DNA of 64,000 nucleotides from contig NC_088325.1 of NCBI RefSeq assembly GCF_910592395.1, positions 6,231,501-6,295,500 on the forward strand, given 5' to 3'. Position 1 is the stretch's first letter; each line of letters begins with the position of its first letter. Positions 1-64,000 of this stretch are shown here, piece by piece. A program made the position numbers and the translations under genes. The DNA is from Lineus longissimus. Its lineage: Eukaryota > Nemertea > Pilidiophora > Heteronemertea > Lineidae. The notes under the pieces are model-generated. The model was not told the DNA's origin. It saw nothing but the letters and a program-made list of their open reading frames with translations, and ran no database searches.

Positions 1-352
1 AGGCAAGATTACATAACTCAGACACCTTCTTTTTTGTGTCTCTCAAATTAGCACAGTCATCAATGAGGAATAATGTGTTAGAACCAGCAAAGGTCAGAGT
101 AGCAAACTGAAGCACAAGGTCCAAATTACTGGCCACAGCTTCGGGATTAACTATGTAGACGTTCTTGTCTTGGTAAATCCATTTCCTTTCATATGTCTTA
201 TTGTTGAAATATGTTGGACAGAAAATGACTATGTTCTGGAACTTGTGCCGATACTCCTTTTCTAAGAGGTCAAGGGCAAAATATGTCTTACCACAATTGG
301 TAACACCAGAAATTAACATATTGTGTGGCTCGTAAATAAATACTTCACTCAT
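1..352 (-). CDS. Polinton packaging ATPase (FtsK/HerA type), 3' part cut by window edge
   Basis: Reading the minus strand from the ATG at 352-350 gives an open frame of 117 codons to the window edge. It has a Walker A motif (GVTNCGKT) near residues 16-23 and a Walker B motif (hydrophobic LFLIDD) near residue 97. This matches the genome-packaging ATPases of Polintons and related viruses, which would pump DNA into a capsid. The start is supported by TAAATG at the initiation site. The gene is divergent from the integrase, with only four bases between the two start codons. The C-terminal part, including the remaining sensor and arginine-finger regions, is outside the window. Confidence 0.85.
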   Translation of the reverse strand, partial: MSEVFIYEPHNMLISGVTNCGKTYFALDLLEKEYRHKFQNIVIFCPTYFNNKTYERKWIYQDKNVYIVNPEAVASNLDLVLQFATLTFAGSNTLFLIDDCANLRDTKKKVSELCNLA

Positions 353-359
353 TTAAATG
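350..359. promoter_or_regulatory. Palindromic divergent start site shared by ATPase and integrase
   Basis: The ten bases CATTTAAATG form a perfect palindrome. It contains the start codon of the ATPase on the minus strand and of the integrase on the plus strand, so each gene begins with TAAATG. The two transcription units must overlap at their 5' ends or initiate almost on the start codons. TAAAT(G) is the core of poxvirus late promoters; its use here is inferred. Confidence 0.5.
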
Positions 360-1508
360 AATGTAAAGGATGACACACAGCAGTATCTAAGGGATTTGTA
401 CTACAACCCCGAGAGTCCCGTGGCTTACAGTTCTTTGAGTAAAATCTGGAAACAGGTCAAGGTAGATATGACTTCGTCACGAGAGCAGAGCTCAGGAAAA
501 CTTATTAAACAAAAAGAAGTGAAAGAATTTCTAGAAACACTACCAACTCACCAACTACACAAACCGGCCATTAAGAAATTCACCTTCAGGAAGACAATGG
601 TATCGTACATCGATCAACAGTGGCAAGCTGATCTGGTTGACATGCAGAAATTCGAGAGTAAGAATCGAGCTATGCTCTCAGGACAAAGTCCGAATAAGGG
701 TTTCAGATTCATTTTAACAGTCATAGATCTATTTAGTCGTTTTTCTTGGGCTCTAGCAGTTAAGAGTAAGAGGGGAGAAGAAATCAGAGATGCATTTAAA
801 GTGATATTTGAGGAAGCAAAACCAACGAAAATCCAGTTTGATGACGGTAAAGAATTTTACAACAAACACTTCAAGGAACTCTTAACAGAAAATGACATAG
901 AATGGTTCTCCACAAAATCTGATAAGAAGGCAGCAGTAGTAGAGAGATTCAATAGAACCCTTAAAGAAAAAATGTGGCGTTATTTCACCGCTAAGGAGAC
1001 TGACAAGTGGATTGACGTTCTGGATGACCTGGTCAGTGGCTACAACAACACATTTCACTCATCAGTAGGTATGAAACCTGTAGATGCCAGAAAGATGGAA
1101 AACGAAGGAACAGTGTGGTACAATCTTAACGGTCTTCACCTCAAAGAGACATTTGGTGATCCAAAGTACAAAGTAGGTGACAGTGAAAGAATTTCAAAAT
1201 ACAAGTCCATTTTCGGTAAAGGTTACATGCCCAACTACACTGAGGAGGTGTTCCAAATCAAACAGATCATCTTTACTCACCCTATCGTCTACAAGCTTGA
1301 GGATTACCACAAAGAAGAAATTCAAGGATATTTCTATGAAGAGGAATTGAGCTATGTTCCTAATCCTGACCAGCTAGAGTACAAGATCGAGAAAATCCTA
1401 AGGTACAAGACCAGTAAAGGCAAGAAATACGGATTAGTGAAGTGGAACGGTTACAGTGATAAGTTCAATGAATGGTTACCAGTTTCTGATATCAAATCAT
1501 TGAAATGA
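357..1508 (+). CDS. Polinton integrase with chromodomain
   Basis: The 383-residue protein is a DDE transposase of the retroviral integrase superfamily that would insert the element into the host genome. The RNase H-like core carries D92 (in QADLVDM), D162 (in FDDGKEF) and E196 (in VVERFNRTLK), giving a spacing of about 33 residues between the second and third catalytic residues. A chromodomain lies at about residues 341-383 (YKIEKIL, VKWNGY, EWLP) and could target insertion to modified histones. Two copies of the 30-nt double-hairpin repeat are translated within it. One is at residues 38-46. The other is at residues 104-113, between the first and second beta strands of the core, a loop that tolerates variation. 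The frame is otherwise intact. Confidence 0.93.
   Translation: MNVKDDTQQYLRDLYYNPESPVAYSSLSKIWKQVKVDMTSSREQSSGKLIKQKEVKEFLETLPTHQLHKPAIKKFTFRKTMVSYIDQQWQADLVDMQKFESKNRAMLSGQSPNKGFRFILTVIDLFSRFSWALAVKSKRGEEIRDAFKVIFEEAKPTKIQFDDGKEFYNKHFKELLTENDIEWFSTKSDKKAAVVERFNRTLKEKMWRYFTAKETDKWIDVLDDLVSGYNNTFHSSVGMKPVDARKMENEGTVWYNLNGLHLKETFGDPKYKVGDSERISKYKSIFGKGYMPNYTEEVFQIKQIIFTHPIVYKLEDYHKEEIQGYFYEEELSYVPNPDQLEYKIEKILRYKTSKGKKYGLVKWNGYSDKFNEWLPVSDIKSLK
469..493 (-). repeat. Double-hairpin 30-nt repeat, copy 1 (in integrase)
   Basis: On the plus strand: stem TGAC/GTCA around TTC, spacer CGA, stem GAGC/GCTC around AGA. It is antisense to the gene compared with copy 2 and is translated as MTSSREQSS. The TGAC/GTCA stem differs from the common GGAC/GTCC yet remains paired. 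Confidence 0.75.
665..693 (+). repeat. Double-hairpin 30-nt repeat, copy 2 (in integrase core)
   Basis: Consensus copy: stem GAGC/GCTC around TAT, spacer TCA, stem GGAC/GTCC around AAA, bounded by TC and GA. It is translated as RAMLSGQSPN between two core beta strands. Confidence 0.9.
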
Positions 1509-1597
1509 AATAAAGTCTCTAAAGTGACTTAAGTCACAAGAACAAGTTCGAAAAAACGTAATTTAAAAAAAAAATGTCCTACTAAATAAAGAAAGAA

Positions 1598-2737
1598 ATG
1601 GAGGGAGCAATATTTGATAATCAAAATGGTATGATGAATCAGAATAATATGATGAATCATGATAATATGATGAATCATGATAATATGATGAATCAAAATA
1701 TTCAGAAGTTTTTGTATTATTTGCATCAAAATAATATGTTAAATCAAAATATGATAAATCAGATTATGTTAAATCAAAATATGATAAATCAGTTTATCTT
1801 AAATCAGATTATGTTAAATCAAAACATGGAAAATCAAAACATGGAAAATCAAAACATGGAAAATCAGAATAATATGATGAATCAAAACATGGAAAATCAA
1901 CCTACAATTTATTGTGTTAAGTGCTGTGAAAAGAAACCTGAAATTAATTTTGAAAAGAACAGGCGTAATAAACTACTTGATTACTGTAAAGAATGTGGTT
2001 CAAGTAAAATCAAGGGATGTAATAAATGTTATGAAATTAAATTACTAAGTGATGGTGAATTTGGTAAAAACGGAAATAGAGGTAACTGCAGATCATGTTT
2101 TAATTCATATTACAAAAAGGATTACCTTGACCAAAATGGTAATAGAGACAGACACAAAATTAGAGTTGGACTAAACCGCATTTCTAAGGGAGAGTGTACC
2201 GGTAATTCCTCATTTAATCTAGGATGTACAGACAGTTTCTTCCATCAGTGGTTAGAGTACCAGAGGAGTCTATCTCCAATAGGACAAAGTCCCGAGAACA
2301 GAGTTCGAATAGAAGAAGAGTTGGATCATGTCTTACCAATCAAGGAATTCAAAGATAAACCTGAACTGTGCTTTGCTTGGTTTAACATGAGACCAATGGA
2401 AAAGACAGAAAACAGACAGAAGAGTGCTAAAGTAGACTACACACTATTTAAGGATCAATTGGATAGGTCAATGGATTTCATGGTAAAGATGAGAAGTGAA
2501 AACTGGTTTGTCTTTCGAGACCAGGATGTAATACCAGATTGGAAAATAGTGATATCACAGCATTTCGGGGATTATCTTCGTGATGAAAATATGATTCTTC
2601 TTGATAGATTATCGAATTTAAATAATAACATGAGAATGAACCAGAACATTAACATATGTAGTCAGACAGAAATCATAAACGAGATGATTAAGTTGAATAA
2701 TAGACTTGAAAGAAATTTACTCTTTGCAGTGAATTGA
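1598..2737 (+). CDS. Zinc-finger HNH-type endonuclease with Asn/Met-rich N-terminus
   Basis: This 379-residue protein has three parts. Residues about 5-105 are low-complexity repeats of Asn, Gln and Met, encoded by a degenerate AATCAAAATATG-like repeat. Then follow cysteine pairs typical of zinc binding (CVKCCEKKP, YCKECG, CNKCY, CRSCF). The C-terminal half has an HNH-like signature: GCTDSFFHQWLEYQ, ELDHVLPIKEF, then NMRPMEKTENRQKS. This matches the small HNH nucleases of large DNA viruses and phages, so DNA cleavage is likely, though the target is unknown. Copy 3 of the double-hairpin repeat is translated as part of the loop just before ELDHV. It is preceded by the integrase and followed by two small genes on the same strand. 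Confidence 0.65.
   Translation: MEGAIFDNQNGMMNQNNMMNHDNMMNHDNMMNQNIQKFLYYLHQNNMLNQNMINQIMLNQNMINQFILNQIMLNQNMENQNMENQNMENQNNMMNQNMENQPTIYCVKCCEKKPEINFEKNRRNKLLDYCKECGSSKIKGCNKCYEIKLLSDGEFGKNGNRGNCRSCFNSYYKKDYLDQNGNRDRHKIRVGLNRISKGECTGNSSFNLGCTDSFFHQWLEYQRSLSPIGQSPENRVRIEEELDHVLPIKEFKDKPELCFAWFNMRPMEKTENRQKSAKVDYTLFKDQLDRSMDFMVKMRSENWFVFRDQDVIPDWKIVISQHFGDYLRDENMILLDRLSNLNNNMRMNQNINICSQTEIINEMIKLNNRLERNLLFAVN
2280..2308 (+). repeat. Double-hairpin repeat, copy 3 (variant stems, in HNH gene)
   Basis: Stem GGAC/GTCC around AAA, spacer CGA, stem GAAC/GTTC around AGA. Both stems are perfect although the second differs from the consensus. It encodes IGQSPENRV immediately upstream of the HNH histidine motif. 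Confidence 0.75.
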
Positions 2738-2756
2738 TTTTATTTTACTTAATTAA

Positions 2757-3008
2757 ATGAATAGAACTTGGGGTTACACAAAACGACCACGTAATTGGAA
2801 AGAAAGATTAGAACGATTTCATAGAGAATTAGAGGCAGAAGTAGAGTCAAAGTTGGAGCCTGGTCCCGAAAAACCTTTAAAACATGCTGGGCCTGTTGGG
2901 TCAGAAAAACCTTTAAAATTTAATGTACTTCAAAAACCTGTAGTGTCTGCAAGATCAACACTAAACACTAGAAATGACAGAACAACTGATTCTAGTTATT
3001 CCCACTAA
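2757..3008 (+). CDS. Small basic Polinton protein, function unknown
   Basis: An 83-residue product starting at TAAATG, 19 bases after the HNH gene. It is rich in Lys, Arg and Glu and contains the duplicated segment PEKPLK/SEKPLK. No hydrophobic segment or cysteine motif is present. A short basic protein in this setting could bind nucleic acid, as virion core proteins do, but nothing in the sequence proves it. It ends four bases before the next gene, which also starts with TAAATG. Confidence 0.6.
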   Translation: MNRTWGYTKRPRNWKERLERFHRELEAEVESKLEPGPEKPLKHAGPVGSEKPLKFNVLQKPVVSARSTLNTRNDRTTDSSYSH

Positions 3009-3012
3009 TTAA

Positions 3013-3672
3013 ATGAATGGAGACAACAAGGTTTATCTAGATTTAAGTAATTTAAACTCTGAAAGTCAATTAAACTATGAAAGGTCTGAAAAGCATACAG
3101 AAAGTAACCCTCAGGCTTTCAGACTACAACAAATATGTGATGTTAAGAGTTTCTTAGAAAGAGAGATTGAATTTAGAAGAAATATATTTTCAAAGTACAA
3201 AAAAGCATTTAGCGTAATTACTGGCATTAGCCACTTCCTTAATTTAACTAGCGTAGCAGCCGGATCTGTTGGTGTTTCCGCTCTAGCTGGTGTCATCACG
3301 GCACCGATAGGCTTAGCTTTGGGTGGCGTAACAATAGGTAGTGCCATTATTTCATCAGCCTTAGGCTGGGTGAAAAAGAATATTCTAAGGAAAATTGAAA
3401 AGCATGAGAATATCAGAATGTTGGCAATTTCAAAACTGAACACAATCAATGATTTGGTTAGTAAAGCCTTAACCGATTCTCACATATCTACAGATGAGTT
3501 TACTTTGATTCTCAAGGAGAAGGAGAAATACATTTCGATGAAAAATGCCATTAGGAAAAAACAAAGGGAGGCAAGTTCAGCTGTTGATGTAGAGTCTTTA
3601 AAGAAGACTTTTTTAGAAGAAGGAAAAAAACTAGCACAGACAGAGATGCTAGAAAAACTAAAAGTTCAGTAA
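3013..3672 (+). CDS. Conserved Polinton protein with paired hydrophobic segments
   Basis: This 219-residue protein starts at TAAATG. The middle (about residues 70-120) is a Gly/Ala-rich hydrophobic hairpin (VAAGSVGVSALAGVITAPIG, then IGSAIISSALGWV) flanked by amphipathic, Lys/Glu-rich helices that should form coiled coils. From memory, proteins of this type recur in animal Polinton-like elements, but no function is established. Membrane insertion or virion membrane association is my inference. At codons 204-206 there is a run of seven A (3624-3630) in slippery phase. A -1 shift there would open an 86-codon extension ending at 3890 (see findings). Confidence 0.75.
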   Translation: MNGDNKVYLDLSNLNSESQLNYERSEKHTESNPQAFRLQQICDVKSFLEREIEFRRNIFSKYKKAFSVITGISHFLNLTSVAAGSVGVSALAGVITAPIGLALGGVTIGSAIISSALGWVKKNILRKIEKHENIRMLAISKLNTINDLVSKALTDSHISTDEFTLILKEKEKYISMKNAIRKKQREASSAVDVESLKKTFLEEGKKLAQTEMLEKLKVQ

Positions 3673-3684
3673 ATCAAACAGGAC

Positions 3685-3773
3685 TCGAGCTATGCTCTCA
3701 AGACGAAGTCCGACTAGGACAAGGTCCCGAGAACAAAGTTCGACTCGAGCTATGCTCTCAAGACGAAGTCGGA
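3685..3773 (+). repeat. Tandem cluster of three double-hairpin repeats (copies 4-6)
   Basis: Copies begin at 3685, 3715 and 3745, an exact 30-base period. Copies 4 and 6 have the GAGC/GCTC first stem and an AGAC second arm with one mismatch. Copy 5 has the GGAC/GTCC plus GAAC/GTTC combination. The cluster lies after the stop of the 219-residue gene, but one plus frame stays open through all three copies. Confidence 0.85.
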
Positions 3774-3890
3774 CTAAATAGTCCTAATCCTAATGTGGTG
3801 TATCACTATCACTATTATCATTTCTTTGGTGTTAGGGATGAATTTCACCAAGTAGCACTACCATCAGCACCACCCTATTCATTAGTTTAA

Positions 3891-3919
3891 TCGAGCTATG
3901 CTCTCAGGACAAAGTCCGA
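3891..3919 (+). repeat. Double-hairpin repeat, copy 7
   Basis: Consensus copy (GAGC/GCTC around TAT, TCA, GGAC/GTCC around AAA) located 17 bases beyond the stop codon of the DNA polymerase gene on the opposite strand. It sits between convergent genes. Confidence 0.9.
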
Positions 3920-3935
3920 ATAATGATTTTGCAAC

Positions 3936-6900
3936 TCAAGCGAAGTTTGAATTGCTGTAATCTATGTAGCCTTCATAATACATTCCAAATGGTAAGGTGC
4001 TTATTCCATCTTCAAGTATGAACCTCTTGTCATCAAAAGGACTGAGGCTTTTTTTGTCAACTTCTTCCAAATAGATTTGGTGTTTATCTGATCTTAAGTG
4101 TCTCATCTTGTGGTAAAATGACCTACTCTTTTCAAGACAATCAACATAGTCATCAAATGAGATATTTCTCCTTACTACATTCTTGGCAATACCCTTCAAT
4201 TTCTTAGAATCGTAATCTTTTGTCCTGTAAGCGTACATCTTACTTCTCAGGGCAATGAATTCAGTCATCTCTACTCCTCCTAGCTCATCCTTAAAGTAGC
4301 CTGGTACCTTCTTTTTACTGGTATCATAGAGTGTATGATCTTTTGGATAATTACTGAAATCAAAATAGTGTCTCAACTCCTTTAAGTCTTTAGTTAAGTC
4401 ATCAGTATTAATGTTAACTACGAAAGAATCTGTATCTAGATACAGTAGTTCAATATTTTTCTCACCAAAATATGGTTGAAGAACTTCATAATAGAACTCA
4501 TACATTAATAATTTAGACAATTCAAGTACGGCAGCTCCTATGTAGATTGGTTTGTTGAATTTCATTGATGTTTTCCTCATGCTAATAGCAGCATTATGTT
4601 CGTCAAATACGCATATCGATGAAAACCTGGGATTGGCCATTACATTCCTGGCTCTCTCCCCGTCCGATACCAATTCAATTTCAACCCTGTTCCTTACATT
4701 CTCACAAGTCTTTCCGTAGAACGCATTATTCATGAGCTTAAAATAGTCTTTCTCAAAATCAGTCTTAGAATCCATACGTCTTTTAGTGTTAAAATCAATG
4801 TATGGTGCTAACCACTTTGATTGTTTAAAGCTTATCACTGAATGAACCCTCTTAAGTACCATTCCGTGCTTTAGGTAAAACTGTAGCATTCTGTAATGCA
4901 CTATGTAATTAGTTTTATCCTTTTGTGTTAGTATTAGTTTCTCTACATTTGATCTTTTATCATCACCCAGTAACTCTTTCTGGTAAGGACTTAATTCATC
5001 ATCTTCAATAAAGAGAGATTCAGGACAGAATGGAAAGTTCCTTGACTTAAATTTAATATTTCCTGGATACTCAAAATCAACCTCTAAGAAGTAGCCTACT
5101 TCACTATCACTTGGAATTGCCATAATCTGCTCTTTACTGATAACATTCATGTTAAGTCGGACTTTGTCCTGAGAGCATAGCTCGAGTGGATCAATATCTA
5201 TCATTTCAAAACTACCATAGGGTTGAGGTTCCATCATGGACCAGCCGTAGAGATTATTTGCGTCTACGTAGAGTAGTTTGTGGTGTTCATCTGCCTTGAC
5301 ATGTCTTGTTCCCATAACACCCGAAATTCCACCTCGTATTGCTTTCTCAAAAGTAAGTAAGATGTTGGTATCAGTCAGTAGTTCTAGGTTTATTCCTGTG
5401 TACTTCAAACCAGCTTGCCAGGTTAGGCCTGGTGCCGAGTAACAGTGACATGGATCTATCTGAAAGTAGTTCAAATTGACATCCCTGAATTTCTCAAATA
5501 AATCAGCTAGAAGGATCACATCAGTTTTGAGGTAGAGGTCAATGAACTCACCGTGATTCCTGATCTTGAAATGATCCCATATTACCTTAGCTTCATCATA
5601 GGCAGAATCAGGTGCCATTTCATTTTTCAATTCGTCAAAAAACATAGACTTTTCTAGGTAAGTAACATTGTAGCTTTCATGTGATGTGTAAAAAGAGTAA
5701 GGTACTGAACCCTTCTTCCTCACTAGCTTAAAGTCAGTGGTATTTGGGAACAGCTGTCTGGTAATTTTAAAATCATCATCCAACATTGATTTGGTTATGT
5801 TGTCTAAACTGGACTGCAGGAATCTGTACGAGTCCAAAAACCTGAAACAACCGAACTGAAATGAAATGTATTCCTCTGATGTTTTGGCAAGTATTTTCAG
5901 TTTCTTGTACTTCGGTAGCTTAGTCATTAATTCTTTAATAAATAAGTGAGAATCGTAATTACTGAGATTGTGAAAAAATACTGTAACAAACATAGCTTTC
6001 TTTTCATTCAAATTACACGAGTTGTGAGCAGCACCTCGATATCTACCACAGTAGTGATCATGATCCTTGACCTTGTCATATCCCAAAGGTTGATTACAAT
6101 AGTAACAATGTGTTTCTAATTGATATTTATGCCAGTCTTCATCTGTCATTGTTAGAGGAAAGTTACAGTTCAATAAATTAGAGAATTGTTCTTCCATCCT
6201 GATTAACCAATTACAGAACACATCTACAACATCAGCACCCCTGTGAGACACATACTGGCTACTGTAAAGGTGTGTGTAGTCTGAGTGAACATAAACACCA
6301 ACAGCTGATGCATTTTGTTTAAAAAGTGTTTTAGTGGTAACAGTGGTATCTGTCTGAGTTGTGTCGGACTTCGTCCTGAGAGCAGAGCTCGAGTTATCAT
6401 TGACTGTTGTGCTTATTGATTCAAAATCAGCATAGATCACAAACGGAACTCTATTTTTGAATGAGTGTTTTTCAAATTTAATTTGTGACCATTTACTGTT
6501 AGGTGGAGGCAAAGTAATCTTACAGTAATCGTGTTCTCCACATTTCTTTTTATGCTTATCTAGTGTTGACTTCCTGTAAAAGTAATTCATGCATCTCCTG
6601 CAAAGATACACTCTATGAGCTAGTGTCCTGAAGAAAAGATTGATGTCTCTTATGTACATGAAATGGTCCTTGAAATACAGCAGATCGATGACATCATCAT
6701 CATCATAATTCTTGGACAGGTAGAGAGGTTCTAGTTTTGCCTCACAGGTGCTCTTAGCCCATTCGTTCTCTAACTTGAACACATTAATCTTGAGATTATT
6801 ATCACTCTCTATCTTAGGGATATCCTTTTGAATACATACAGGAAATGATTTGATTTTGATATCAGTAGTTTTCGAACTCTGTTCTCGTGACGAAGTCATT

Positions 6901-7700
6901 TCTAGCATATCGGTAGTAATATTTAATGTACTCTCGAGCTCTGCTCTCAGGACAAAGGCCGTCTCTGGATTTTCTTTCAGATATTTAGCGGCCAATAAAG
7001 ACCAGAGAAAACATTTATTGTCATTTGATTCCACATTTATTACTGCTTTTGTTTTAAATGGTAATTTAGTGTAATGACCACCTTTACACCTCTTGTAAGA
7101 ACAGATGGTCATGTTACAAGACTCTATTTTATTTAAAGTAAGTCCAGAACCTTGAAAGTACCTTTCCTCAATCTGTGTCTTAATGTAGTTTAACTGGTTG
7201 GTTATGGCATAAATTGCCTGGTTCCTTGAAATTATGCTTTCCATTGGGGACTGTATGGGGTGTGTTACACTTTCACCCTGACGATCAATGCTCTGCTCTT
7301 CGACCAAAGGTCGACCAAACTGAGCAAATACTGATATGCTAATTTTGTGATGGTAATCATTGAGTTGAAATAATACCTCCTCTAATTTATCTCTGTATTC
7401 ACACACTTGTTTAGCTTCTCTGTCAATCTTCAAACTAATGGTGACTACAGGCTTTCCAAATTGTTTTACTATTTCTATTCCACTCACTTTCTTTATGCCA
7501 TCTAGCTCATTTTCCTCAAATGCAAGTTTCTTATCCATAGTTTTAGGGATCAGTGATGGGGCTCGGGGTTGAGCAATAGGGACATAATCCGGGTTTAATT
7601 TACTTAAGTGACCTTTGGTTCTCCTGTGAATGGCCATATTATTGTAGGATATGTACTTGTCACATGTAGTGCAAAGTATTTTCTGATTCTTATCAGTCAT
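3936..7700 (-). CDS. Protein-primed family B DNA polymerase (Polinton pPolB)
   Basis: The polymerase has 1254 residues from the ATG at 7700; the frame is open 11 codons further upstream but only with a TTG. It starts with a C2H2 finger (CTTCDKYISYNNMAIHRRTKGH). A segment with NDNKCFLWSLLAAKYL and a CX2C finger lies upstream of the exonuclease domain. Exo I is YADFES (near 421), Exo II is HNLSNYDSHLF and Exo III is YLKTDVILLADLF. Between them is an endonuclease VII-like zinc motif (CYYC, DHDHYCGRYRGAAHNSCN). Palm motifs are DANNLYGW (about 813), KLMNNAFYGKT (about 986) and YLDTDS (about 1088). It would replicate the element from a terminal protein. Five copies of the double-hairpin repeat are translated inside it without breaking the frame, all in poorly conserved loops. 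Confidence 0.95.
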   Translation of the reverse strand: MTDKNQKILCTTCDKYISYNNMAIHRRTKGHLSKLNPDYVPIAQPRAPSLIPKTMDKKLAFEENELDGIKKVSGIEIVKQFGKPVVTISLKIDREAKQVCEYRDKLEEVLFQLNDYHHKISISVFAQFGRPLVEEQSIDRQGESVTHPIQSPMESIISRNQAIYAITNQLNYIKTQIEERYFQGSGLTLNKIESCNMTICSYKRCKGGHYTKLPFKTKAVINVESNDNKCFLWSLLAAKYLKENPETAFVLRAELESTLNITTDMLEMTSSREQSSKTTDIKIKSFPVCIQKDIPKIESDNNLKINVFKLENEWAKSTCEAKLEPLYLSKNYDDDDVIDLLYFKDHFMYIRDINLFFRTLAHRVYLCRRCMNYFYRKSTLDKHKKKCGEHDYCKITLPPPNSKWSQIKFEKHSFKNRVPFVIYADFESISTTVNDNSSSALRTKSDTTQTDTTVTTKTLFKQNASAVGVYVHSDYTHLYSSQYVSHRGADVVDVFCNWLIRMEEQFSNLLNCNFPLTMTDEDWHKYQLETHCYYCNQPLGYDKVKDHDHYCGRYRGAAHNSCNLNEKKAMFVTVFFHNLSNYDSHLFIKELMTKLPKYKKLKILAKTSEEYISFQFGCFRFLDSYRFLQSSLDNITKSMLDDDFKITRQLFPNTTDFKLVRKKGSVPYSFYTSHESYNVTYLEKSMFFDELKNEMAPDSAYDEAKVIWDHFKIRNHGEFIDLYLKTDVILLADLFEKFRDVNLNYFQIDPCHCYSAPGLTWQAGLKYTGINLELLTDTNILLTFEKAIRGGISGVMGTRHVKADEHHKLLYVDANNLYGWSMMEPQPYGSFEMIDIDPLELCSQDKVRLNMNVISKEQIMAIPSDSEVGYFLEVDFEYPGNIKFKSRNFPFCPESLFIEDDELSPYQKELLGDDKRSNVEKLILTQKDKTNYIVHYRMLQFYLKHGMVLKRVHSVISFKQSKWLAPYIDFNTKRRMDSKTDFEKDYFKLMNNAFYGKTCENVRNRVEIELVSDGERARNVMANPRFSSICVFDEHNAAISMRKTSMKFNKPIYIGAAVLELSKLLMYEFYYEVLQPYFGEKNIELLYLDTDSFVVNINTDDLTKDLKELRHYFDFSNYPKDHTLYDTSKKKVPGYFKDELGGVEMTEFIALRSKMYAYRTKDYDSKKLKGIAKNVVRRNISFDDYVDCLEKSRSFYHKMRHLRSDKHQIYLEEVDKKSLSPFDDKRFILEDGISTLPFGMYYEGYIDYSNSNFA
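5157..5185 (-). repeat. Double-hairpin repeat, copy 8 (in polymerase palm)
   Basis: Consensus stems, same sense as the gene, read as LELCSQDKVR at about residues 839-848. It lies in the variable loop between motif A and the next conserved strand. Confidence 0.9.
6364..6392 (-). repeat. Double-hairpin repeat, copy 9 (in polymerase exonuclease domain)
   Basis: GAGC/GCTC with a TCT loop and GGAC/GTCC with a GAA loop, read in a different frame as SSSALRTKSD at about residues 437-446, shortly after Exo I. Confidence 0.9.
6872..6900 (+). repeat. Double-hairpin repeat, copy 10 (antisense in polymerase)
   Basis: Stem GAAC/GTTC around TCT, spacer TCG, stem TGAC/GTCA around GAA. Both stems differ from consensus and both pair perfectly. 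It is translated from the opposite strand as MTSSREQSS, the same peptide as copy 1 in the integrase. Confidence 0.8.
6934..6962 (+). repeat. Double-hairpin repeat, copy 11 (antisense in polymerase)
   Basis: GAGC/GCTC around TCT, TCA, GGAC with a mismatched GGCC arm. Translated antisense as AFVLRAELES. This frame is open only because the first loop is TCT; the common TAT loop would give a TAG here. Confidence 0.8.
7286..7314 (+). repeat. Degenerate double-hairpin repeat, copy 12
   Basis: The second hairpin is intact but altered (GACC/GGTC around AAA). The first stem is decayed (ATGC/GCTC). Translated antisense in the polymerase N-terminal region as RPLVEEQSI. Confidence 0.45.
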
Positions 7701-7756
7701 TCTATTTATTAGATTAAAATTTATTAAATTCAATAAATCTCTTGAATTAAATAGAA

Positions 7757-8818
7757 ATGGACTTCATAATCAATGAACAAGAATGTAATGAAGCCAAATT
7801 TGAGTACTACTTAACAGACCAATTAGACATAAAATCCATTACTTTGAAATCGATAACCTTTTACAATTCATGGTGGACAGGTGATTTTCTACCAGAGGGA
7901 GTCAGGATTTTCTCATTTCTAGTCGAAATAACCAGAATTACAACAAATGAGCCCTTAGATAAACAATTATGGTGTATGGATGAATTTAGGACATTATTTG
8001 CTCCTGGACTTGAAACAGATACACTTGAAAAGGAAGTCATGAAAGTTTGCGAACGGTATTTGGAAAATGAATCTACCACAACTAAAGACACCATTACTCA
8101 ATACACATTTCCATACTCTCGACATTTTAGTTTAAGTGAGTTTTGTGAGGTATGGCAAAAATACATAAAAGAAATTGGAATTAGCCATGTGAAAATTTAC
8201 TGTGATAACAATAATTACATAACCCTTGAACTTACAGAGGATAAAGAGTACCCTCTGAAAGTATACAAGTTAGATAAAAATGAAAAAATCAAGATTGAGA
8301 GAAACACAGAAGGTTTTCAAATAAGAAAAACCATAAGAGAGGTGATAGAAAAACAGCTCACAGTGGTGAATGAGTGGTTTGGCTTTAAGCAAACTAAATT
8401 CACAAAGAAAGGAAAATACTACTCCACAAGACCACTCAACTTTTACAGGAAATATCTATTCCTGCAAGCTAATTTGGTTGACAAAGCTAAGACCCTCTAC
8501 AACAATAAACCATCTAACATTTTCTGCATCATACCTGTAGAAGATGGTGACCAAATAAAAATGCAGCGATACGAACCGAATTGTAAGAAAACGATAAATA
8601 AGTGTACTAATCACATAAAATTCGAAATCACTCATGAAAATGGTAAGCTAGTTAATTTCAGAGGAACAGAGGTTTCTTTAGAGTTAGGAATCGAGCTATG
8701 CTCTCAGGACGAAGTCCGAATAGAGTTAAACTCTCAGGACAAAGTCCGAATAGAGTTAAACTCTTGTAGTGAAGACAAGCAACTCGGACTCGAGCTCTGC
8801 TCTCAGGACGAAGTCTGA
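7757..8818 (+). CDS. Polinton protein of unknown function with repeat-encoded C-terminal tail
   Basis: A 353-residue product divergent from the DNA polymerase, 56 bases between start codons. Both genes have TAAATAGA close upstream of ATG instead of TAAATG. Residues 1-310 have no recognised domain. The segment around residues 235-310 (SNIFCIIPVEDG, then FEITHENGKLVNFRGTEVSLEL) looks beta-rich and resembles, from memory, the C-terminal strand pattern of putative minor virion proteins in animal Polintons; that is weak. Residues 312-353 are made entirely of four head-to-tail double-hairpin repeats (IELCSQDEVR and variants). The stop TGA is created by a C-to-T change in the last copy. Confidence 0.65.
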   Translation: MDFIINEQECNEAKFEYYLTDQLDIKSITLKSITFYNSWWTGDFLPEGVRIFSFLVEITRITTNEPLDKQLWCMDEFRTLFAPGLETDTLEKEVMKVCERYLENESTTTKDTITQYTFPYSRHFSLSEFCEVWQKYIKEIGISHVKIYCDNNNYITLELTEDKEYPLKVYKLDKNEKIKIERNTEGFQIRKTIREVIEKQLTVVNEWFGFKQTKFTKKGKYYSTRPLNFYRKYLFLQANLVDKAKTLYNNKPSNIFCIIPVEDGDQIKMQRYEPNCKKTINKCTNHIKFEITHENGKLVNFRGTEVSLELGIELCSQDEVRIELNSQDKVRIELNSCSEDKQLGLELCSQDEV

Positions 8819-8848
8819 CTAGGACAAAGTCCCGAGAACAAAGTTCGA
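8691..8848 (+). repeat. Cluster of five double-hairpin repeats (copies 13-17)
   Basis: Copies start at 8691, 8721, 8751, 8790 and 8820, mostly in 30-base steps. Copy 13 is consensus. Copy 14 has first stem GAGT/ACTC around TAA. Copy 15 keeps that stem but its second hairpin is decayed. Copy 16 has GAGC/GCTC and GGAC/GTCT. Copy 17 has GGAC/GTCC and GAAC/GTTC. Copies 13-16 form the C-terminus of the 353-residue protein. Confidence 0.88.
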
Positions 8849-8861
8849 CCACCTGATGAGA

Positions 8862-9383
8862 TCATTCCATTAAAGGAATAGTACATTTCTTCTCTTTAAC
8901 TACAGGTTTAACAAGAGGGTTAATTGACCCCTTCCTGAGTGATCCCTTCATGACTGCTTCATTCGGACTTTGTCCTGAGAGCATAGCTCGATTCAAGCCT
9001 GATCGCTGCTCTTTACTTACTTTTTTAGGAAGTTTCTTAAACATAATGAATGCTGCTAAAATAACGGCACCTAAACCTAGTACATAGACATAGGTATTAC
9101 TACTAGATTCACGCAGTGATACATCAGTATTTTGAGATTGTGGTTCTTCTTCCTCTACTTCTTCTTCCTCCTTTTCCACAACTCTGTTTTTTGGTGAGGA
9201 GTCCTGTACTTTAAATGTCGTCTTATCCTTTTTTATCCTCTTAAATTCCTTAGATCTTCTACCCAGTTCTCTAGACCATGCTAATTGTTTCTCTGATCGA
9301 GGTTTCTTAGACACTGAAACTTTAGTCGGACTTTGTCCTGAGAGCTTAGCTCGAGTAGTATCAGTTACAGTTTCAAGTTCCAT
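8862..9383 (-). CDS. Single-pass membrane protein of Polinton, function unknown
   Basis: This 173-residue protein starts at TAAATG. The N-terminal half is very basic (Lys/Arg), followed by an acidic run (VEKEEEEVEEEEP) and a clear transmembrane helix at about residues 99-118 (YVYVLGLGAVILAAFIMF). A Lys-rich C-terminal region follows. Two copies of the double-hairpin repeat are translated as RAKLSGQSPT (residues 11-20) and RAMLSGQSPN (132-141). A small membrane protein fits the idea of an enveloped or membrane-containing virion, which is inference only. Confidence 0.65.
   Translation of the reverse strand: MELETVTDTTRAKLSGQSPTKVSVSKKPRSEKQLAWSRELGRRSKEFKRIKKDKTTFKVQDSSPKNRVVEKEEEEVEEEEPQSQNTDVSLRESSSNTYVYVLGLGAVILAAFIMFKKLPKKVSKEQRSGLNRAMLSGQSPNEAVMKGSLRKGSINPLVKPVVKEKKCTIPLME
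8963..8991 (-). repeat. Double-hairpin repeat, copy 18
   Basis: Consensus stems with TAT and AAA loops in gene-sense orientation; encodes NRAMLSGQSPN. Confidence 0.9.
9326..9354 (-). repeat. Double-hairpin repeat, copy 19
   Basis: Consensus stems with a TAA first loop; encodes TRAKLSGQSPT near the N-terminus of the 173-residue protein. Confidence 0.9.
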
Positions 9384-9403
9384 TTATCTTGGCCGAATTT
9401 AAT

Positions 9404-9432
9404 TCGAACTATGTTCTCATAACCAGGTTAAT
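9404..9432 (+). repeat. Double-hairpin repeat, copy 20 (both stems altered, still paired)
   Basis: Stem GAAC/GTTC around TAT, spacer TCA, stem TAAC/GTTA around CAG. It lies in the 49-base gap between two genes. Both stems and one loop differ from consensus, but all eight base pairs are kept. Confidence 0.75.
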
Positions 9433-10281
9433 TTAGTCTTCTTTATCATCACTACCTGTGATATCTAGACTTTCATCTATTGGTTTGTCACATTCAGAGA
9501 CAGTCATATTTGGTGTATTCATATTTGATGCAGTCATACCCGATGTATTCATAGATGATTCCTCATGACAATGACCTAAAGTAATAAGTGTTGTTGAGGC
9601 AAGTGCAGTTAGTGCACCCATTCTCAAACTCAACCATCCAAGCCATTTATCCAACTCGTCAGTTATCAAATAATCATTTCTAAGATCATGATAAAGATTA
9701 TCTTCATCATCTATTGGTAATAACCACCTTGATAATTTAGTGTAAGCTTTAAGTACTGTCTTACCCAAAGAATCATTAAGTCTGGCAGCCATCTTTGTTT
9801 CATACATTCTATGGTGTTTTAAGATTTCTTTTTCAGTCGTATTATCTAAGTCATTAAAAGTTATTTGTTTATTAAGGAAATCCTTGCTTTTACCAGTTGC
9901 AACTAGAATCTCTAAGTCTTGTTTGGCTTTAAGGCCACTATCAGTCAAATAGTTCAAATTTTGTTGATTGCTACTTGAACCTTGTTGATTGCTAGTCGGA
10001 CTTTGTCCTGAGAGCGTAGCTCGAGTTGATCCTAGTTGGCAACTAGAATTGACTATTCCTTGACTAGGAGTAACTAAATTTGAACTATTCAACTGCTTGT
10101 TTGAAACTTGTTGATTTGTAGAACAGTTCTGTTGAAAATTAGTTCTGTTCTGTTGGTAACTACCAGTGTTCTGTTGGTAACTACCAGTGTTCTGAACTGG
10201 GTTTGGAATGATAACACCAATCTGTTTCATCTGTTGTTCAATAACTGCAGATGTCTGACTGTTCATTTGCTGATTATTCAT
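9433..10281 (-). CDS. Gln/Asn-rich Polinton protein, function unknown
   Basis: A 282-residue protein starting at TAAATG. The first 110 residues are rich in Gln, Asn and Ser with short repeats (NTGSYQQ twice). Residues about 110-250 are globular, with a helix-rich stretch and a moderately hydrophobic segment (LSLRMGALTALASTTLITLG). The C-terminus has short repeats (MNTSGMTASNMNTPNMT) and an acidic end. A double-hairpin copy encodes RATLSGQSPT at about residues 87-96, within the low-complexity part. No family is recognised. Confidence 0.6.
   Translation of the reverse strand: MNNQQMNSQTSAVIEQQMKQIGVIIPNPVQNTGSYQQNTGSYQQNRTNFQQNCSTNQQVSNKQLNSSNLVTPSQGIVNSSCQLGSTRATLSGQSPTSNQQGSSSNQQNLNYLTDSGLKAKQDLEILVATGKSKDFLNKQITFNDLDNTTEKEILKHHRMYETKMAARLNDSLGKTVLKAYTKLSRWLLPIDDEDNLYHDLRNDYLITDELDKWLGWLSLRMGALTALASTTLITLGHCHEESSMNTSGMTASNMNTPNMTVSECDKPIDESLDITGSDDKED
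9996..10024 (-). repeat. Double-hairpin repeat, copy 21
   Basis: Consensus stems with a TAC first loop; encodes TRATLSGQSPT. Confidence 0.9.
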
Positions 10282-10335
10282 TTAAAATTATGGAAAAATG
10301 ACTGTTAAGTGCAAAATGCTGTTTTCACAACTTTA

Positions 10336-11505
10336 TTACATCTTAACACTAGCTCGAGCTATGCTCTCAGGACGAAGTCGGGCTCGAGCTATGCTCTCAG
10401 GTTGAAGTCCGGCTGGTGTAAACTTAATACTACTGATGCAGTTATTGTCTCTACCTGTACTGGCACTCAGTAAAACGTCAAACTGCTTGTCAATATCCTG
10501 GTCATATTCCTTCTCAACCTTGTAATTCTGGAAGAAAATACTTTGAGTGAAATCATACCATAATCTCTCCAAATCATTTACTCGCTCCTTGTTGGTTAAA
10601 AAAGGTGTAAATATTACATAATCAATTTTCAGCGTTTTAAAGGCTTGGTGTAAAAATACCTTGTAGTTAATGGTGACCTTGACACCACAGTAATGCAGAA
10701 ATCTAAGGAAAGCATAGTACACTAGTCTAAGGTCAGTGATATTCTCATCGGTTAATTGCGGTTTATCAATTGCCCTGTTAATAAATTCAATGGCAAGAAA
10801 CCAATCATATTCCCCACAGTGAAATTTAAAAAGCATGGCTTCACCATGTAACCCTTGGTTACATAACTTAGAGGGGAGAGTGTTAATACCCATTTTTAGG
10901 GCTGACTGAAGAGTACTTTCATATCTCTGCTTACTAAGACATTTTCTGTGACTTGAAAAGTAGCACTGTAAATACCCTTCCACAAAGTCCTTTAAATACT
11001 TAACTGCCGATTTGGACAGCCGCCTCCATCCAAGTTTCCTTAGAATACTGTCAAAGTAACGTGTCTTGTTGTCAATATTGATCTCAAGAGTTTTAAAATC
11101 ATCATCGTAAGTAGTCGAATTGCAATTGGTGCAGAATTGATACTTCACAGTTTTAGCTGCGTACCTTGCTGAATTCAAGTTTTTTTGATACTCAAAAAGG
11201 GTCCACCTTTTACAATTACGGCAGAATTGGGCATTAGTGTTGATACTGACGTCATATTCTTTCATTCTTGGCAGGACTACTTTGTGTGTTTCAGTCAGAC
11301 TTCGTCTTGAGAGCATAGCTCGAGTAGGCTTATCAAATTTCCCACTGTCATAATTCTTGCTGTCATTTTCTTCACTAAAATTTCTAGTCGGACGCAGTCC
11401 TGAGAGCATAGCTCGATCCATAACCCTAGGACGAATGTATCCTTTAAGATTCTCATTGTTCCACTCACTAGAATAATAATCTTTAAATGATATGTATTTA
11501 TTCAT
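10336..11505 (-). CDS. Zinc-ribbon Polinton protein, possible transcription factor
   Basis: This 389-residue protein has two CX2C pairs at about residues 95-130 (FCRNCKRW and QFCTNC, 26 residues between pairs), a zinc-ribbon-like arrangement. A helical region of about 230 residues follows (WRRLSKSAVKYLKDFVEGYL, then CNQGLHGEAMLFKF). A zinc ribbon followed by a helical domain recalls TFIIB-like and viral late transcription factors, but I see no specific match and give this only as a possibility. Two repeat copies lie in the N-terminal linker (residues 31-40 and 62-71). Two more make up most of the last 25 residues, read antisense as LRPESIAR. The start lacks TAAATG. Confidence 0.6.
   Translation of the reverse strand: MNKYISFKDYYSSEWNNENLKGYIRPRVMDRAMLSGLRPTRNFSEENDSKNYDSGKFDKPTRAMLSRRSLTETHKVVLPRMKEYDVSINTNAQFCRNCKRWTLFEYQKNLNSARYAAKTVKYQFCTNCNSTTYDDDFKTLEINIDNKTRYFDSILRKLGWRRLSKSAVKYLKDFVEGYLQCYFSSHRKCLSKQRYESTLQSALKMGINTLPSKLCNQGLHGEAMLFKFHCGEYDWFLAIEFINRAIDKPQLTDENITDLRLVYYAFLRFLHYCGVKVTINYKVFLHQAFKTLKIDYVIFTPFLTNKERVNDLERLWYDFTQSIFFQNYKVEKEYDQDIDKQFDVLLSASTGRDNNCISSIKFTPAGLQPESIARARLRPESIARASVKM
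10354..10412 (+). repeat. Tandem pair of double-hairpin repeats (copies 22-23)
   Basis: Copies begin at 10,354 and 10,384, a 30-base step. Both have perfect GAGC/GCTC first stems. The second stems carry mismatches (GGAC/GTCG and GGTT/GTCC). They form the antisense-coded C-terminus of the zinc-ribbon protein. Confidence 0.85.
11295..11323 (-). repeat. Double-hairpin repeat, copy 24 (compensated stem)
   Basis: The second stem is AGAC/GTCT around GAA, both arms changed relative to GGAC/GTCC so pairing is kept. Encodes TRAMLSRRSLT. Confidence 0.85.
11388..11416 (-). repeat. Double-hairpin repeat, copy 25
   Basis: Consensus stems with TAT and TGC loops; encodes DRAMLSGLRPT in the N-terminal linker of the zinc-ribbon protein. 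Confidence 0.9.
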
Positions 11506-11552
11506 ATATACATGATAATTATTTTTTAAACATTGTTTTGATAGAAGTTCAC

Positions 11553-12755
11553 CTAAGACCTTTTATGTTTTTTTACTGTTTTACGTGATTTTAAGGCTTT
11601 AACACCCTCTATTAAACCATAGATTATGGAGCTTACAATAGCAATAACTGCTATGATCAGATGTTCAGCTAGAAAGCCAACAACTGCACCAATTGTTTTC
11701 AGGAGAAATGATACGATAGAACCGATGATTCCCGGTAAAGCCGCAGCTGATTTCTTGGCTAGTTCTTTTAGCCATTCAGCAAACTTCTTGAGACCTTCTT
11801 TTACTTTATCTGGTATTGATGGTTTTGGTCCTGGTCCAGGTTCTGGTGTAGGTCCAGGAGTTGGTTCTGGTCCTGGAGTTGGGTCTGGTCCTGGAGTTGG
11901 TTTTACAGATTTAGTTGCACCACTTAAAGCACTACTGATACTGAGACCTAGAGTTGTAAATGTCATTACAACAGCTGTTATTATGGCGCTAATAGTTACA
12001 CCATACGTCTTAAAAAGTAACTTTATTCTGTCCTTCAGAGGAATAGTTGAATCTGGTTTCTTTAGAACATCAACAATTAAACGTTTGATTCTTCTAGTTT
12101 GTGACTCCCTGTCATTGTCTAACCTCCATACCTTTGACTGTTCCTCATACAATTTGTCATTTAGTTCATCTATTTGCTTTTTCAACTCTCCTTTATCTTT
12201 AGTATCTTCTTCTACAGACTTTACATAGTCTCTTGTTAAATTATGAAGCTGATATTTTAATTCCTCTATTTGCATGTCCTTATCCATCTTTACTGCAGCT
12301 AGATCATCACCAGCCTGTTTTAACCCTCTAAGTTCTCTCAAGGCATATTCAGTAAAACCCAGTGTTTTAAGTTCATCATCATTAGAATCTATCAGTTTAT
12401 CTATTGGTTTGTTTGAACTGTTTACCTCATTAATTAATATGTCTGTTTGAGTGAATGCAGATTTAGGTTCCCTTACTGGTGGGTCAGGTGCAATCATACC
12501 TCTAATCATGTCAGCAAATCTAGCACCAAACTTATTCTTTAATGTGCCTTCAGAAAGGAATTTACCATCTGATTTAATTAAAGGAATGATAAAGGCATTC
12601 CCTCCATTAGGATTAGGAATTTTATTCATATTGTTCTTTTGTTGTTCTGTAAAGTTTGCTAATTCTCCTTTTGTAGGCAAGAAGTAAGGTTCCTCGTTGT
12701 GCAAATAAATACGTGGTGCTAGTTTACTTAGTTTGTTAGGGTCATATATTTCCAT
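11553..12755 (-). CDS. Coiled-coil, proline-rich, multi-pass membrane protein of Polinton
   Basis: The 400-residue protein starts at TAAATG. Residues 1-100 form a globular start (IYLHNEEPYFLPTKGEL). Residues about 130-225 are a Lys/Glu-rich coiled coil. A hydrophobic segment at about 250-275 (TISAIITAVVMTFTTLGLSI) is followed by a Pro-Gly repeat linker at about 285-310 (PGPDPTPGPEPTPGP). Then come a basic amphipathic stretch and two long hydrophobic segments at about 340-388, ending in a Lys/Arg tail. From memory, this architecture recurs in animal Polinton-like elements, without known function. It may be a virion membrane or fibre-like protein. No repeat copy lies in it or in any gene to its right. 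Confidence 0.7.
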   Translation of the reverse strand: MEIYDPNKLSKLAPRIYLHNEEPYFLPTKGELANFTEQQKNNMNKIPNPNGGNAFIIPLIKSDGKFLSEGTLKNKFGARFADMIRGMIAPDPPVREPKSAFTQTDILINEVNSSNKPIDKLIDSNDDELKTLGFTEYALRELRGLKQAGDDLAAVKMDKDMQIEELKYQLHNLTRDYVKSVEEDTKDKGELKKQIDELNDKLYEEQSKVWRLDNDRESQTRRIKRLIVDVLKKPDSTIPLKDRIKLLFKTYGVTISAIITAVVMTFTTLGLSISSALSGATKSVKPTPGPDPTPGPEPTPGPTPEPGPGPKPSIPDKVKEGLKKFAEWLKELAKKSAAALPGIIGSIVSFLLKTIGAVVGFLAEHLIIAVIAIVSSIIYGLIEGVKALKSRKTVKKHKRS

Positions 12756-13198
12756 TTACCACTTTTTTTCAATGCTGTATCAAGTTTATCCTCTTTATCA
12801 TCTAGAAATGACTTCTTCTCCTCTAGTTGCTTGTCAAAAACTCTTGGCCTTTCTGGTATACTTAATGAAGTTTCATCAGTAAGATTTTCACCTCCTGTGT
12901 TGTATGTTGTGCCTGGCCTTTCTGGAGGTATACTGAATGAAGTTTCATCAGTAAGATTTTCACCTCCTGTGTTGTATTTTGTGTCATCATCTTGCAACTT
13001 TTTATTAATACCAAAGATATCATCATAATTTTCACCTCCTGTGTTGTATGTTGTGTCATCATATCGAGGCTTTGGATTAATACCAAAGATATCAACATAA
13101 TCCTCAGGTTTGTAATCAGATTCGTAATCAGGATCGTAATCAGGATTGTAATGTGGATAGTAATCACTCATTTCATAATTTTCACCTCCTTCAGCCAT
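12728..13198 (-). CDS. Acidic repeat protein of Polinton
   Basis: A 156-residue product, 28 bases overlapping the next gene downstream. Rich in Tyr, Asp and Asn at the N-terminus (YNPDYDPDYESDYKPEDY), then built from degenerate repeats containing TYNTGGEN (three copies), IFGINxK (two copies) and LTDETSxSIPxERP (two copies). The repeated DNA suggests recent internal expansion. It is probably unstructured; the function is unknown. Its initiation site is TTATGG, not TAAATG. Confidence 0.6.
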   Translation of the reverse strand: MAEGGENYEMSDYYPHYNPDYDPDYESDYKPEDYVDIFGINPKPRYDDTTYNTGGENYDDIFGINKKLQDDDTKYNTGGENLTDETSFSIPPERPGTTYNTGGENLTDETSLSIPERPRVFDKQLEEKKSFLDDKEDKLDTALKKSGKWKYMTLTN

Positions 13199-13208
13199 AA
13201 TTACTTAT

Positions 13209-13559
13209 TTATCTAACCATAAAAACAATCAATGTACCAACAACTGAGTAAAGCATGAATTTAATTGTTTCATGAGTATCATCCTCCCTCTCAACTTTGG
13301 TATCAAGTTTAGTAGTAGTAGGAGTATTCTTTGAGGTTTCAGTTGTTTTTGGTGTATCAACATTACTCTTTGGTGTATGACTGGTCATTGATGTACCAAC
13401 ACTACTCTTAACTCTTATTTTCTTAGAACTATTTCCTTCCATCAGTGGTGGTGGTAAGGTCTTTTTGTGGTTAATGTCATTCTTACCGGGTTTAGCATTT
13501 TTTGGTGCTATTAAAATGTTATTATTGTAGTTATCCAGCTTACCAATAACGAGTACCAT
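13209..13559 (-). CDS. Polinton protein with C-terminal membrane anchor, start uncertain
   Basis: The frame is open from well upstream, but its first ATG is at 13,559, giving 116 residues. Starting at the GTG at 13,625 would give 138 residues and add a plausible beta-rich segment (VIAPGLYVIG). That GTG overlaps the TGA stop of the upstream gene in the +1 frame, and there is no in-frame ATG between. The C-terminus has a hydrophobic helix (FMLYSVVGTLIVFMV), so the product may be tail-anchored. The middle is Thr/Lys/Pro-rich. No family is recognised. Confidence 0.5.
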   Translation of the reverse strand: MVLVIGKLDNYNNNILIAPKNAKPGKNDINHKKTLPPPLMEGNSSKKIRVKSSVGTSMTSHTPKSNVDTPKTTETSKNTPTTTKLDTKVEREDDTHETIKFMLYSVVGTLIVFMVR

Positions 13560-13617
13560 ATTTGATCCTATGACATACAATCCTGGTGCTATTACATGAT
13601 CTAGTCTTGTATGAGTG

Positions 13618-14571
13618 TCACTCACTGCTTTTTGGTATCTTTGAAATTGAAGTGGGAATATCAGGATGTTGATTAATCGAGTCCTTTAATAGTTTGTTAA
13701 ATTCCTTCTGAGCATCCAATTCTGTACCCGGTACTCCAATTATTGGTGTTCTGGTCAACGCCTGAGCACCCAGAATACAGTAAACATATGTTCTTATTGT
13801 GTCATTCAACCTCTCTATTCCAGGATTAGAGAAACTATTTGATTTAATTATCATGAATTGTTGATAGGTTTGACATTCATTTTGTGTAATTACATCAAAT
13901 ACATTCTTGTGTTGTTTCACATGATACTTAATGAAAGTATCAGGATATTTGAAATTAGCCATTCCAGCATCCCAGTCTTTACTGAACATCGGTGGCATTC
14001 TATTTTCATGAACTTGCATGAGGAAGAAATTGATTTTAGAATCATTGATGTAATATCCGGGATCAGTTATGTTCGGGTTGTAATCCGGTACACTCCATGA
14101 CCTCCAACCACCGTTATTTTCAAACACCGAGAAATCGTACTCGTCTTTTAAACCAAATTCACTCAATAACCCTCCTAGTTTCCTACGGTTAATGTTATTG
14201 TTTGTCTCATTAAAATCACTTTCACCTGGAATTGGTATCTCTAGATTCTTCATGATCTTCAATATTTGATAGTAAACATGAAACCTGTAAATTGACCTTA
14301 TCAATGGGTCACTGTGATTCAAGTGATCGTCTATTGAAATACCACAACCTGTTGTAGCAAACCAAACAGCCATGTTAAATTGGTTCTGGTAAAACGATAA
14401 TGGATTCTTTTCCAGTCGCAGACAGTCTTTCTTATTTTTCAGGCTCAAAAACCCAGGTGTTATCTTAGTTTCTTGTAGTCTGAAGAAGTTATTAGTATTA
14501 ACAGTTACTTCTAAATTAAAGAAGTCATAGGTGAATTTACTTTTATGTTGATTTGCTATTGGATAATACAT
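13618..14571 (-). CDS. Conserved Polinton protein of unknown function
   Basis: A 317-residue product from ATG with TAAATG at the start; it is the gene nearest the right end. Distinctive segments are NMAVWFATTGCGIS, DPLIRSIYRFHVYYQ, GGWRSWSVP and ERLNDTIRTYVYCILGAQA. From memory, closely similar proteins are found in many invertebrate genomes within Polinton-like elements, with no assigned function. No transmembrane segment or known catalytic motif is visible. Neighbouring genes suggest a virion or replication role. The frame is complete and no double-hairpin repeat interrupts it. Confidence 0.7.
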   Translation of the reverse strand: MYYPIANQHKSKFTYDFFNLEVTVNTNNFFRLQETKITPGFLSLKNKKDCLRLEKNPLSFYQNQFNMAVWFATTGCGISIDDHLNHSDPLIRSIYRFHVYYQILKIMKNLEIPIPGESDFNETNNNINRRKLGGLLSEFGLKDEYDFSVFENNGGWRSWSVPDYNPNITDPGYYINDSKINFFLMQVHENRMPPMFSKDWDAGMANFKYPDTFIKYHVKQHKNVFDVITQNECQTYQQFMIIKSNSFSNPGIERLNDTIRTYVYCILGAQALTRTPIIGVPGTELDAQKEFNKLLKDSINQHPDIPTSISKIPKSSE

Positions 14572-14723
14572 TTAATTTACTTGAATTTTTTCCTTGAATT
14601 TTGGTTAATGAAGACAGTAAAATGCCATTTATTTTAATGGAATAACCCATTGAGCTCTAGTATTCCCTCACCCTTTCATTGACCATTTCATTGCGACGCT
14701 TCACTGGGAATCTCATGAATGAT

Positions 14724-14853
14724 AGAAAGTGTATATTGCGGTGGATGGTTCTTTGGGGGTTGTAGGCTAATTTGGGGCAAAAGACCTGTAAGGTCTTTTG
14801 TCAAAAGGGCCTAAAACATAACCTAGTTCCTAGCACCGCAATATACACTTTCT
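14724..14853. repeat. 130-bp foldback repeat, candidate Polinton end or small MITE
   Basis: A 20-base sequence at 14,724-14,743 (AGAAAGTGTATATTGCGGTG) is perfectly inverted at 14,834-14,853. A second hairpin inside has arms CAAAAGACC and GGTCTTTTG. The outer ends are AG and CT, as at Polinton termini. It may therefore be the element's terminal region, or an independent foldback MITE. Confidence 0.55.
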
Positions 14854-15065
14854 CAACTCGCAGCCTCCGGTCATCTGATGGTCTGTTGTTGGTTGAGCAA
14901 AGGGGAAGGGTACTGTCCTATGGTGGCAGAGCTTTTCAATGTGCTGCTCCAACCCTGTGGAATCAACTCCCTGCCAATAACAGGAAGGTCGAGAGCACAT
15001 CTGATTTTGCATGTTTTGCATGTTCGCCTAGCCAGTTATTCATACGAAAAAACTCTGTCTCTTAG
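14854..15065 (+). pseudogene. Non-LTR retrotransposon RT C-terminal fragment
   Basis: The plus strand encodes STRSLRSSDGLLLVEQRGR, then SYGGRAFQCAAPTLWNQLP. This pattern (short Leu/Ser strand, RxF..AAP.LWN.LP) is the conserved tail after the reverse transcriptase of Jockey/CR1-group LINEs. Only the tail is present, as expected of a 5'-truncated copy. Confidence 0.75.
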
Positions 15066-16535
15066 TATTAATTTAATTCGTAAAAAACACACGAAAAACA
15101 GTTTTTGCGCTGAAAATATGGATTGGAGACGTATCTGAATGGCTTTACGGATAAAATCTACATGCACATACGAAAAATTAGGAGATTCCATCCAGCGGTT
15201 AAGGCGGTGGTAGACATAAAGTTACTTTTACCAGTTCTGGTATACTAATAAATAGATTAGCTCACTTAACTATACCACCTAATCATAACCCCATTCCCTA
15301 TTTTGGGAAGCCCTAGTATTTCTCAAAAGTTTTTGCTAGAATGTTGACCTTTCAGGGAAAAGTTGGACAATGTCGGACTTTAGTCTGAATATTAAATCGG
15401 GAAAAACTTAGAGTAACCGTTAGAAGTCGGAAAACGCCTATTACTACGTGTCCGTAAGTTCATGAATCAAAAAAGAACTGAAAGACACCTCCGTGGCTTA
15501 ATGATAGTCCGAAGCGGTTCGAAAATTTGGACTTCTCTTGTTCGTCTTCCCGAAAAGACACTGGCACCCCTGGAGACGGCAACGGACAGAACATGGTTGC
15601 CAAGATTGTGTGTCCTCGTTAGTATAACCGAAGAACGGTGCTCAATGAGCTACACTGGCTTCACGTTAAAGCCTGCATATAGGAGGTATACGTACTTACA
15701 CATTTCGTGGTAAAAGTTTGCTTTTATGAGCATGCTGCATTTTGCATTGCATGGTTTAGTCCAGACACTTTACACAACCTTTCGAAAGCAATTATGTGCC
15801 CAAGATTACAAATAAGCATGTTCTGTTCACATTGTTCCATGCCGACTTATCGGCGGTGAATATCAGTGAAGGATGGATATACGCACAACGACGGTGGATC
15901 GGCATGCACTTTTCGAGAATGTCCAGGAACTGCCGTGCAAAAAGGATAAGGGCAAATAATTTCTTTTCCGAATGGTTGCCAAGATCTGACTTCCAAAAAT
16001 CAAAGATGGCGTCCATTTCTGTTGAGGTCCATGTGTGGAGGTGGCAACTTGTAAGTACGACGGAAAGCTGCCATAGATACAAAGTGCTACTGCAATTATT
16101 GCCCCGGGGCAATCATATCCTTTGTGTGCATGTATGTGCACTATCATTGAGCTGATTGCTACATCGAAGAGGTTTTAATTGCACCATTGCAATTAATTGT
16201 ACCAATTTACCTTACTAATATCATGGTCATCATTATCATCATTTTCCAAGACAACAAGCCGATATAACATTGAAGTGGGCATTAACTGATACATAATCTC
16301 CAAATATTATGTTGAAAGTAAAGCTGCCCGAACCTTTCAAAATTATTGGCCATGTTTTAGCTTATTGATTGATAAATACTCATCTGCACAAATAAATAAA
16401 TTACACATGGAGAGGATTACTGGCGATACATTAGCTTTTATTGTGTTTCACTTTCGATATAGAGCAAACATTTGGTACATGGATATTCAAAATATGGCAC
16501 TATCCATTATAATGTAATGAAATATAAACCAAATA
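15066..16535. other. No recognisable gene
   Basis: Short reading frames here overlap on both strands without conserved motifs. The segment 15,180-15,480 shows weak similarity to 23,220-23,530 (shared CGGACTT, GGAAAAAAC blocks), suggesting an old repeat. Confidence 0.4.
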
Positions 16536-16730
16536 TTACAGTAGAAAATGATCTGTATTTAGCTTCTCCCGTTTTACAATGTTGTTTCTAATCGCCAAGG
16601 TAATGGAGCTGCTATCTAGTGCCTCTCCCGGTGACATGGTTGCGACACACGTGTGCATTGCCAACCATTGCGTAGACAACACCTCATTTGGCCGTCGCAT
16701 CGATAACTGTGGCGGCACCACATATTTTCT
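16536..16730 (-). CDS. Possible 3' terminal exon of an unknown minus-strand gene
   Basis: The minus strand has a good acceptor (pyrimidine run then CAG) near 16,738, followed by an open frame of about 65 codons ending in TAA at 16,536. The translation includes RKYVVPPQLSMRRP and LAIRNNIVKREKLN. No family is recognised. It could be linked to the MADF-like segment upstream, but the phase cannot be tested. Confidence 0.2.
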   Translation of the reverse strand, partial: RKYVVPPQLSMRRPNEVLSTQWLAMHTCVATMSPGEALDSSSITLAIRNNIVKREKLNTDHFLL

Positions 16731-17164
16731 CTTAGCCTGAAAGAAGATCATTCATTTTTAAGACTGCCATCTTCGGGACGAGTCATGCTCAAAAGCAATG
16801 ATGAAATAGAAAAAGCTACATGCCGTACAATTCAACTGTTTACGCTGGGCCTTTATCATTCATCACACAAGAAGGCAGAGATAACCCCGTTTTTTTTCAT
16901 GAACACCATTTCAACGAATTTGACGGACACAGACTACACACTGTTTAAAGTTCTAGGTCACCAAGTATTGAAGGCAGATGTGGCCAAGTTGGTCAAGTAG
17001 CTAAACAGTGCACAGACAGACTAACATCTAACTCTCTATTTTAATTGAATCCATGCATCTGTGGTGGGCTACCCAAGAATAAAATCCCCTTGACCTTGAT
17101 GATTCTGGAGGGAAAATACAAAGATAGCTACTGTTGATATACTGACAGTGCTTGTCCAGAGCAA

Positions 17165-17272
17165 GAGAAGGGCAATTTCGATTTTATTTAGAGATTTGAT
17201 ATGCTTGTTCTTGTATTCTTTTGACGTGAGATCCCATATCCCTGGTCGATCCTGTACCAGCTCTATGAATTT
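17165..17272 (-). pseudogene. MADF-like DNA-binding domain fragment
   Basis: The minus strand encodes FKFIELVQDRPGIWDLTSKE followed by YKNKHIKSLNKIEIA. This fits the first two helices of the MADF (Myb/SANT-like) domain: FI-LV-RP-LWD, then Y-N, then IA. The third helix is missing and there is no convincing donor site. It may be an exon of a transcription-factor gene or of a PIF/Harbinger-associated Myb-like gene, or a decayed copy. Confidence 0.45.
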
Positions 17273-17944
17273 GAAGGTTTCCGCCGTAGATATGTTACAA
17301 GTATCTGCCAGAGCTCCTCTTCTATTCAGTATACAGGATGCTACTGACCAAATGCCCACTACACAGATCTCCAGCATCTTCAGACACAGGAATGCAATCT
17401 GGTATCACTCAAAACACCAGAAATAGACATATTTTGAGGTCATTACCATTGACCAACTCAGTTTAGACACCAACACACCTGTCAACAACAGGCCAAAATA
17501 AACAAATTGCTTGGCAAGAATAGAGCAGTCTCCCTCAGCGGCCAACACTTGGCAGAGTACCTCCCCGGTATCAAATTACTTTGCAAAGAAAAGTTTGTGG
17601 ACCAGACACACTGCCATGGAAGTTACCTGAAGGGATGGTATCAATTAAAACACTTTAGATAGATGGTAGTCTGTGTCCCCCTTTGTAGTGAATCCATCTC
17701 GGGATAATTATGGCATTACCACCAAATGAATGACATAAACGTTTTACTTACGCATCTGCCATTTGAAAAGCTATCAGAACAACTAGGAGGATAAGGATAA
17801 CGTTCTTCATTTTAGAATGCTGAAACAGAGATTTCCAATCAATACGAAATTTAAAAAATCCACCAAGGTACTGTCTAAGTGGTGATCACTTAAACTCCAC
17901 TGAATTGAGAAACGAATCTCGCCATATTGCAATACAATGCATGT

Positions 17945-18715
17945 GGGCCATATCAATAAAAACTAGCATTTGCTTTCTCTACCGATTTTGAAGGATCTGC
18001 TGGTACTCGTATGAATAAAACCGTACTGAGCAAATGCTCGGAAATTTAAGTCTTTACTTCAAGTCGAAGCAATCGCATTTAGCATATAGAGCTTGCTTCT
18101 ATAGGGAGGACGTGCTTGTCTTCATATGAATAAAGCATAGCATACGCTTTTTACTTGATAGGAAATGCTTCGATTTTTCAAGGTTGCTCCTGAGGTGGCT
18201 AGAAAGTTGAGGTAAGAGGTTTCTCATCTTCCGAATGGCCGATTTTATGCCTTTTGGTCACGAAAATAGTATTTGCCATGAAAGCCATGTCGTGAAGATA
18301 CATTATTCACTGCATCGATTTTATGAGACCACGTGTAGCGAAGGTCATATAGCATTTTGCAATTTATTTTTTTTACAATTTATTTGTTCTGGTCTTTCAG
18401 CACGAAAGACCAGATGTTAAGTGTTTCTTCATAATCTGCGAGAACTCAGGTTTCGGTCTGGCGAGAAAAGCCCTGCAGTTCAGGATGCTTTACCCCCTTC
18501 TAGCAATACCAAAACCACAAGATGAAATAGATCACCAGCACCGACCATTCATAAGAAATATGACATCGGGACTGACTGATTTTTAGCTAAGCATTTGCAA
18601 TGAAAGGTCCACATTATTCATACTAAAACAAGCATAGTAATTTACTTTTAGTAAATAATGCTTCTACTTGAAGGATTTGCCTCCAAGGAAATGTTAATTT
18701 TTATTCATATGGCCC
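17945..18715. mobile_element. Non-autonomous DNA transposon with GGGCCATAT inverted ends (copy A)
   Basis: The left end (GGGCCATATCAATAAAAACT) is mirrored at the right end (ATTTTTATTCATATGGCCC). The inner TIR continues with a CATTTGC motif that recurs throughout, often as GCATTTGCT or AGCAAATGC. No coding capacity. Related copies are at 27,886-29,199 and, inverted, around 36,300-36,830. Confidence 0.65.
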
Positions 18716-19741
18716 AGTCTGTTGCCGAAAAGTACCATTTTCGTCTGTGGTGTATTATCTGGATTTTGTGTCTCGACTTGATACACTGCCTGGTCTCAGA
18801 GTGAGATGATACACCATTCCAAAGTCGTATCCATCATGATTGTACAGGAACTGACACGTCAGGCATAAATTTGTAGTCTGTGAATGAGTAAGGGTATATC
18901 TAAGATTGTGGAATGAATTTTAAAGTAATTTTGAGCGAGCCAGGTCAGGAATAGATTTTTCACTCAAATTCGTAAAATGGTTACTTACGTTTTTAGATTG
19001 CCAGTGTCAGGTTCAATTGCTATTAAAATCTGGTACCGGATGCATTTCCACCAAGACTATATATTAGATTAGATGCTAGCAGCTGACAAATTAGAATATA
19101 TCAATTAACTTTGATAACGACATCTTAAATTTTCATGATCCTCACAGCTGTGTGTAATTGTAATAATTGGATAAATAATTCATGATGTGCCAAACCAGAC
19201 TGTCTGATGAACAATTCATATCGAATTACCAAATTGCACGTGGTGCTTACAAATGGCTTGAAACTTAATTTGTATTCTCCGTTTGCAAGAGCACATTCCA
19301 ATACTGTATCAGTAGAGAAGTTGACTTTGTAGTCCATAGATTATGCAGTGCATCTGATGAAGGAGGAAAACAACTAATGTCAGCGATCGGGAAACTGAAA
19401 TTGGTCGAAAACGTTCACGAGATCAAAGATTATTTCCGTGCTGCGATAATAAGGGGCGATAATGTATTGAATCTCAATGTTAATTTAGAAGTTAGACGCA
19501 ATATGCAAATTATTTTTGAAACGATTTGATTTAAAAGAGTTTGACGTACATTGGAAGTGTCACTAACAATGCAATACTGCTGTTACGGGGTCATCCCAAT
19601 TTGTAAAACAATCCCATCCTCTATATATATATGTTTATTTCGTACTCGTAGGTACAATACAGTGCAAGGGGTGCATTACAAATACTAGTGCATTACAACG
19701 CGATATTACAAATGGAAATTAAAGAGGAAGTGAAACCGACA
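18716..19741. other. No recognisable gene
   Basis: AT-rich sequence with short uninformative frames on both strands. A short TA run lies near 19,622-19,630. Confidence 0.4.
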
Positions 19742-20815
19742 TCATGTAAGACATGCAAAAACTACGTTCAAAGGTAAAAGCAATGAAGAAACGCACAGTA
19801 CTAATAATATGTCATCAATTTCCCCCCTCGTAAGTATACACATCCCTTTATCCCGGCCACATAATAATTTCCTTATCTGTCCCGCCAATCTTTTCTGCCC
19901 CTCTGTTACATTTGACCTCCCAATGTCCCGTGTCATAAAAAATACATTTGGCAAATTGCCCCTATCCCAACCATACTTAGCTAACGAAAAATTAAAACTT
20001 TTCCCAAGAGACGATCGACTCCCACCCTCAATGATACGTTTGCATAGTTTGAGATATACATTTTTAGATTTCCCAAGAGTTTTAAAAAAGTTAACAAAAC
20101 GCTTCTCTATTTGAGCCTGAATCGGAGAATCATGTATGATTGATTAATGGTAGTAAAAACTTATGAGTGCGAGACGGTAAACTAAGAAGTTTTCCAATAC
20201 ATATCCTCCATGCCACGTATACATTCTCAATTCCTTGAAATGATATATCCCACCCCTGGAACCCGTAAAGAGACATGCAATAAGATTTGAAAAGCCTGTA
20301 TTTTACTTCGTGAGTAGCAAACCGAAATTGAGATAATAGAATGTTTGTTCTTTTGTACAAGTCATTAATCGCCGCCTGAAACTTTCTCTACATAATGTCC
20401 GGCCCAAATATCACACCCAAATGTACCTCTTAGGGAGATGGTCGAAGTGCCACTCCCTGAAACCAAATGACAATGTCGAAACCCACGGTTGCACCAAAAA
20501 TAATTAGCTTACTTTTGGACGCATTGAAAGTTATCATAAAATCAACTGAAAACGTAGAAGCTACACGTAACATTTTGTTCAAAGCACATACAGTCGGAGC
20601 TAACAGAACCACGTCATCGGCATAGGCGAAGGCGCCAACAAAAAGTAAACCGATATAACACCCAACGCCCGACTTTTCAAGAGCAAACAAAAGCTCATCT
20701 AAGTATTAAATACTGAATAAAACCGAAGACAACACTCCACCCTGTTTTACCTCGTTTTTAGCCGTAAACTCGCCTGACATTTGAGTCCCCCACCTAACTC
20801 TTATGCCATGCTATG
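19742..20815 (-). pseudogene. LINE reverse transcriptase fragment (Jockey/CR1 group)
   Basis: Reading the minus strand from 20,815: KNEVKQGGVLSSVLF, an in-frame stop, then GAFAYADDVVLLAPT, which carries the YADD catalytic motif. Further down come VKYRLFKSYCMSLYG, WRICIGKLLSLPSRTHKFLL and a tail with GGSRSSLGKSF. Together these are the palm, thumb and C-terminal tail of a non-LTR reverse transcriptase. Stops and at least one frameshift disable it; the 5' part is missing. Confidence 0.8.
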
Positions 20816-21855
20816 CTATGCTCCTATGCTATGACTCCACTTATGTAATATAATTCCTTTGTATAAATAACAAATTAAACTGTTATCTACTACATCAGCC
20901 TCAGGTACTTCATGTACACAATTAAATTACCCTTTAAGAAACCACTATCGGACAAGCTTGTAAAACATGTAAGCGTTATAGCATAATAACTCCTATCTCC
21001 AAACCATTCCTAATTTTAGCCAAAAGCCAATGTCAAAATCTGGTCATCTTGCCATAGGCAGATAGTTCGTAGTGCAATTGTTGGAGCTAACATAGCCCAC
21101 GCTTTCTCTAAAACATCGTAAACACCTGTATAAGCTGATGGTACAAGGTAGATAACATCTCGAGCTTGAACTTCCAGACCACGATAACCTTGGGAAACCC
21201 TAACTATTTAGAATTACAGAAAAGTGCAATGACGCACACTCTACGGGTTTGAATATCTGTTCGTTCGATATTTATTGACTTTGATACCTAAATAAGGGTA
21301 CGTTTTTAGAACGAACAGCTCTCAACGAAGTAGAAGAAATAGTCTTAACTCCGCTCCCGGGCGTAACAGTCAGCTTCCGAGCAGAGCTCGTCATCTAGCC
21401 TCAGAGCAATAGTCTTAACTCCGCTCCCGAGCGTAACAATCAGTCAGCTTCAGAGCAGTAACTATATTCTAGCTTCAGGGCTAAACATGTTATCAATTCG
21501 TCGTGGAAGTAAGCTCACACCAGTATTGTTATATCATCTTTTATAAAATCTGCGAAACTGAATATTCTTGTGTGGACATCAGTGACTAGCATGACCTAAC
21601 AATTCGTTTCTTATTTGTGTTGTTATTAACTTACATTCAACGACTTCCTCTCGTCTCGGCGTATCTGATTCCCGACCTCTTGATTAGCCATTCGAGTATC
21701 CCTACCATTTTACGGAGGAGAGGAGGACACGCCCCGGCCTCACGCTTTGCGACCCGTGACACTGCCATAGGATTTGTAACGAGAAAGCTATTATGAAATT
21801 GAATCTTCAACCATTCCTCAATATAAACACTTTGTAAAGTTTGTAGCCATCTGAA
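20816..21855. other. No recognisable gene; short duplications
   Basis: A short ATGCT repeat lies at 20,803-20,830. Two direct copies of a segment containing AGTCTTAACTCCGCTCCC (near 21,341 and 21,409) indicate a local duplication of about 68 bases. Confidence 0.4.
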
Positions 21856-23150
21856 CCTTGAAAAAAGGGAAATCTCCCGGACCAGACAACATCCCCGGTG
21901 AACTCCTGAAACACGCTGGCCCGGCCGAAGGTCATGACTTTGCCAGAAGATTTGGGAACAAAAGAAATGGCCGAAGGATTGGACTCAATCTCTCATCATC
22001 CCACTAACCAAGAATGGTAACCTGCGCTTGTGCCAAAACAATCACACTATAAGTCTCATCAGCGATCCCAGCAAGGTCATGTTACGCATCATCCTCAACA
22101 GTCTCAAACCCAAGGTTTAGGAGGTGCTATCAGAGGAACAGGCCAGTTTCAGGTGTGGAAGAAGTACAACCAAAATCTTCAATATCTGATTGTTCGTTGA
22201 AAAACACCTGGACCACCAAAGTGAACTACACCACAACTTCATTGATTTCAAGAAGGCTTTCGACCGCATATGGCACGAGGGTTTTTGGACATGTAGGAAG
22301 GTCGTGAGGGATTACAACATCGATGAACCCCTGGTCAGAATAATTAAAGAACTGTATGACAATGCAACCAGTCCTCCGAAACAACCACCTCAAGACTTCT
22401 TCAGAACGACGGTCGGAGTCCGACAAGGATGTCTCTTTTCCCCTGCACTCTTCAACTTATTCCTGGAAAAAATCATGCAAGAGGCGCTGACAAACTTTGA
22501 ATTATCAATTTCCATTGGGGGCAGACCACTCAGCAACCTGCGCTTTGCAGACGACATCGACCTGTCGGCAGGTGACGGAGGGGAACACCAATATCTCTCT
22601 ACCCAGGTCGAAAACAACAGTGGCGGCTATGGTATAGAAATCAGCCTCCCCTCCCCCCCCCCCCCCCAAGAGCAAAGGAATGGCCAACAGTGCAGTACAA
22701 GGTACCAGGACAGCAGTAACAATGTGCAGCGAACTCCTCGAAGATGTGGACCATTTCAAATACCTAGGGTCCATCCTCGACAGGGCCGGTACATCAACTC
22801 AAGAGAAAAAAGTCAGAATCGCCCAAGCAACAGGAGCATTAGCCAGATTCTATCCAATTCTACAGATCTAGAGCAAGAACATCAGTCTTCAGGTCAAGGT
22901 CAAATTCGACAGGTTCCTCGCCGTCTCCATCTTCCTCTACGGTGGCGAAAGCTGGACGACAATTGCCGAGACAGAGCGCGGCATCCAAGCGTTGAGATGA
23001 AGTGCCTGCGGAAACTACTTGGGATGTCATACCTACAACGAAGAACCAATGTGTCAGTTCGACATGAGTTGAAGAAAACATGTGGAACGCACGAGACACT
23101 CCTGGCCACCGTATAAAGACGGAAGCTCAGCTGGTTTGGACAATCAAAAT
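21856..23150 (+). pseudogene. LINE reverse transcriptase pseudogene (RTE-like)
   Basis: Starts with KKGKSPGPDNIPGELLKHAG. After several frameshifts it gives FIDFKKAFDRIWHEG, VGVRQGCLFSPALFNLFLE and NLRFADDIDL (catalytic FADD). A run of ten C (22,658-22,667) shifts the frame. The following conserved LEDVDHFKYLGSI and GTSTQEKKVRIAQAT are in another frame. The set is the palm and connection of an RTE/endonuclease-RT type LINE. No endonuclease domain is visible upstream. Confidence 0.85.
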
Positions 23151-23639
23151 GTATTGAAATATTGAAAATTGTGGAAAAAAGGGTGAAAATACTAGGCCTG
23201 CCAGAGCAGGACAGGTAAAAGGTCTTTGTTGAATCGGGTTAATGAGGTTACCTAATTGAGGAAGCTTATTAGTATTCAAACTAGGGTCACTCTGAGTGTT
23301 TTACCAACATCTCATTATAACCCTATTCAACGAAGGCCTTTGATCCTTATTGCCCTTTTGTTGGAAGTCGTGGTATTTTGTACAGGTTTTAAACATATTC
23401 GAGCGACCATTAAGGGAAATATCGGACTTGTGTCTGATAAATCAGGGAACATTTAGAGAAACTGTAAAGGGTTTGGGTTAGGAAAAAACCTCCTACTATA
23501 GGATAGCATATTTTACTTCCACTGATATAGACTATATAGACTAGGAGTGTACTCTTGTAATTAACGAATACAAAATACCTTTCGAGCCATCTAAAAATGA
23601 AACGGCCAAGGACCATTGTGCTCACCGTATAGATATTTG

Positions 23640-25235
23640 GTGGCTAGGAATTCATCCTGGTTAAGAAACATGCAACATGTATAGTGTATAGGTCAAACCA
23701 AAGTCGGTATTACATGTGATGTATCGTTGCTTGGAGGACCTACCATAAAAATATCATCAAAAACAAGTCACTAATAAACGAGATATTGCACTTTTTACCT
23801 GTTTTAGTTTTGGCCTCCTGGTGGCCAAGTTGAGTACCAGATTAGATCGAAATTCGGTGTCCGAGGTTACATGATCTAGGGAGTCATTGACGTAGGGAGT
23901 CATGTGTACCAAATTTCAAGTTCATAGCTTTAGTGGTAAAGAAACGTGCAATAGTTACACTCAAACGACCAATTTACGCCATTTGACCTCTGTGACCTTG
24001 AAAAGCAGGTCAAATCAAAAAATTATATGATATGTGATGTATTCTTGCTCGGAGAACCTACCATAAAAATGTTATTGAAAACGAATCACTAATAAGCGAG
24101 ATATCACACTTTCTAGGTTTTCACTTTTGGCCCCTGGTGGCCAAGTTGAGAATCAGACCGGACTGAAATTCAGGGTCAGAGGCCAGCTGACCTAGGGGGT
24201 CCTTTGTACAAAGTCTCAAGTTCATAGCCATAGGGGTTAACAAACGTGCCACAGTTATGCTCAAATGGCCAATTTACGCCATTTGACCTCTGTGACCTTG
24301 ACAAGAACGTCAAATGTATCCTTGCTAAGAGTATCTACCATAAAATTTTTACCAAAAACTAATCAGTAATAAGCGAGATATGGCACTATTAAAATTTTTG
24401 GTTTTGGCCCCCTGGTGGCCAAGTTAAGTATCAGACCGGACCGAAAATCAGTGTCACAGGTCATCTGACCTAGAGGGTCATGTGTACCAAGTTTTAAGTT
24501 CATAGCTTTAGTGGTTAAGAAACGTGCCATAGTTACACCCAAACGGCCAATTCACATATTTGACCTCTGTGACCTTGAAAATAAGGTCAAATCGAAAACC
24601 CGTAGGATATGTGATGTATCATTGCTCTGAGTACCTACCATAAAAATAAAATTGAAAACACGTCACCATTAAGCGAGATATTGCACTTTTTACTTTTTTT
24701 AGTTTTGGCCCCCTGGTGGCCAAGTCGAGAATCAGATCAGACCGAAATTCGGTGTCAGAGGTTATATGATATAGGGAGTCATGTGTACCAAATTTCAAGT
24801 TCATAGCTTTATTGGTAAAGAAACGTGCCACAGTTACGCTCAAATGGCCAATTTACGCCATTTGACCTCTGTGACCTTGACAAGTAGGTCAAATCAAAAA
24901 CCCGTACATGTGATGTATCCTTGCTATGAGTATCTACCGTAAAATTTTCACCAACAACTAATCAGTAATAAGTGAGATATCACACGATTTATGTTTTCAG
25001 TTTTGGCCCCCTAGTGGCCAAGTCAAGAATCAGACCGGACTGAAATTCAGTGTCAAAGGTCATCTGACCTAGGGGGTCATGCAAACAAAGATTTGAGTCC
25101 ATAGCTCTAGCGGTTAAGAAACGTGCCACTGTTTTAGAAATAGGATACGACGGACGACGACGACGACGGATGACGACGGACGACGACGGACACTGCGGTG
25201 TTGTATTGACTCCCCTGCAGTGAGCCAAAAAGCAT
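23640..25235. repeat. Tandem array of about five ~300-bp units with TGACCT half sites
   Basis: The anchor GTGGCCAAG recurs at 23,821, 24,137, 24,415, 24,716 and 25,014, giving unit lengths of 278-316 bases. Each unit contains blocks such as TTTTGGCCCCCTGGTGGCC, AGCGAGATAT, AAGAAACGTGCCA and, in most, TGACCTCTGTGACCTTGA. The array ends in a GACGAC-rich stretch (25,145-25,195). An inverted relative with the same GACGAC end lies at 38,110-38,640. Confidence 0.85.
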
Positions 25236-25344
25236 ATGAAATTAGGTGAATTTGCTATTCATCAGATAGACACTTTGCCATTGAATTATTCAACCAATTA
25301 AAATTTACCAGCTGTGGAGATAAATTGATATATTCTACAGCTAG

Positions 25345-26140
25345 GCTGAGTCAATAAAATGGTAATCCAGAAGTAAAGGTTAGTATTTTGTGCAAATATT
25401 GCAGTTGTACCATGAAGTAGGGGCTACGACGAATCGCCTACCACCTTGATTATAATCCTCCGAACATGCATCACTGAGCACCATTCTCCTAAAAAGGAGA
25501 TGTCACAAATTCCTTGGCTCACACTTGGAACACACAAGTAATCCAGACATAAGGGGTTAATCGGACAAAGGTCTCAGTGTCATTCATTTGGATAAGATAT
25601 AATAAAAAAGTTAGGATTCTTAGCTTTCATTTGATATCTTCACTTAATTTGTGCGGCCTTGTATCACAGCACACCGTCAACTTAAAACTTTGATGCTGAA
25701 CCTTTTCTGTGTCAACATAGCTGAAATGTCAAGTTCTGCCACGCTTCTTCACCAACAGTGGTTACCAGCCATTTTAGAAGCCATGGTTCTCATCAGTTTC
25801 AGACCGTACAAAGTCGGGGATGATATCATTTGAAAATCCAGTTTTTCCATAACATCAGAGTTAGCTGAATGTTATACTGAAATGTTTGTCAAATAAACCC
25901 CTTGCGTTTCGAATATTTATGTGTGCCAAATGTGAGCCAAGGTATTTGTGACATATTCTTTTCAGGAATTTTCAAGAATGGTTGTCAGTGATGCATGACC
26001 GGAGGATTATAATCAAGGTGTCAGTCGATCACTCATTGCCTCTTCTTCATGGTACAACTATATATTTTTTTTACCTGAGAAATGCTAATCCTTGACGTAA
26101 TAGCCCTTTACTTTTGGATTACTTTGTTATCGACTCGCCG
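25345..26140. mobile_element. Non-autonomous DNA transposon with ~200-bp imperfect inverted ends
   Basis: Blocks on the left (CCTTGATTATAATCCTCCG near 25,442; TGTCACAAATTCCTTGGCTC near 25,502; AGTTGTACCATGAAG near 25,403) reappear inverted between 25,930 and 26,065. The outer segments (GTAATCCAGAAGTAAAGG) match in inverse near 26,110. There is no coding sequence in the centre. Confidence 0.65.
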
Positions 26141-26819
26141 TGTAATTTGCTGGCTTTCCAAAATCATATCAACATGTCTAGTACATAGCCTTGTTTGTAA
26201 GGACGCAGTGCCAGATATCAGGCAGCAGTTTAACGTGACACAGGCAATTAGGGAACGCAAGTAACCATTTTGAAGATTTAGTGAAAATCTTCTCCTGGCG
26301 CAGCTCGTTTAGAATTACTTTTCACAATCATAGCAATACTCCAATCCATTCATACACAACGAAAATACTACGGAAAGTCCTTTCTCAGACAATGATGTTA
26401 AGTTGGAGACAACTTTGGAATGGTCTTTAATCTCAATATGAGACTGGGCAGTGCATCAAGTCAAGGCAAAACAAGTTACACACAACACCTGAGACAATAT
26501 GGTACTTTTGGTGGCAGACGGTGAGGTCCATTACATTGCAATGTCAGATTCGTTAGTTAAAGTGTTCACCACATCGATACTATCTTTGTGAACTTTCTGA
26601 TTTCGTATAAATGGTAAATTACTGTTCCAGCGTTCTAAAATAAAGACAATTATCCTTATCCTGCTCGTTGTTCTTATAACTTTTAAAATTGGCGGATGCG
26701 TAATTAAAAGATAATTTAACTCCTTTGGTTGGAATGCCATAACCCGAGATACTGGGTTCACTTTTAACGAATACGTCATCTTCATTTCATTGAAATAGTG
26801 TTATGGGTTGATTTGATAG

Positions 26820-26883
26820 TGGCGCCGTGGAAACATCAGCGCCTGTCATCTCTTAGGATCCAGGTTCGATACTCGATTGGACC
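26820..26883 (+). promoter_or_regulatory. Possible tRNA-type pol III promoter of a SINE
   Basis: TGGCGCCGTGG at 26,820 resembles an A box and GGTTCGATACT at 26,873 a B box. The 53-base spacing would suit a tRNA with a long variable arm. No complete cloverleaf is present, so this would be a SINE head, not a tRNA gene. Confidence 0.3.
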
Positions 26884-27885
26884 CAATACATGTATGTGAT
26901 AGACAGTGCGACTCTCTACGACAGCTAAGGTTCCCTACTACATTATAATCGTGCAGTATTGCTTACCCATCTTTCGCCGGATCAGAATAGAGCAAAACTG
27001 CATGATTGGCTGAAACCTTTGTAACATGCCGTTTACTTTAGGTACCCCCGGACTTCTTTGTGAACCCCACAAGTAGTTTTTTACTGTTATCTGTGATCCT
27101 AAATAGCAAGTCGTTTAAAGATATATCATGTCTACCTAATGTCACTTCCATTTATTATTTTTAAAGCGGCGTGCGGTTGTAAAATAGGTACATAAACTAA
27201 CAATTAGGGAGACTGTCAGTGTGATCGTCGGCCAACAAGTGTGTAGTAAGCCGCTTTCAAAGGCCAATGTTAAAGAGTTCCAACCGTGAGTCCGAAGCCG
27301 TCAGTAGTGACACCCTTTAGCGAAATTATTAACTACTGTCTGACGTCACTAGTTCCATATAAGAAAGCTCATTTATTGGGCATGTAAAGTGCCGCTATTC
27401 CCTGTCTAAAGTAGAGGCTCTCCCTTAACCGAGGTCTATGATGTATAAAGTGGCAAATTATTTAACGGATGTAGAACTTCCCCGATGTTTCAGATGACGG
27501 ATGAGTCGGATGATGATGACGCTAGAGTGTGTCAGCGAGGACAGAACTACAGTTTCGCCGACATCTTTTCCTTAGGAGAACTTTATTGACCCCCTATCCC
27601 CGAATGCCAGGGTTAGTTATATGCTCCTCTTAACACATAACTGAAAAAAGTTCGGTCATATAACATGTATAAGTGCCAACAGACCATTCATCAGATATGT
27701 GACTTTGGGACTGACATTCAAGCATTTGTTTGAAGATTTTTAGCAAAGCATTTGCAGTAAAAAGATAATACAAAGCAAGCATAATATTTTAGTTTTAGCA
27801 AATACTGCTCCTACCGAAAGTTCAATGATGATGAAGTGAATGCCCTGGGCGGCCGGTCTCAGTCTTCAGAGGGCCTGCATTAATT
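26884..27885. other. No gene; degenerate repeat shared with 28.7-29.0 kb
   Basis: Segment 27,370-27,660 (AAAGTGGC, GATGAGTCGGATGATGAT, GCCAGAGTGTGTCA) recurs at 28,690-28,940 in direct orientation, and partly inverted near 36,140-36,240. Confidence 0.5.
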
Positions 27886-29199
27886 GGGCCATATGAATAA
27901 AAACTAGCACTTTCTCTTCCTATTTCAAAGCATTTGCTGGTACTCGTGTGAATTAAGCCGTAGCAAATGCTCGGAAATTCAAGTCTTTGGTACAAGTCAA
28001 AGCAAACGCTTTTTGCATCTAGAGTTTGTTTCGAAATGGAGCAAATGCTATTGCGCTTGGCTTGCTAGGAAATGCTTCGATTTTTTAAGCTTGCTCCTGA
28101 GGTGAATTGAAAATTGAAGTAAAAGGTTGGTGATCATCGGAATGGCTGATCCGTTTTGTTCACGAAATTTGTATTTTCCATGAAAGCGATGTCGTGTAGA
28201 TACATATCATTCACTACATCGATTTCATGAGGCCATGCACGTGTAGCGGAGGTCATAGCATTTTACGATTTATTCGGAGAACGCTCGAGATGGGTCTTTG
28301 AGCACGAAAGACCAAATAAAAGGTATATCTTAATAATCTACGAAAACTCAGGTTTCGATATGGGGAGGCGAGGACAATTTGTCCATTAAAGTAAACATTC
28401 CAAAACAATTGCAAAGGTACTCCATTATGTGATGGGAATATCAGTCTCTGGATAAATATCCAGTCACTAATGGATATGATTCAGTTGACCATGTCAGTAA
28501 CAGCAGCACTGGTATTTCAAAATACTAACGTAGGGTCGGCGTTCAAACGCAAGTCATTCGATCCTCCCAATCTGGGTGTAATTAGGACTTCGAAGCAGAA
28601 ATGACCAGATTCCGAGTCTGTGCATTGGATGTATACATGTTAGAATTCTTTAAATAAATTAGTCTTAATTGAGTGACGAATTGGGTGTGTAAAGTGGCGC
28701 TGTTCCCTATCCTAAGTGGAGGCCTAGGTCTATGAAATAAAGTGGCAAATTAATTAACGGATGCAGGACTTCCGCGATGTTTAAGATGACAGATGAGTCG
28801 GATGATGATAACATGATAACGCCAGAGTGTGTCAACGAGGACAGAACAGCACTATCGCCGACATATTTTCCTAAGAAGACCTCTTGACCCCCTATCCCCG
28901 AATCCCCGAGGTCAGTTGTATGCTCCTCCCGGTCATAAGTGCCAAGTGAAAGACCCTGAAGTACAGGATGCTTACCCCTAAACTAACAATACGAAAAACT
29001 TACAAGATGAGATAGATTACCAGCACAGACCATTGAAATAAAGAAATATGACATCGTACTGAACTTCAAACATTTGCTTGAAGATTTTTAGCAAAGCGTT
29101 CGCAGTAAAAGGTCCAAGCATAATATTTTACTTTTGGTAAATACTGCTTCTACTTGAAGGATTTGCTTCCAAGGAAATGCCAGATTTTATTCATATGGC
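27886..29199. mobile_element. GGGCCATAT-ended transposon (copy B, enlarged by nested sequence)
   Basis: The left end (GGGCCATATGAATAAAAACT) and right end (GATTTTATTCATATGGC) match copy A at 17,945-18,715. About 600 extra bases inside hold a duplicate of flanking sequence from 27.4 kb, suggesting a nested or recombinant copy. Confidence 0.5.
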
Positions 29200-30195
29200 A
29201 CATTGTTCTATGCGAACTGTGTACACCTCAGTTTGAGCGCTGCCCATATGTATATATCCCACACTTCGATCATACATCAGTAGGCCTACCGATAGTTCAG
29301 TGATAATGAAGTGAAGGCCCTGCGCAGCCGGTCTCAGTCTTCAGTCGGCCTGCATTAATTGTTCTATGTGCAATAAAACGTTCTCTTTACATCGGTTTTT
29401 ATTTCTTCCTCCGTAGAGGACCCAAATCACCATCATAAATTCTCCACAGCTGGATTTTGAATGAATTCTTACACGAGTACACAATACAAATTCCTTCTTT
29501 TAATCTCAACAGCAAGTCATATGTACAGTATATTAGTAATTACACAAATTCCACACTTCTAGAATAACCACTGCCTAATTAATGCTAATCTTTGTGTGCC
29601 AGGCTAAATAATCACTGCAAACTTCGACACCTGTTGCCAGTGAATTCGGGCATACTTAATAGCCACATGCAGCTTAGCCCCTATTCAGTATAATGATATT
29701 TTGGTCAAAACAGACAAAACTTCTCGATTCGCGGAAATATTCTGCCAAGAATATGTCCATCGCCCGGCATTCGCTAAAATGCTGTTCTTCACTATTATAG
29801 ATGGATTTGAAGACGTCACGACTATCTTTACACGCAGGGCGAGCACCATTAAAGTATTGATTTAGAAAAGCAGCGAGAAAGTACTTTGAAAAACAATTCG
29901 AAGGTTTTTCAAAGTATGACCGGGTAAATAAAACAACAAGAAGCGTTGGGCGTCATTATCTTACCCCGGTGTCATAGAAGGGAACCTTCTATAACTCAAG
30001 CTGTTGGCCTTCTCTGCAACCTATTGGCTCAATGCCTAGTCCATAAGCTTTTGACAGTATGAATTTTTCTTCGAAACCCAAGGTACATTGTACCACGTCC
30101 CAGTGTCATTTTTATTTTTAAAGTGGTATTAGATATTACACTGATTTCAGTTCGTCCGCCGACGTAAAGTTAATACTCCCGACAGGAGATGATGT
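29200..30195. other. No recognisable gene
   Basis: 29,285-29,360 repeats 27,810-27,885 in direct orientation. The rest shows no conserved coding or RNA signal. Confidence 0.4.
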
Positions 30196-30663
30196 GGAAT
30201 TCGCGGTAATGCCCTGGATTGGTTCCGCTCGTACTTGTCCAGGCGAACACAGAACGTGACGGTCAATGACGCAGTGTCGGATGAGCATGCTTCTCCACTC
30301 CGTTTTGGTGTGCCACAGGGCTCTGTTCTAGGGCCCCTGCTGTTCATTGCGTAGAGTAGTCCTCTGGGGGATATAATTTGATCTCACCTCTTGCCATACA
30401 TTCTGCAAGCCGGTGACGGCAACCTTTATGTTGTGTTTGACCCAAAGAATTCATCTGAGGTGAACGCTGGCTTAGCAATGCTCTCAAAGTGTATCACTGA
30501 GATTCAAAACAGGATGACCATCAATAAGCTTAAACTGAATAATGATCAGATGGAATTCTTTGTTGCTTGCGCCAAACCTCACCAGAAACTTCTCGCCAAT
30601 TTGAGGTTGAATTTCTGTGATACGGATATCGCACTCAGTGACTCTGTCAACCTCCAGGAGTGA
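30196..30663 (+). pseudogene. LINE reverse transcriptase fragment (Jockey-like)
   Basis: The plus strand gives [20 protein letters not shown], then [14 protein letters not shown], two in-frame stops, then a diverged catalytic segment (QAGDGNLYVVFDP) and ITEIQNRMTINKLKLNNDQM. This is the fingers and palm of a Jockey/CR1-group reverse transcriptase. The usual YADD is changed (AGDG), so it is inactive. Confidence 0.8.
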
Positions 30664-31514
30664 CTTTTGATCCAAAACTTTGGAACCATTGACCATATAT
30701 TTTAAAATCCATAGCTAACATCAACACTTTTTAGTCACTCTTGAATACATATTAATTTTTAGGAAGCACTTCTCGGTGACAATGTACTCTAGAAATATTT
30801 CATAGTCGTCTTATCCCAAATTGTTTTAGCTAATTTCTTACAGTCTCAGTTTTATTTCTCATTGTCTTATCCCTTATTGTCTTACTGGTCATAGCAAAAT
30901 TGTATTATTCATTGTATTTTTATTCATGTAAAGCGCATTGAAATTGTTTTACATAAATCGCCATATAAATTGTATGATAATGATGATAACAATAACAATA
31001 GTTTTCTAAACTTGAAATAAATGAAATCCTCATTTTATTACGCAAAATTGTTCAAATGGTTTTATCACTTGGAGCACAAAATGAGAGACCTCCTTAATTA
31101 TCTTAAACAGAAAGTAAAGTCCACAGCTTTTGTTTACCTCAGCATTTCTGAGGCTTTATAGTAACCTGATATACCACTTGGTGGCCCTTAAACAACATGA
31201 GTTATCAATGGACTGAGTTAGCATGCATCAGCAATGGAACGGGACTGGTGTACTTTGTTTTATTCTAGGAAAATAAGATGAAACTAGAACTGAGAATTCA
31301 CAGGCTATGAATTCATGACTAGAGGGAGACTGGAGTGTGCGAACTGGTATGATGATACAGTGGCAACTGAAAGCTAAAGATGCCAACTGCGCCAAGGGGA
31401 ATTGGCGGTGGCACATGATAGAGTGAGGAATTTGAGCTGCTGGTCATAATGGAAAGTCTATAAATATTCATCAAGCTTTACTGTTGTAATTTCAGTTTTC
31501 TTCTGTTCTAGACC
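30664..31514. other. No recognisable gene
   Basis: AT-rich; a LINE 3' end may extend to about 31,000, given ATGATAATGATGATAACAAT near 30,975, a typical short-repeat tail. Confidence 0.35.
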
Positions 31515-31867
31515 AAACGCGCCGCGTAGCAAAATAGCAAAGCTGGCGAAACATTTATAACGGGTCACCGTAATCTCATTATGGACTTATAGCGCGATTA
31601 TGGGGTTGTAACTATTTTGCTGTATATTGTCACGAGGAAAGAAAAGCACGCGACATAATGCCGACCTATTTAAGTAAAGTGATAATTAGTAGGTATACAG
31701 TTCAGGAAATGTTAATAAATAATCTTTCATTATCGTCTTTTGAGAGCATTTTTAGTTTAAAAAGTATATGCCTACGTCACAGAGTCTCTGCCATGGTCAT
31801 TATTATCACAGTAGACTCGCGCATCTAGACCTTCTTCACTTATTAGTCTGGCGCAAGCCAGGCGTTC
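31515..31867 (+). repeat. Left arm of a large inverted repeat pair
   Basis: This arm (starting AAACGCGCCGCGTAGC and ending AAGCCAGGCGTT) is mirrored, with moderate divergence, at 34,962-35,340. The arms enclose about 3.1 kb, consistent with a large foldback-type transposon. Confidence 0.7.
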
Positions 31868-32273
31868 ATTGTACTAGACCTAGACGTTTTCCACCACAAT
31901 GTTTCTAGGCCGAAGAAACACTGCGCAAGACTACCTCGAGCTGGAGCTAAGAATAGATTATGCTAATGAGCATACTTCCACATTGAGATTTCCCAGAATG
32001 GTGCATATCGCGCGAAACTACTTTAGCCTATTACCATTAGGCCCCGCGAAGTGGCACTGAGGCGGCCACTGTAATCAAGAGAGTGGTTGAGTCACTCTAC
32101 GTTATGACGGACCTCACCAAAATTGCTTACATTTTCGCATTGCTAATAAGAAAGACTTAATACTGAAACCACATATCTATTGACTGTGCTTTAAGAGAGA
32201 CTGGCATCCAGAAGTATTAAGGTAGCAGGAAGGGTTGGGCGTTTGTGGTTTCTGAGTCTGAGGGGGTTGGTGT

Positions 32274-32337
32274 CTGTTGACTGTGCTTTAAGAGAGACTA
32301 GGCATGGCGCCAGTCTCTCTTAAAGCACAGTCAACAG
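32274..32337. repeat. 26-bp perfect palindrome with 12-base loop
   Basis: Positions 32,274-32,299 pair perfectly with 32,312-32,337. The arms include CTTTAAGAGAGACT. Further single arms lie at 32,180-32,203 and 32,656-32,716, and a related inverted piece near 35,350. Confidence 0.85.
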
Positions 32338-32863
32338 GCATTTGGTCTCAGTATTTGGGTTTTGATTGCCATGACTGTACCCCTGTAAAAGTCAGAGGAG
32401 GAGAAGTTTGGAATGATGAAAGCATTGAAGAAGAAGAAATGTTATTATTGAGGAAAGCAAAATTTATTATGAGACTAGAAGGCAGTGTCCTGACTTGATT
32501 ATTTTGAAAATGGCGGTCTGAACACATTAAAAGGTGGAACATGGCATTTTATCGACTTTGAAGTGTTCCGCAGTTAAAGGGAGACTATAGGCAGCAGCTA
32601 GGTAGGCAAGATAAAGTCATACAAATTTGCCAATAGGGGTCAGTCATATCTCTAGGCATGGCGCCAGTCTCTCTTAAAGCACAGTCAACAGGCATTTGGT
32701 CTTAGTATTTGGGTAAGTACAGAATCAAGGCAGCTCAGAGAGCAATGATTGAACGATGCTGTGGACAAGTCCAAGGATACTGCATCAGTCACGACCAACT
32801 TCTCATCAGAAAGCGTCACCACCAGCATATTCAATGTTCAGTTCCAACCTGTACCAGTCCAAT

Positions 32864-32998
32864 GCACGCCTGTCATGGTCAGCAGTGGTCAGCTTAGCGC
32901 GATATGGAACATTCTTCCGAAACTCAAGCGAGGGAAGTCTGCTCATTAGCCTATCTCGCGCGCTGCTCCTTCTTGTCAAACATCGTAGTGAAATCGTG
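32864..32998 (+). repeat. ~135-bp direct repeat, first copy
   Basis: Matches 34,822-34,957 at roughly 90% by eye (both contain CTTAGCGCGATATGGAACAT and TTCTTGTCAAACATCGTAG). Both copies lie inside the large inverted repeat. Confidence 0.75.
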
Positions 32999-34821
32999 GT
33001 ACAGTGGGGCGTCCTCGAGGATTGCAGCTGGTCGGACAGACGTGAGGTGGAATGTGGGCGGCTGCACTTCTTCGTTGATGTGCGATGGCAGATAGCACAG
33101 TTGTTGCGTTGCATGACAGCTGAAAGTGAATGTGATATCATAGAACTGAGGCGTTTGCAATGAGAGTATAGGTGAAGTAGAAGCAAGGAGTGAAATGGGC
33201 CATCTTCCAGTGACTAATATACAGAGTAAGGGCACTGGGTGTTGTTAGATTCAGCATTGAATGTATTCCTCATACAAGCGTGAATAGTGTGGACATACAG
33301 TGAGAGGTGAGAGACCCCTATTGGCTACTTCTTGTAACTTTATCTTGGATATTATATTAGTATTGAACTTCTAGCCATGGAATATGAAGAAATTGAAGTT
33401 GTAGGCATGGAATATGAAAAATTATTCAACGGTGAAAGACATTATTCCATGAGGCTTTGCCGTGATCGCAAAGGACGCGACGCGATTGGTTCACATGCTA
33501 ATGAGGTATGAATGATAATGATAATTACCTCTATAATGCTACTTGGATAGCGACTGTGTCGTTGATTGCAACAGTGGTCTATGTCAATGTGTGCCTGTAA
33601 TGTCAATGAAGTATGATGAGGTGATGACGATAGTGCAATTATTAAATATTGGCAAGAGATCATACTACAACATAGGTCTTGTTTTTGACAGATGACTGTG
33701 CGACATTCCCATTGGGTCTTGTTAGAGTCAGCGCTGCATGTATTCCTTGTACAAGCTTGAATAGTTGTGACGGACTTTGAGGGGTGAGAGACCCCTATCG
33801 GCTACTTCGGCTAACTTTATCTTGCCTACCTAGCTGCTAGCAATAGTGCCCCTTTATCAAGACTGAAACCCACTGTGCGGGGCTAAGAAATTACCTTTAT
33901 AATCCTAGTTGGATAACCACTGTGTAGATGATTTGAAGAGTGCTCTGTGGATGTGTGCCTGTAATGTCAATGAAAGTATGATGAGGTGATGACGATAGTG
34001 GAATGACGAAATATTGGAAAGAGATCTATTCCTAGAAGAACATATGTCCTGTTTTGACTAGGTGGCGCATTTTAGAATCAGCAGTGAGCACTGTGTGTAA
34101 CATGGTGGAGGCAGCGGAGATAATAACTGTGTCGAAAAGATTGTTATAGGGCCTTCCCTAGGCCCATGGGGTTAAATTTACAATCCACGATTGAAAAGAC
34201 GTAGTTTGATCGCATTCAACTATAAATCCATTGAACAGTTGTGTTCCTTTAGTCAACCGATGACCTTTTGTTGGGCCATGATCGGGGATTGTAAACTGTA
34301 AATGTATTATGGACTGGGAGACGGGGGAAACACAAGTGAAATAGACCAAAAGAAGTGATTTTGGGGCTTTGGTTTAGACGCATGCCCCACATGCGCCATG
34401 CGGGATTATACGGTTCATGTGAACTTGTTGACATCTACATGATCTAGTGCTGTTATTGGTCATGGTACATGGTAGGCCTAATCATCATGGCTATATGTTT
34501 CAGGAAAAGCTCGGAGTAAAATGAACTGCCGATGAATAATGATGTTGTTCATGTTTACCATGTTTACTAGTACATAGCCATAGGGTATGCACTGGCCAGT
34601 GCACTTTCTGCACGTCGTCATGGTCATGTACGTGATACCTTGCATATTTTGTTTTTTGAATGCGCATGCTTTTTGGGCAAAATCACTTGTACCAACACTA
34701 ATGAATAATGTCTTCTTATCCCTATCACTCCATACACAGTGAGGGCATTGTCCCATTCCCATCAAATGGTAACTTATTGTACCGTATTAGGGTGGAAGTT
34801 CGGGAGCAGATACCTACCGTT

Positions 34822-34957
34822 GCACGCCTGTCATAATCAGCAGTGATGAGCTTAGCGCGATATGGAACATTCTTCAGAAACTCAAGCGAGGGAAGTCTGC
34901 TCATTAGCATATCTCGCGCACTGCTCCTTCTTGTCAAACATCGTAGTGAAATCGTAA
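34822..34957 (+). repeat. ~135-bp direct repeat, second copy
   Basis: Second copy of the segment at 32,864-32,998; it abuts the right arm of the large inverted repeat. Confidence 0.75.
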
Positions 34958-34961
34958 TGGA

Positions 34962-35340
34962 AAACGTCTGGCTTTGCGCCAGACGTTGAGACTAATAAGT
35001 GAAGAACAAATAGGTAAAGAACTTCTACTTGCGCGAGACTGCTCTGATAAAATTATCATTGCAGAGACTACGGTGACGTACACACATATTTTTTACAATC
35101 AAAAATGCCCTCAAAAGACGACATGGAATGATTATTTTATTGATATTTCCTACTATATACCTTCCAATTATCACTTTAAACAAATAGATCGGCGTTAGGT
35201 CGCATGCTTTTCTTTCCTGGTGACACTATAAAGCAAAATAGTTGCAACCCCGTAAATGCGCTATAAGTCCAATAATAAGTGACGGTGACCCGTTATAAAT
35301 GTTTCGCCAGCTTCGCTTTTTTGCCGCTACGCGGCGCGTT
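34962..35340 (-). repeat. Right arm of a large inverted repeat pair
   Basis: Inverse of 31,515-31,867, ending in GCTACGCGGCGCGTT. Confidence 0.7.
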
Positions 35341-36299
35341 GGGCCCTTGCGTCAAGCGCAGTCAACAGACACCACTGTACCCCCTCACGCTCAGAAACCA
35401 CAAACGCCTACCCCTTCCTGCTACCTGAGCAGATTAACTTCCACGAATAAAAAAGACGTTTGGCGTGGCCAAAGTTCGGAAATAATGTATCCGCTAAAAT
35501 ACACTACGAAATACACTAGGCAATGTACTACGCGATACACGGTCGAGATGCAGTTGAGTTTGTTATTGTTTTGACTTAGAAGCCCGCCCATATCATAATA
35601 TATTCATGTATTCATGAAGTATGAACTCATTTCTGTCCCATACAACTCTAAGAACAGTCAATTTCTCCTTAAATCATCCCCGAAACCGCGATATCCGCAG
35701 GAAGATTTCGTTCTAGTGTCCGAAAATGCATGATCTTACAGGGGCGCTAACTCGACAAATAGAGGGGATCTATGGGGATCTATGCGAGTTTTTGGTCCTA
35801 CAGGTCTCGAACTTGTAAAATCTGTAAACATGCCTCCAAATCCCATTATGATAATGAAGAGATTGCCCCTTATCTGGGAGACTGCTTTGAAACCACCGCT
35901 AATTTTGGAAGATCGGTGCCCGGCTATTTGGTTTTAAACACCCTATTTTTCCCCATCAAAACAGCAATTTTCATTATTCAAATGATAAATTATTGTCTGA
36001 AGACTTATTTCATAGCAGAAAAGTACTAATAACTCTGATTTGATGCGAAAAATCTAACTTTATTTGATGACTTGATTTTCCCTTGCCCGTGGATCGAGTT
36101 TGTTTACAATATGCAGCGCCATCTTGGAAAAGCCGTGACGTCACCGCGGTATCCTCCTTGATCATCATCCGACTCATCTGTCATCTAACTGGGGAAAACC
36201 TACGCGCATACGTTTAATAATTTGCCACGTTATGCATCATAGAGTCGCTACTGCTAAGGGAGAGCCTCTTTGCAATTGCTTAGAATTATTACTTTCGTA
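35341..36299. other. No recognisable gene
   Basis: The start (CGCAGTCAACAGACACC) matches, inverted, the sequence next to the palindrome at 32.2 kb. The remainder has only short unconvincing frames. Confidence 0.4.
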
Positions 36300-36830
36300 G
36301 AAAAAAATTGTCATCCACCTCGCCAGACCGAAACCTGAGTTCTCGCAGATTATGAAGAAACACTTAACATCCGGTATTTCGTGCTGAAAGACCCATCTCG
36401 AGTGTCCTCCGAATAATTTGTAAAATGCTATGACCTCTGCTACACGTGGCTCAATAAAATCTACACGACATGGCATTCATTGCAAATACATGTACAATTT
36501 TCGTGACCAATACGCATACAATTAACCACTCGAAAGATGTCAAACCTCTTACTCCAACTTTCTATCCACCTCAATCAGGAGCAACCTTGAAAAATTGAAG
36601 CATTTGCTAACAAAGTTAAAAGCATATGCTATGCTTTATTCATATGAAGACAAGCAATCACTCCTTTTTAAAGCAAACTCTAGCTGCTATAAAGCGTTTG
36701 CTTTGTCTTGTAGCAGAAACTTCAATTTCCGAGCTTTTGCTAAGGTTTTATTCTTACGAGTATCATCAAAGCCTTCAAAATCGGTAGAGAAAGCAAATGC
36801 TAGTTATTCATCCGGCCAAATGAGGAACCA
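36300..36830 (-). mobile_element. Inverted partial copy of the GGGCCATAT-ended transposon (copy C)
   Basis: Segments such as ACCTGAGTTCTCGCAGAT, GAGCAACCTTGAAAAATTGA and AAAGCAAATGCTAGTTATTC are the reverse of the corresponding parts of copy A. Confidence 0.6.
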
Positions 36831-37319
36831 CACCGCCACGATGTTAATAGTTTCTATTTATATAATTCAGCGGGCGAGATTCATGTGCACGGAAGACGTC
36901 GATAAACTCAGCTAATTTCCATTGATATTACCCCGGAATACTTTCAAGGCGAGAGAAACATCTGATTTAATTACTGAGGTTATTAGATTTCAAGTCCATG
37001 CCAAAGATTGGCCTAAAACGTTGACATTTCTGAGCGTTCCAAAGGTCACGTGATTGTACGATAATTCTTGACTGGCCTGCTGAGCAACAACAATACTGAT
37101 CTCCAACTCGAGAGAGAGCTGTAGTAAAACTATCATGGCAGTGAATATTCAATTTGTTGCTTGAAGCAATTAGGTTCAGTGACATCTAATGCAAGGCGTG
37201 TGCCTATGTTGACCGATGGAATAAACAGTATCAGTCCAAAGTATTATTTGAACGAGTTGTGGAGTGTTTGTGGGGCATTTGTGCCGGTTTCAACGTTAAA
37301 GAAATGTGCGACTTTTTGC

Positions 37320-37460
37320 TTCATGATGTTTGTTCTTCTTCTGGTTCATCCGTTGACTATTCGCTGCCGCCAAACTGTGGAATAGTCTTCCAAGTACTGT
37401 GAGAACGGCAGGAAACATCGGTCAATTTAAGACACTACTTACGTGCCACCTTTATAGGTA
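37320..37460 (+). pseudogene. LINE RT C-terminal tail fragment
   Basis: The plus strand encodes LFAAAKLWNSLPSTVRTAG followed by IGQFKTLLTCHLYR, the same AA.LWN.LP...R tail as at 14.9 kb but diverged. A 5'-truncated non-LTR copy. Confidence 0.7.
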
Positions 37461-38109
37461 GTGTTTTTCATTATGAAGCGCTTAAGAATATGCTTGCATA
37501 ATTCGAGCGCTATTAATTGTCTAATATCATTATATCGTATTAATGCTTTTCCAATTTTGTTTCAGCTCTTAGACTTTAGAAAAGCGCGTTATTCCTTATT
37601 GTTAGTACGCACAATACAAGTCCTAACACGAAAAACTGTTCCCGCCATGTGAGAGTTCACGCTGAGATCGGAGTTCACGTCACCCCGCTATTATGACGCA
37701 ACGTCATAATCCAAAATCGTCGCAGTATCGGGGTAATCGAGCGCCTGCAGCGTGAAGTCGTGGTGTAAATTTTCGCGCATCGATCCGCACACAAATTATC
37801 TCTTCACAGAGACCTCACTGGGGTAGTCGGAACCAAAATCGGAAAAGCGTGTTATTTCAGTCAGTTTTTGGCCTTTCCATTTTATGTGCTATTAAATGAT
37901 AGGAAATGCGACTGTGGATTAAGAGGTGACCGGATAGCTGACAGATTGGTAATCAAGCCCTTAATGGTACGTTAAGTCAGAAAAGCTAATCAAAACGAAA
38001 TTTTAAAGGTTTCGCCGTTGGTATTCAATGGTCGGTCAGTTCAACAAAATGCCGAAGTGCAGTTACATTTCTACCACGCATGCAACATATTGCGGATCGA
38101 GACTTTGTA

Positions 38110-38640
38110 CATAATAGTATTGCCGTTTTGGCTCACCGAAGGGGAGTCTATACAACACCGCTGTGTCCGTCGTCCGTCGTCAGTCGTCGTCGTAGTCTGT
38201 ATCCGTTTTAAAAAAGAGTGGCACGTTTCTTAACTGCTAGAGCTATGAACTTGAAACTTTGTACACATGACCCCCGAGGTCAGGTAACCTCTGACAATGA
38301 ATTTCGGTCCGATTGGATTCTTAACTTGGCAACCAGGGGGCCAGCAGGGGAAACCTAAAAAGTATCATATCCCTCTTATGAGTGACCCGTTTTTGATAAC
38401 AATTTTATGGTAGGTTTTTCATCTGACCTAATTTTCAAGGTGACAGAGGTCAAATGGCGTAAATTGGCCGTTTGAGCGTAACTATGGCACGCTTCTTAAC
38501 CGCTGAAGCTATGAACTTGGAATTTGGTACACATGACTCCTACGTCATATAACAGCTGACACCGAATTTCGGTCTGATCTGATTCTCGACTTGACCATCG
38601 GGGGGCCAAAACTAAACTAGAGGTACCGCGTTTGCTGGCA
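38110..38640 (-). repeat. Inverted relative of the 23.6-25.2 kb tandem repeat
   Basis: Begins with the TCGTCCGTCGT end (inverse of the GACGAC end at 25.15 kb), then GGCACGTTTCTTAAC, CAAGGTGACAGAGGTCAAAT and GTAAATTGGCCGTTTGAGCG, all inverse matches to the array. About one and a half units. Confidence 0.8.
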
Positions 38641-38773
38641 AACGCTAGTATATCCACACTTTGGTGAAATCAGGTTGATGGCAGTGTTATGGAATGGAAT
38701 AGAATAGTAAATAAGGAAGCTGATGGTTGGAGTGGCTTTTATTATTTTTTTGGGTAGTCTATTTCTATACCGA

Positions 38774-39295
38774 GAAATGTCTACGTGAACTCGTTCAGAA
38801 TGTAGAGAGGTCACAAGGCATTTCCAAGTTTTACAACAAAATGGCCGCCAGTCGGCCATCTTGAATGCGAAATCAGCCATTATCAAACTTGACCTTGATA
38901 TGCACCCCGTACACATGCACACCAAATATGAAATGTCTAGGTGAAATAGATCAGAATGTAGAGAGGTCAAATGGCATTTTCAAGTTTTACAACAAAAATG
39001 GCCGCCAGTCCGCCATCTTGAATGCGAAATCAGCCATTATCGATCTTGGCCTTGATATTTACCCCATACACGTGCACACTAAATATGAAATGTGTAGGTG
39101 AACTCGTTCAGAATGTAGAGAGGTCACAAGGCATTTCCAAGTTTACAACAAAATTGCCGCCAGTCGGCCATCTTGAATGCAATATCTGCCATTATCGAAC
39201 ATGATCTTGATATTTACCCCATACACGTTCTCACCAAGTATGAAATGTCTAGGTAAACTCGTTCAGAATGTAGAGAGGTCACAAGAGTGTGACAT
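38774..39295 (+). repeat. ~157-bp tandem repeat, about 3.3 copies
   Basis: Unit starts (GAAATGT) at 38,774, 38,930, 39,087 and 39,242 give periods of 156, 157 and 155. Each full unit contains TTCAGAATGTAGAGAGGTCA (or close) and AAATGGCCGCCAGTC-like segments. It is embedded in the inverted 300-bp family. Confidence 0.9.
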
Positions 39296-39339
39296 ACGGA
39301 CAAATCTGATAAAAACAATATATCCGAACTTTCTCCGAA

Positions 39340-39700
39340 AGTGCTGATATAAAAAGGTAAAAAGTGCATTATCTCGCTCATTAGTGACTTGTTTCAGATG
39401 ATATTTTCATGGTAGGTGCTCCTAGCCATGATACATCATATCCTACGGGTTTTTGATTTAACATAATTTTCAAGGTCACATATGTTAAATGGTGTAAATT
39501 GGCCGTTTGAGTGTAACTATGAAACGTTTCTTAACCGCTAAAACTAGGAACTTGAAATTTGGTACACAAGACTCCCTATGTCATGTTACCTCTTTTGATC
39601 CGATCTAATTCTCGACTTGGCCACCAGGAGGCCAAAACTAAAAAAAGGTAAAAAGTGCAATATCTTGCTTATTAGTGACTTGTTTTCGATGGGTTTTTTA
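39340..39700 (-). repeat. Further inverted unit of the 300-bp family
   Basis: Contains inverse matches (AAAAAGTGCATTATCTCGCT, TTTTCAAGGTCACATATGTT, GTAAATTGGCCGTTTGAGTG) to the 23.6-25.2 kb array. Confidence 0.8.
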
Positions 39701-41215
39701 TGGGGGGTCGGTTTGCATTGTTCATATAGTTCTTGGCTAAGGTGTTTACACGTATCCTCTATAATGTCTGGCTTTAATTCGTGAATAATTAGATCCAGGT
39801 CTGGTTTCGTGGTCGAGTAAACCTGACAGTTCGTATGAAGTATAGAGATTGTATTACTTAGAGGCATAATTATTAAGTGCTATGATAACTGAGTTTGGCT
39901 TGTGACAGTTTTTAACACCTTTGTTAATTAACGTGGCTGTAATGAATGGCGATGTTTGTTTTCACTCTTCACCTTCGGAGTCTTTTGCAAATTGCTCTAT
40001 CTGAACTAGATGAGACCTTCCTTATCGTTTAAGCCAGTGTGAATGCGCATTGACGTGGGTCGAATGGTGAACTGGGACGTTTTTACGATGCATTTTCCCT
40101 TGCGTTCCTTTCGTCTGGGTCTTGGCGGGGGTTGAGGCGTTTTAACATATCCATGATGGCAGCCGTTTGTGCGTTAAGTTTCGATTCAATTGTTTCATTA
40201 TGCTCCTCCATTTTGTTAAGGACCATTACGATTCTTTCGGCTGAGGCTTCTTGCGTTTGTTTGCGCATCTCTTCGATCGTAGGTAGTTTGCGTAAGTCTT
40301 GGCGATTTTCATTAATTGCGGATTCTTATTTGTCGAGACGGGTTGGTAGTTTTTCGATTTCAGACTTGGTTGGCTGAGCCAATTGCTGGACTAGGTATGG
40401 CTGAATCTGACGGCTTGCTGTATCTGGGCGTTGGTGATAACGGATTTTTGTCGAAGGTTCTCGGATTTTTCCTTGAGCCTCGTAATCCATACTGGGCAAG
40501 AGTTGCAGGATGACGGATGGTCTACATTTACAGTTGACACACTTATAATCCGATGGCCATGTTTGATCTGGTCGCTATTCGGCAGCGCAAAGATAACACT
40601 TGGGAGTTTTGTTACATTTCGACTGATGGTCGTCGTAAGCTTGACATTTGTGGCAGCGTAACGGTAGATGGTGTTTGGATGGAATCGAGGTTGAGAACAA
40701 GAGGCACCCAATTTGAACCTTGCGTTGAAGGAGAATGCGTTCTGTGGTGTCTTGATCTGATGTAGAGATGCGACACACCAGGGATGGCTGACCGGTGGCA
40801 GACGAAATTAGACGTTTTGAAGCTGCAACCTTGTAATCATACGTGTTGAGCATATCGACAATTTCTTCATCGGACAGGTATTTGGAAAGTCATGCAGGAT
40901 GTAGGCTAGTTGGCGATTCGGGTCCTGGTTGTTCAGGCGACGAGGATGTTCCAGTGTAGAGCCAGGAATGGCCCAGTCGTTGTAATGCTTAAGAGCAGAG
41001 TTTACATCCTGTTCAGATGCGAAGGACAGACGGAACAGTTCAGGTTGACTTGAAGAATACGGTTGATGCGGCATTTCGGTAGACTTTTGTTCAGTTTCGT
41101 CATAATACGAGTTGTTGTTATCATTGAATCAAGCGTCAAGAAGACAGTGACGCTAAGACGGTGACCTGGCAGATGGGACTTGGCCTTAGGGGAAGATCCC
41201 GGAGAGTTCATGATA
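39701..41215 (-). pseudogene. 5' part of a non-LTR retrotransposon (ORF1 and start of endonuclease)
   Basis: In shifting minus-strand frames: FRLSFASEQDVNSALKHYND, RQLAYILHDFPNTCP and DYKVAASKRLISSATGQPSL, then a cysteine knuckle (RCHKCQAYDDHQSKC, CYLC), typical of a LINE ORF1. A coiled coil at 40,268-40,083 follows. Then TISILHTNCQVYSTTKPDLD and LIIHELKPDII fit the start of an APE-type endonuclease. The reverse transcriptase is missing; the copy is cut near 39,700 by the 300-bp repeat family. Confidence 0.75.
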
Positions 41216-43017
41216 CACTAATGGCTGGCCGATGCATTATGACAAAAGAGTAAAAGGTAAAGTTTACATAGTCCAAAGTCTTGACAAAATTGTACAATTA
41301 TGTTTCAAATGTCATACAGGCTAAGTTATTACACCAAATCTTGCCCAAATATCTAAGCATAAGGCAAAAAAGGGCCTATATAAAACATGAATCTAGGTAA
41401 TAAAGGTACAGGAAAAAAAGGTACGGAAAAAATGGTACTGGAAAAAAAGGTACACAAAATGGCATAAATAGGTAAAAAGGTACACAATTTTTTTAAAATA
41501 TCATTTGAATTCTCTTTTTTTCTATTCATAACTTTAACTTTATTTGTTGCGTAGGCATTGCATAGGCCTTAGAAATAGGTATATCAAATTTCCAGTATAC
41601 CGTTATGGTTTTCAATAGTGAGAACACGGCTATTGTAGGGGGTTTTTAGGTGTGGTTGGTACGGGGTACCTATTGGGTCGACCGAGGAGTGTAATTCTTA
41701 CGCTTGTGAAATGGTAAGTATTTGGTCCAGTAGTGGGGACCGTGATCCGAGGGGATATTCTTACACTTGTGAAATGGCAAGAAGTTAAGGACGATGATTG
41801 GGGAATAATTCTTCCTTTTGTGATATGGTAAGAAGAGTTTTGCTCAATGAATCACACAAGGTCCTGAGTTCAGCAGATGTAAGCGTGCTCTGGTGGCTTA
41901 CTTGAAGCTGTGTAAACAGCAACACGTGTAATTGGTACATGTGATAGATTAGTAATCTATTCATGGCTGGGGGTCTTATTGAGACAGGTCAATGTTTCCA
42001 AAAAAGTACCAGTGATGTTATTTTGAGGTTGATGAAGACACAGTCAAACTGTGTCCTAAACACGAGGTATTTCTTGGTATAAGGCTCTGCTAAACGAGTT
42101 CAAAATGGGGGGTCGGATTAACTCAAAGGTAAAGCACAAGCTCTACAGTAGCAGAAAGGGGCGCTTGCAAGAATCGTACCTCTTTGCTAGGAATCAATTT
42201 ATGCAAAAGGTTGTTAGTATAGCACACGATATTATCAAGCTAAGATTAAAATGTGCTTTATAATTTTATTGAGGAGAATTTACAATAGTAGGAGAAGGAT
42301 GAAATATAAAGGCCTAAAGATGATTTGGGCTGAATACCGCTAGAAGTTTGTTGAAATCAGCAGGTATGAAACTGTACGTAATAGTAATTATGTCTTATCA
42401 TAAGTAATTTCCGTTCGCGAACCTTGGGAGATCACTTTAAAGCCAGGAGTAATAGTAATATTAATCAATCGTGGCTAATTAGGTACGTATCAATGCAAGA
42501 ATGATAATTATTATGTTGAAAATTAGGTGAAATCGGCAAACTTATGTGTATTTTTTTCGAGTGGAATGGAATGAATTTTAGGTTATCCGAAATATGAGAA
42601 ATACGGGAAATCGGGGGGGGGGGGGCTCAGATCTCAGTGGCCGTTTAGCCTGTCAGTGACTCTGACCCTTTGTGTCTCGACTGAGATCCTCTTCTAAATG
42701 TGTCCCGTTTAAGCAACTTGTTTCCTTTATATACCCGTTTTAGTTCAGGAATTTACCTGTTTTTCCAGGAATTTAGATGTGCAATTTTAGTCAATTTACT
42801 CGTCAGATGTATACCTATTTCTGGTTTAAACTGGCTTTTTGAGGTGATCTCCCTGGGATTGCATTAAATGACTCATTGTATTTCACAATGATTGGTATAT
42901 TTTAGGGTATTTCCTAACAGATAAATATTTATCTTAAAGGCAAATTATGACATGTTATACAGTGATATTGGATACAGTACTAGTTGTTGTTACAAAACGT
43001 ATCTCACATAAAAGATA

Positions 43018-43685
43018 TTAGGGTGGTTTCGCAGGCGCACGGATAGCGCGACGTGAACGTTTAGCTAGACGTAACCGTTTCATTTACTGCTGCGTCATTT
43101 TGGTGGTTTCGCTGCGCACGAGAAAACGGTTACGTTTAAGTCTAGGTGCCCCTGGCTGTGCCACACCCGTGCACCACTCTAGACCTGCCTTCACAACAAT
43201 GAAATGAAATGAAATGAAATGAAATTTATTTATTGGCCAAAACACAACATGAACACACAAGACAACACATTCCATCATCATCATGATCATGGATGGCGGG
43301 GGAAATATCCACATCATGACATGCATGAAATGCATGCGGCACAAGTGTCAAGTGTACATGGCAGCGAAACATCGGCAACCGCACTTCATCATCTTTTTTC
43401 GCCTGCAAGGATAGGCGATATCGACTACAAAGCCATTTATTTACAGCACAATATTCCTAATAACTATTACATGTGCTACTCAGGATGTACGACTTCTGTG
43501 TCAGTGAAAATTCGTCAATTTTGCTGTCCGTTTAGACTTACGTGTATCGAGCCCGCTATCCGTCTTTTCCCTCCGTTTACGCGAAGGGACGTTGCGTACG
43601 ACGTCACGACACCGCAAGAAGTGATGACGTCACCGCTGCTAATTGTTCACATCGCGCTATCCGTGCGTCTGCAAAACCACCCTAA
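43018..43685. mobile_element. Tc1/mariner-type MITE nested in the GGTAC element
   Basis: The 41-base ends (starting TTAGGGTGGTTT) match inversely with about three differences and are flanked on both sides by TA (43,016-43,017 and 43,686-43,687), the usual target of Tc1/mariner elements. The 668-bp interior has a GAAAT microsatellite and several ACGTCA-type sites but no transposase. Confidence 0.75.
43199..43226 (+). repeat. (GAAAT)n microsatellite
   Basis: Five consecutive TGAAA-type units precede TTTATTTATTGGCC. Confidence 0.9.
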
Positions 43686-44880
43686 TATAACTGTTTCTCA
43701 CAGCTTTATTTCGCCTAATAACAAATATCAGTATTTCTAGATATTGCTCAATTCAAAACTTGCATAGATATTACTCAACCTATATATTAGTCATGGTTTC
43801 AAGAAATGCATTCCTTAGCATGATGAAATATGCTGTGACGGTGATTTTGTTCTTTTAATAGAAATTTGTTAATCATACTTATGTAATAATGCACCTGCTA
43901 AGGTGAGTAATGTTTTGACTAGGATGAAATGAAGCCCGAAAAGCGAATAAATGGCCTAATGGTAGCATGCAACTTGACTATACTGCTTCATGACACGCAA
44001 ACAAGCGAGGGGTCTGAGAAGGATTCTAAGTAAATATTAATAACAACTTTTATATCATCAATTAAGGTCGAAGGCCTTTTAACCGTAAGTCCTTGTTGAG
44101 AGCCCTCACTCGTTCGCAACATGAAACAATATTTAAATACGAAGAAGTTATTTACAGCGGTTCATGATTTCACGTGAAGTGATTGTTCAATAAAAAGTGA
44201 TATAGTGCGCAGCACTATACACTATCAAGATCATGATGATTGTAAAGATTCTAGGACAATTCCCTCTGCAAAAGAGTTGACTGATAAATGCTAAATGATA
44301 AATGATAAATTAACAACGTGCCTGGCCAATTAGGTCTTAACAGACAAATTATTAGATTCATGACCAAACACAAGCTATTTAGGGAAATTGGCGAGAATTT
44401 TAATGTGAAATGCCGGGTAGGATGCTAGGTGCGGCCCCCCCCCCCCCCCCTTCCCAAGATCCTGGATCCGCCCCTAATAAGAATACGACTCGATAATTTT
44501 AAAATTTAAAAGAACACAAAATGGTTATTACCAAAAAAAAGTCAGCTCCCCTGTTGGGCAAATTCTTCTATGAATTTTCCCCAAATTCATTCCGTAACAA
44601 AATTGTCCGCAATGTATTAAACTATTTTAAGGCACCACCTTAGTCACAGAAGAAGAAAAATGGGCAAGAAAAGATTAAGACATAGGCCGAGTCTGAACCA
44701 GTTGAAGAGAATAATATTCTTTTAAAAAATTGTGTCCTTTTTTTACCTATTTATGCCATTTTGTGTACCTTTTTTCCGGTATCTTTTTTTCCGGTACCTT
44801 TATTTCCAGTACTTTTATTTCCTGTACTTTTATTTCAGTACCTTTATTTCCGTACCTTTTTTTCCTGTACCTTTTTTACC

Positions 44881-45246
44881 GTATACCATAAGACATCTCC
44901 CTAAAATTGTGCTATTGCTACACCCGTATCCCAAAATAGGGCCACCCCATCCATGAATCCCATCTATCTTTAGCTCACTTTAGTAACTTCATTGTCTTTC
45001 AATCTGAACATCGCACCTGTTGTGAGTTTGCATAACACAATGGCCTAACATCTGAACCCTGAACATACGGTGTATACTAACTGATAGCGTTAGCCTAATT
45101 TGGTATACTAGCATAGGAACTGACATGTGTTACTGGCTACCTAAGCACTGTTGTATGCAAGGCACGCTAAGTTCAGGTGCGCTTGAAACTGGAAAAAACA
45201 GAAATTACGGTGATGGAATATTTCATAGGATATACCACGGCTATGT
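44881..45246. other. Downstream flank of receptor-like gene
   Basis: Candidate 3' UTR of the minus-strand gene that stops at 45,249-45,247. I see no AATAAA close to the stop; several occur, on the gene's strand, in the GGTAC-rich end of the neighbouring element (44,800-44,850). Confidence 0.35.
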
Positions 45247-45502
45247 TTAGAGGGAATATTTGCGGGCTATGAGCGATCTCTCTGATTTCCTAGGCGAAAA
45301 TGGCGAAGGATACGATTGTGTCATGATGCTCAATCGTTGTCTCGAACGGACTGTCATGTCTGGTGGATTGAGAACACGCATGGGAGCTGAACCAGAACAA
45401 TTGTCGTCTGCGTCACTAGCATGGCAATGCATCAGTGGAATAGTGTCACCTTCTTCATTTGCAGGTCGACGATTCTGCCTCTTCTTGCGTTGTCTACGTT
45501 TC
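45247..45502 (-). CDS. Receptor-like gene, exon 5 (cytoplasmic tail)
   Basis: The acceptor TTACATAG precedes 45,502. The exon completes the Arg codon split with exon 4, then encodes a strongly basic juxtamembrane segment (KRRQRKKRQNRRP) and an 84-residue tail ending in KSERSLIARKYSL and a stop. The tail is Ser/Arg-rich with no kinase, death domain or ITAM-like motif visible. PIPLMHC-like and SYPSPFSP segments could be phosphorylation or adaptor sites, but that is speculation. Phase agreement with exon 4 across 7 kb of intron, most of it a BEL element, supports the join. Confidence 0.65.
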
Positions 45503-45883
45503 CTATGTAATCAAAACAAGTGTTACCGTTAATTTCAAAGTCCGAAGACAATTCCGTCAACACAGCGTCCGTTCGTCCGAAAATTACAAGAGTCTCTTGC
45601 ATAGGGACAAATGCGAGTTTTTCTGAGTATGAAGAAAACAGACGCTAGACATATGGTGATGTCATTCTGAGGGAACCTGTTCACTAAAGCAGTTCTCTTT
45701 CAATACTTGTGTTTCTTTCTCTGCTGATCAGAGTTATTGCATTTGCCATACTAGGTGCAAAGCTGTTTAACGGCAGACAAGTTGCAAACGAAATTCTCCA
45801 ACGAAACTCGTGTATCTCTGCAACATGAGCATTACTAATACTTGAAATTGAAAATTAGAAAACACAAACAAAAATTCGTTCTT
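45503..45883. other. Intron 4, part left of the BEL insertion
   Basis: No coding signal. It ends at the TTCTT target duplication (45,879-45,883). Confidence 0.6.
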
Positions 45884-46302
45884 TGTGGCGAATGGGATTT
45901 GATGGACGAAACAAAGTTGTCGTTCTTCTAATGCGTGTTTATTAACAGTGCATTGCATTCTGAAATGTGCAGAACAGTCAGTCAATAAAATGATATAAAT
46001 CTTACATAATATATAAAAGGCAATGAATAGAAATTAATTTACATACAATCTGATCTATTCATATTATGATATTTAAGATAAACGTACCTGAAGGTTTACG
46101 ACTTATATTGTTTCGGAACTTTGAAAATGGAAAATACAAATGTGCGGTGTTCTCTGATGACGGATGAATTGAAATTAAAACGTGCCGCTGCTGCGGATGA
46201 CGCGCACTGTTGAAGAAAGCGTCATCGATGACGCGCGCTGCTGAGGATGCGGAGGCGCAATATGATGGCGCGTACATGTATGGCGCGAAACAGTTCAGAA
46301 CA
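45884..46302 (-). repeat. BEL 3' LTR
   Basis: 419 bp. It differs from the 5' LTR only by lacking TAATT near 46,272. An AATAAA signal on the element's strand lies at 45,943-45,938. Confidence 0.95.
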
Positions 46303-46347
46303 ACCCTCCGGGGCCAACAATAATGAGATACATTGTATTGATAATAA

Positions 46348-47562
46348 TTATGCGGAGTCCATTTCCAAGATCACACAGCACTTCTGAACACTGCGTTTCT
46401 TTTCACCAGATTTGGTCCTGACCTTTACGTTTCGGACAATATTGTCATCACCGGGGTATACTTCGATTATCTGAGCAACATCCCACTTTCCCCGTGGAAT
46501 GTTCTGATCTGTCAAGAGAACCACGTCTCGAACCGCAAGTTGACGTTTAGCATTCTGCCATTTGGCACGGCGCATGAGAGTAGAGAGGTACTCCTTGACA
46601 AATCGCTTCCAAAACTTCGTGGCAAGAGCTTGCACAAACTCGAAGCGTTTGTGCAGATTTTTCGATTCTACAAACGGCCCTTGTGGAATTTCTGTTGAAG
46701 CTCGTCCTATCAGCAGATGGTTAGGAGTGAGTGGACGGAAATCATTGGCATCATCGCTTCCGTATCCAATGGGTCTTGAGTTAACCAGGCATTCCACTTC
46801 ACTGAAAACAGTTGACATTTCATTCCATGTAAGCGTCTGATCACCCACAGTAATTCTAAGTGCGCTCTTGATCTGCTTGATTAAGCTCTCGTAAAAGCCA
46901 CCTTGATGGGGACTCAAAGGCGTAATGAATCTCCAGTTGATATCATGAAGAACTGCAAATTCTTCCAACTGCTTGCGTCCCTCTTTGGTAAGTTTCCTGA
47001 GTTCCTTCTCAGCTCCAATGAAGTTGGTGCCGTTATCCGATATTAATGTCTTTGGCCATCCGCGACGCGAAGCAAATCTGCGAACTGCTTGGAGGAACGA
47101 TTGAGTCGACAAACTTTCCACTATTTCCAGATGAATAGCGCGAGCAGTGGCGCAAGTGAATATCGCGTCCCACGCCTTCATTTTACTGTTGCGACCATAT
47201 CTCAACATGAACGGGCCGAAGAGATCCACTCCAGTAGTTGTAAATGGCGGTGCGAACAATCGGAGACGACTTGCAGGTAGATCACCCATTAGGGTGCTAT
47301 GTGGTGGCTGTCTCAGCTTCCGGCAAATCACACAATTCCTCACGGTTTCTCTTGCGATGTTACGACCTTTGAGAATCCAGTATTTGCTCCTACTCTCACA
47401 GAGAGTACGCTCCGAACCGGGATGCATCAACCAACTGTGGACATCTTCCATCACCAACCTAGATATGTGCCCTGAGGCGGGAAGTAAAACAGGATGGATC
47501 TGGTCATAAGGTAGGCTCGCTTTTCTAAGTCGACCGCCTACTCGGACTACTCCATCTTTCAC
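46348..47562 (-). CDS. BEL/Pao pol, integrase region
   Basis: This 404-codon frame is the C-terminal third of pol, continuing in the same frame as the RT-RNase H part after a TAG at 47,595-47,593. It begins with the conserved VVRVGGRLRKA, followed by an H2C2 zinc region (HPGSERTL, NCVICRKL). The DDE core has D in GVDLFGPF, D in LISDNGTNF and E in HQGGFYESLIK. A C-terminal segment (RAKWQNAKRQLAVRDVV) resembles the usual DNA-binding end. Its product would insert the cDNA. Without readthrough of the TAG it would have to start at an internal ATG. Confidence 0.9.
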   Translation of the reverse strand: MKDGVVRVGGRLRKASLPYDQIHPVLLPASGHISRLVMEDVHSWLMHPGSERTLCESRSKYWILKGRNIARETVRNCVICRKLRQPPHSTLMGDLPASRLRLFAPPFTTTGVDLFGPFMLRYGRNSKMKAWDAIFTCATARAIHLEIVESLSTQSFLQAVRRFASRRGWPKTLISDNGTNFIGAEKELRKLTKEGRKQLEEFAVLHDINWRFITPLSPHQGGFYESLIKQIKSALRITVGDQTLTWNEMSTVFSEVECLVNSRPIGYGSDDANDFRPLTPNHLLIGRASTEIPQGPFVESKNLHKRFEFVQALATKFWKRFVKEYLSTLMRRAKWQNAKRQLAVRDVVLLTDQNIPRGKWDVAQIIEVYPGDDNIVRNVKVRTKSGEKKRSVQKCCVILEMDSA

Positions 47563-47592
47563 GAAGGGAGCAAGATCGAGACATCTCGCTTC

Positions 47593-49443
47593 CTAATTTC
47601 CCAGGTCTCTCTGAGCTTGAACAATCCAATAGTTCTCTGCTGCTCTAATCTCTTCTGGTACAAGTGTGCCCTCTCTTGACTCAGCTCGATCCTGTATCCT
47701 ACACTTCAAGTTGTGGACAAACCGAAGACAGAGTGCGGTTACTCTCAAAAGCTTTCCCCATGTCGAAAACTTCTGGCATTCAATCGGCGAGACAACTTTC
47801 ATTGCTGTGCAGACTGGCTTTGGCTTCTTTCTTTCCTTGTCTTCTGGAGGTACTGAGATCTCTACCTTTGATGGCCAATCCTCCTTTGGACTCAGAAGAA
47901 AGGAAGGTCCACTCATCCAACGTCCGACCATTTCCGAAGCTTCCAGTCCACAAGACAGGTCATCAGCCGGGTTTTGTTCTGTTGGGACGTGATTCCAAAG
48001 CTCTGGATCCCATGTCGATTGTATTTCGGCCACTCGTACTCCAACAAATGGCTTCAAATCGATGGAATTGGATTTAATCCAGTGAAGAACTATCTTCGAG
48101 TCTGACCAGAGGTGAACTTCTGGCTTTTCGCGAAGCTCCGTGTGAATCGTCTTTGCTAGACGAGAAGTGACTAACGCCGCCATCAGTTCCAATCTTGGAA
48201 TAGTGGTTTGACGCAGAGGGGCAACGCGTGCCTTTGCGGTGTAGAGGCGGACGCTTGTAGGACCAGTGAGAGTATTCCAACGCATGTATGCCACGGCACC
48301 ATATGCTGTGAAGCTTGCATCTCCAAATACGTGCAACTCTGATGATCCACCAATTGCACCTTTCGGCTTTACGCATCTTGGTAGTTGTACTTTCTCACGC
48401 TCCTTGAAGTCTTGGAACAGCTTTGTCCATAGTTCTGTGTAGTCCGGGGGTAGTTCATCATCCCATCCTAAGTTATCTAACCTCCAAATGGCTTGCATCG
48501 CAACTTTGGCTCTTATGGTTACAGGTGTTGCTAGCCCAAGGGGATCAAAGAGCATGGACAACCTTGACAAAACTGATCGTTTCGTGAATGTCTGCATCTG
48601 CTTCTCTTTCACTTTGAACGTTATCACATCTGCCACTGGGTCCCATAAAACTCCAAGTGTCTTGACGTCCTCTCCACTGAGATTGATCTTTGGGGCAGAC
48701 TGTTGGTCGTTTCTCGTTGTCTTCTGAACAGATGACGGGGCAGAGCAGTACCATTCTTTCACCTTGAATTTCCCATCATTCAAGCTTTCGTCTATGTCCA
48801 TCATTCGCGTGGTGGCATCTTCAGTGGATGGGCAGGAGTGAATCAGATCATCCATGTATCGATCATTTCGCAGAATCCAGGCGGCCTCGGGATGAATGTC
48901 CTGGAACTTCTCTGCAATCTCAAGTATAACGAAGCTCGCCATATCAGGCGATGGCTTATCACCGAAAGTGACTCGAGTCATACGATAGACATCTGGCTCC
49001 CTCGTACTATCCAAGTTCCTCCACAGAAAGCGATGTACTTCTGTGTCCTCAGGTTTCAGTTTGACTTGAAAGAACATTTTAGAAATGTCACCCACGATTG
49101 CGACAAGATCCTCGCGGAAACGAATGAGAACAGCCAGTAGATTCCCCATCAAATTTGGTCCTTTGAGGAGGAAAGAATTCAACGAAACACCTTTGAAAAG
49201 GCAGGCGGGATCGAAGACTACACGCAACGGGGTACTTATTTTCTCAGGTCTGTAGATTCCATGATGAGGGAGGTAATAGATAGGTCCAGTAACTGGTTCA
49301 TCTTCATCGACCTGGACGGCCCATCCATTCTCTAGGTATTGAGAAATGACTTTGTCATACATGACAGCCTTCTCTGGAGTCTTGGCCAGACTTCTTTCCA
49401 ATGAGGCGAGACGTTTTTCGGCTAGGAAACGGTTATCTGGCAA
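47593..49443 (-). CDS. BEL/Pao pol, reverse transcriptase and RNase H
   Basis: A frame of 616 codons between two in-frame TAG codons (49,464-49,462 and 47,595-47,593). RT motifs include LRVVFDPA, IVGDISKMFFQVKL, TFGDKPSPDMA and the catalytic RYMDDL. RNase H follows with LHVFGDASFTAYGAV, LELMAALV and LWSDSKIVLHWI. These domains copy the RNA genome into cDNA. The frame is open upstream to 49,461, so this is one polyprotein interrupted by amber codons, not a separate gene. Apart from the stops I see no frameshift. Confidence 0.9.
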   Translation of the reverse strand: MPDNRFLAEKRLASLERSLAKTPEKAVMYDKVISQYLENGWAVQVDEDEPVTGPIYYLPHHGIYRPEKISTPLRVVFDPACLFKGVSLNSFLLKGPNLMGNLLAVLIRFREDLVAIVGDISKMFFQVKLKPEDTEVHRFLWRNLDSTREPDVYRMTRVTFGDKPSPDMASFVILEIAEKFQDIHPEAAWILRNDRYMDDLIHSCPSTEDATTRMMDIDESLNDGKFKVKEWYCSAPSSVQKTTRNDQQSAPKINLSGEDVKTLGVLWDPVADVITFKVKEKQMQTFTKRSVLSRLSMLFDPLGLATPVTIRAKVAMQAIWRLDNLGWDDELPPDYTELWTKLFQDFKEREKVQLPRCVKPKGAIGGSSELHVFGDASFTAYGAVAYMRWNTLTGPTSVRLYTAKARVAPLRQTTIPRLELMAALVTSRLAKTIHTELREKPEVHLWSDSKIVLHWIKSNSIDLKPFVGVRVAEIQSTWDPELWNHVPTEQNPADDLSCGLEASEMVGRWMSGPSFLLSPKEDWPSKVEISVPPEDKERKKPKPVCTAMKVVSPIECQKFSTWGKLLRVTALCLRFVHNLKCRIQDRAESREGTLVPEEIRAAENYWIVQAQRDLGN

Positions 49444-49461
49444 GAGTGAAGGATCCTTCTT

Positions 49462-51813
49462 CTAAGGTAAACCAATGACATAGCGGTCACCATCTTTATG
49501 GCAAGAGCTAGCAAACATGTCCATGGCCTTCTTGTCCTCTCTAGACATCATATCCTCCGGGCAATCACAATTTGGTGCTCTTACACCTATCGTCTCAAAG
49601 TTGTACAATCGACTCACATCAGGGTTCTCCTTCCTCACAAAACTGATGGACGTAATGGAGTCGACAGATTTATCTGGGCCGATAACAAACCATCCTAGCA
49701 TGGTCCTTTTTCCAACTGGCTCGAACGGTAATCCTTGTCTGATCTCCTGTTCTACGTGCAAATGGCTGTATTGTATTCCAAGGATGAGGTCAACTGGGCC
49801 TGCTTTGTGAGTGAACTTCAGATCCGAGAGATGACTGAACGAGGATAACCATGGTCGGTCTAGTGGAGGGATGCTGACAATCGTGCGATCTATCTCGTGA
49901 GCTTCTATTTCATGCTCCTCACCTCCTGTCAATGGCGCAATCCAAAACTTTAGACGTCGGCTGTTGGTCTGGTTGAGCTGGTCTCCTCCTACAACAGAAA
50001 TCTCTAGTCCCTCTTTCTTGCCCTGCAGTCCCAAAGCCTTGGCGAAGTCCTTCCGAATGATGGTGGTAGCTGCTCCACTGTCAATGAGAACATTACCTTC
50101 TCGGATTCTGCCATCCTCTGATCGGAACTTGACGCGCACAACTGGTAAGATCCCATCTCGATCTAGGGTTGAAACTGCACCACTGGTAGGGGGATCTGAA
50201 TGGATGAGAGGGTGGTGAGTCTTACTGCAGTTGTTCTTTCCACACTTCTTCTTGGAATTACATTCTCCAAATCGATGACCGCGATTAAGACAACCAAAAC
50301 ACAGACGTTGGTCCTTGACTATTTTCAACCGATCGGCGACGGAGGAATCTGAGAACGTAGGACATTCTGATACGCGATGATCAGATTCGCAAACATAGCA
50401 TTTTCGCGGTTTCTTAGGCCCGGAGAACTGAGCGGAATGAACACCTTTGCGGTCCACTTTGGTAACTTTACCATCCGATTTGTGACAAGCAAGGTCGCCG
50501 AAATCCGGGTCGAAATCCGCCTTAACACGTTTTCGCACGAAATCGCTGATATGCGCAAGATTTGGCAAGGTATCACGCTCGCGTAGTATCGCTGCGGTGG
50601 TTTTCCATTTATGGATCATGTGGTCTGGTAGGCGCCTAACTATCTGACGGAGGCTTTCGGAAGCATTTACATCGGCGAGATAATTTATGCGGTTGAGCGT
50701 AGCTAAGCAGTTTACAATGTCAAGCGAAAAGTCGCGAATAGCTTTACGATCAAGAACTTTGGGCCCCTTTACAAGCCTGTCAATGCAACCACGGGCAATT
50801 ATACTCTTGGAGCCAAATTGCTCTTTTAACATCTTTAAGGCTGTATGGTACATCATACCACTTGTGCCTAGCCCTACAATAGCTCGTTCAGCTTCATCAG
50901 TTAAATGCATTCTAAGCTGCATCATACGAGAATCGTCAGTGAGATGCCTTTTATCATGAATATGGATCTTGAACGAGTCAATGAAATCGACATAGTTCAG
51001 TGAGTTACCATTAAACTTGCTAAGCTGAAGAGTGGGTACATCTCTACTTGCCTCTAATCTATACAGGGCATCAGCGACAGACACTTCTCTTGAACTGATA
51101 GGAAAGCTAGTTTCCTGAAACTCGATCAATTGATCAACCCATGAATCAAATGCATGGTGTGGGCCTGACATAGAAATCTTGGGCCTACTAGTAGTGACAC
51201 CAGTGCTAGAATCAAAGTTTACAACATTCACACTGACATTTGATATGTTTGAATCAACATTTTCAAGACTTGTACTTGTAGAACTTGCATCACTAACCAC
51301 ATCACTGCCCTGGACAATCGGGCTATCACGACTTGCATCTTGGACCGCGACTTTTGCAGTCTGGCCACCGGTATTGGTCTCTGCTGACCGTTCCTCTGTC
51401 ACTGGCTGTGTGACCTGGTGATCGCTGGGTGATGAACACACATAGTTTTCAGTCTTTTCTACAAAGTCATAAAACGAATCCGCTATCTGTTCTTCCCAAC
51501 CACTCAATCTATCCTCGTCGACTCCGGGATAGGAAAACATATCTGCATTCACAGAGCAGACCTCGGTAAAATCCTGCTTCAGGACTACCATCTCTTTTTC
51601 TAATCTTGACTTAGAAATATCATTACCTGCCATCTTTCCAGACAGCCTGTTTATAGTTCTCGTGACCTTACCGCGCAAGACCTTACGTCTAGCCTTAAGA
51701 TCCTCTAGGGTAGCTCTGGGAGCTCTCTTGGCGCATGCTTCGCCTCCTGTGGCACATTCATTGCCCTCATTGCTCTCTGGACGAGCCACCTCATCAACAC
51801 CGTCGATACCCAT
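49462..51813 (-). CDS. BEL/Pao Gag and aspartic protease
   Basis: The first ATG of the frame is at 51,813 (783 codons); four codons further upstream only a GTG is available. The N-terminal 200 residues are charged and Ser-rich. A Gag region at about 220-420 (LQLSKFNGNSLNYVDFIDSF, LKEQFGSKSIIARG) is followed by two zinc knuckles (CYVCESDHRVSEC and CFGCLNRGHRFGEC). The protease has the DSG active site (VLIDSGAATTIIRKDF). The frame ends at a TAG just after the protease region, where BEL elements normally read on into RT. Confidence 0.92.
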   Translation of the reverse strand: MGIDGVDEVARPESNEGNECATGGEACAKRAPRATLEDLKARRKVLRGKVTRTINRLSGKMAGNDISKSRLEKEMVVLKQDFTEVCSVNADMFSYPGVDEDRLSGWEEQIADSFYDFVEKTENYVCSSPSDHQVTQPVTEERSAETNTGGQTAKVAVQDASRDSPIVQGSDVVSDASSTSTSLENVDSNISNVSVNVVNFDSSTGVTTSRPKISMSGPHHAFDSWVDQLIEFQETSFPISSREVSVADALYRLEASRDVPTLQLSKFNGNSLNYVDFIDSFKIHIHDKRHLTDDSRMMQLRMHLTDEAERAIVGLGTSGMMYHTALKMLKEQFGSKSIIARGCIDRLVKGPKVLDRKAIRDFSLDIVNCLATLNRINYLADVNASESLRQIVRRLPDHMIHKWKTTAAILRERDTLPNLAHISDFVRKRVKADFDPDFGDLACHKSDGKVTKVDRKGVHSAQFSGPKKPRKCYVCESDHRVSECPTFSDSSVADRLKIVKDQRLCFGCLNRGHRFGECNSKKKCGKNNCSKTHHPLIHSDPPTSGAVSTLDRDGILPVVRVKFRSEDGRIREGNVLIDSGAATTIIRKDFAKALGLQGKKEGLEISVVGGDQLNQTNSRRLKFWIAPLTGGEEHEIEAHEIDRTIVSIPPLDRPWLSSFSHLSDLKFTHKAGPVDLILGIQYSHLHVEQEIRQGLPFEPVGKRTMLGWFVIGPDKSVDSITSISFVRKENPDVSRLYNFETIGVRAPNCDCPEDMMSREDKKAMDMFASSCHKDGDRYVIGLP

Positions 51814-51840
51814 TGTTGCATCCACCTTACTTCAGAACTT

Positions 51841-52264
51841 TGTGGCGAATGGGATTTGATGGACGAAACAAAGTTGTCGTTCTTCTAATGCGTGTTTATT
51901 AACAGTGCATTGCATTCTGAAATGTGCAGAACAGTCAGTCAATAAAATGATATAAATCTTACATAATATATAAAAGGCAATGAATAGAAATTAATTTACA
52001 TACAATCTGATCTATTCATATTATGATATTTAAGATAAACGTACCTGAAGGTTTACGACTTATATTGTTTCGGAACTTTGAAAATGGAAAATACAAATGT
52101 GCGGTGTTCTCTGATGACGGATGAATTGAAATTAAAACGTGCCGCTGCTGCGGATGACGCGCACTGTTGAAGAAAGCGTCATCGATGACGCGCGCTGCTG
52201 AGGATGCGGAGGCGCAATATGATGGCGCGTTAATTACATGTATGGCGCGAAACAGTTCAGAACA
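51841..52264 (-). repeat. BEL 5' LTR
   Basis: 424 bp, matching 45,884-46,302 apart from an extra TAATT near 52,230. In element sense it lies upstream of gag. I could not assign a primer-binding site with confidence in the bases just inside it. Confidence 0.95.
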
Positions 52265-52612
52265 TTCTTCGTATCCAGTTCATTTTTTCATTACATTGAG
52301 GTTCTGCAAGTATATACCATCCATCAAAAATTAGGTTTTCTTAACCTGCGGGAACGATGGGTTGATGCGGCACCCGGTTGTTGAAAACAATTACTTATTA
52401 GAATATTACTGCTTCCAAGTAACACTTTAAAAAAATAAAAGCCAGATTATTTAACATAAAATTCTTAAGAATGTATCAGCGAAAAAAAAAAATATTTCAA
52501 AACATATGTCTTTTTGACACTTTTTTAATCAAATATTTTGATTCAGTAAAGCCTCCTTAACAAACAGTTAATGCGATGTGACTACAATTTAAAGTACATG
52601 TCAGAAGCTTAC
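52265..52612. other. Intron 4, part right of the BEL insertion
   Basis: Begins with the second TTCTT target copy. AT-rich, no coding signal. The exon 4 donor (GTAAGC on the minus strand) is at 52,612-52,607. Confidence 0.6.
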
Positions 52613-52688
52613 CTCTGAACAGCTACGGTGACAACTACTCCAATTACTAATACTGCTCCAAACAGACCAACCGATGTGTTCCTCATCA
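52613..52688 (-). CDS. Receptor-like gene, exon 4 (transmembrane helix)
   Basis: A 76-base exon bounded by TTTTGCAG before 52,688 and GTAAGC after 52,613. It encodes MRNTSVGLFGAVLVIGVVVT then VAVQ, an obvious single transmembrane helix. It enters with two bases completing the codon started in exon 3 and leaves with AG, which exon 5 completes as Arg. Confidence 0.75.
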
Positions 52689-54222
52689 CTGCAAAATAAC
52701 GTAAAATGAAAAGAATAAAAAACGTTAACAAAACTGCGGATGATGTTCATCATCTTTTTTTCCAATTGTATCGGCCAGACATATGAAATCGAAACTCCAG
52801 AACGCACCACACATGGCCCGGTTCGACAATTAGGCCTATGTGCTTCTTCTTCATTCAGAGTACAATCTATCAAAAATCGAAGCGAGATTTTCGACATTGA
52901 CAACGCCAGAGGTTGATTTTACCAGGCAGTTGTAACGTGTTTGAATATTTCCGTTTCTGAGTGTTTCCCATCATTGACTAGGAATTGCTGAAAGAGATAT
53001 TGAGTTTTTTGTGTCAGTCTCTTTATTGAAAATTCAAGGTCATTCTAGCTGGCTATTGTATGGAAATACTGAGATGTGTGAAACAACCTCTAACGGAATT
53101 TACACCAGGAATTTACAATCAGTATCATTTAATTGACATGTTTGTACAAAGAAACCATTTTTGCTATGTCTTTCCAAGTGTTAGTTCCGGCAGTCCTCGA
53201 ACGAATAAGACAGGAATGGTGGCCAGTTGTGGCAGTGCAGCGAAACTATTCAGAACGCAAAACATGTAAAGGGGACAACATCATCAAAATCCAACTTGAG
53301 CATCCGCAATAACACAACAATACTGATGAAAAAACAAGGTTTCAAATGTGCCACCTAATTCGGCATTTCAAAATGGCACTTCAAAAACGAAAACAATACT
53401 TAATATAGATACATGATTATTTACAATCGTCTACAAATTCAAAACAAATGTTGTTTCCGCAGCACATCATGATCTCCTGTCTTTTGGTACAATATCAATA
53501 GCTACCAATGCAGCTTTGCCGGTGCAGTCTTCACTGCGTAGCCTATTGTAATTTAGTAAACCGACCGGATGGTGAAAGCACCGACTTTGAATCATGTTTC
53601 AATGAAAAATTCTACTCTCAATGACAATTCGTTAATGCGTATCACTCCTCGTGGTACTAATCTAATGTGTACAAGCGAACAGTGCTATTCTTGCAGGGAA
53701 TAGTCAACACCATAGTCATGAAGAGTTTTCAATGCCGCTGACGAGGCTTTTTGGTATCGACTTTACCATTAACCCAACCCTGTATCCCCGGCACCCACAC
53801 GCGCACCCTCACCCTAGGTGCCTCGGAGAAAAATCCTGAAAACTCCCTGAAATTCCTTGCCTTTTCGTCAAATCTTGATCAAAATCGACACGATCAAAAG
53901 CATAACATTATCCGAGCTACGCTGAGCCTGGAGTGCCAAGCACCGTTTGTAACAACGCTTCTGATTGGCCGATTAGGTTCTAGGAAATACTAATATAGAA
54001 ATCGGGATTCCCGACCGTTTTTGGTCCCGCTCGGGAAAATGCGCCTCTGGGATGCAGTCCAGAAATCGGCCGCTCAGGTTCTTAGGATTAAATTATTTTA
54101 CTTACAACTATGTATACATTACAAATAATAATGCGACCATTGGCCATCCATTGTTTTCTCTGTGTATAGCACTTTCTGCTTAAGACGCGCTTGATTGTAG
54201 TGCATACGCCTTTTACACTCAC
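52689..54222. other. Intron 3 of the receptor-like gene
   Basis: No conserved reading frame. Short frames on both strands are unconvincing. Confidence 0.5.
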
Positions 54223-54501
54223 CCGCACTGGTACCGATGTCCTTGACAACCAGACGGTTGCTCATGTAGACAACATCGCCACTGTCTTCAATTATCACAT
54301 AATAATAATATATTTTGTCAGGATCCAAGACCAATGTTACGAAGTTATCTTCAGGTTTCGGTGCGATGTAATTCACGCAGGATTCTGTGCCGAGTATGCA
54401 GTATTTGACCTTTATCACTGTATATTGTCCAATCACTTGCTCCCATCGTATCGTGACGTTGTTGTGTATCCGGACAGCAGTGACGGAGGTTTTGGGAGCA
54501 A
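54223..54501 (-). CDS. Receptor-like gene, exon 3 (second fibronectin III domain)
   Basis: The acceptor CATTTGCAG precedes 54,501 and the donor GTGAGT follows 54,223; 279 bases, phase 1 at both ends. The translation begins VAPKTSVTAVRIHNNVTIRW and shows the FN3 strand pattern: Trp in strand B, KVKYC in strand C, LDPDKIYYYYVIIED for strands E-F. One Cys pair (YCILGTESC) may form a loop disulphide. FN3 domains in such receptors bind protein ligands or act as spacers. The frame reads past the donor for another 35 codons before a stop, which would be an unspliced secreted form. Confidence 0.75.
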
Positions 54502-55241
54502 CTGCAAATGAAATTGAATTCTTTAAATATTTCGATCAACCATATACATGTATAACATTTTTGACGGAAAAATTAGGCCCACGCTGAAGAGATGCGGAGC
54601 ACTCTCCTGAGTGAGAAAGCAATACTTCTTCGTATAACTGCCGGCTATAATCAGACGCTAGATTAGTTGACGACCTGCTGCTTTCGGTTTGTTAAATGTA
54701 AAGAAGAGAATCATGGAAACACCATGTTGACACGTCGAACGAACACACTGAACGACACATTGAACGTGGCGATGGTGATGATTTTAAAGAAGAAAATGAA
54801 GTCATATATCACTGGTATCAACTTTGTCTTAAAAAACTAAACAAAACTATAATTTTGTCAATAAGTTGAGTCTTGATAACGCCATAAGCATAAACAGATA
54901 TCTGTGGTCAATGGTAGTCCAAACATTGCACTGTAAAAAGATTTGTTGATTTAGACAAGATACCTGACATGATTAAAATCAGCTGTGACCCCAGTCTAGA
55001 GGTGTTCCCTTGTTTACATCAGACATCAGTATCATGATGCCATTATGATTTAGATTTGCAACAACTTGATGTGCGAAATAAGTGACATAATGTTATGGTT
55101 TACAATGATCAAGTAAATAAGAATCTCAATTCGTAGATAAAAAATCTGAATGTCTTCGAGGCAGAATATTTTCGCGAATACGACCTGCTCGAAAAATTCT
55201 CGAAAATATCTAGCACGAAAATTGTTCCTGTTTTACAGTAC

Positions 55242-55553
55242 CTGGTGTTGTTACATATGCCACATTGCTGAAAACACTCTCATGAGACCCTGGATGAGAA
55301 TTGTCGCTGCGCACCCGAAACGCATAAAAGACATTTGACTCCAGACCCGTAACCTTGTAGCGGACTGTCTTCTTTTGACCTGGATCAGGTATTCCTCCTT
55401 GAGGGACTTCTGAGACAACATCCCATTTCAATGCACGCTTCTTGTACTGGACGTAAAATTTCTGTTCCGAATAGCCATCTGAGATCCACTCAACAGTCGC
55501 TGCCACAGCAGTTGAATTGACTACTTCGAGTTTGTTTGGTGCAGATAGGGTAC
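55242..55553 (-). CDS. Receptor-like gene, exon 2 (first fibronectin III domain)
   Basis: The acceptor ACGTTTCAG precedes 55,553 and the donor GTACTG follows 55,242; 312 bases, phase 1 at both ends, the usual phase of shuffled extracellular modules. It encodes a clear FN3 domain: LSAPNKLEVVNSTAVAATVE, strand C KFYVQYKK, the E-F pattern YKVTGLESNVFYAFRVRSDN, and a final SNVAYVTTPG. One N-glycosylation sequon (NST) is visible. Confidence 0.85.
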
Positions 55554-56492
55554 CTGAAACGTGTCAGCAGTTATAACTGTATACGCAAAACAAGAAAGTC
55601 AACATGATAGTGTGAGATATTAGAGTGTTCCGATCCCAGCTTTAAGATCTTGTTTTTTTTATTTTGCACCCTGAAATTTAAAAGCAATGCATTTTGACAT
55701 AGTTGAAGTACCTAACACACACATGACAAGTGTTAATTTAAAGAAGAAGAACATTGTTGTTAAAAGTCGATTATAGATTGCTTGTGTACTTTCAACCCTT
55801 GAAGTGGAACATCGCACGTATAAAATAAGGTCGATCAATACATAAAAACGACATACGAAGAATGTCAAGATCATTATATACGTCATAAACAGTGTATTGC
55901 AAACCCGGCATAGCAATTTAAAATGCCCCCCCCCCCCCGCCCCCCAAACAGTCCCTTTTTCCGTGACGGGTTGACCGATGAGGCATGAATGATTGCAATT
56001 CATCCTAGGTAAAAAATATACGATACTTATACGATTCCTGTTTCGATCTTATTTAGTTTCGTTTACATGAGTAATCTTTTCAAGGTTCTTCAGCTATAAA
56101 CTATGTTTTAGTCCGAGGAAAAATGACATTATAAGGGGCATTATTACCAAGCTGCCGGCTTCCAAGTCACCTTATATTCTACAGCTGTTCCAGATCCCGT
56201 CATTAAATAACACGTAAATGGGGAACAAATTCAGAAACTGACTGAATCATCACGGCATTCCGATAATCCCGAGTGGACACGAGAGATCGAGGCCTCCGGG
56301 CAGAGATCATTTTGATGCGGATCGATGCTCGGCTCGAATAACGTGTGTTTCTACTACCTAATTACTTCATCGGAATTTGCCCATATTTACGACGTCAATA
56401 ACAGTTGAGCCTAAGTTTGAGAAGAGGTAGAGTAGGAGCAGGGTCCTGGTTGAATTAACTAACGAAGAATGCTCTTGCCCTCAAATACTTAC
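55554..56492. other. Intron 1 of the receptor-like gene
   Basis: Holds a C-rich run near 55,926-55,946 and no coding signal. Confidence 0.5.
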
Positions 56493-56703
56493 CAACACAA
56501 CCATGGCTCCTGCATTTTCTTTTATTTATTTTGCAAGCAAAGATACACGAGATACACACGTTGATATCACTGTCGTAAAAGTACCCTTGGCCGCACGCCT
56601 TCTTACTGCTTTCTGCCAGTTTAGCATCACAAAATCGGCTACTGAAATGACAAAATATCAATAGTATAAAGAGCAACACTAATATTGAAACCAGTGTGTC
56701 CAT
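56493..56703 (-). CDS. Receptor-like gene, exon 1 (signal peptide and six-Cys domain)
   Basis: It starts at ATG 56,703 in good context (A at -3, G at +4). Residues 1-26 form a signal peptide (MDTLVSILVLLFILLIFCHF). Residues 37-69 contain six cysteines spaced C-x12-C-x2-C-x3-C-x6-C-x4-C, with YFYDSD in the first loop. TACI/BCMA-type TNF-receptor domains have nearly the same spacing and an aromatic-Asp hairpin in that position. The donor GTAAGT follows 56,493, leaving phase 1, which joins exon 2 as Gly. Exons 1-5 total 1134 bases, or 377 residues plus stop. Confidence 0.72.
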
Positions 56704-58309
56704 ATTTTCCCGTTTGACATGACTGTCAATTTAGTTAATGTTGTGGTCATATATTGATATACTATCAGTTTCGAAATCGATATCTCGTTATCAAGGCCCA
56801 AATGCGATCATCTTGACACTTGATCAATACTTAAGCATTACTTAAAGCGCATCATGCATTGTCTTATACTTATTAGGTCAACCGAACATAACACATTGAT
56901 TGAGACAACTGATGTCGACACTCTTCCTGTAAAAAATGTTAACATAGTTAAGCCATTTTCACCGAATTCATATATTTTTGGTACTATCTGAATGTTTATT
57001 ATTTTTTTCCGAGACGTACATAGGGAGAAACACCTTCACAGCCGAAAGTACGAAAATACCTCTGCTAGCCTGTCAAACCATGACATTTTCGTTGTACGTA
57101 ATGCAGGATGATTTCCGGATTTCGGGGGTCTGAAATTAGGGGGGAGATTTTTTACGGCTTTTAGCCTGCAAATCACCTTTTTCACCGGGTTAATTTCAGA
57201 GCGATAACCGCATAAGTAAGCCAATTGGATTGAAACGTTATCATTTTCTTCATTTTAAGCACACCGTATTTCAAAAGGAAATTACCATTCAATTGGTATG
57301 GTGATCGGGAGACCACGCATTGATTTCAAACTGAACTATTTTCGTGCACACCTACGAGCTGATTGGTTTGAGGGGCAAAACCATTAGATAGTTTCCGCAC
57401 GCTACGATTACGATTTCAACATCGTAATGGTTATCACTCCAAACCCAGCAGTGTACTACATGCGCAATGCAATTCCTTTCGGAACCCCTTCGCACGGCAC
57501 TAAAACTCATGGCAGTTGATGACATTATATTCAGTTCCTAGGTTTGACAGACGTATTCAAAGTACGTTCCGTGAAATATTTCTAATTCTATTAAATGTGT
57601 GTCGTTGAAGATGGCCTTTTATAATCGTTTTGGACTAACGAAGATAAGCCGAAATCGTAGGCAAGTAAGGCAACTCCCTAATTTCCATCAATGGCGAATG
57701 CAATAAACATACTATAAATCCTTGAAAGAGAGACCAGACAAAGAAAAGTCAGTAGGCCTGCCTTATCCATGATTATTCATAGCCCTATATGACACCAATA
57801 TGACCAGCAATGCCAAATAGGTCCTTTCTGGGAGGCGATTTCCATGAATGGTCTGGTCTGTCAATGTGGTTGATCAATAATGTAGGTTTCAAAATGCCTG
57901 ATCATGGTGCCATTTCTATGGGTCATCTTGACACCGGTTCTTGACACTAGTATTATGCAATCAATTCCTAGGCCCATTAATTTTACTACTGGATGAATGT
58001 GAAGCTCAGCGTCCATGCGGCACATTTTGGAATATCCGGTATCGCTTGGATGCAGGCTCAGGCAGCCAGCTGGGTTCACATTTTTTTGCAGTATTCACAG
58101 TATTTCTGTTACAGTACGTGGCGTGTAAAGCATCTTAGAATAAAGGAATAAACATGAAGGTCTCAATATGAATTGCGTAGGCCTGAGGCTATTGTAATCT
58201 GTTCATTATTAGGTTTAATTTGAGATACTGTGTTAATACGAAAAGGTTTAGCAGCATCTCTGTTCATTACGGTGGCTGGGAAAGGACATTACAACTTCTT
58301 TTTTCAAGA
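56704..58309. other. Upstream region of the receptor-like gene; no gene seen
   Basis: AT-rich with short overlapping frames only. It may contain the promoter and 5' UTR of the minus-strand gene. Confidence 0.4.
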
Positions 58310-58500
58310 ATTATCTGTGACCCCTCACTTATTATCTGTGGCTCCGCACTTATCATCTGTGGCCCGTACTTATTATCTGTGGCCCGGACTTCTTACATGT
58401 GGCCCCTCATTTATTATCTGTGGCCCCTCACTTATTATCTGTGGCCCCGTACTTATTATCTCCTGCCCCGCACTTATTATATGTAGCGCCTGACCTACGA
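58310..58500 (+). repeat. ~20-bp minisatellite (about nine units)
   Basis: Degenerate units of CTTATTATCTGTGGCCCCTC-like sequence. Because the period is not a multiple of three, overlapping open frames arise; they are not genes. Confidence 0.9.
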
Positions 58501-58796
58501 AAGCGAGGCCATCATTAATTCGAGGTATTCGAAACATTTTTACAACACTTATCGCGGTGTCCCGGTTCACGCCATCTTCCTATTAAGATGCAACGTCATT
58601 TCCATTTATCGTCGCAAGCGCCATCACTCGGGTGTGGGTCTCATTGGCCAAAATGATTTAAAATCAGTTTTACACGCGCAGACAATGAATAAAGTCTAGC
58701 AAATGCTTTTACTTCAATTTTGTACAGAAAGGTCTGGTGTAAATGTACATGGAGATTTAGATAAAAATATTTACCTAGTCTTTATTCATATCACCC

Positions 58797-59644
58797 ATTG
58801 GGTGATTTCAAAGTCAGTTTTTAGATTTAGTTTTAAAACTAAATGGAACACTAAAACCCTTGATTAAACCAGCATTGAAATGAAGTGGGTTTTAGTTTCT
58901 TCCTATTTCAAAGTCGGTGTTTGTTGGTTTTAGCATTATGTCCGGTGTTAGCTTAAAACTAAGGGATGGTTTTAGTGTCAAAAACTAACAGCGGGACTAA
59001 AACTAAAACTCTCCACAACACCAGAAATTAAATCAGTTCTGGTGTTAGTTTTGACACTCAGTTTTAGCATTATCCTATTTCAAATTAGGTTTTAGTTTCA
59101 CACTGAAACCAATTGGAACACCAAGGAGTTGATCTTAATCCCAGCTCGGTGTTATATTTGGAAGATTTGTAGTGCATTTTGTATTACCAATAAAACTAAC
59201 ACCTTAGGCATTAACACCGAGTGGATTTCAAAGTTGGTGTTGGTGTTAAGAAAAAAAAATTATGTTGTTCGTACCATTTCAAGAAGTAGTTGCTTGTATT
59301 TTGAACGCTGATGGGAATAATGATGGACGTGAAAGAAGACGACAAATTTATATAGATCGAAAGCGGTTACAATAGTGAAACAACAGTAACAACGACAACA
59401 AAATGCATGTTTGGTTTTTCCAAGGTTTTATCTCTGTCCATCTTGGTGTTAGTCTTACCTCCAGAATAAAACCTCTTCTTAGTTTCAGCCCAGGTTTTAG
59501 GTGTTTAGATAAAACCAGTGTTGGTGTTAAACTAAAACCTCGAATTGGTCTTATCCAGACATATGTTTTTGGGGTAGAAATTAAGAATAAAACTGACACT
59601 AACACCCAACACTAAAACCAAAACCAACTTTGAAATCACCCAAT
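58797..59644. mobile_element. MITE-like element with CATTGGGTGATTT ends (copy 1)
   Basis: The ends match inversely (ATTGGGTGATTTCAAAG and CTTTGAAATCACCCAAT). The interior is full of short GGTTTTAGT/ACTAAAACC motifs in both directions, so the whole element can fold on itself. No coding sequence. Confidence 0.8.
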
Positions 59645-60036
59645 GTGGCGACACTGATTTATTCAATCAATCAAAGCCATGATTGAGACAAGAAGAAATT
59701 AACGCTGTTGATAAAATGATGTCAATGGTGTGGCATTAAGTTTCCATTCATTTTTGGTCTTCCAGGAGGTAATACAAACACATTGCTTATTCGGGTTTTC
59801 GAAAATACTCGGTTTCTGGCCGCTTAAAATCATGTGATGCAGACCCTTACATTTCGTACAAACAATAATGCCACCATCCAAAGATCCACTCCTAGGTAAC
59901 AATAACAAATTAAAGTTGACCCTTATATGCACGGCATTCTGAGATCAGGCTTTAGATACTCCTACCTCGTACACAAAACCCTGAAAAAAATTAGTACAAT
60001 CCGCTGAGAAGAGTGGCTGTTCTGATTACTTTACAC

Positions 60037-60779
60037 ACAATAGGTGATTTCAAAGTCAGTTTTTAGATTTAGTTTTAAAACTAAATGGAACACTAAAACC
60101 CTCGATTAAACCAGCATTGAAATGAAGTGGGTTTTAGTTTCATCCTATTTCAAAATCGGTGTTTGTTGGTTTTAGCATTAGGACCGGTTTTAGCTTAAAA
60201 CTAAGGGATGGTTTTAGTGTCAAAAACTAACACCGGGACTAAAACTAAAACTCTCCACAACACCAGAAATGAAATCAGTTCTGGTGTTAGTTTTGAAACT
60301 CAGTTTTAGCATTATCCTATTTCAAATAAGACCGAGTGCATTAACACCGAGTGGATTTCACAATTGGTGTTGGTGTTAAGAAAAAAAAATCATGTTGTAC
60401 GTACCATTTCAAGAAGTAGTTGCTGGTATTTTGAACGCTGATGGGAATGATGATGGACGTGAAAGAAGATGACCAAATTTATATAGATCGGAAGCGGTTA
60501 CAATAGGGAAACAACAGTAACAACGACAACAACATGCATGTTTGGTTTTTCCAAGGTTTTATCTCTGTCCATCTTGGTGTTAGTTTTACCTGCAGAATAA
60601 AACTTCTTCTTAGTTTCAGCCCATGTTTTAGGTGTTTAGATAAAACCAGGTGTTGGTGTTAAACTAAAACCTCGAATTGGTCTTATCCAGACATAGGTTA
60701 TTAGGGGTAGAAATTAAGAATAAAACTGACACTAACACCCAACACTAAAATCAAAACCAACTTTGAAATCACCCATTGT
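60037..60779. mobile_element. MITE-like element, copy 2
   Basis: About 90% similar to copy 1 by eye over most of its length, with a deletion of roughly 100 bases in the centre. Ends are ACAATAGGTGATTT and its near inverse. Confidence 0.8.
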
Positions 60780-63764
60780 ATGGTGTATGTTAAGATTTAC
60801 AATAAACATAGGTCTTAATAAATTCTAAGATGCTCCTGACGTTTTGATTATTCAAGCTACATCTATTTTTTTTTTGTTCATTCTGTTGAAGTGTTTTTGT
60901 ATGTTTATTACGAAATGAAACAAACTTGCAGCGGGGGACGCGCAATTTAACAAAGAGCCTTCCATAACTCAAGCTTAAAAGCTGATTTCGCACGGCTGGC
61001 GATTCAGCCTGCTATTTGCCTTTTCCCGCGGCGGTAAAAATGTACCTACTTATTATTTCCTGTTCAAAAGTCTGGCACATATCACTTTCTCTGAGGATGA
61101 ACATATTGACAATAGGACTCAAAATAGGCTTCAACTCAGAATCTCACGTATGACTTGATGACGGTTATTCTAATATCGCTTTTGATAATGATTTCAGCAC
61201 GGGAGGCATTTTGCATGTTGCTCGGGGGGAATCGATACGGAGCGACGCTCTGATTGGGCGCTTTTTCCTACAGCGATTCAACCCGACTGAAGGGCTGATA
61301 TCGAAAGGCGGAATATATAGAAAACCACTGATTATGTCAGAGACAAGATAAAAAGCACCTGGGTCAAAGTATTCTATAAAGTGACTTTAAATGAAACAAG
61401 CCTATTTGCCTCAGGTTCATAAATTGGATTGGTTAGACCACAGGCCACTGGTACTAAGGTACTGTTTTATAACTTCATATACTTTTGGCACATTGCTATT
61501 GCCAATTCCATTCGCCAGGTATTGAACTTGAACATGAAAAAGCTCGAGGTCACATGACACACAAAATGGTGGACGAACCAGAAAATGTGAACAGCGAGAT
61601 TTCAACATGAAAATCCTCAACAAAAACACCTGATCTTCTCTTGCAAAAGATTGGATACATAATTTGAAACATGGGGATCACGAAGAAATAGTTGTCATTA
61701 AAAATAAAAGCACTCTTTTGGACTTAAACGCTACCGTAGTCATTTCAATATTCAGCTTTCAGCCCAAATTTTACCGCCTTGAAAACTTAGAAGTTGGTCT
61801 TTCGAAAATCTGCAGCGTAAAGACCTTACCTGATCATCCTCATATGCTGGCCTTTGTTTTTGAATGCTAATATGCTGTTGTGAAGTTATCTAGGTTGAGA
61901 CCGTTTTTAGAGACTCGATCGCACACCAATATATTGTTACTGTTTCTTACCGACGAAGACGCGTGTCACACGGGGCCACAAACGATATGAATCATGGGTG
62001 ATTGTGAAGATTATCATGACATATAGATTGTTTGCCATAAACGCAATACTGCTTATTATTTGAATAAAATTGGTTATTTATGGAATCAGGTATTGTCGGT
62101 ATGATTGATTGACAGTTGTCGTCCCTGCATATATCATATTTTTATTATTACATTAAACAATGTTAAAGCCACCCCCCCTTCTTGTTGCGATACTCTGTGA
62201 AGTGATTGTCTCTATTAGTTTTAGTCCGGGTTTGACTAAACTGTTTGACAACATTGCTGTGGTCCCTAGCTGCTACGTCGCGTTGCCCTTGTTGTGACAT
62301 GGTTGTTCCTATTGCTACTCTAGTTGTGATTTCTTGTAACAATTGGTGGACGACAATGTTGTCGCTCCTGCTTTTTGTGTTACTCTGGTTGTGACTTTGT
62401 CGTTCCTGTAATTCAAAATTCTATATTGTGACTTTATTGTAATGTCTGCCTTATTACATCATTGTTGTCCGTGTTGGCTGTGCTCCAGCCGAGACATTGT
62501 CGTCGTAGTTGGATATGGTATGGTATACAGTTGTTGTGACTGATTGAGGCGAAATTTTGACAGTGTTATTGTTGTTTTCTTCACTGGTCTAGTTATTTGA
62601 GCGATAGGAGTTTGGCCGTATGTATACTAGCACTTTCCGTTAACCACCTTAGACTGTTAAGAGCCTGAGTGAATATCGCTGTAACATGTATAACGTTAAT
62701 ATCCAAATATATATTTGGTGATTACTTACAACATACAACTAGAGAGAATATTTGCAATATGGAAATACAGAGAATCATGCCATGTCGCGACTAATTATAT
62801 TGTTACATCAATATTTCAAATGATTAAATCATCCTAGCCCTCGTATCCGATTCCCTTAAAACAAATGGAAATCGAATTAGAATAATTGCAGGTGGCTGCG
62901 ATTTGATAAGTTTGTTTGCACGGCGCACGTCTATAGAGAATGCCACCAGCTGAGTGTCACGTTTTTCATGATTCCATGGTGCGCAAGGGTTAACGCCTCG
63001 ATCTCGAAGCTATTCTACGACGAGTATGACCAGAGACATTCAAGGTAAGAATAATTTGAATGAAGCAGAAGAAAAGGGACATGAATTTGCCTGCTAACCA
63101 TATGTTACACATAAACCGGAAAAAGTTCAAGCCACCATAAAAGCACTGCGTTATGAAACTTTCAGCCTAAAATACGCATACAAAGAGTGTCCCTAAGTCT
63201 CAAGTTGGAACATTTTCTTCGCTTCAAAGTCTAGATTTTAATTGTTCTGTCTTTTTCTAATGATAAAATTGGTAATTTTTTCCCCACGTAAACGAGGTAA
63301 TGTGCAGAAAAGAATTGTTTGATGGAAAGCAAATTCTATAGAGCTCATTGAATATCTTTCTAAGCCATTGATTGAATTGTCGAACTGACAAGTCGCAAAT
63401 GTAGGTTTTTAAGTAACCATATAAGAGCTTGATTCACACCAAATTTGTGAAAAGTATCAATGAAACGCCGTTGGTGTTGTAGGAGAAAATGTCTCCATCG
63501 TTAATGTGTCAAGCCTTATTGTACTCTAACAGGTTATAGTATAATGGTTATACAGAGGCCATGACTGTCAATACCGGCCGATTGGGGGAAATCATCTTAT
63601 TTTTCTGCTTCATGTTGGTTCAACATTTTAACAGAGAAATTTCGGCCTTAGGTAAAAAAACCCGTTAAACTACTAGGTATGAATGATTGTAGATATAGAT
63701 CCAAATAGCAATATCACAGCCACACTTAACCAACTAAAGAAATCCTGTTATGTGGAATAAGGGT
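60780..63764. other. No recognisable gene
   Basis: AT-rich sequence. 62,200-62,580 is enriched in degenerate TTGTTGTGAC-like motifs. Short open frames, for example 61,664-61,870, show no family features. Confidence 0.4.
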
Positions 63765-64000
63765 GTCGATAAACCTAAGACCTAAGACCTAAGACTCTAT
63801 AAAACTAAGACTTATAGGACAATAGAAGTGAGACCCAATTAGAAACTAAGACCCATATGACTATGAAACTAAGACCCAACTAGAAAACTAAGACCCATAG
63901 GTCTATAAAACTAAGACCCAACTAGAAAACTGAGACCCATAGGACTATGAATCTAAGACCCAAATAGGAACGAAGACCCATAGGACTATAAACCTAAGAC
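63765..64000 (+). repeat. Minisatellite of CTAAGACCCATAGGACTATA-like units running off the window
   Basis: Alternating blocks AACTAAGACCCAACTAGAAA and ACTAAGACCCATAGG(A/T)CTATA give a higher-order unit of about 42 bases. It starts with CTAAGACC simple repeats near 63,770 and continues to the edge. Confidence 0.9.

Follow-up and report, generated by a model that had tools for sequence, protein, structure and literature searches.

A short double-hairpin repeat in Polintons of Lineus longissimus that is probably a selfish, non-autonomous mini-element

The window analysed, a stretch of 64,000 nucleotides of Lineus longissimus DNA, contains a virus-like transposon in which one short repeat recurs, mostly inside genes, raising the question of what this repeat is and how it came to lie there. 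The carrier was identified as a Polinton by domain search, possessing an integrase with rve and chromo domains and a family-B polymerase (DNA_pol_B_2). Its features are as follows:

357 to 1508, plus strand: Polinton integrase (rve and chromo; domain matches)
1598 to 2737, plus strand: HNH-like cysteine-rich protein, candidate mobiliser (one homologue found)
3936 to 7733, minus strand: family-B DNA polymerase (DNA_pol_B_2), PolB (domain match)
14843 to 14853, no strand: Polinton right end (homology stops there in 38 other copies)

The HNH assignment of the 1598-2737 product is a by-eye reading of its sequence; no useful match was found for this protein in PDB, Pfam or NCBIfam, and its AlphaFold model, derived from an alignment of two rows, had a mean pLDDT of 38 and was not relied on. 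At least 107 related integrases were identified in the host genome (391 Mb), with frames mostly of 373, 383 or 393 aa (range 367-394) and without an internal stop in 95 of 107. An integrase search of viral_contigs gave no match, a second search gave 114 pattern stretches with none confirmed, and a literature search for Polinton with Lineus longissimus found nothing.

The preliminary description had listed twenty five positions for the repeat, and a copy, intact or decayed, was found at each, all within the first 11.4 kb of the Polinton. The two-hairpin architecture with 4-bp stems was likewise borne out, the repeat having a 27-nt core of two adjacent 4-bp hairpins that is pseudo-palindromic, with two inverted halves of 13 nt. 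The cores, with flanking triplets given as left/right, are:

Copy 1, 468 to 494, minus strand: antisense in the integrase; empty allele in L022, giving a 27-nt insert without duplication
Copy 2, 666 to 692, plus strand: in the integrase; AAT/AAT; 17 filled and 13 empty of 30 loci
Copy 3, 2281 to 2307, minus strand: in the HNH-like gene; ATT/ATT; homologue P0241 shorter there by 7 residues
Copy 4, 3686 to 3712, plus strand: array of three; ACT/ACT
Copy 5, 3716 to 3742, minus strand: inverted unit of the 3686-3772 array; AGT/AGT
Copy 6, 3746 to 3772, plus strand: in the 3686-3772 array; ACT/ACT
Copy 7, 3892 to 3918, plus strand: intergenic; AAT/AAT
Copy 8, 5158 to 5184, minus strand: in PolB; ACT/ACT; 0, 1 or 2 units in related copies
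Copy 9, 6365 to 6391, minus strand: in PolB; ACT/ACA; absent from aligned PolB relatives, three of which have other segments there
Copy 10, 6873 to 6899, plus strand: in PolB; TTT/TTC
Copy 11, 6935 to 6961, plus strand: in PolB; TCT/TCT; empty allele in L072
Copy 12, 7287 to 7313, plus strand: in PolB; ATC/ACC; empty allele in L071
Copy 13, 8692 to 8718, plus strand: array; AAT/AAT
Copy 14, 8722 to 8748, plus strand: array; AAT/AAT
Copy 15, 8752 to 8778, plus strand: degenerate
Copy 16, 8791 to 8817, plus strand: ACT/ACT
Copy 17, 8821 to 8847, minus strand: GGT/AGT
Copy 18, 8964 to 8990, minus strand: AAT/AAT; 1 or 2 units in related copies
Copy 19, 9327 to 9353, minus strand: ACT/ACT; empty allele in L057; second unit in 4 others
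Copy 20, 9405 to 9431, plus strand: intergenic, diverged; ATT/TTT
Copy 21, 9997 to 10023, minus strand: ACT/ACT; empty allele in L057
Copy 22, 10355 to 10381, plus strand: array; GCT/GCT; 2 to 4 units in related copies
Copy 23, 10385 to 10411, plus strand: array with copy 22; GCT/GCT
Copy 24, 11296 to 11322, minus strand: ACT/ACT; 1 to 3 units in related copies
Copy 25, 11389 to 11415, minus strand: GAT/ACT

Perfect double hairpins (8/8 pairs) number 17 in positions 1-11500 versus 0.28 expected (Markov-1 model; maximum of 2 in 50 runs), while positions 11500-64000 contain none versus 1.14 expected, in agreement with the reported absence of the repeat elsewhere in the window. At a threshold of 12 mismatches in 30, 24 of the 25 copies were recovered, the remaining one (8752) being degenerate. 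The copies at 6872, 7286 and 9404 showed 10-12 mismatches, the same level as at 25080, 33147, 33449 and 53680, four places in the rest of the window that look like chance matches (11-12 mismatches); the cores at 6873 and 9405 keep all eight pairs, and that at 7287 has an empty allele. Copies occur in both orientations and frequently adjoin one another, forming arrays with a 30-nt period. The array sequences compared were all different (19/19). One related Polinton, L059, carries an array of six hairpins, and half-elements with a hybrid look were seen at site 5158.

The earlier count of at least fourteen copies within genes was exceeded, with 19 of the 25 falling within predicted ORFs. Copies in genes occupy all codon phases, and the reading frame is open through the element. 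They are read as approximately ten extra residues, since 27+3 is divisible by 3 and, in the three element variants tested, four or more of the six frames were stop-free. Among the matches listed, integrase and PolB relatives covering the sites were mostly found to be without these segments, a result in favour of an insertion over ordinary conserved protein sequence.

Identical 3-nt direct repeats were found to flank 17 of the 25 cores, with none fitting a 4-nt repeat. For isolated copies, triplets were perfect in 12 of 18 (permutation mean 3.2, maximum 9 in 20,000), and the middle base matched in 15 of 18 versus 7.0 by permutation (p 0.00015). Flanks and cores were further catalogued for cores with at least 7/8 pairs, excluding L009 (the window's own integrase region) from these and from the covariation set. 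Among the pieces examined, 91 distinct flank-core-flank combinations were identified, of which 43 had perfect triplets, 13 matched at the first two bases only and 35 differed within the first two. The triplets are mostly A-N-T. All 13 combinations that match at two bases only have T as the third base on the left. This weakens a pure 3-bp duplication: 2 bp may be duplicated, with the T belonging to a 28-nt element.

Comparison of related Polinton copies, which the preliminary description had proposed as a means of defining the borders of the insert, identified filled and empty alleles at fourteen sites (666, 5158, 6935, 7263, 7287, 8923, 9327, 9997, 11463, 2198, 385, 468, one upstream and one nested). 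Closely related Polintons thus either carry or lack the 27-nt double-hairpin core at a given place, the net insert being exactly 30 nt at twelve of these sites; the exceptions are site 468 (27 nt, no duplication) and site 385 (34 nt). L039 and L054 were excluded from the alignment behind sites 8692-9997, and L097 and L106 from that behind site 11463 and the array counts at 5158, 10355 and 11296. Sites empty in the window and filled in relatives are:

385 to 387, no strand: empty target ATC; 34-nt insert (31+3) in L024, L025 and L037 (3/30 loci)
2198 to 2200, no strand: empty target ACC in the HNH-like gene; 9/30 loci filled, 20 empty, one unclear
7263 to 7265, no strand: empty target TGT; filled in L071
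8923 to 8925, no strand: empty target ATT; filled in L046, L048 and L049 (3/18 rows covering it)
11463 to 11465, no strand: empty target ACT; filled in 6 related copies, 5 cleanly empty

Occupancy was found to differ in 20 of 29 Polinton pairs less than 1% diverged (3 of 6 pairs below 0.5% and 17 of 23 at 0.5-1%), these pairs not being independent. At site 666 all four flank-occupancy combinations occur, indicating recombination, recurrence or loss, so that not every difference is a jump; changes in array size can have their source in slippage or unequal recombination. Of the 14 sites with an empty allele, 7 have exact triplets. At five sites the triplet on one side is that of the empty site and the other is off by one base, in several cases changed towards a triplet found at other copies. 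This hints at cohesive 3-nt ends being joined and their mismatches repaired, as opposed to simple fill-in by a transposase.

A strict pattern gave 1,593 exact matches in the host genome and none in a reversed control. Among the matches listed for contig 1, all 96 places lie in Polinton clusters, partly by position only: 77 are no more than 16 kb away from a match to the integrase or the right end, 9 lie in Polinton pieces and 10 between pieces. Polinton DNA outside the masked elements was present in 28 of 28 extracted pieces. For another set of 64 places, 37 were at most 16 kb from an anchor, 20 among extracted pieces and 3 on contig 1. The genome matches checked lie in Polintons, which speaks against a host-wide background repeat, with the exception of L133, an element with GTT/GTT for which no Polinton flank was detectable. 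The copies sit in Polintons on contigs of 13-29 Mb, not in mitochondrial DNA. The strict-motif scan gave no match in viral_contigs or genome_contigs, and a direct peptide scan with up to 3 mismatches showed no excess (7 real, 8 shuffled, 4 reversed), its best match, P0015, being the worm's own record. Protein P0034 differs from P0026 (99% identical) by a 10-aa insert that could encode a double hairpin; 397 of 3,000 random 15-aa segments can also do so, and the case for the element in other species from proteins alone is suggestive only.

The suggestion of a selfish mini-element is backed by the flanking duplications, the natural empty sites, the tandem units in both orientations and the high turnover. 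The repeat is likely a selfish non-autonomous mini-element that spreads by insertion at staggered ends, probably while the Polinton replicates. The occupancy differences would be mainly gains, and an enzyme making short staggered ends would insert the element. If this enzyme works on Polinton DNA while it replicates outside the chromosomes in the manner of a virus, the confinement to Polintons would be explained. For this enzyme the HNH-like gene at 1598-2737 is no more than a candidate. Covariation in the stems also speaks for this reading (18 double-change cells, see below). Against it stand the inserts of unusual length at 468 and 385, the 35 combinations whose triplets differ within the first two bases, the number of pairs with any double change (not above shuffles), L133 and the weak predicted fold of four sequences (-2.9 to -4.1 kcal/mol, z-scores of -1.6 to -0.2), with 12, 69, 24 and 43 of 200 shuffles folding at least as stably. 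As to mechanism, it is tentatively proposed that a 30-nt cassette with cohesive A-N-T ends may be cut out or copied and then pasted into staggered breaks by a Polinton-encoded nuclease, possibly the HNH-like protein, the cassette being recognised by its two-hairpin shape rather than its sequence.

Replicative template switching would require no dedicated enzyme: a polymerase stalling at or near a hairpin would jump by 1-nt microhomology to an element copy (T at entry, A at return) and fall back 3 nt upstream. The A-N-T preference, which equals the bases flanking other copies, the confinement to a replicating virus-like genome, the hybrid-looking half-elements at 5158 and the array in L059 are consistent with this. 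Switching should vary the fall-back distance, so the constant 30-nt insert at 12 of 14 sites counts against it, as does the absence of window copies fitting a 4-nt repeat, and this origin is considered somewhat unlikely. If the repeat were an ordinary minimal MITE, mobilised by a host transposase and duplicating 2 or 3 bp, the inverted 13-nt halves and A-N-T as a symmetric target form would be accounted for. However, the copies checked sit in Polintons and not in host DNA, and mismatched triplets at several sites are unlike pure fill-in. In addition, a small test by half-site search gave 32 places, from which 8 pieces were extracted, 6 with Polinton homology and none with a parental transposon. 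A MITE therefore appears unlikely.

A functional signal under selection in the Polinton (origin, packaging, recombination or RNA element) could explain the many copies per Polinton and the compensatory stem changes. In a covariation set re-selected by 5' stem halves, ends and spacer, 18 double-change cells were found versus a shuffle mean of 5.5 (maximum 11); the stem pairs showing any double change numbered 3, not above shuffles (mean 2.0, maximum 4). Against this, copies have no fixed positions, lie in both orientations and are present or absent among close copies with open integrase frames. Two distant Polintons (11.7 and 9.8 kb read) showed no excess: each had one double hairpin (0.2 and 0.1 expected), which in neither case resembled the element. 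The replication or packaging signal previously suggested is thus disfavoured, and a functional signal of any kind is judged improbable. On sequence grounds an RNA role would be disfavoured, since both orientations and all phases are used and Rfam gave no matches up to E 1 across window positions 1-14853. A translational-bypass element skipped by the ribosome, like the mitochondrial byps, would also be a hairpin insert inside genes between identical triplets; the in-frame 30-nt gain in all codon phases, the frame predicted to be open through the element and the intergenic position of some copies make this extremely unlikely.

More than 100 related Polintons in one genome supply many natural before/after pairs, allowing direct measurement of insert length, target duplication, turnover and confinement, and virus-type proteins, including the polymerase and integrase, can absorb repeated ten-residue inserts with their frames still open. 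If the shape-recognised cassette were true, a virus-like element would itself harbour a parasite, one that transposes without long end sequences, and animal viral genes would repeatedly acquire ten-residue inserts.

So far, mobile mini-elements with hairpins have mainly been described from mitochondria and bacteria. The likeness to the RPE of Rickettsia drawn in the preliminary description holds for the effect, in-frame insertion into protein-coding genes; it fails for size and taxon, RPE being bacterial and approximately 100-150 bp and the present element a 27-nt core in an animal Polinton. In the byps of Magnusiomyces mitochondria, inserts have hairpins and flanking triplets; they break the reading frame and translation bypasses them, whereas here the frame is predicted to remain open. 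Excerpted text of PMC5009743 reports 81 such short inserts in protein genes. The Submariner MITEs of Pandoravirus salinus are non-autonomous and have multiplied in a large DNA virus, with 10 of 30 copies in coding regions (PMC4495683, in part); they are MITEs flanked by TA duplications, and their amoeba host harbours a transposon related to them, while here the core is of 27 nt and no parent was found. The smallest Paramecium IESs (26-28 bp) lie within genes with a short direct repeat at their flanks (PMC3464196, in part). IESs are, however, TA-bounded and precisely excised, and among exonic ones lengths divisible by 3 are in deficit, whereas the present insert is retained and its length is usually divisible by 3. 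The nearest known kinds are the palindromic GC clusters and double-hairpin elements (DHE) of mitochondria. The GC clusters of yeast mitochondrial DNA (e.g. GC42) are likewise short hairpin repeats, present or absent at corresponding sites with short direct repeats at their flanks; they are mitochondrial, mostly intergenic and GC-rich, whereas here a usually 30-nt net insert lies mostly in the frames of a nuclear transposon. The DHE of Allomyces and other fungal mitochondrial DNAs share the two adjacent hairpins and evidence of mobility; those of Allomyces are reported, in the excerpt of PMC2800124 citing Paquin 2000, to be without flanking duplications, unlike the perfect triplets of 17 of the 25 copies here. 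The present repeat, which has short duplications, differs from both in its nuclear virus-like genome and its location mostly in reading frames.

Twenty-five copies of the double-hairpin element were identified between 468 and 11415, confirming the earlier count of 25 in one Polinton. A similarity search recovered 24 of these; three of the 24 resembled the motif only as well as four chance-like matches in other parts of the window did, and are supported by pairing or an empty allele. Perfect double hairpins (8 of 8 pairs) occurred 17 times in the first 11.5 kb, with 0.28 expected, and were absent from the remaining 52.5 kb, with 1.14 expected, which agrees with the report of none elsewhere. The carrier Polinton, within which the window begins and whose left end lies beyond it, was found to have the following features:

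357-1508, integrase with rve and chromo domains
3936-7733, family-B DNA polymerase (PolB), by domain match
about 14843-14853, right end, placed by the loss of homology to 38 other copies (at 14843-14867)

Host DNA at 14854-20000 was 96% identical to a segment approximately 41 kb upstream (G000:C19:6199617-6204791), the likeness starting exactly at the Polinton end in the right-end comparison; a segmental duplication may mark the Polinton insertion point. Also present in the host part are a fragment of a reverse transcriptase and a retrotransposon of Bel-Pao type (22190-23116 and 46348-51825) with Peptidase_A17, DUF1759, DUF5641 and integrase domains. At least 107 Polinton integrases were found in the 391 Mb genome, 95 of the 107 without an internal stop and most being 373, 383 or 393 residues long. 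Two of them (G000:C10:7526382 and 7529672), inverted, about 2 kb apart and identical across 2,004 aligned bases, are perhaps an inverted, truncated Polinton pair.

Related loci were aligned to compare Polintons with and without each copy, as the preliminary description had proposed. The alignments took in 30 integrase loci and three PolB pieces, 18 of 20 pieces from the stretch at 8.2-9.7 kb, and 34 of 36 others. Fourteen sites had both filled and empty alleles, several depending on one or few empty alleles, and the inserts were mostly of 30 nt. The repeat is an insertion.

Sites with filled and empty alleles, named by core start or, where the window itself is empty, by target start, with flanking triplets compared to the empty site
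666: exact triplet, 30-nt insert; 13 empty and 17 filled among 30 loci
5158: exact triplet, 30-nt insert; 0, 1 or 2 units
6935: exact triplet, 30-nt insert
9327: exact triplet, 30-nt insert
9997: exact triplet, 30-nt insert
11463: exact triplet, 30-nt insert
385: exact triplet, 34-nt insert; filled in 3 of 30 loci
7263: 30-nt insert; one triplet as in the empty site, the other one base off
7287: 30-nt insert; the same kind of one-base mismatch as at 7263
8923: 30-nt insert; the same kind of one-base mismatch as at 7263
upstream site, outside the window: 30-nt insert; the same kind of one-base mismatch as at 7263
nested site in the copy at 468: different two-hairpin sequence, 30 nt; the same kind of one-base mismatch as at 7263
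2198: 30-nt insert; triplets ambiguous, empty alleles varying among themselves
468: 27-nt insert, no duplication; one empty allele (locus L022), in agreement with protein P0001

P0001 is recorded under Bartonella sp. CL29QHWL; it shares 91% identity with the worm Polinton integrase, and the record looks like animal DNA within a bacterial assembly. Integrase and PolB relatives spanning the sites were mostly without inserts among the matches listed, some of which stop short of the sites, and three PolB relatives carry other segments at 6365. Ordinary protein sequence conserved at the same sites in distant Polintons, the alternative raised beforehand, was therefore mostly not what these relatives displayed.

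With the cores aligned, 17 of 25 copies had the same triplet on both sides (AAT, ACT, ATT, AGT, TCT or GCT), while a 4-nt flanking repeat fitted none of the 25. Among isolated copies the triplets matched in 12 of 18 (permutation mean 3.2), and the middle base alone in 15 of 18 compared to 7.0 (p 0.00015). As the match is direct and not complementary, the triplets represent a duplication rather than an additional stem pair; most are of the type A-N-T, a form that reverse complementation leaves unchanged. Ninety-one distinct flank-core-flank combinations were found, 43 with perfect triplets, 13 agreeing in the first two bases only (the left third base being T in all 13) and 35 differing within those two. 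Either a 28-nt element (T plus core) duplicates 2 bp on insertion and favours targets with a T, or the duplication is of 3 bp with one side sometimes rewritten. The deviating triplets GGT at 7263, ACT (element orientation) at 8923 and ACT at the upstream site are each known from other copies, which hints at cohesive-end joining at insertion.

Pairing was investigated in 54 distinct cores selected only by 5’ stem halves, ends and spacer. Standard pairs made up 94.7% (shuffle maximum 92.6%), and double-change cells numbered 18 (shuffle mean 5.5, maximum 11), relatedness of the cores being ignored; pairs with any double change numbered three, inside the shuffle range (mean 2.0, maximum 4). These comparisons indicate that the hairpin structure is kept. 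Four sequences examined as single-stranded DNA were predicted to fold into exactly the two hairpins, weakly (-2.9 to -4.1 kcal/mol) and no better than shuffles (z -1.6 to -0.2). Two-hairpin sequences with other stems were also found inserted among the 30 integrase loci, suggesting that hairpin shape matters for insertion.

A strict pattern gave 1,593 matches in the genome and none with a reversed control; the places listed were the first 100. On contig 1, 77 of the 96 matches listed lay no more than 16 kb from a match to the integrase or to the right end, a closeness that does not prove location inside a Polinton, with nine in pieces with Polinton DNA and ten between two such pieces. A rarer variant occurred at 64 places, 37 near these anchors; 20 of the other 27 were examined, and all 20 had Polinton DNA outside masked elements. 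Matches to half-elements revealed further Polintons in this genome, more diverged (33-75% alike in segments of two proteins), that carry variants; locus L134 has a variant flanked by GTT on both sides. Locus L133 has the element without recognisable Polinton flanks; L137 was rejected as an unrelated tandem repeat. Two distant IMG/VR Polintons (33-34% in PolB; 11.7 and 9.8 kb read) each had one double hairpin, unlike the element. In the material covered, the element belongs to the Polinton lineage of this worm.

Turnover was evident in the array around 8692-8847, where no two of the 19 aligned sequences (the window plus 18 pieces) were the same, some differing by substitutions alone, and in unit number (2, 3 or 4 at 10355; 1 to 3 at 11296). 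Occupancy at seven scored positions differed in 3 of 6 pairs less than 0.5% diverged and 17 of 23 pairs at 0.5-1%, these pairs sharing loci and not being independent. At 666, both flank haplotypes were found with and without the copy; therefore recombination between Polintons, recurrence or loss is also involved. By inspection, the stretch from copy 11296 to copy 11389 was absent in six pieces (L121, L122, L125, L127, L128 and L129), a pattern that recombination between both copies would give. The upstream site had a one-hairpin half-element in 25 of 30 loci, the full element in four and neither in one. Upstream of the integrase start, loci L009-L038 carry zero to several units of a 19-nt tandem hairpin array (TGATCGGACACAGTCCTGA), which apparently grew from one hairpin of the element. 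A diverged Polinton (77%; L059, G000:C1:12911700-12913100) has six consecutive hairpins at the position equivalent to copy 468.

Predicted ORFs, which take up 93% of 357-11505, hold 19 of the 25 copies (76%), with both orientations and every phase represented. At least fourteen had been described as translated within intact genes; the count in predicted ORFs is higher. All three sense frames were open in all three variants tested, with at least one open in antisense, and insertion usually preserves the frame because the gain is 30 nt. Two Polinton-type integrases, P0034 and P0026, are 99% identical apart from a ten-residue insert in protein sequence that could encode a double hairpin.

Staggered ends at insertion are suggested by the insert length and the triplets, and involvement of Polinton replication, or of an enzyme encoded by the Polinton, by the confinement. 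The product of 1598-2737 is cysteine-rich in part and contains the motif DH...P...N...NR, HNH-like as judged by eye. It had no useful match in protein family and structure libraries and one homologue (P0241, 40%) in a search reaching only relatives sharing short words. Being present and seemingly rare, it is a candidate for the mobilising enzyme, and nothing more.

Among the matches listed for Polinton hairpin or palindromic repeats, Lineus longissimus Polintons and giant-virus palindromic elements, no account of the element was found; most subscription journals were outside this scope, leaving absence from print unproven. The likeness to Rickettsia palindromic elements made in the preliminary description holds for single traits, but other systems are nearer in behaviour and in shape. 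Single traits are likewise shared with viral MITEs (PMC4495683), Paramecium IESs (PMC3464196) and byps, mitochondrial inserts of Magnusiomyces (PMC5009743). The palindromic GC clusters of yeast mitochondrial DNA (PMC4478555) are the closest known system by behaviour, and the double-hairpin elements of Allomyces the closest by shape, although the latter are said to be without duplications (PMC2800124), whereas the Polinton element has them.
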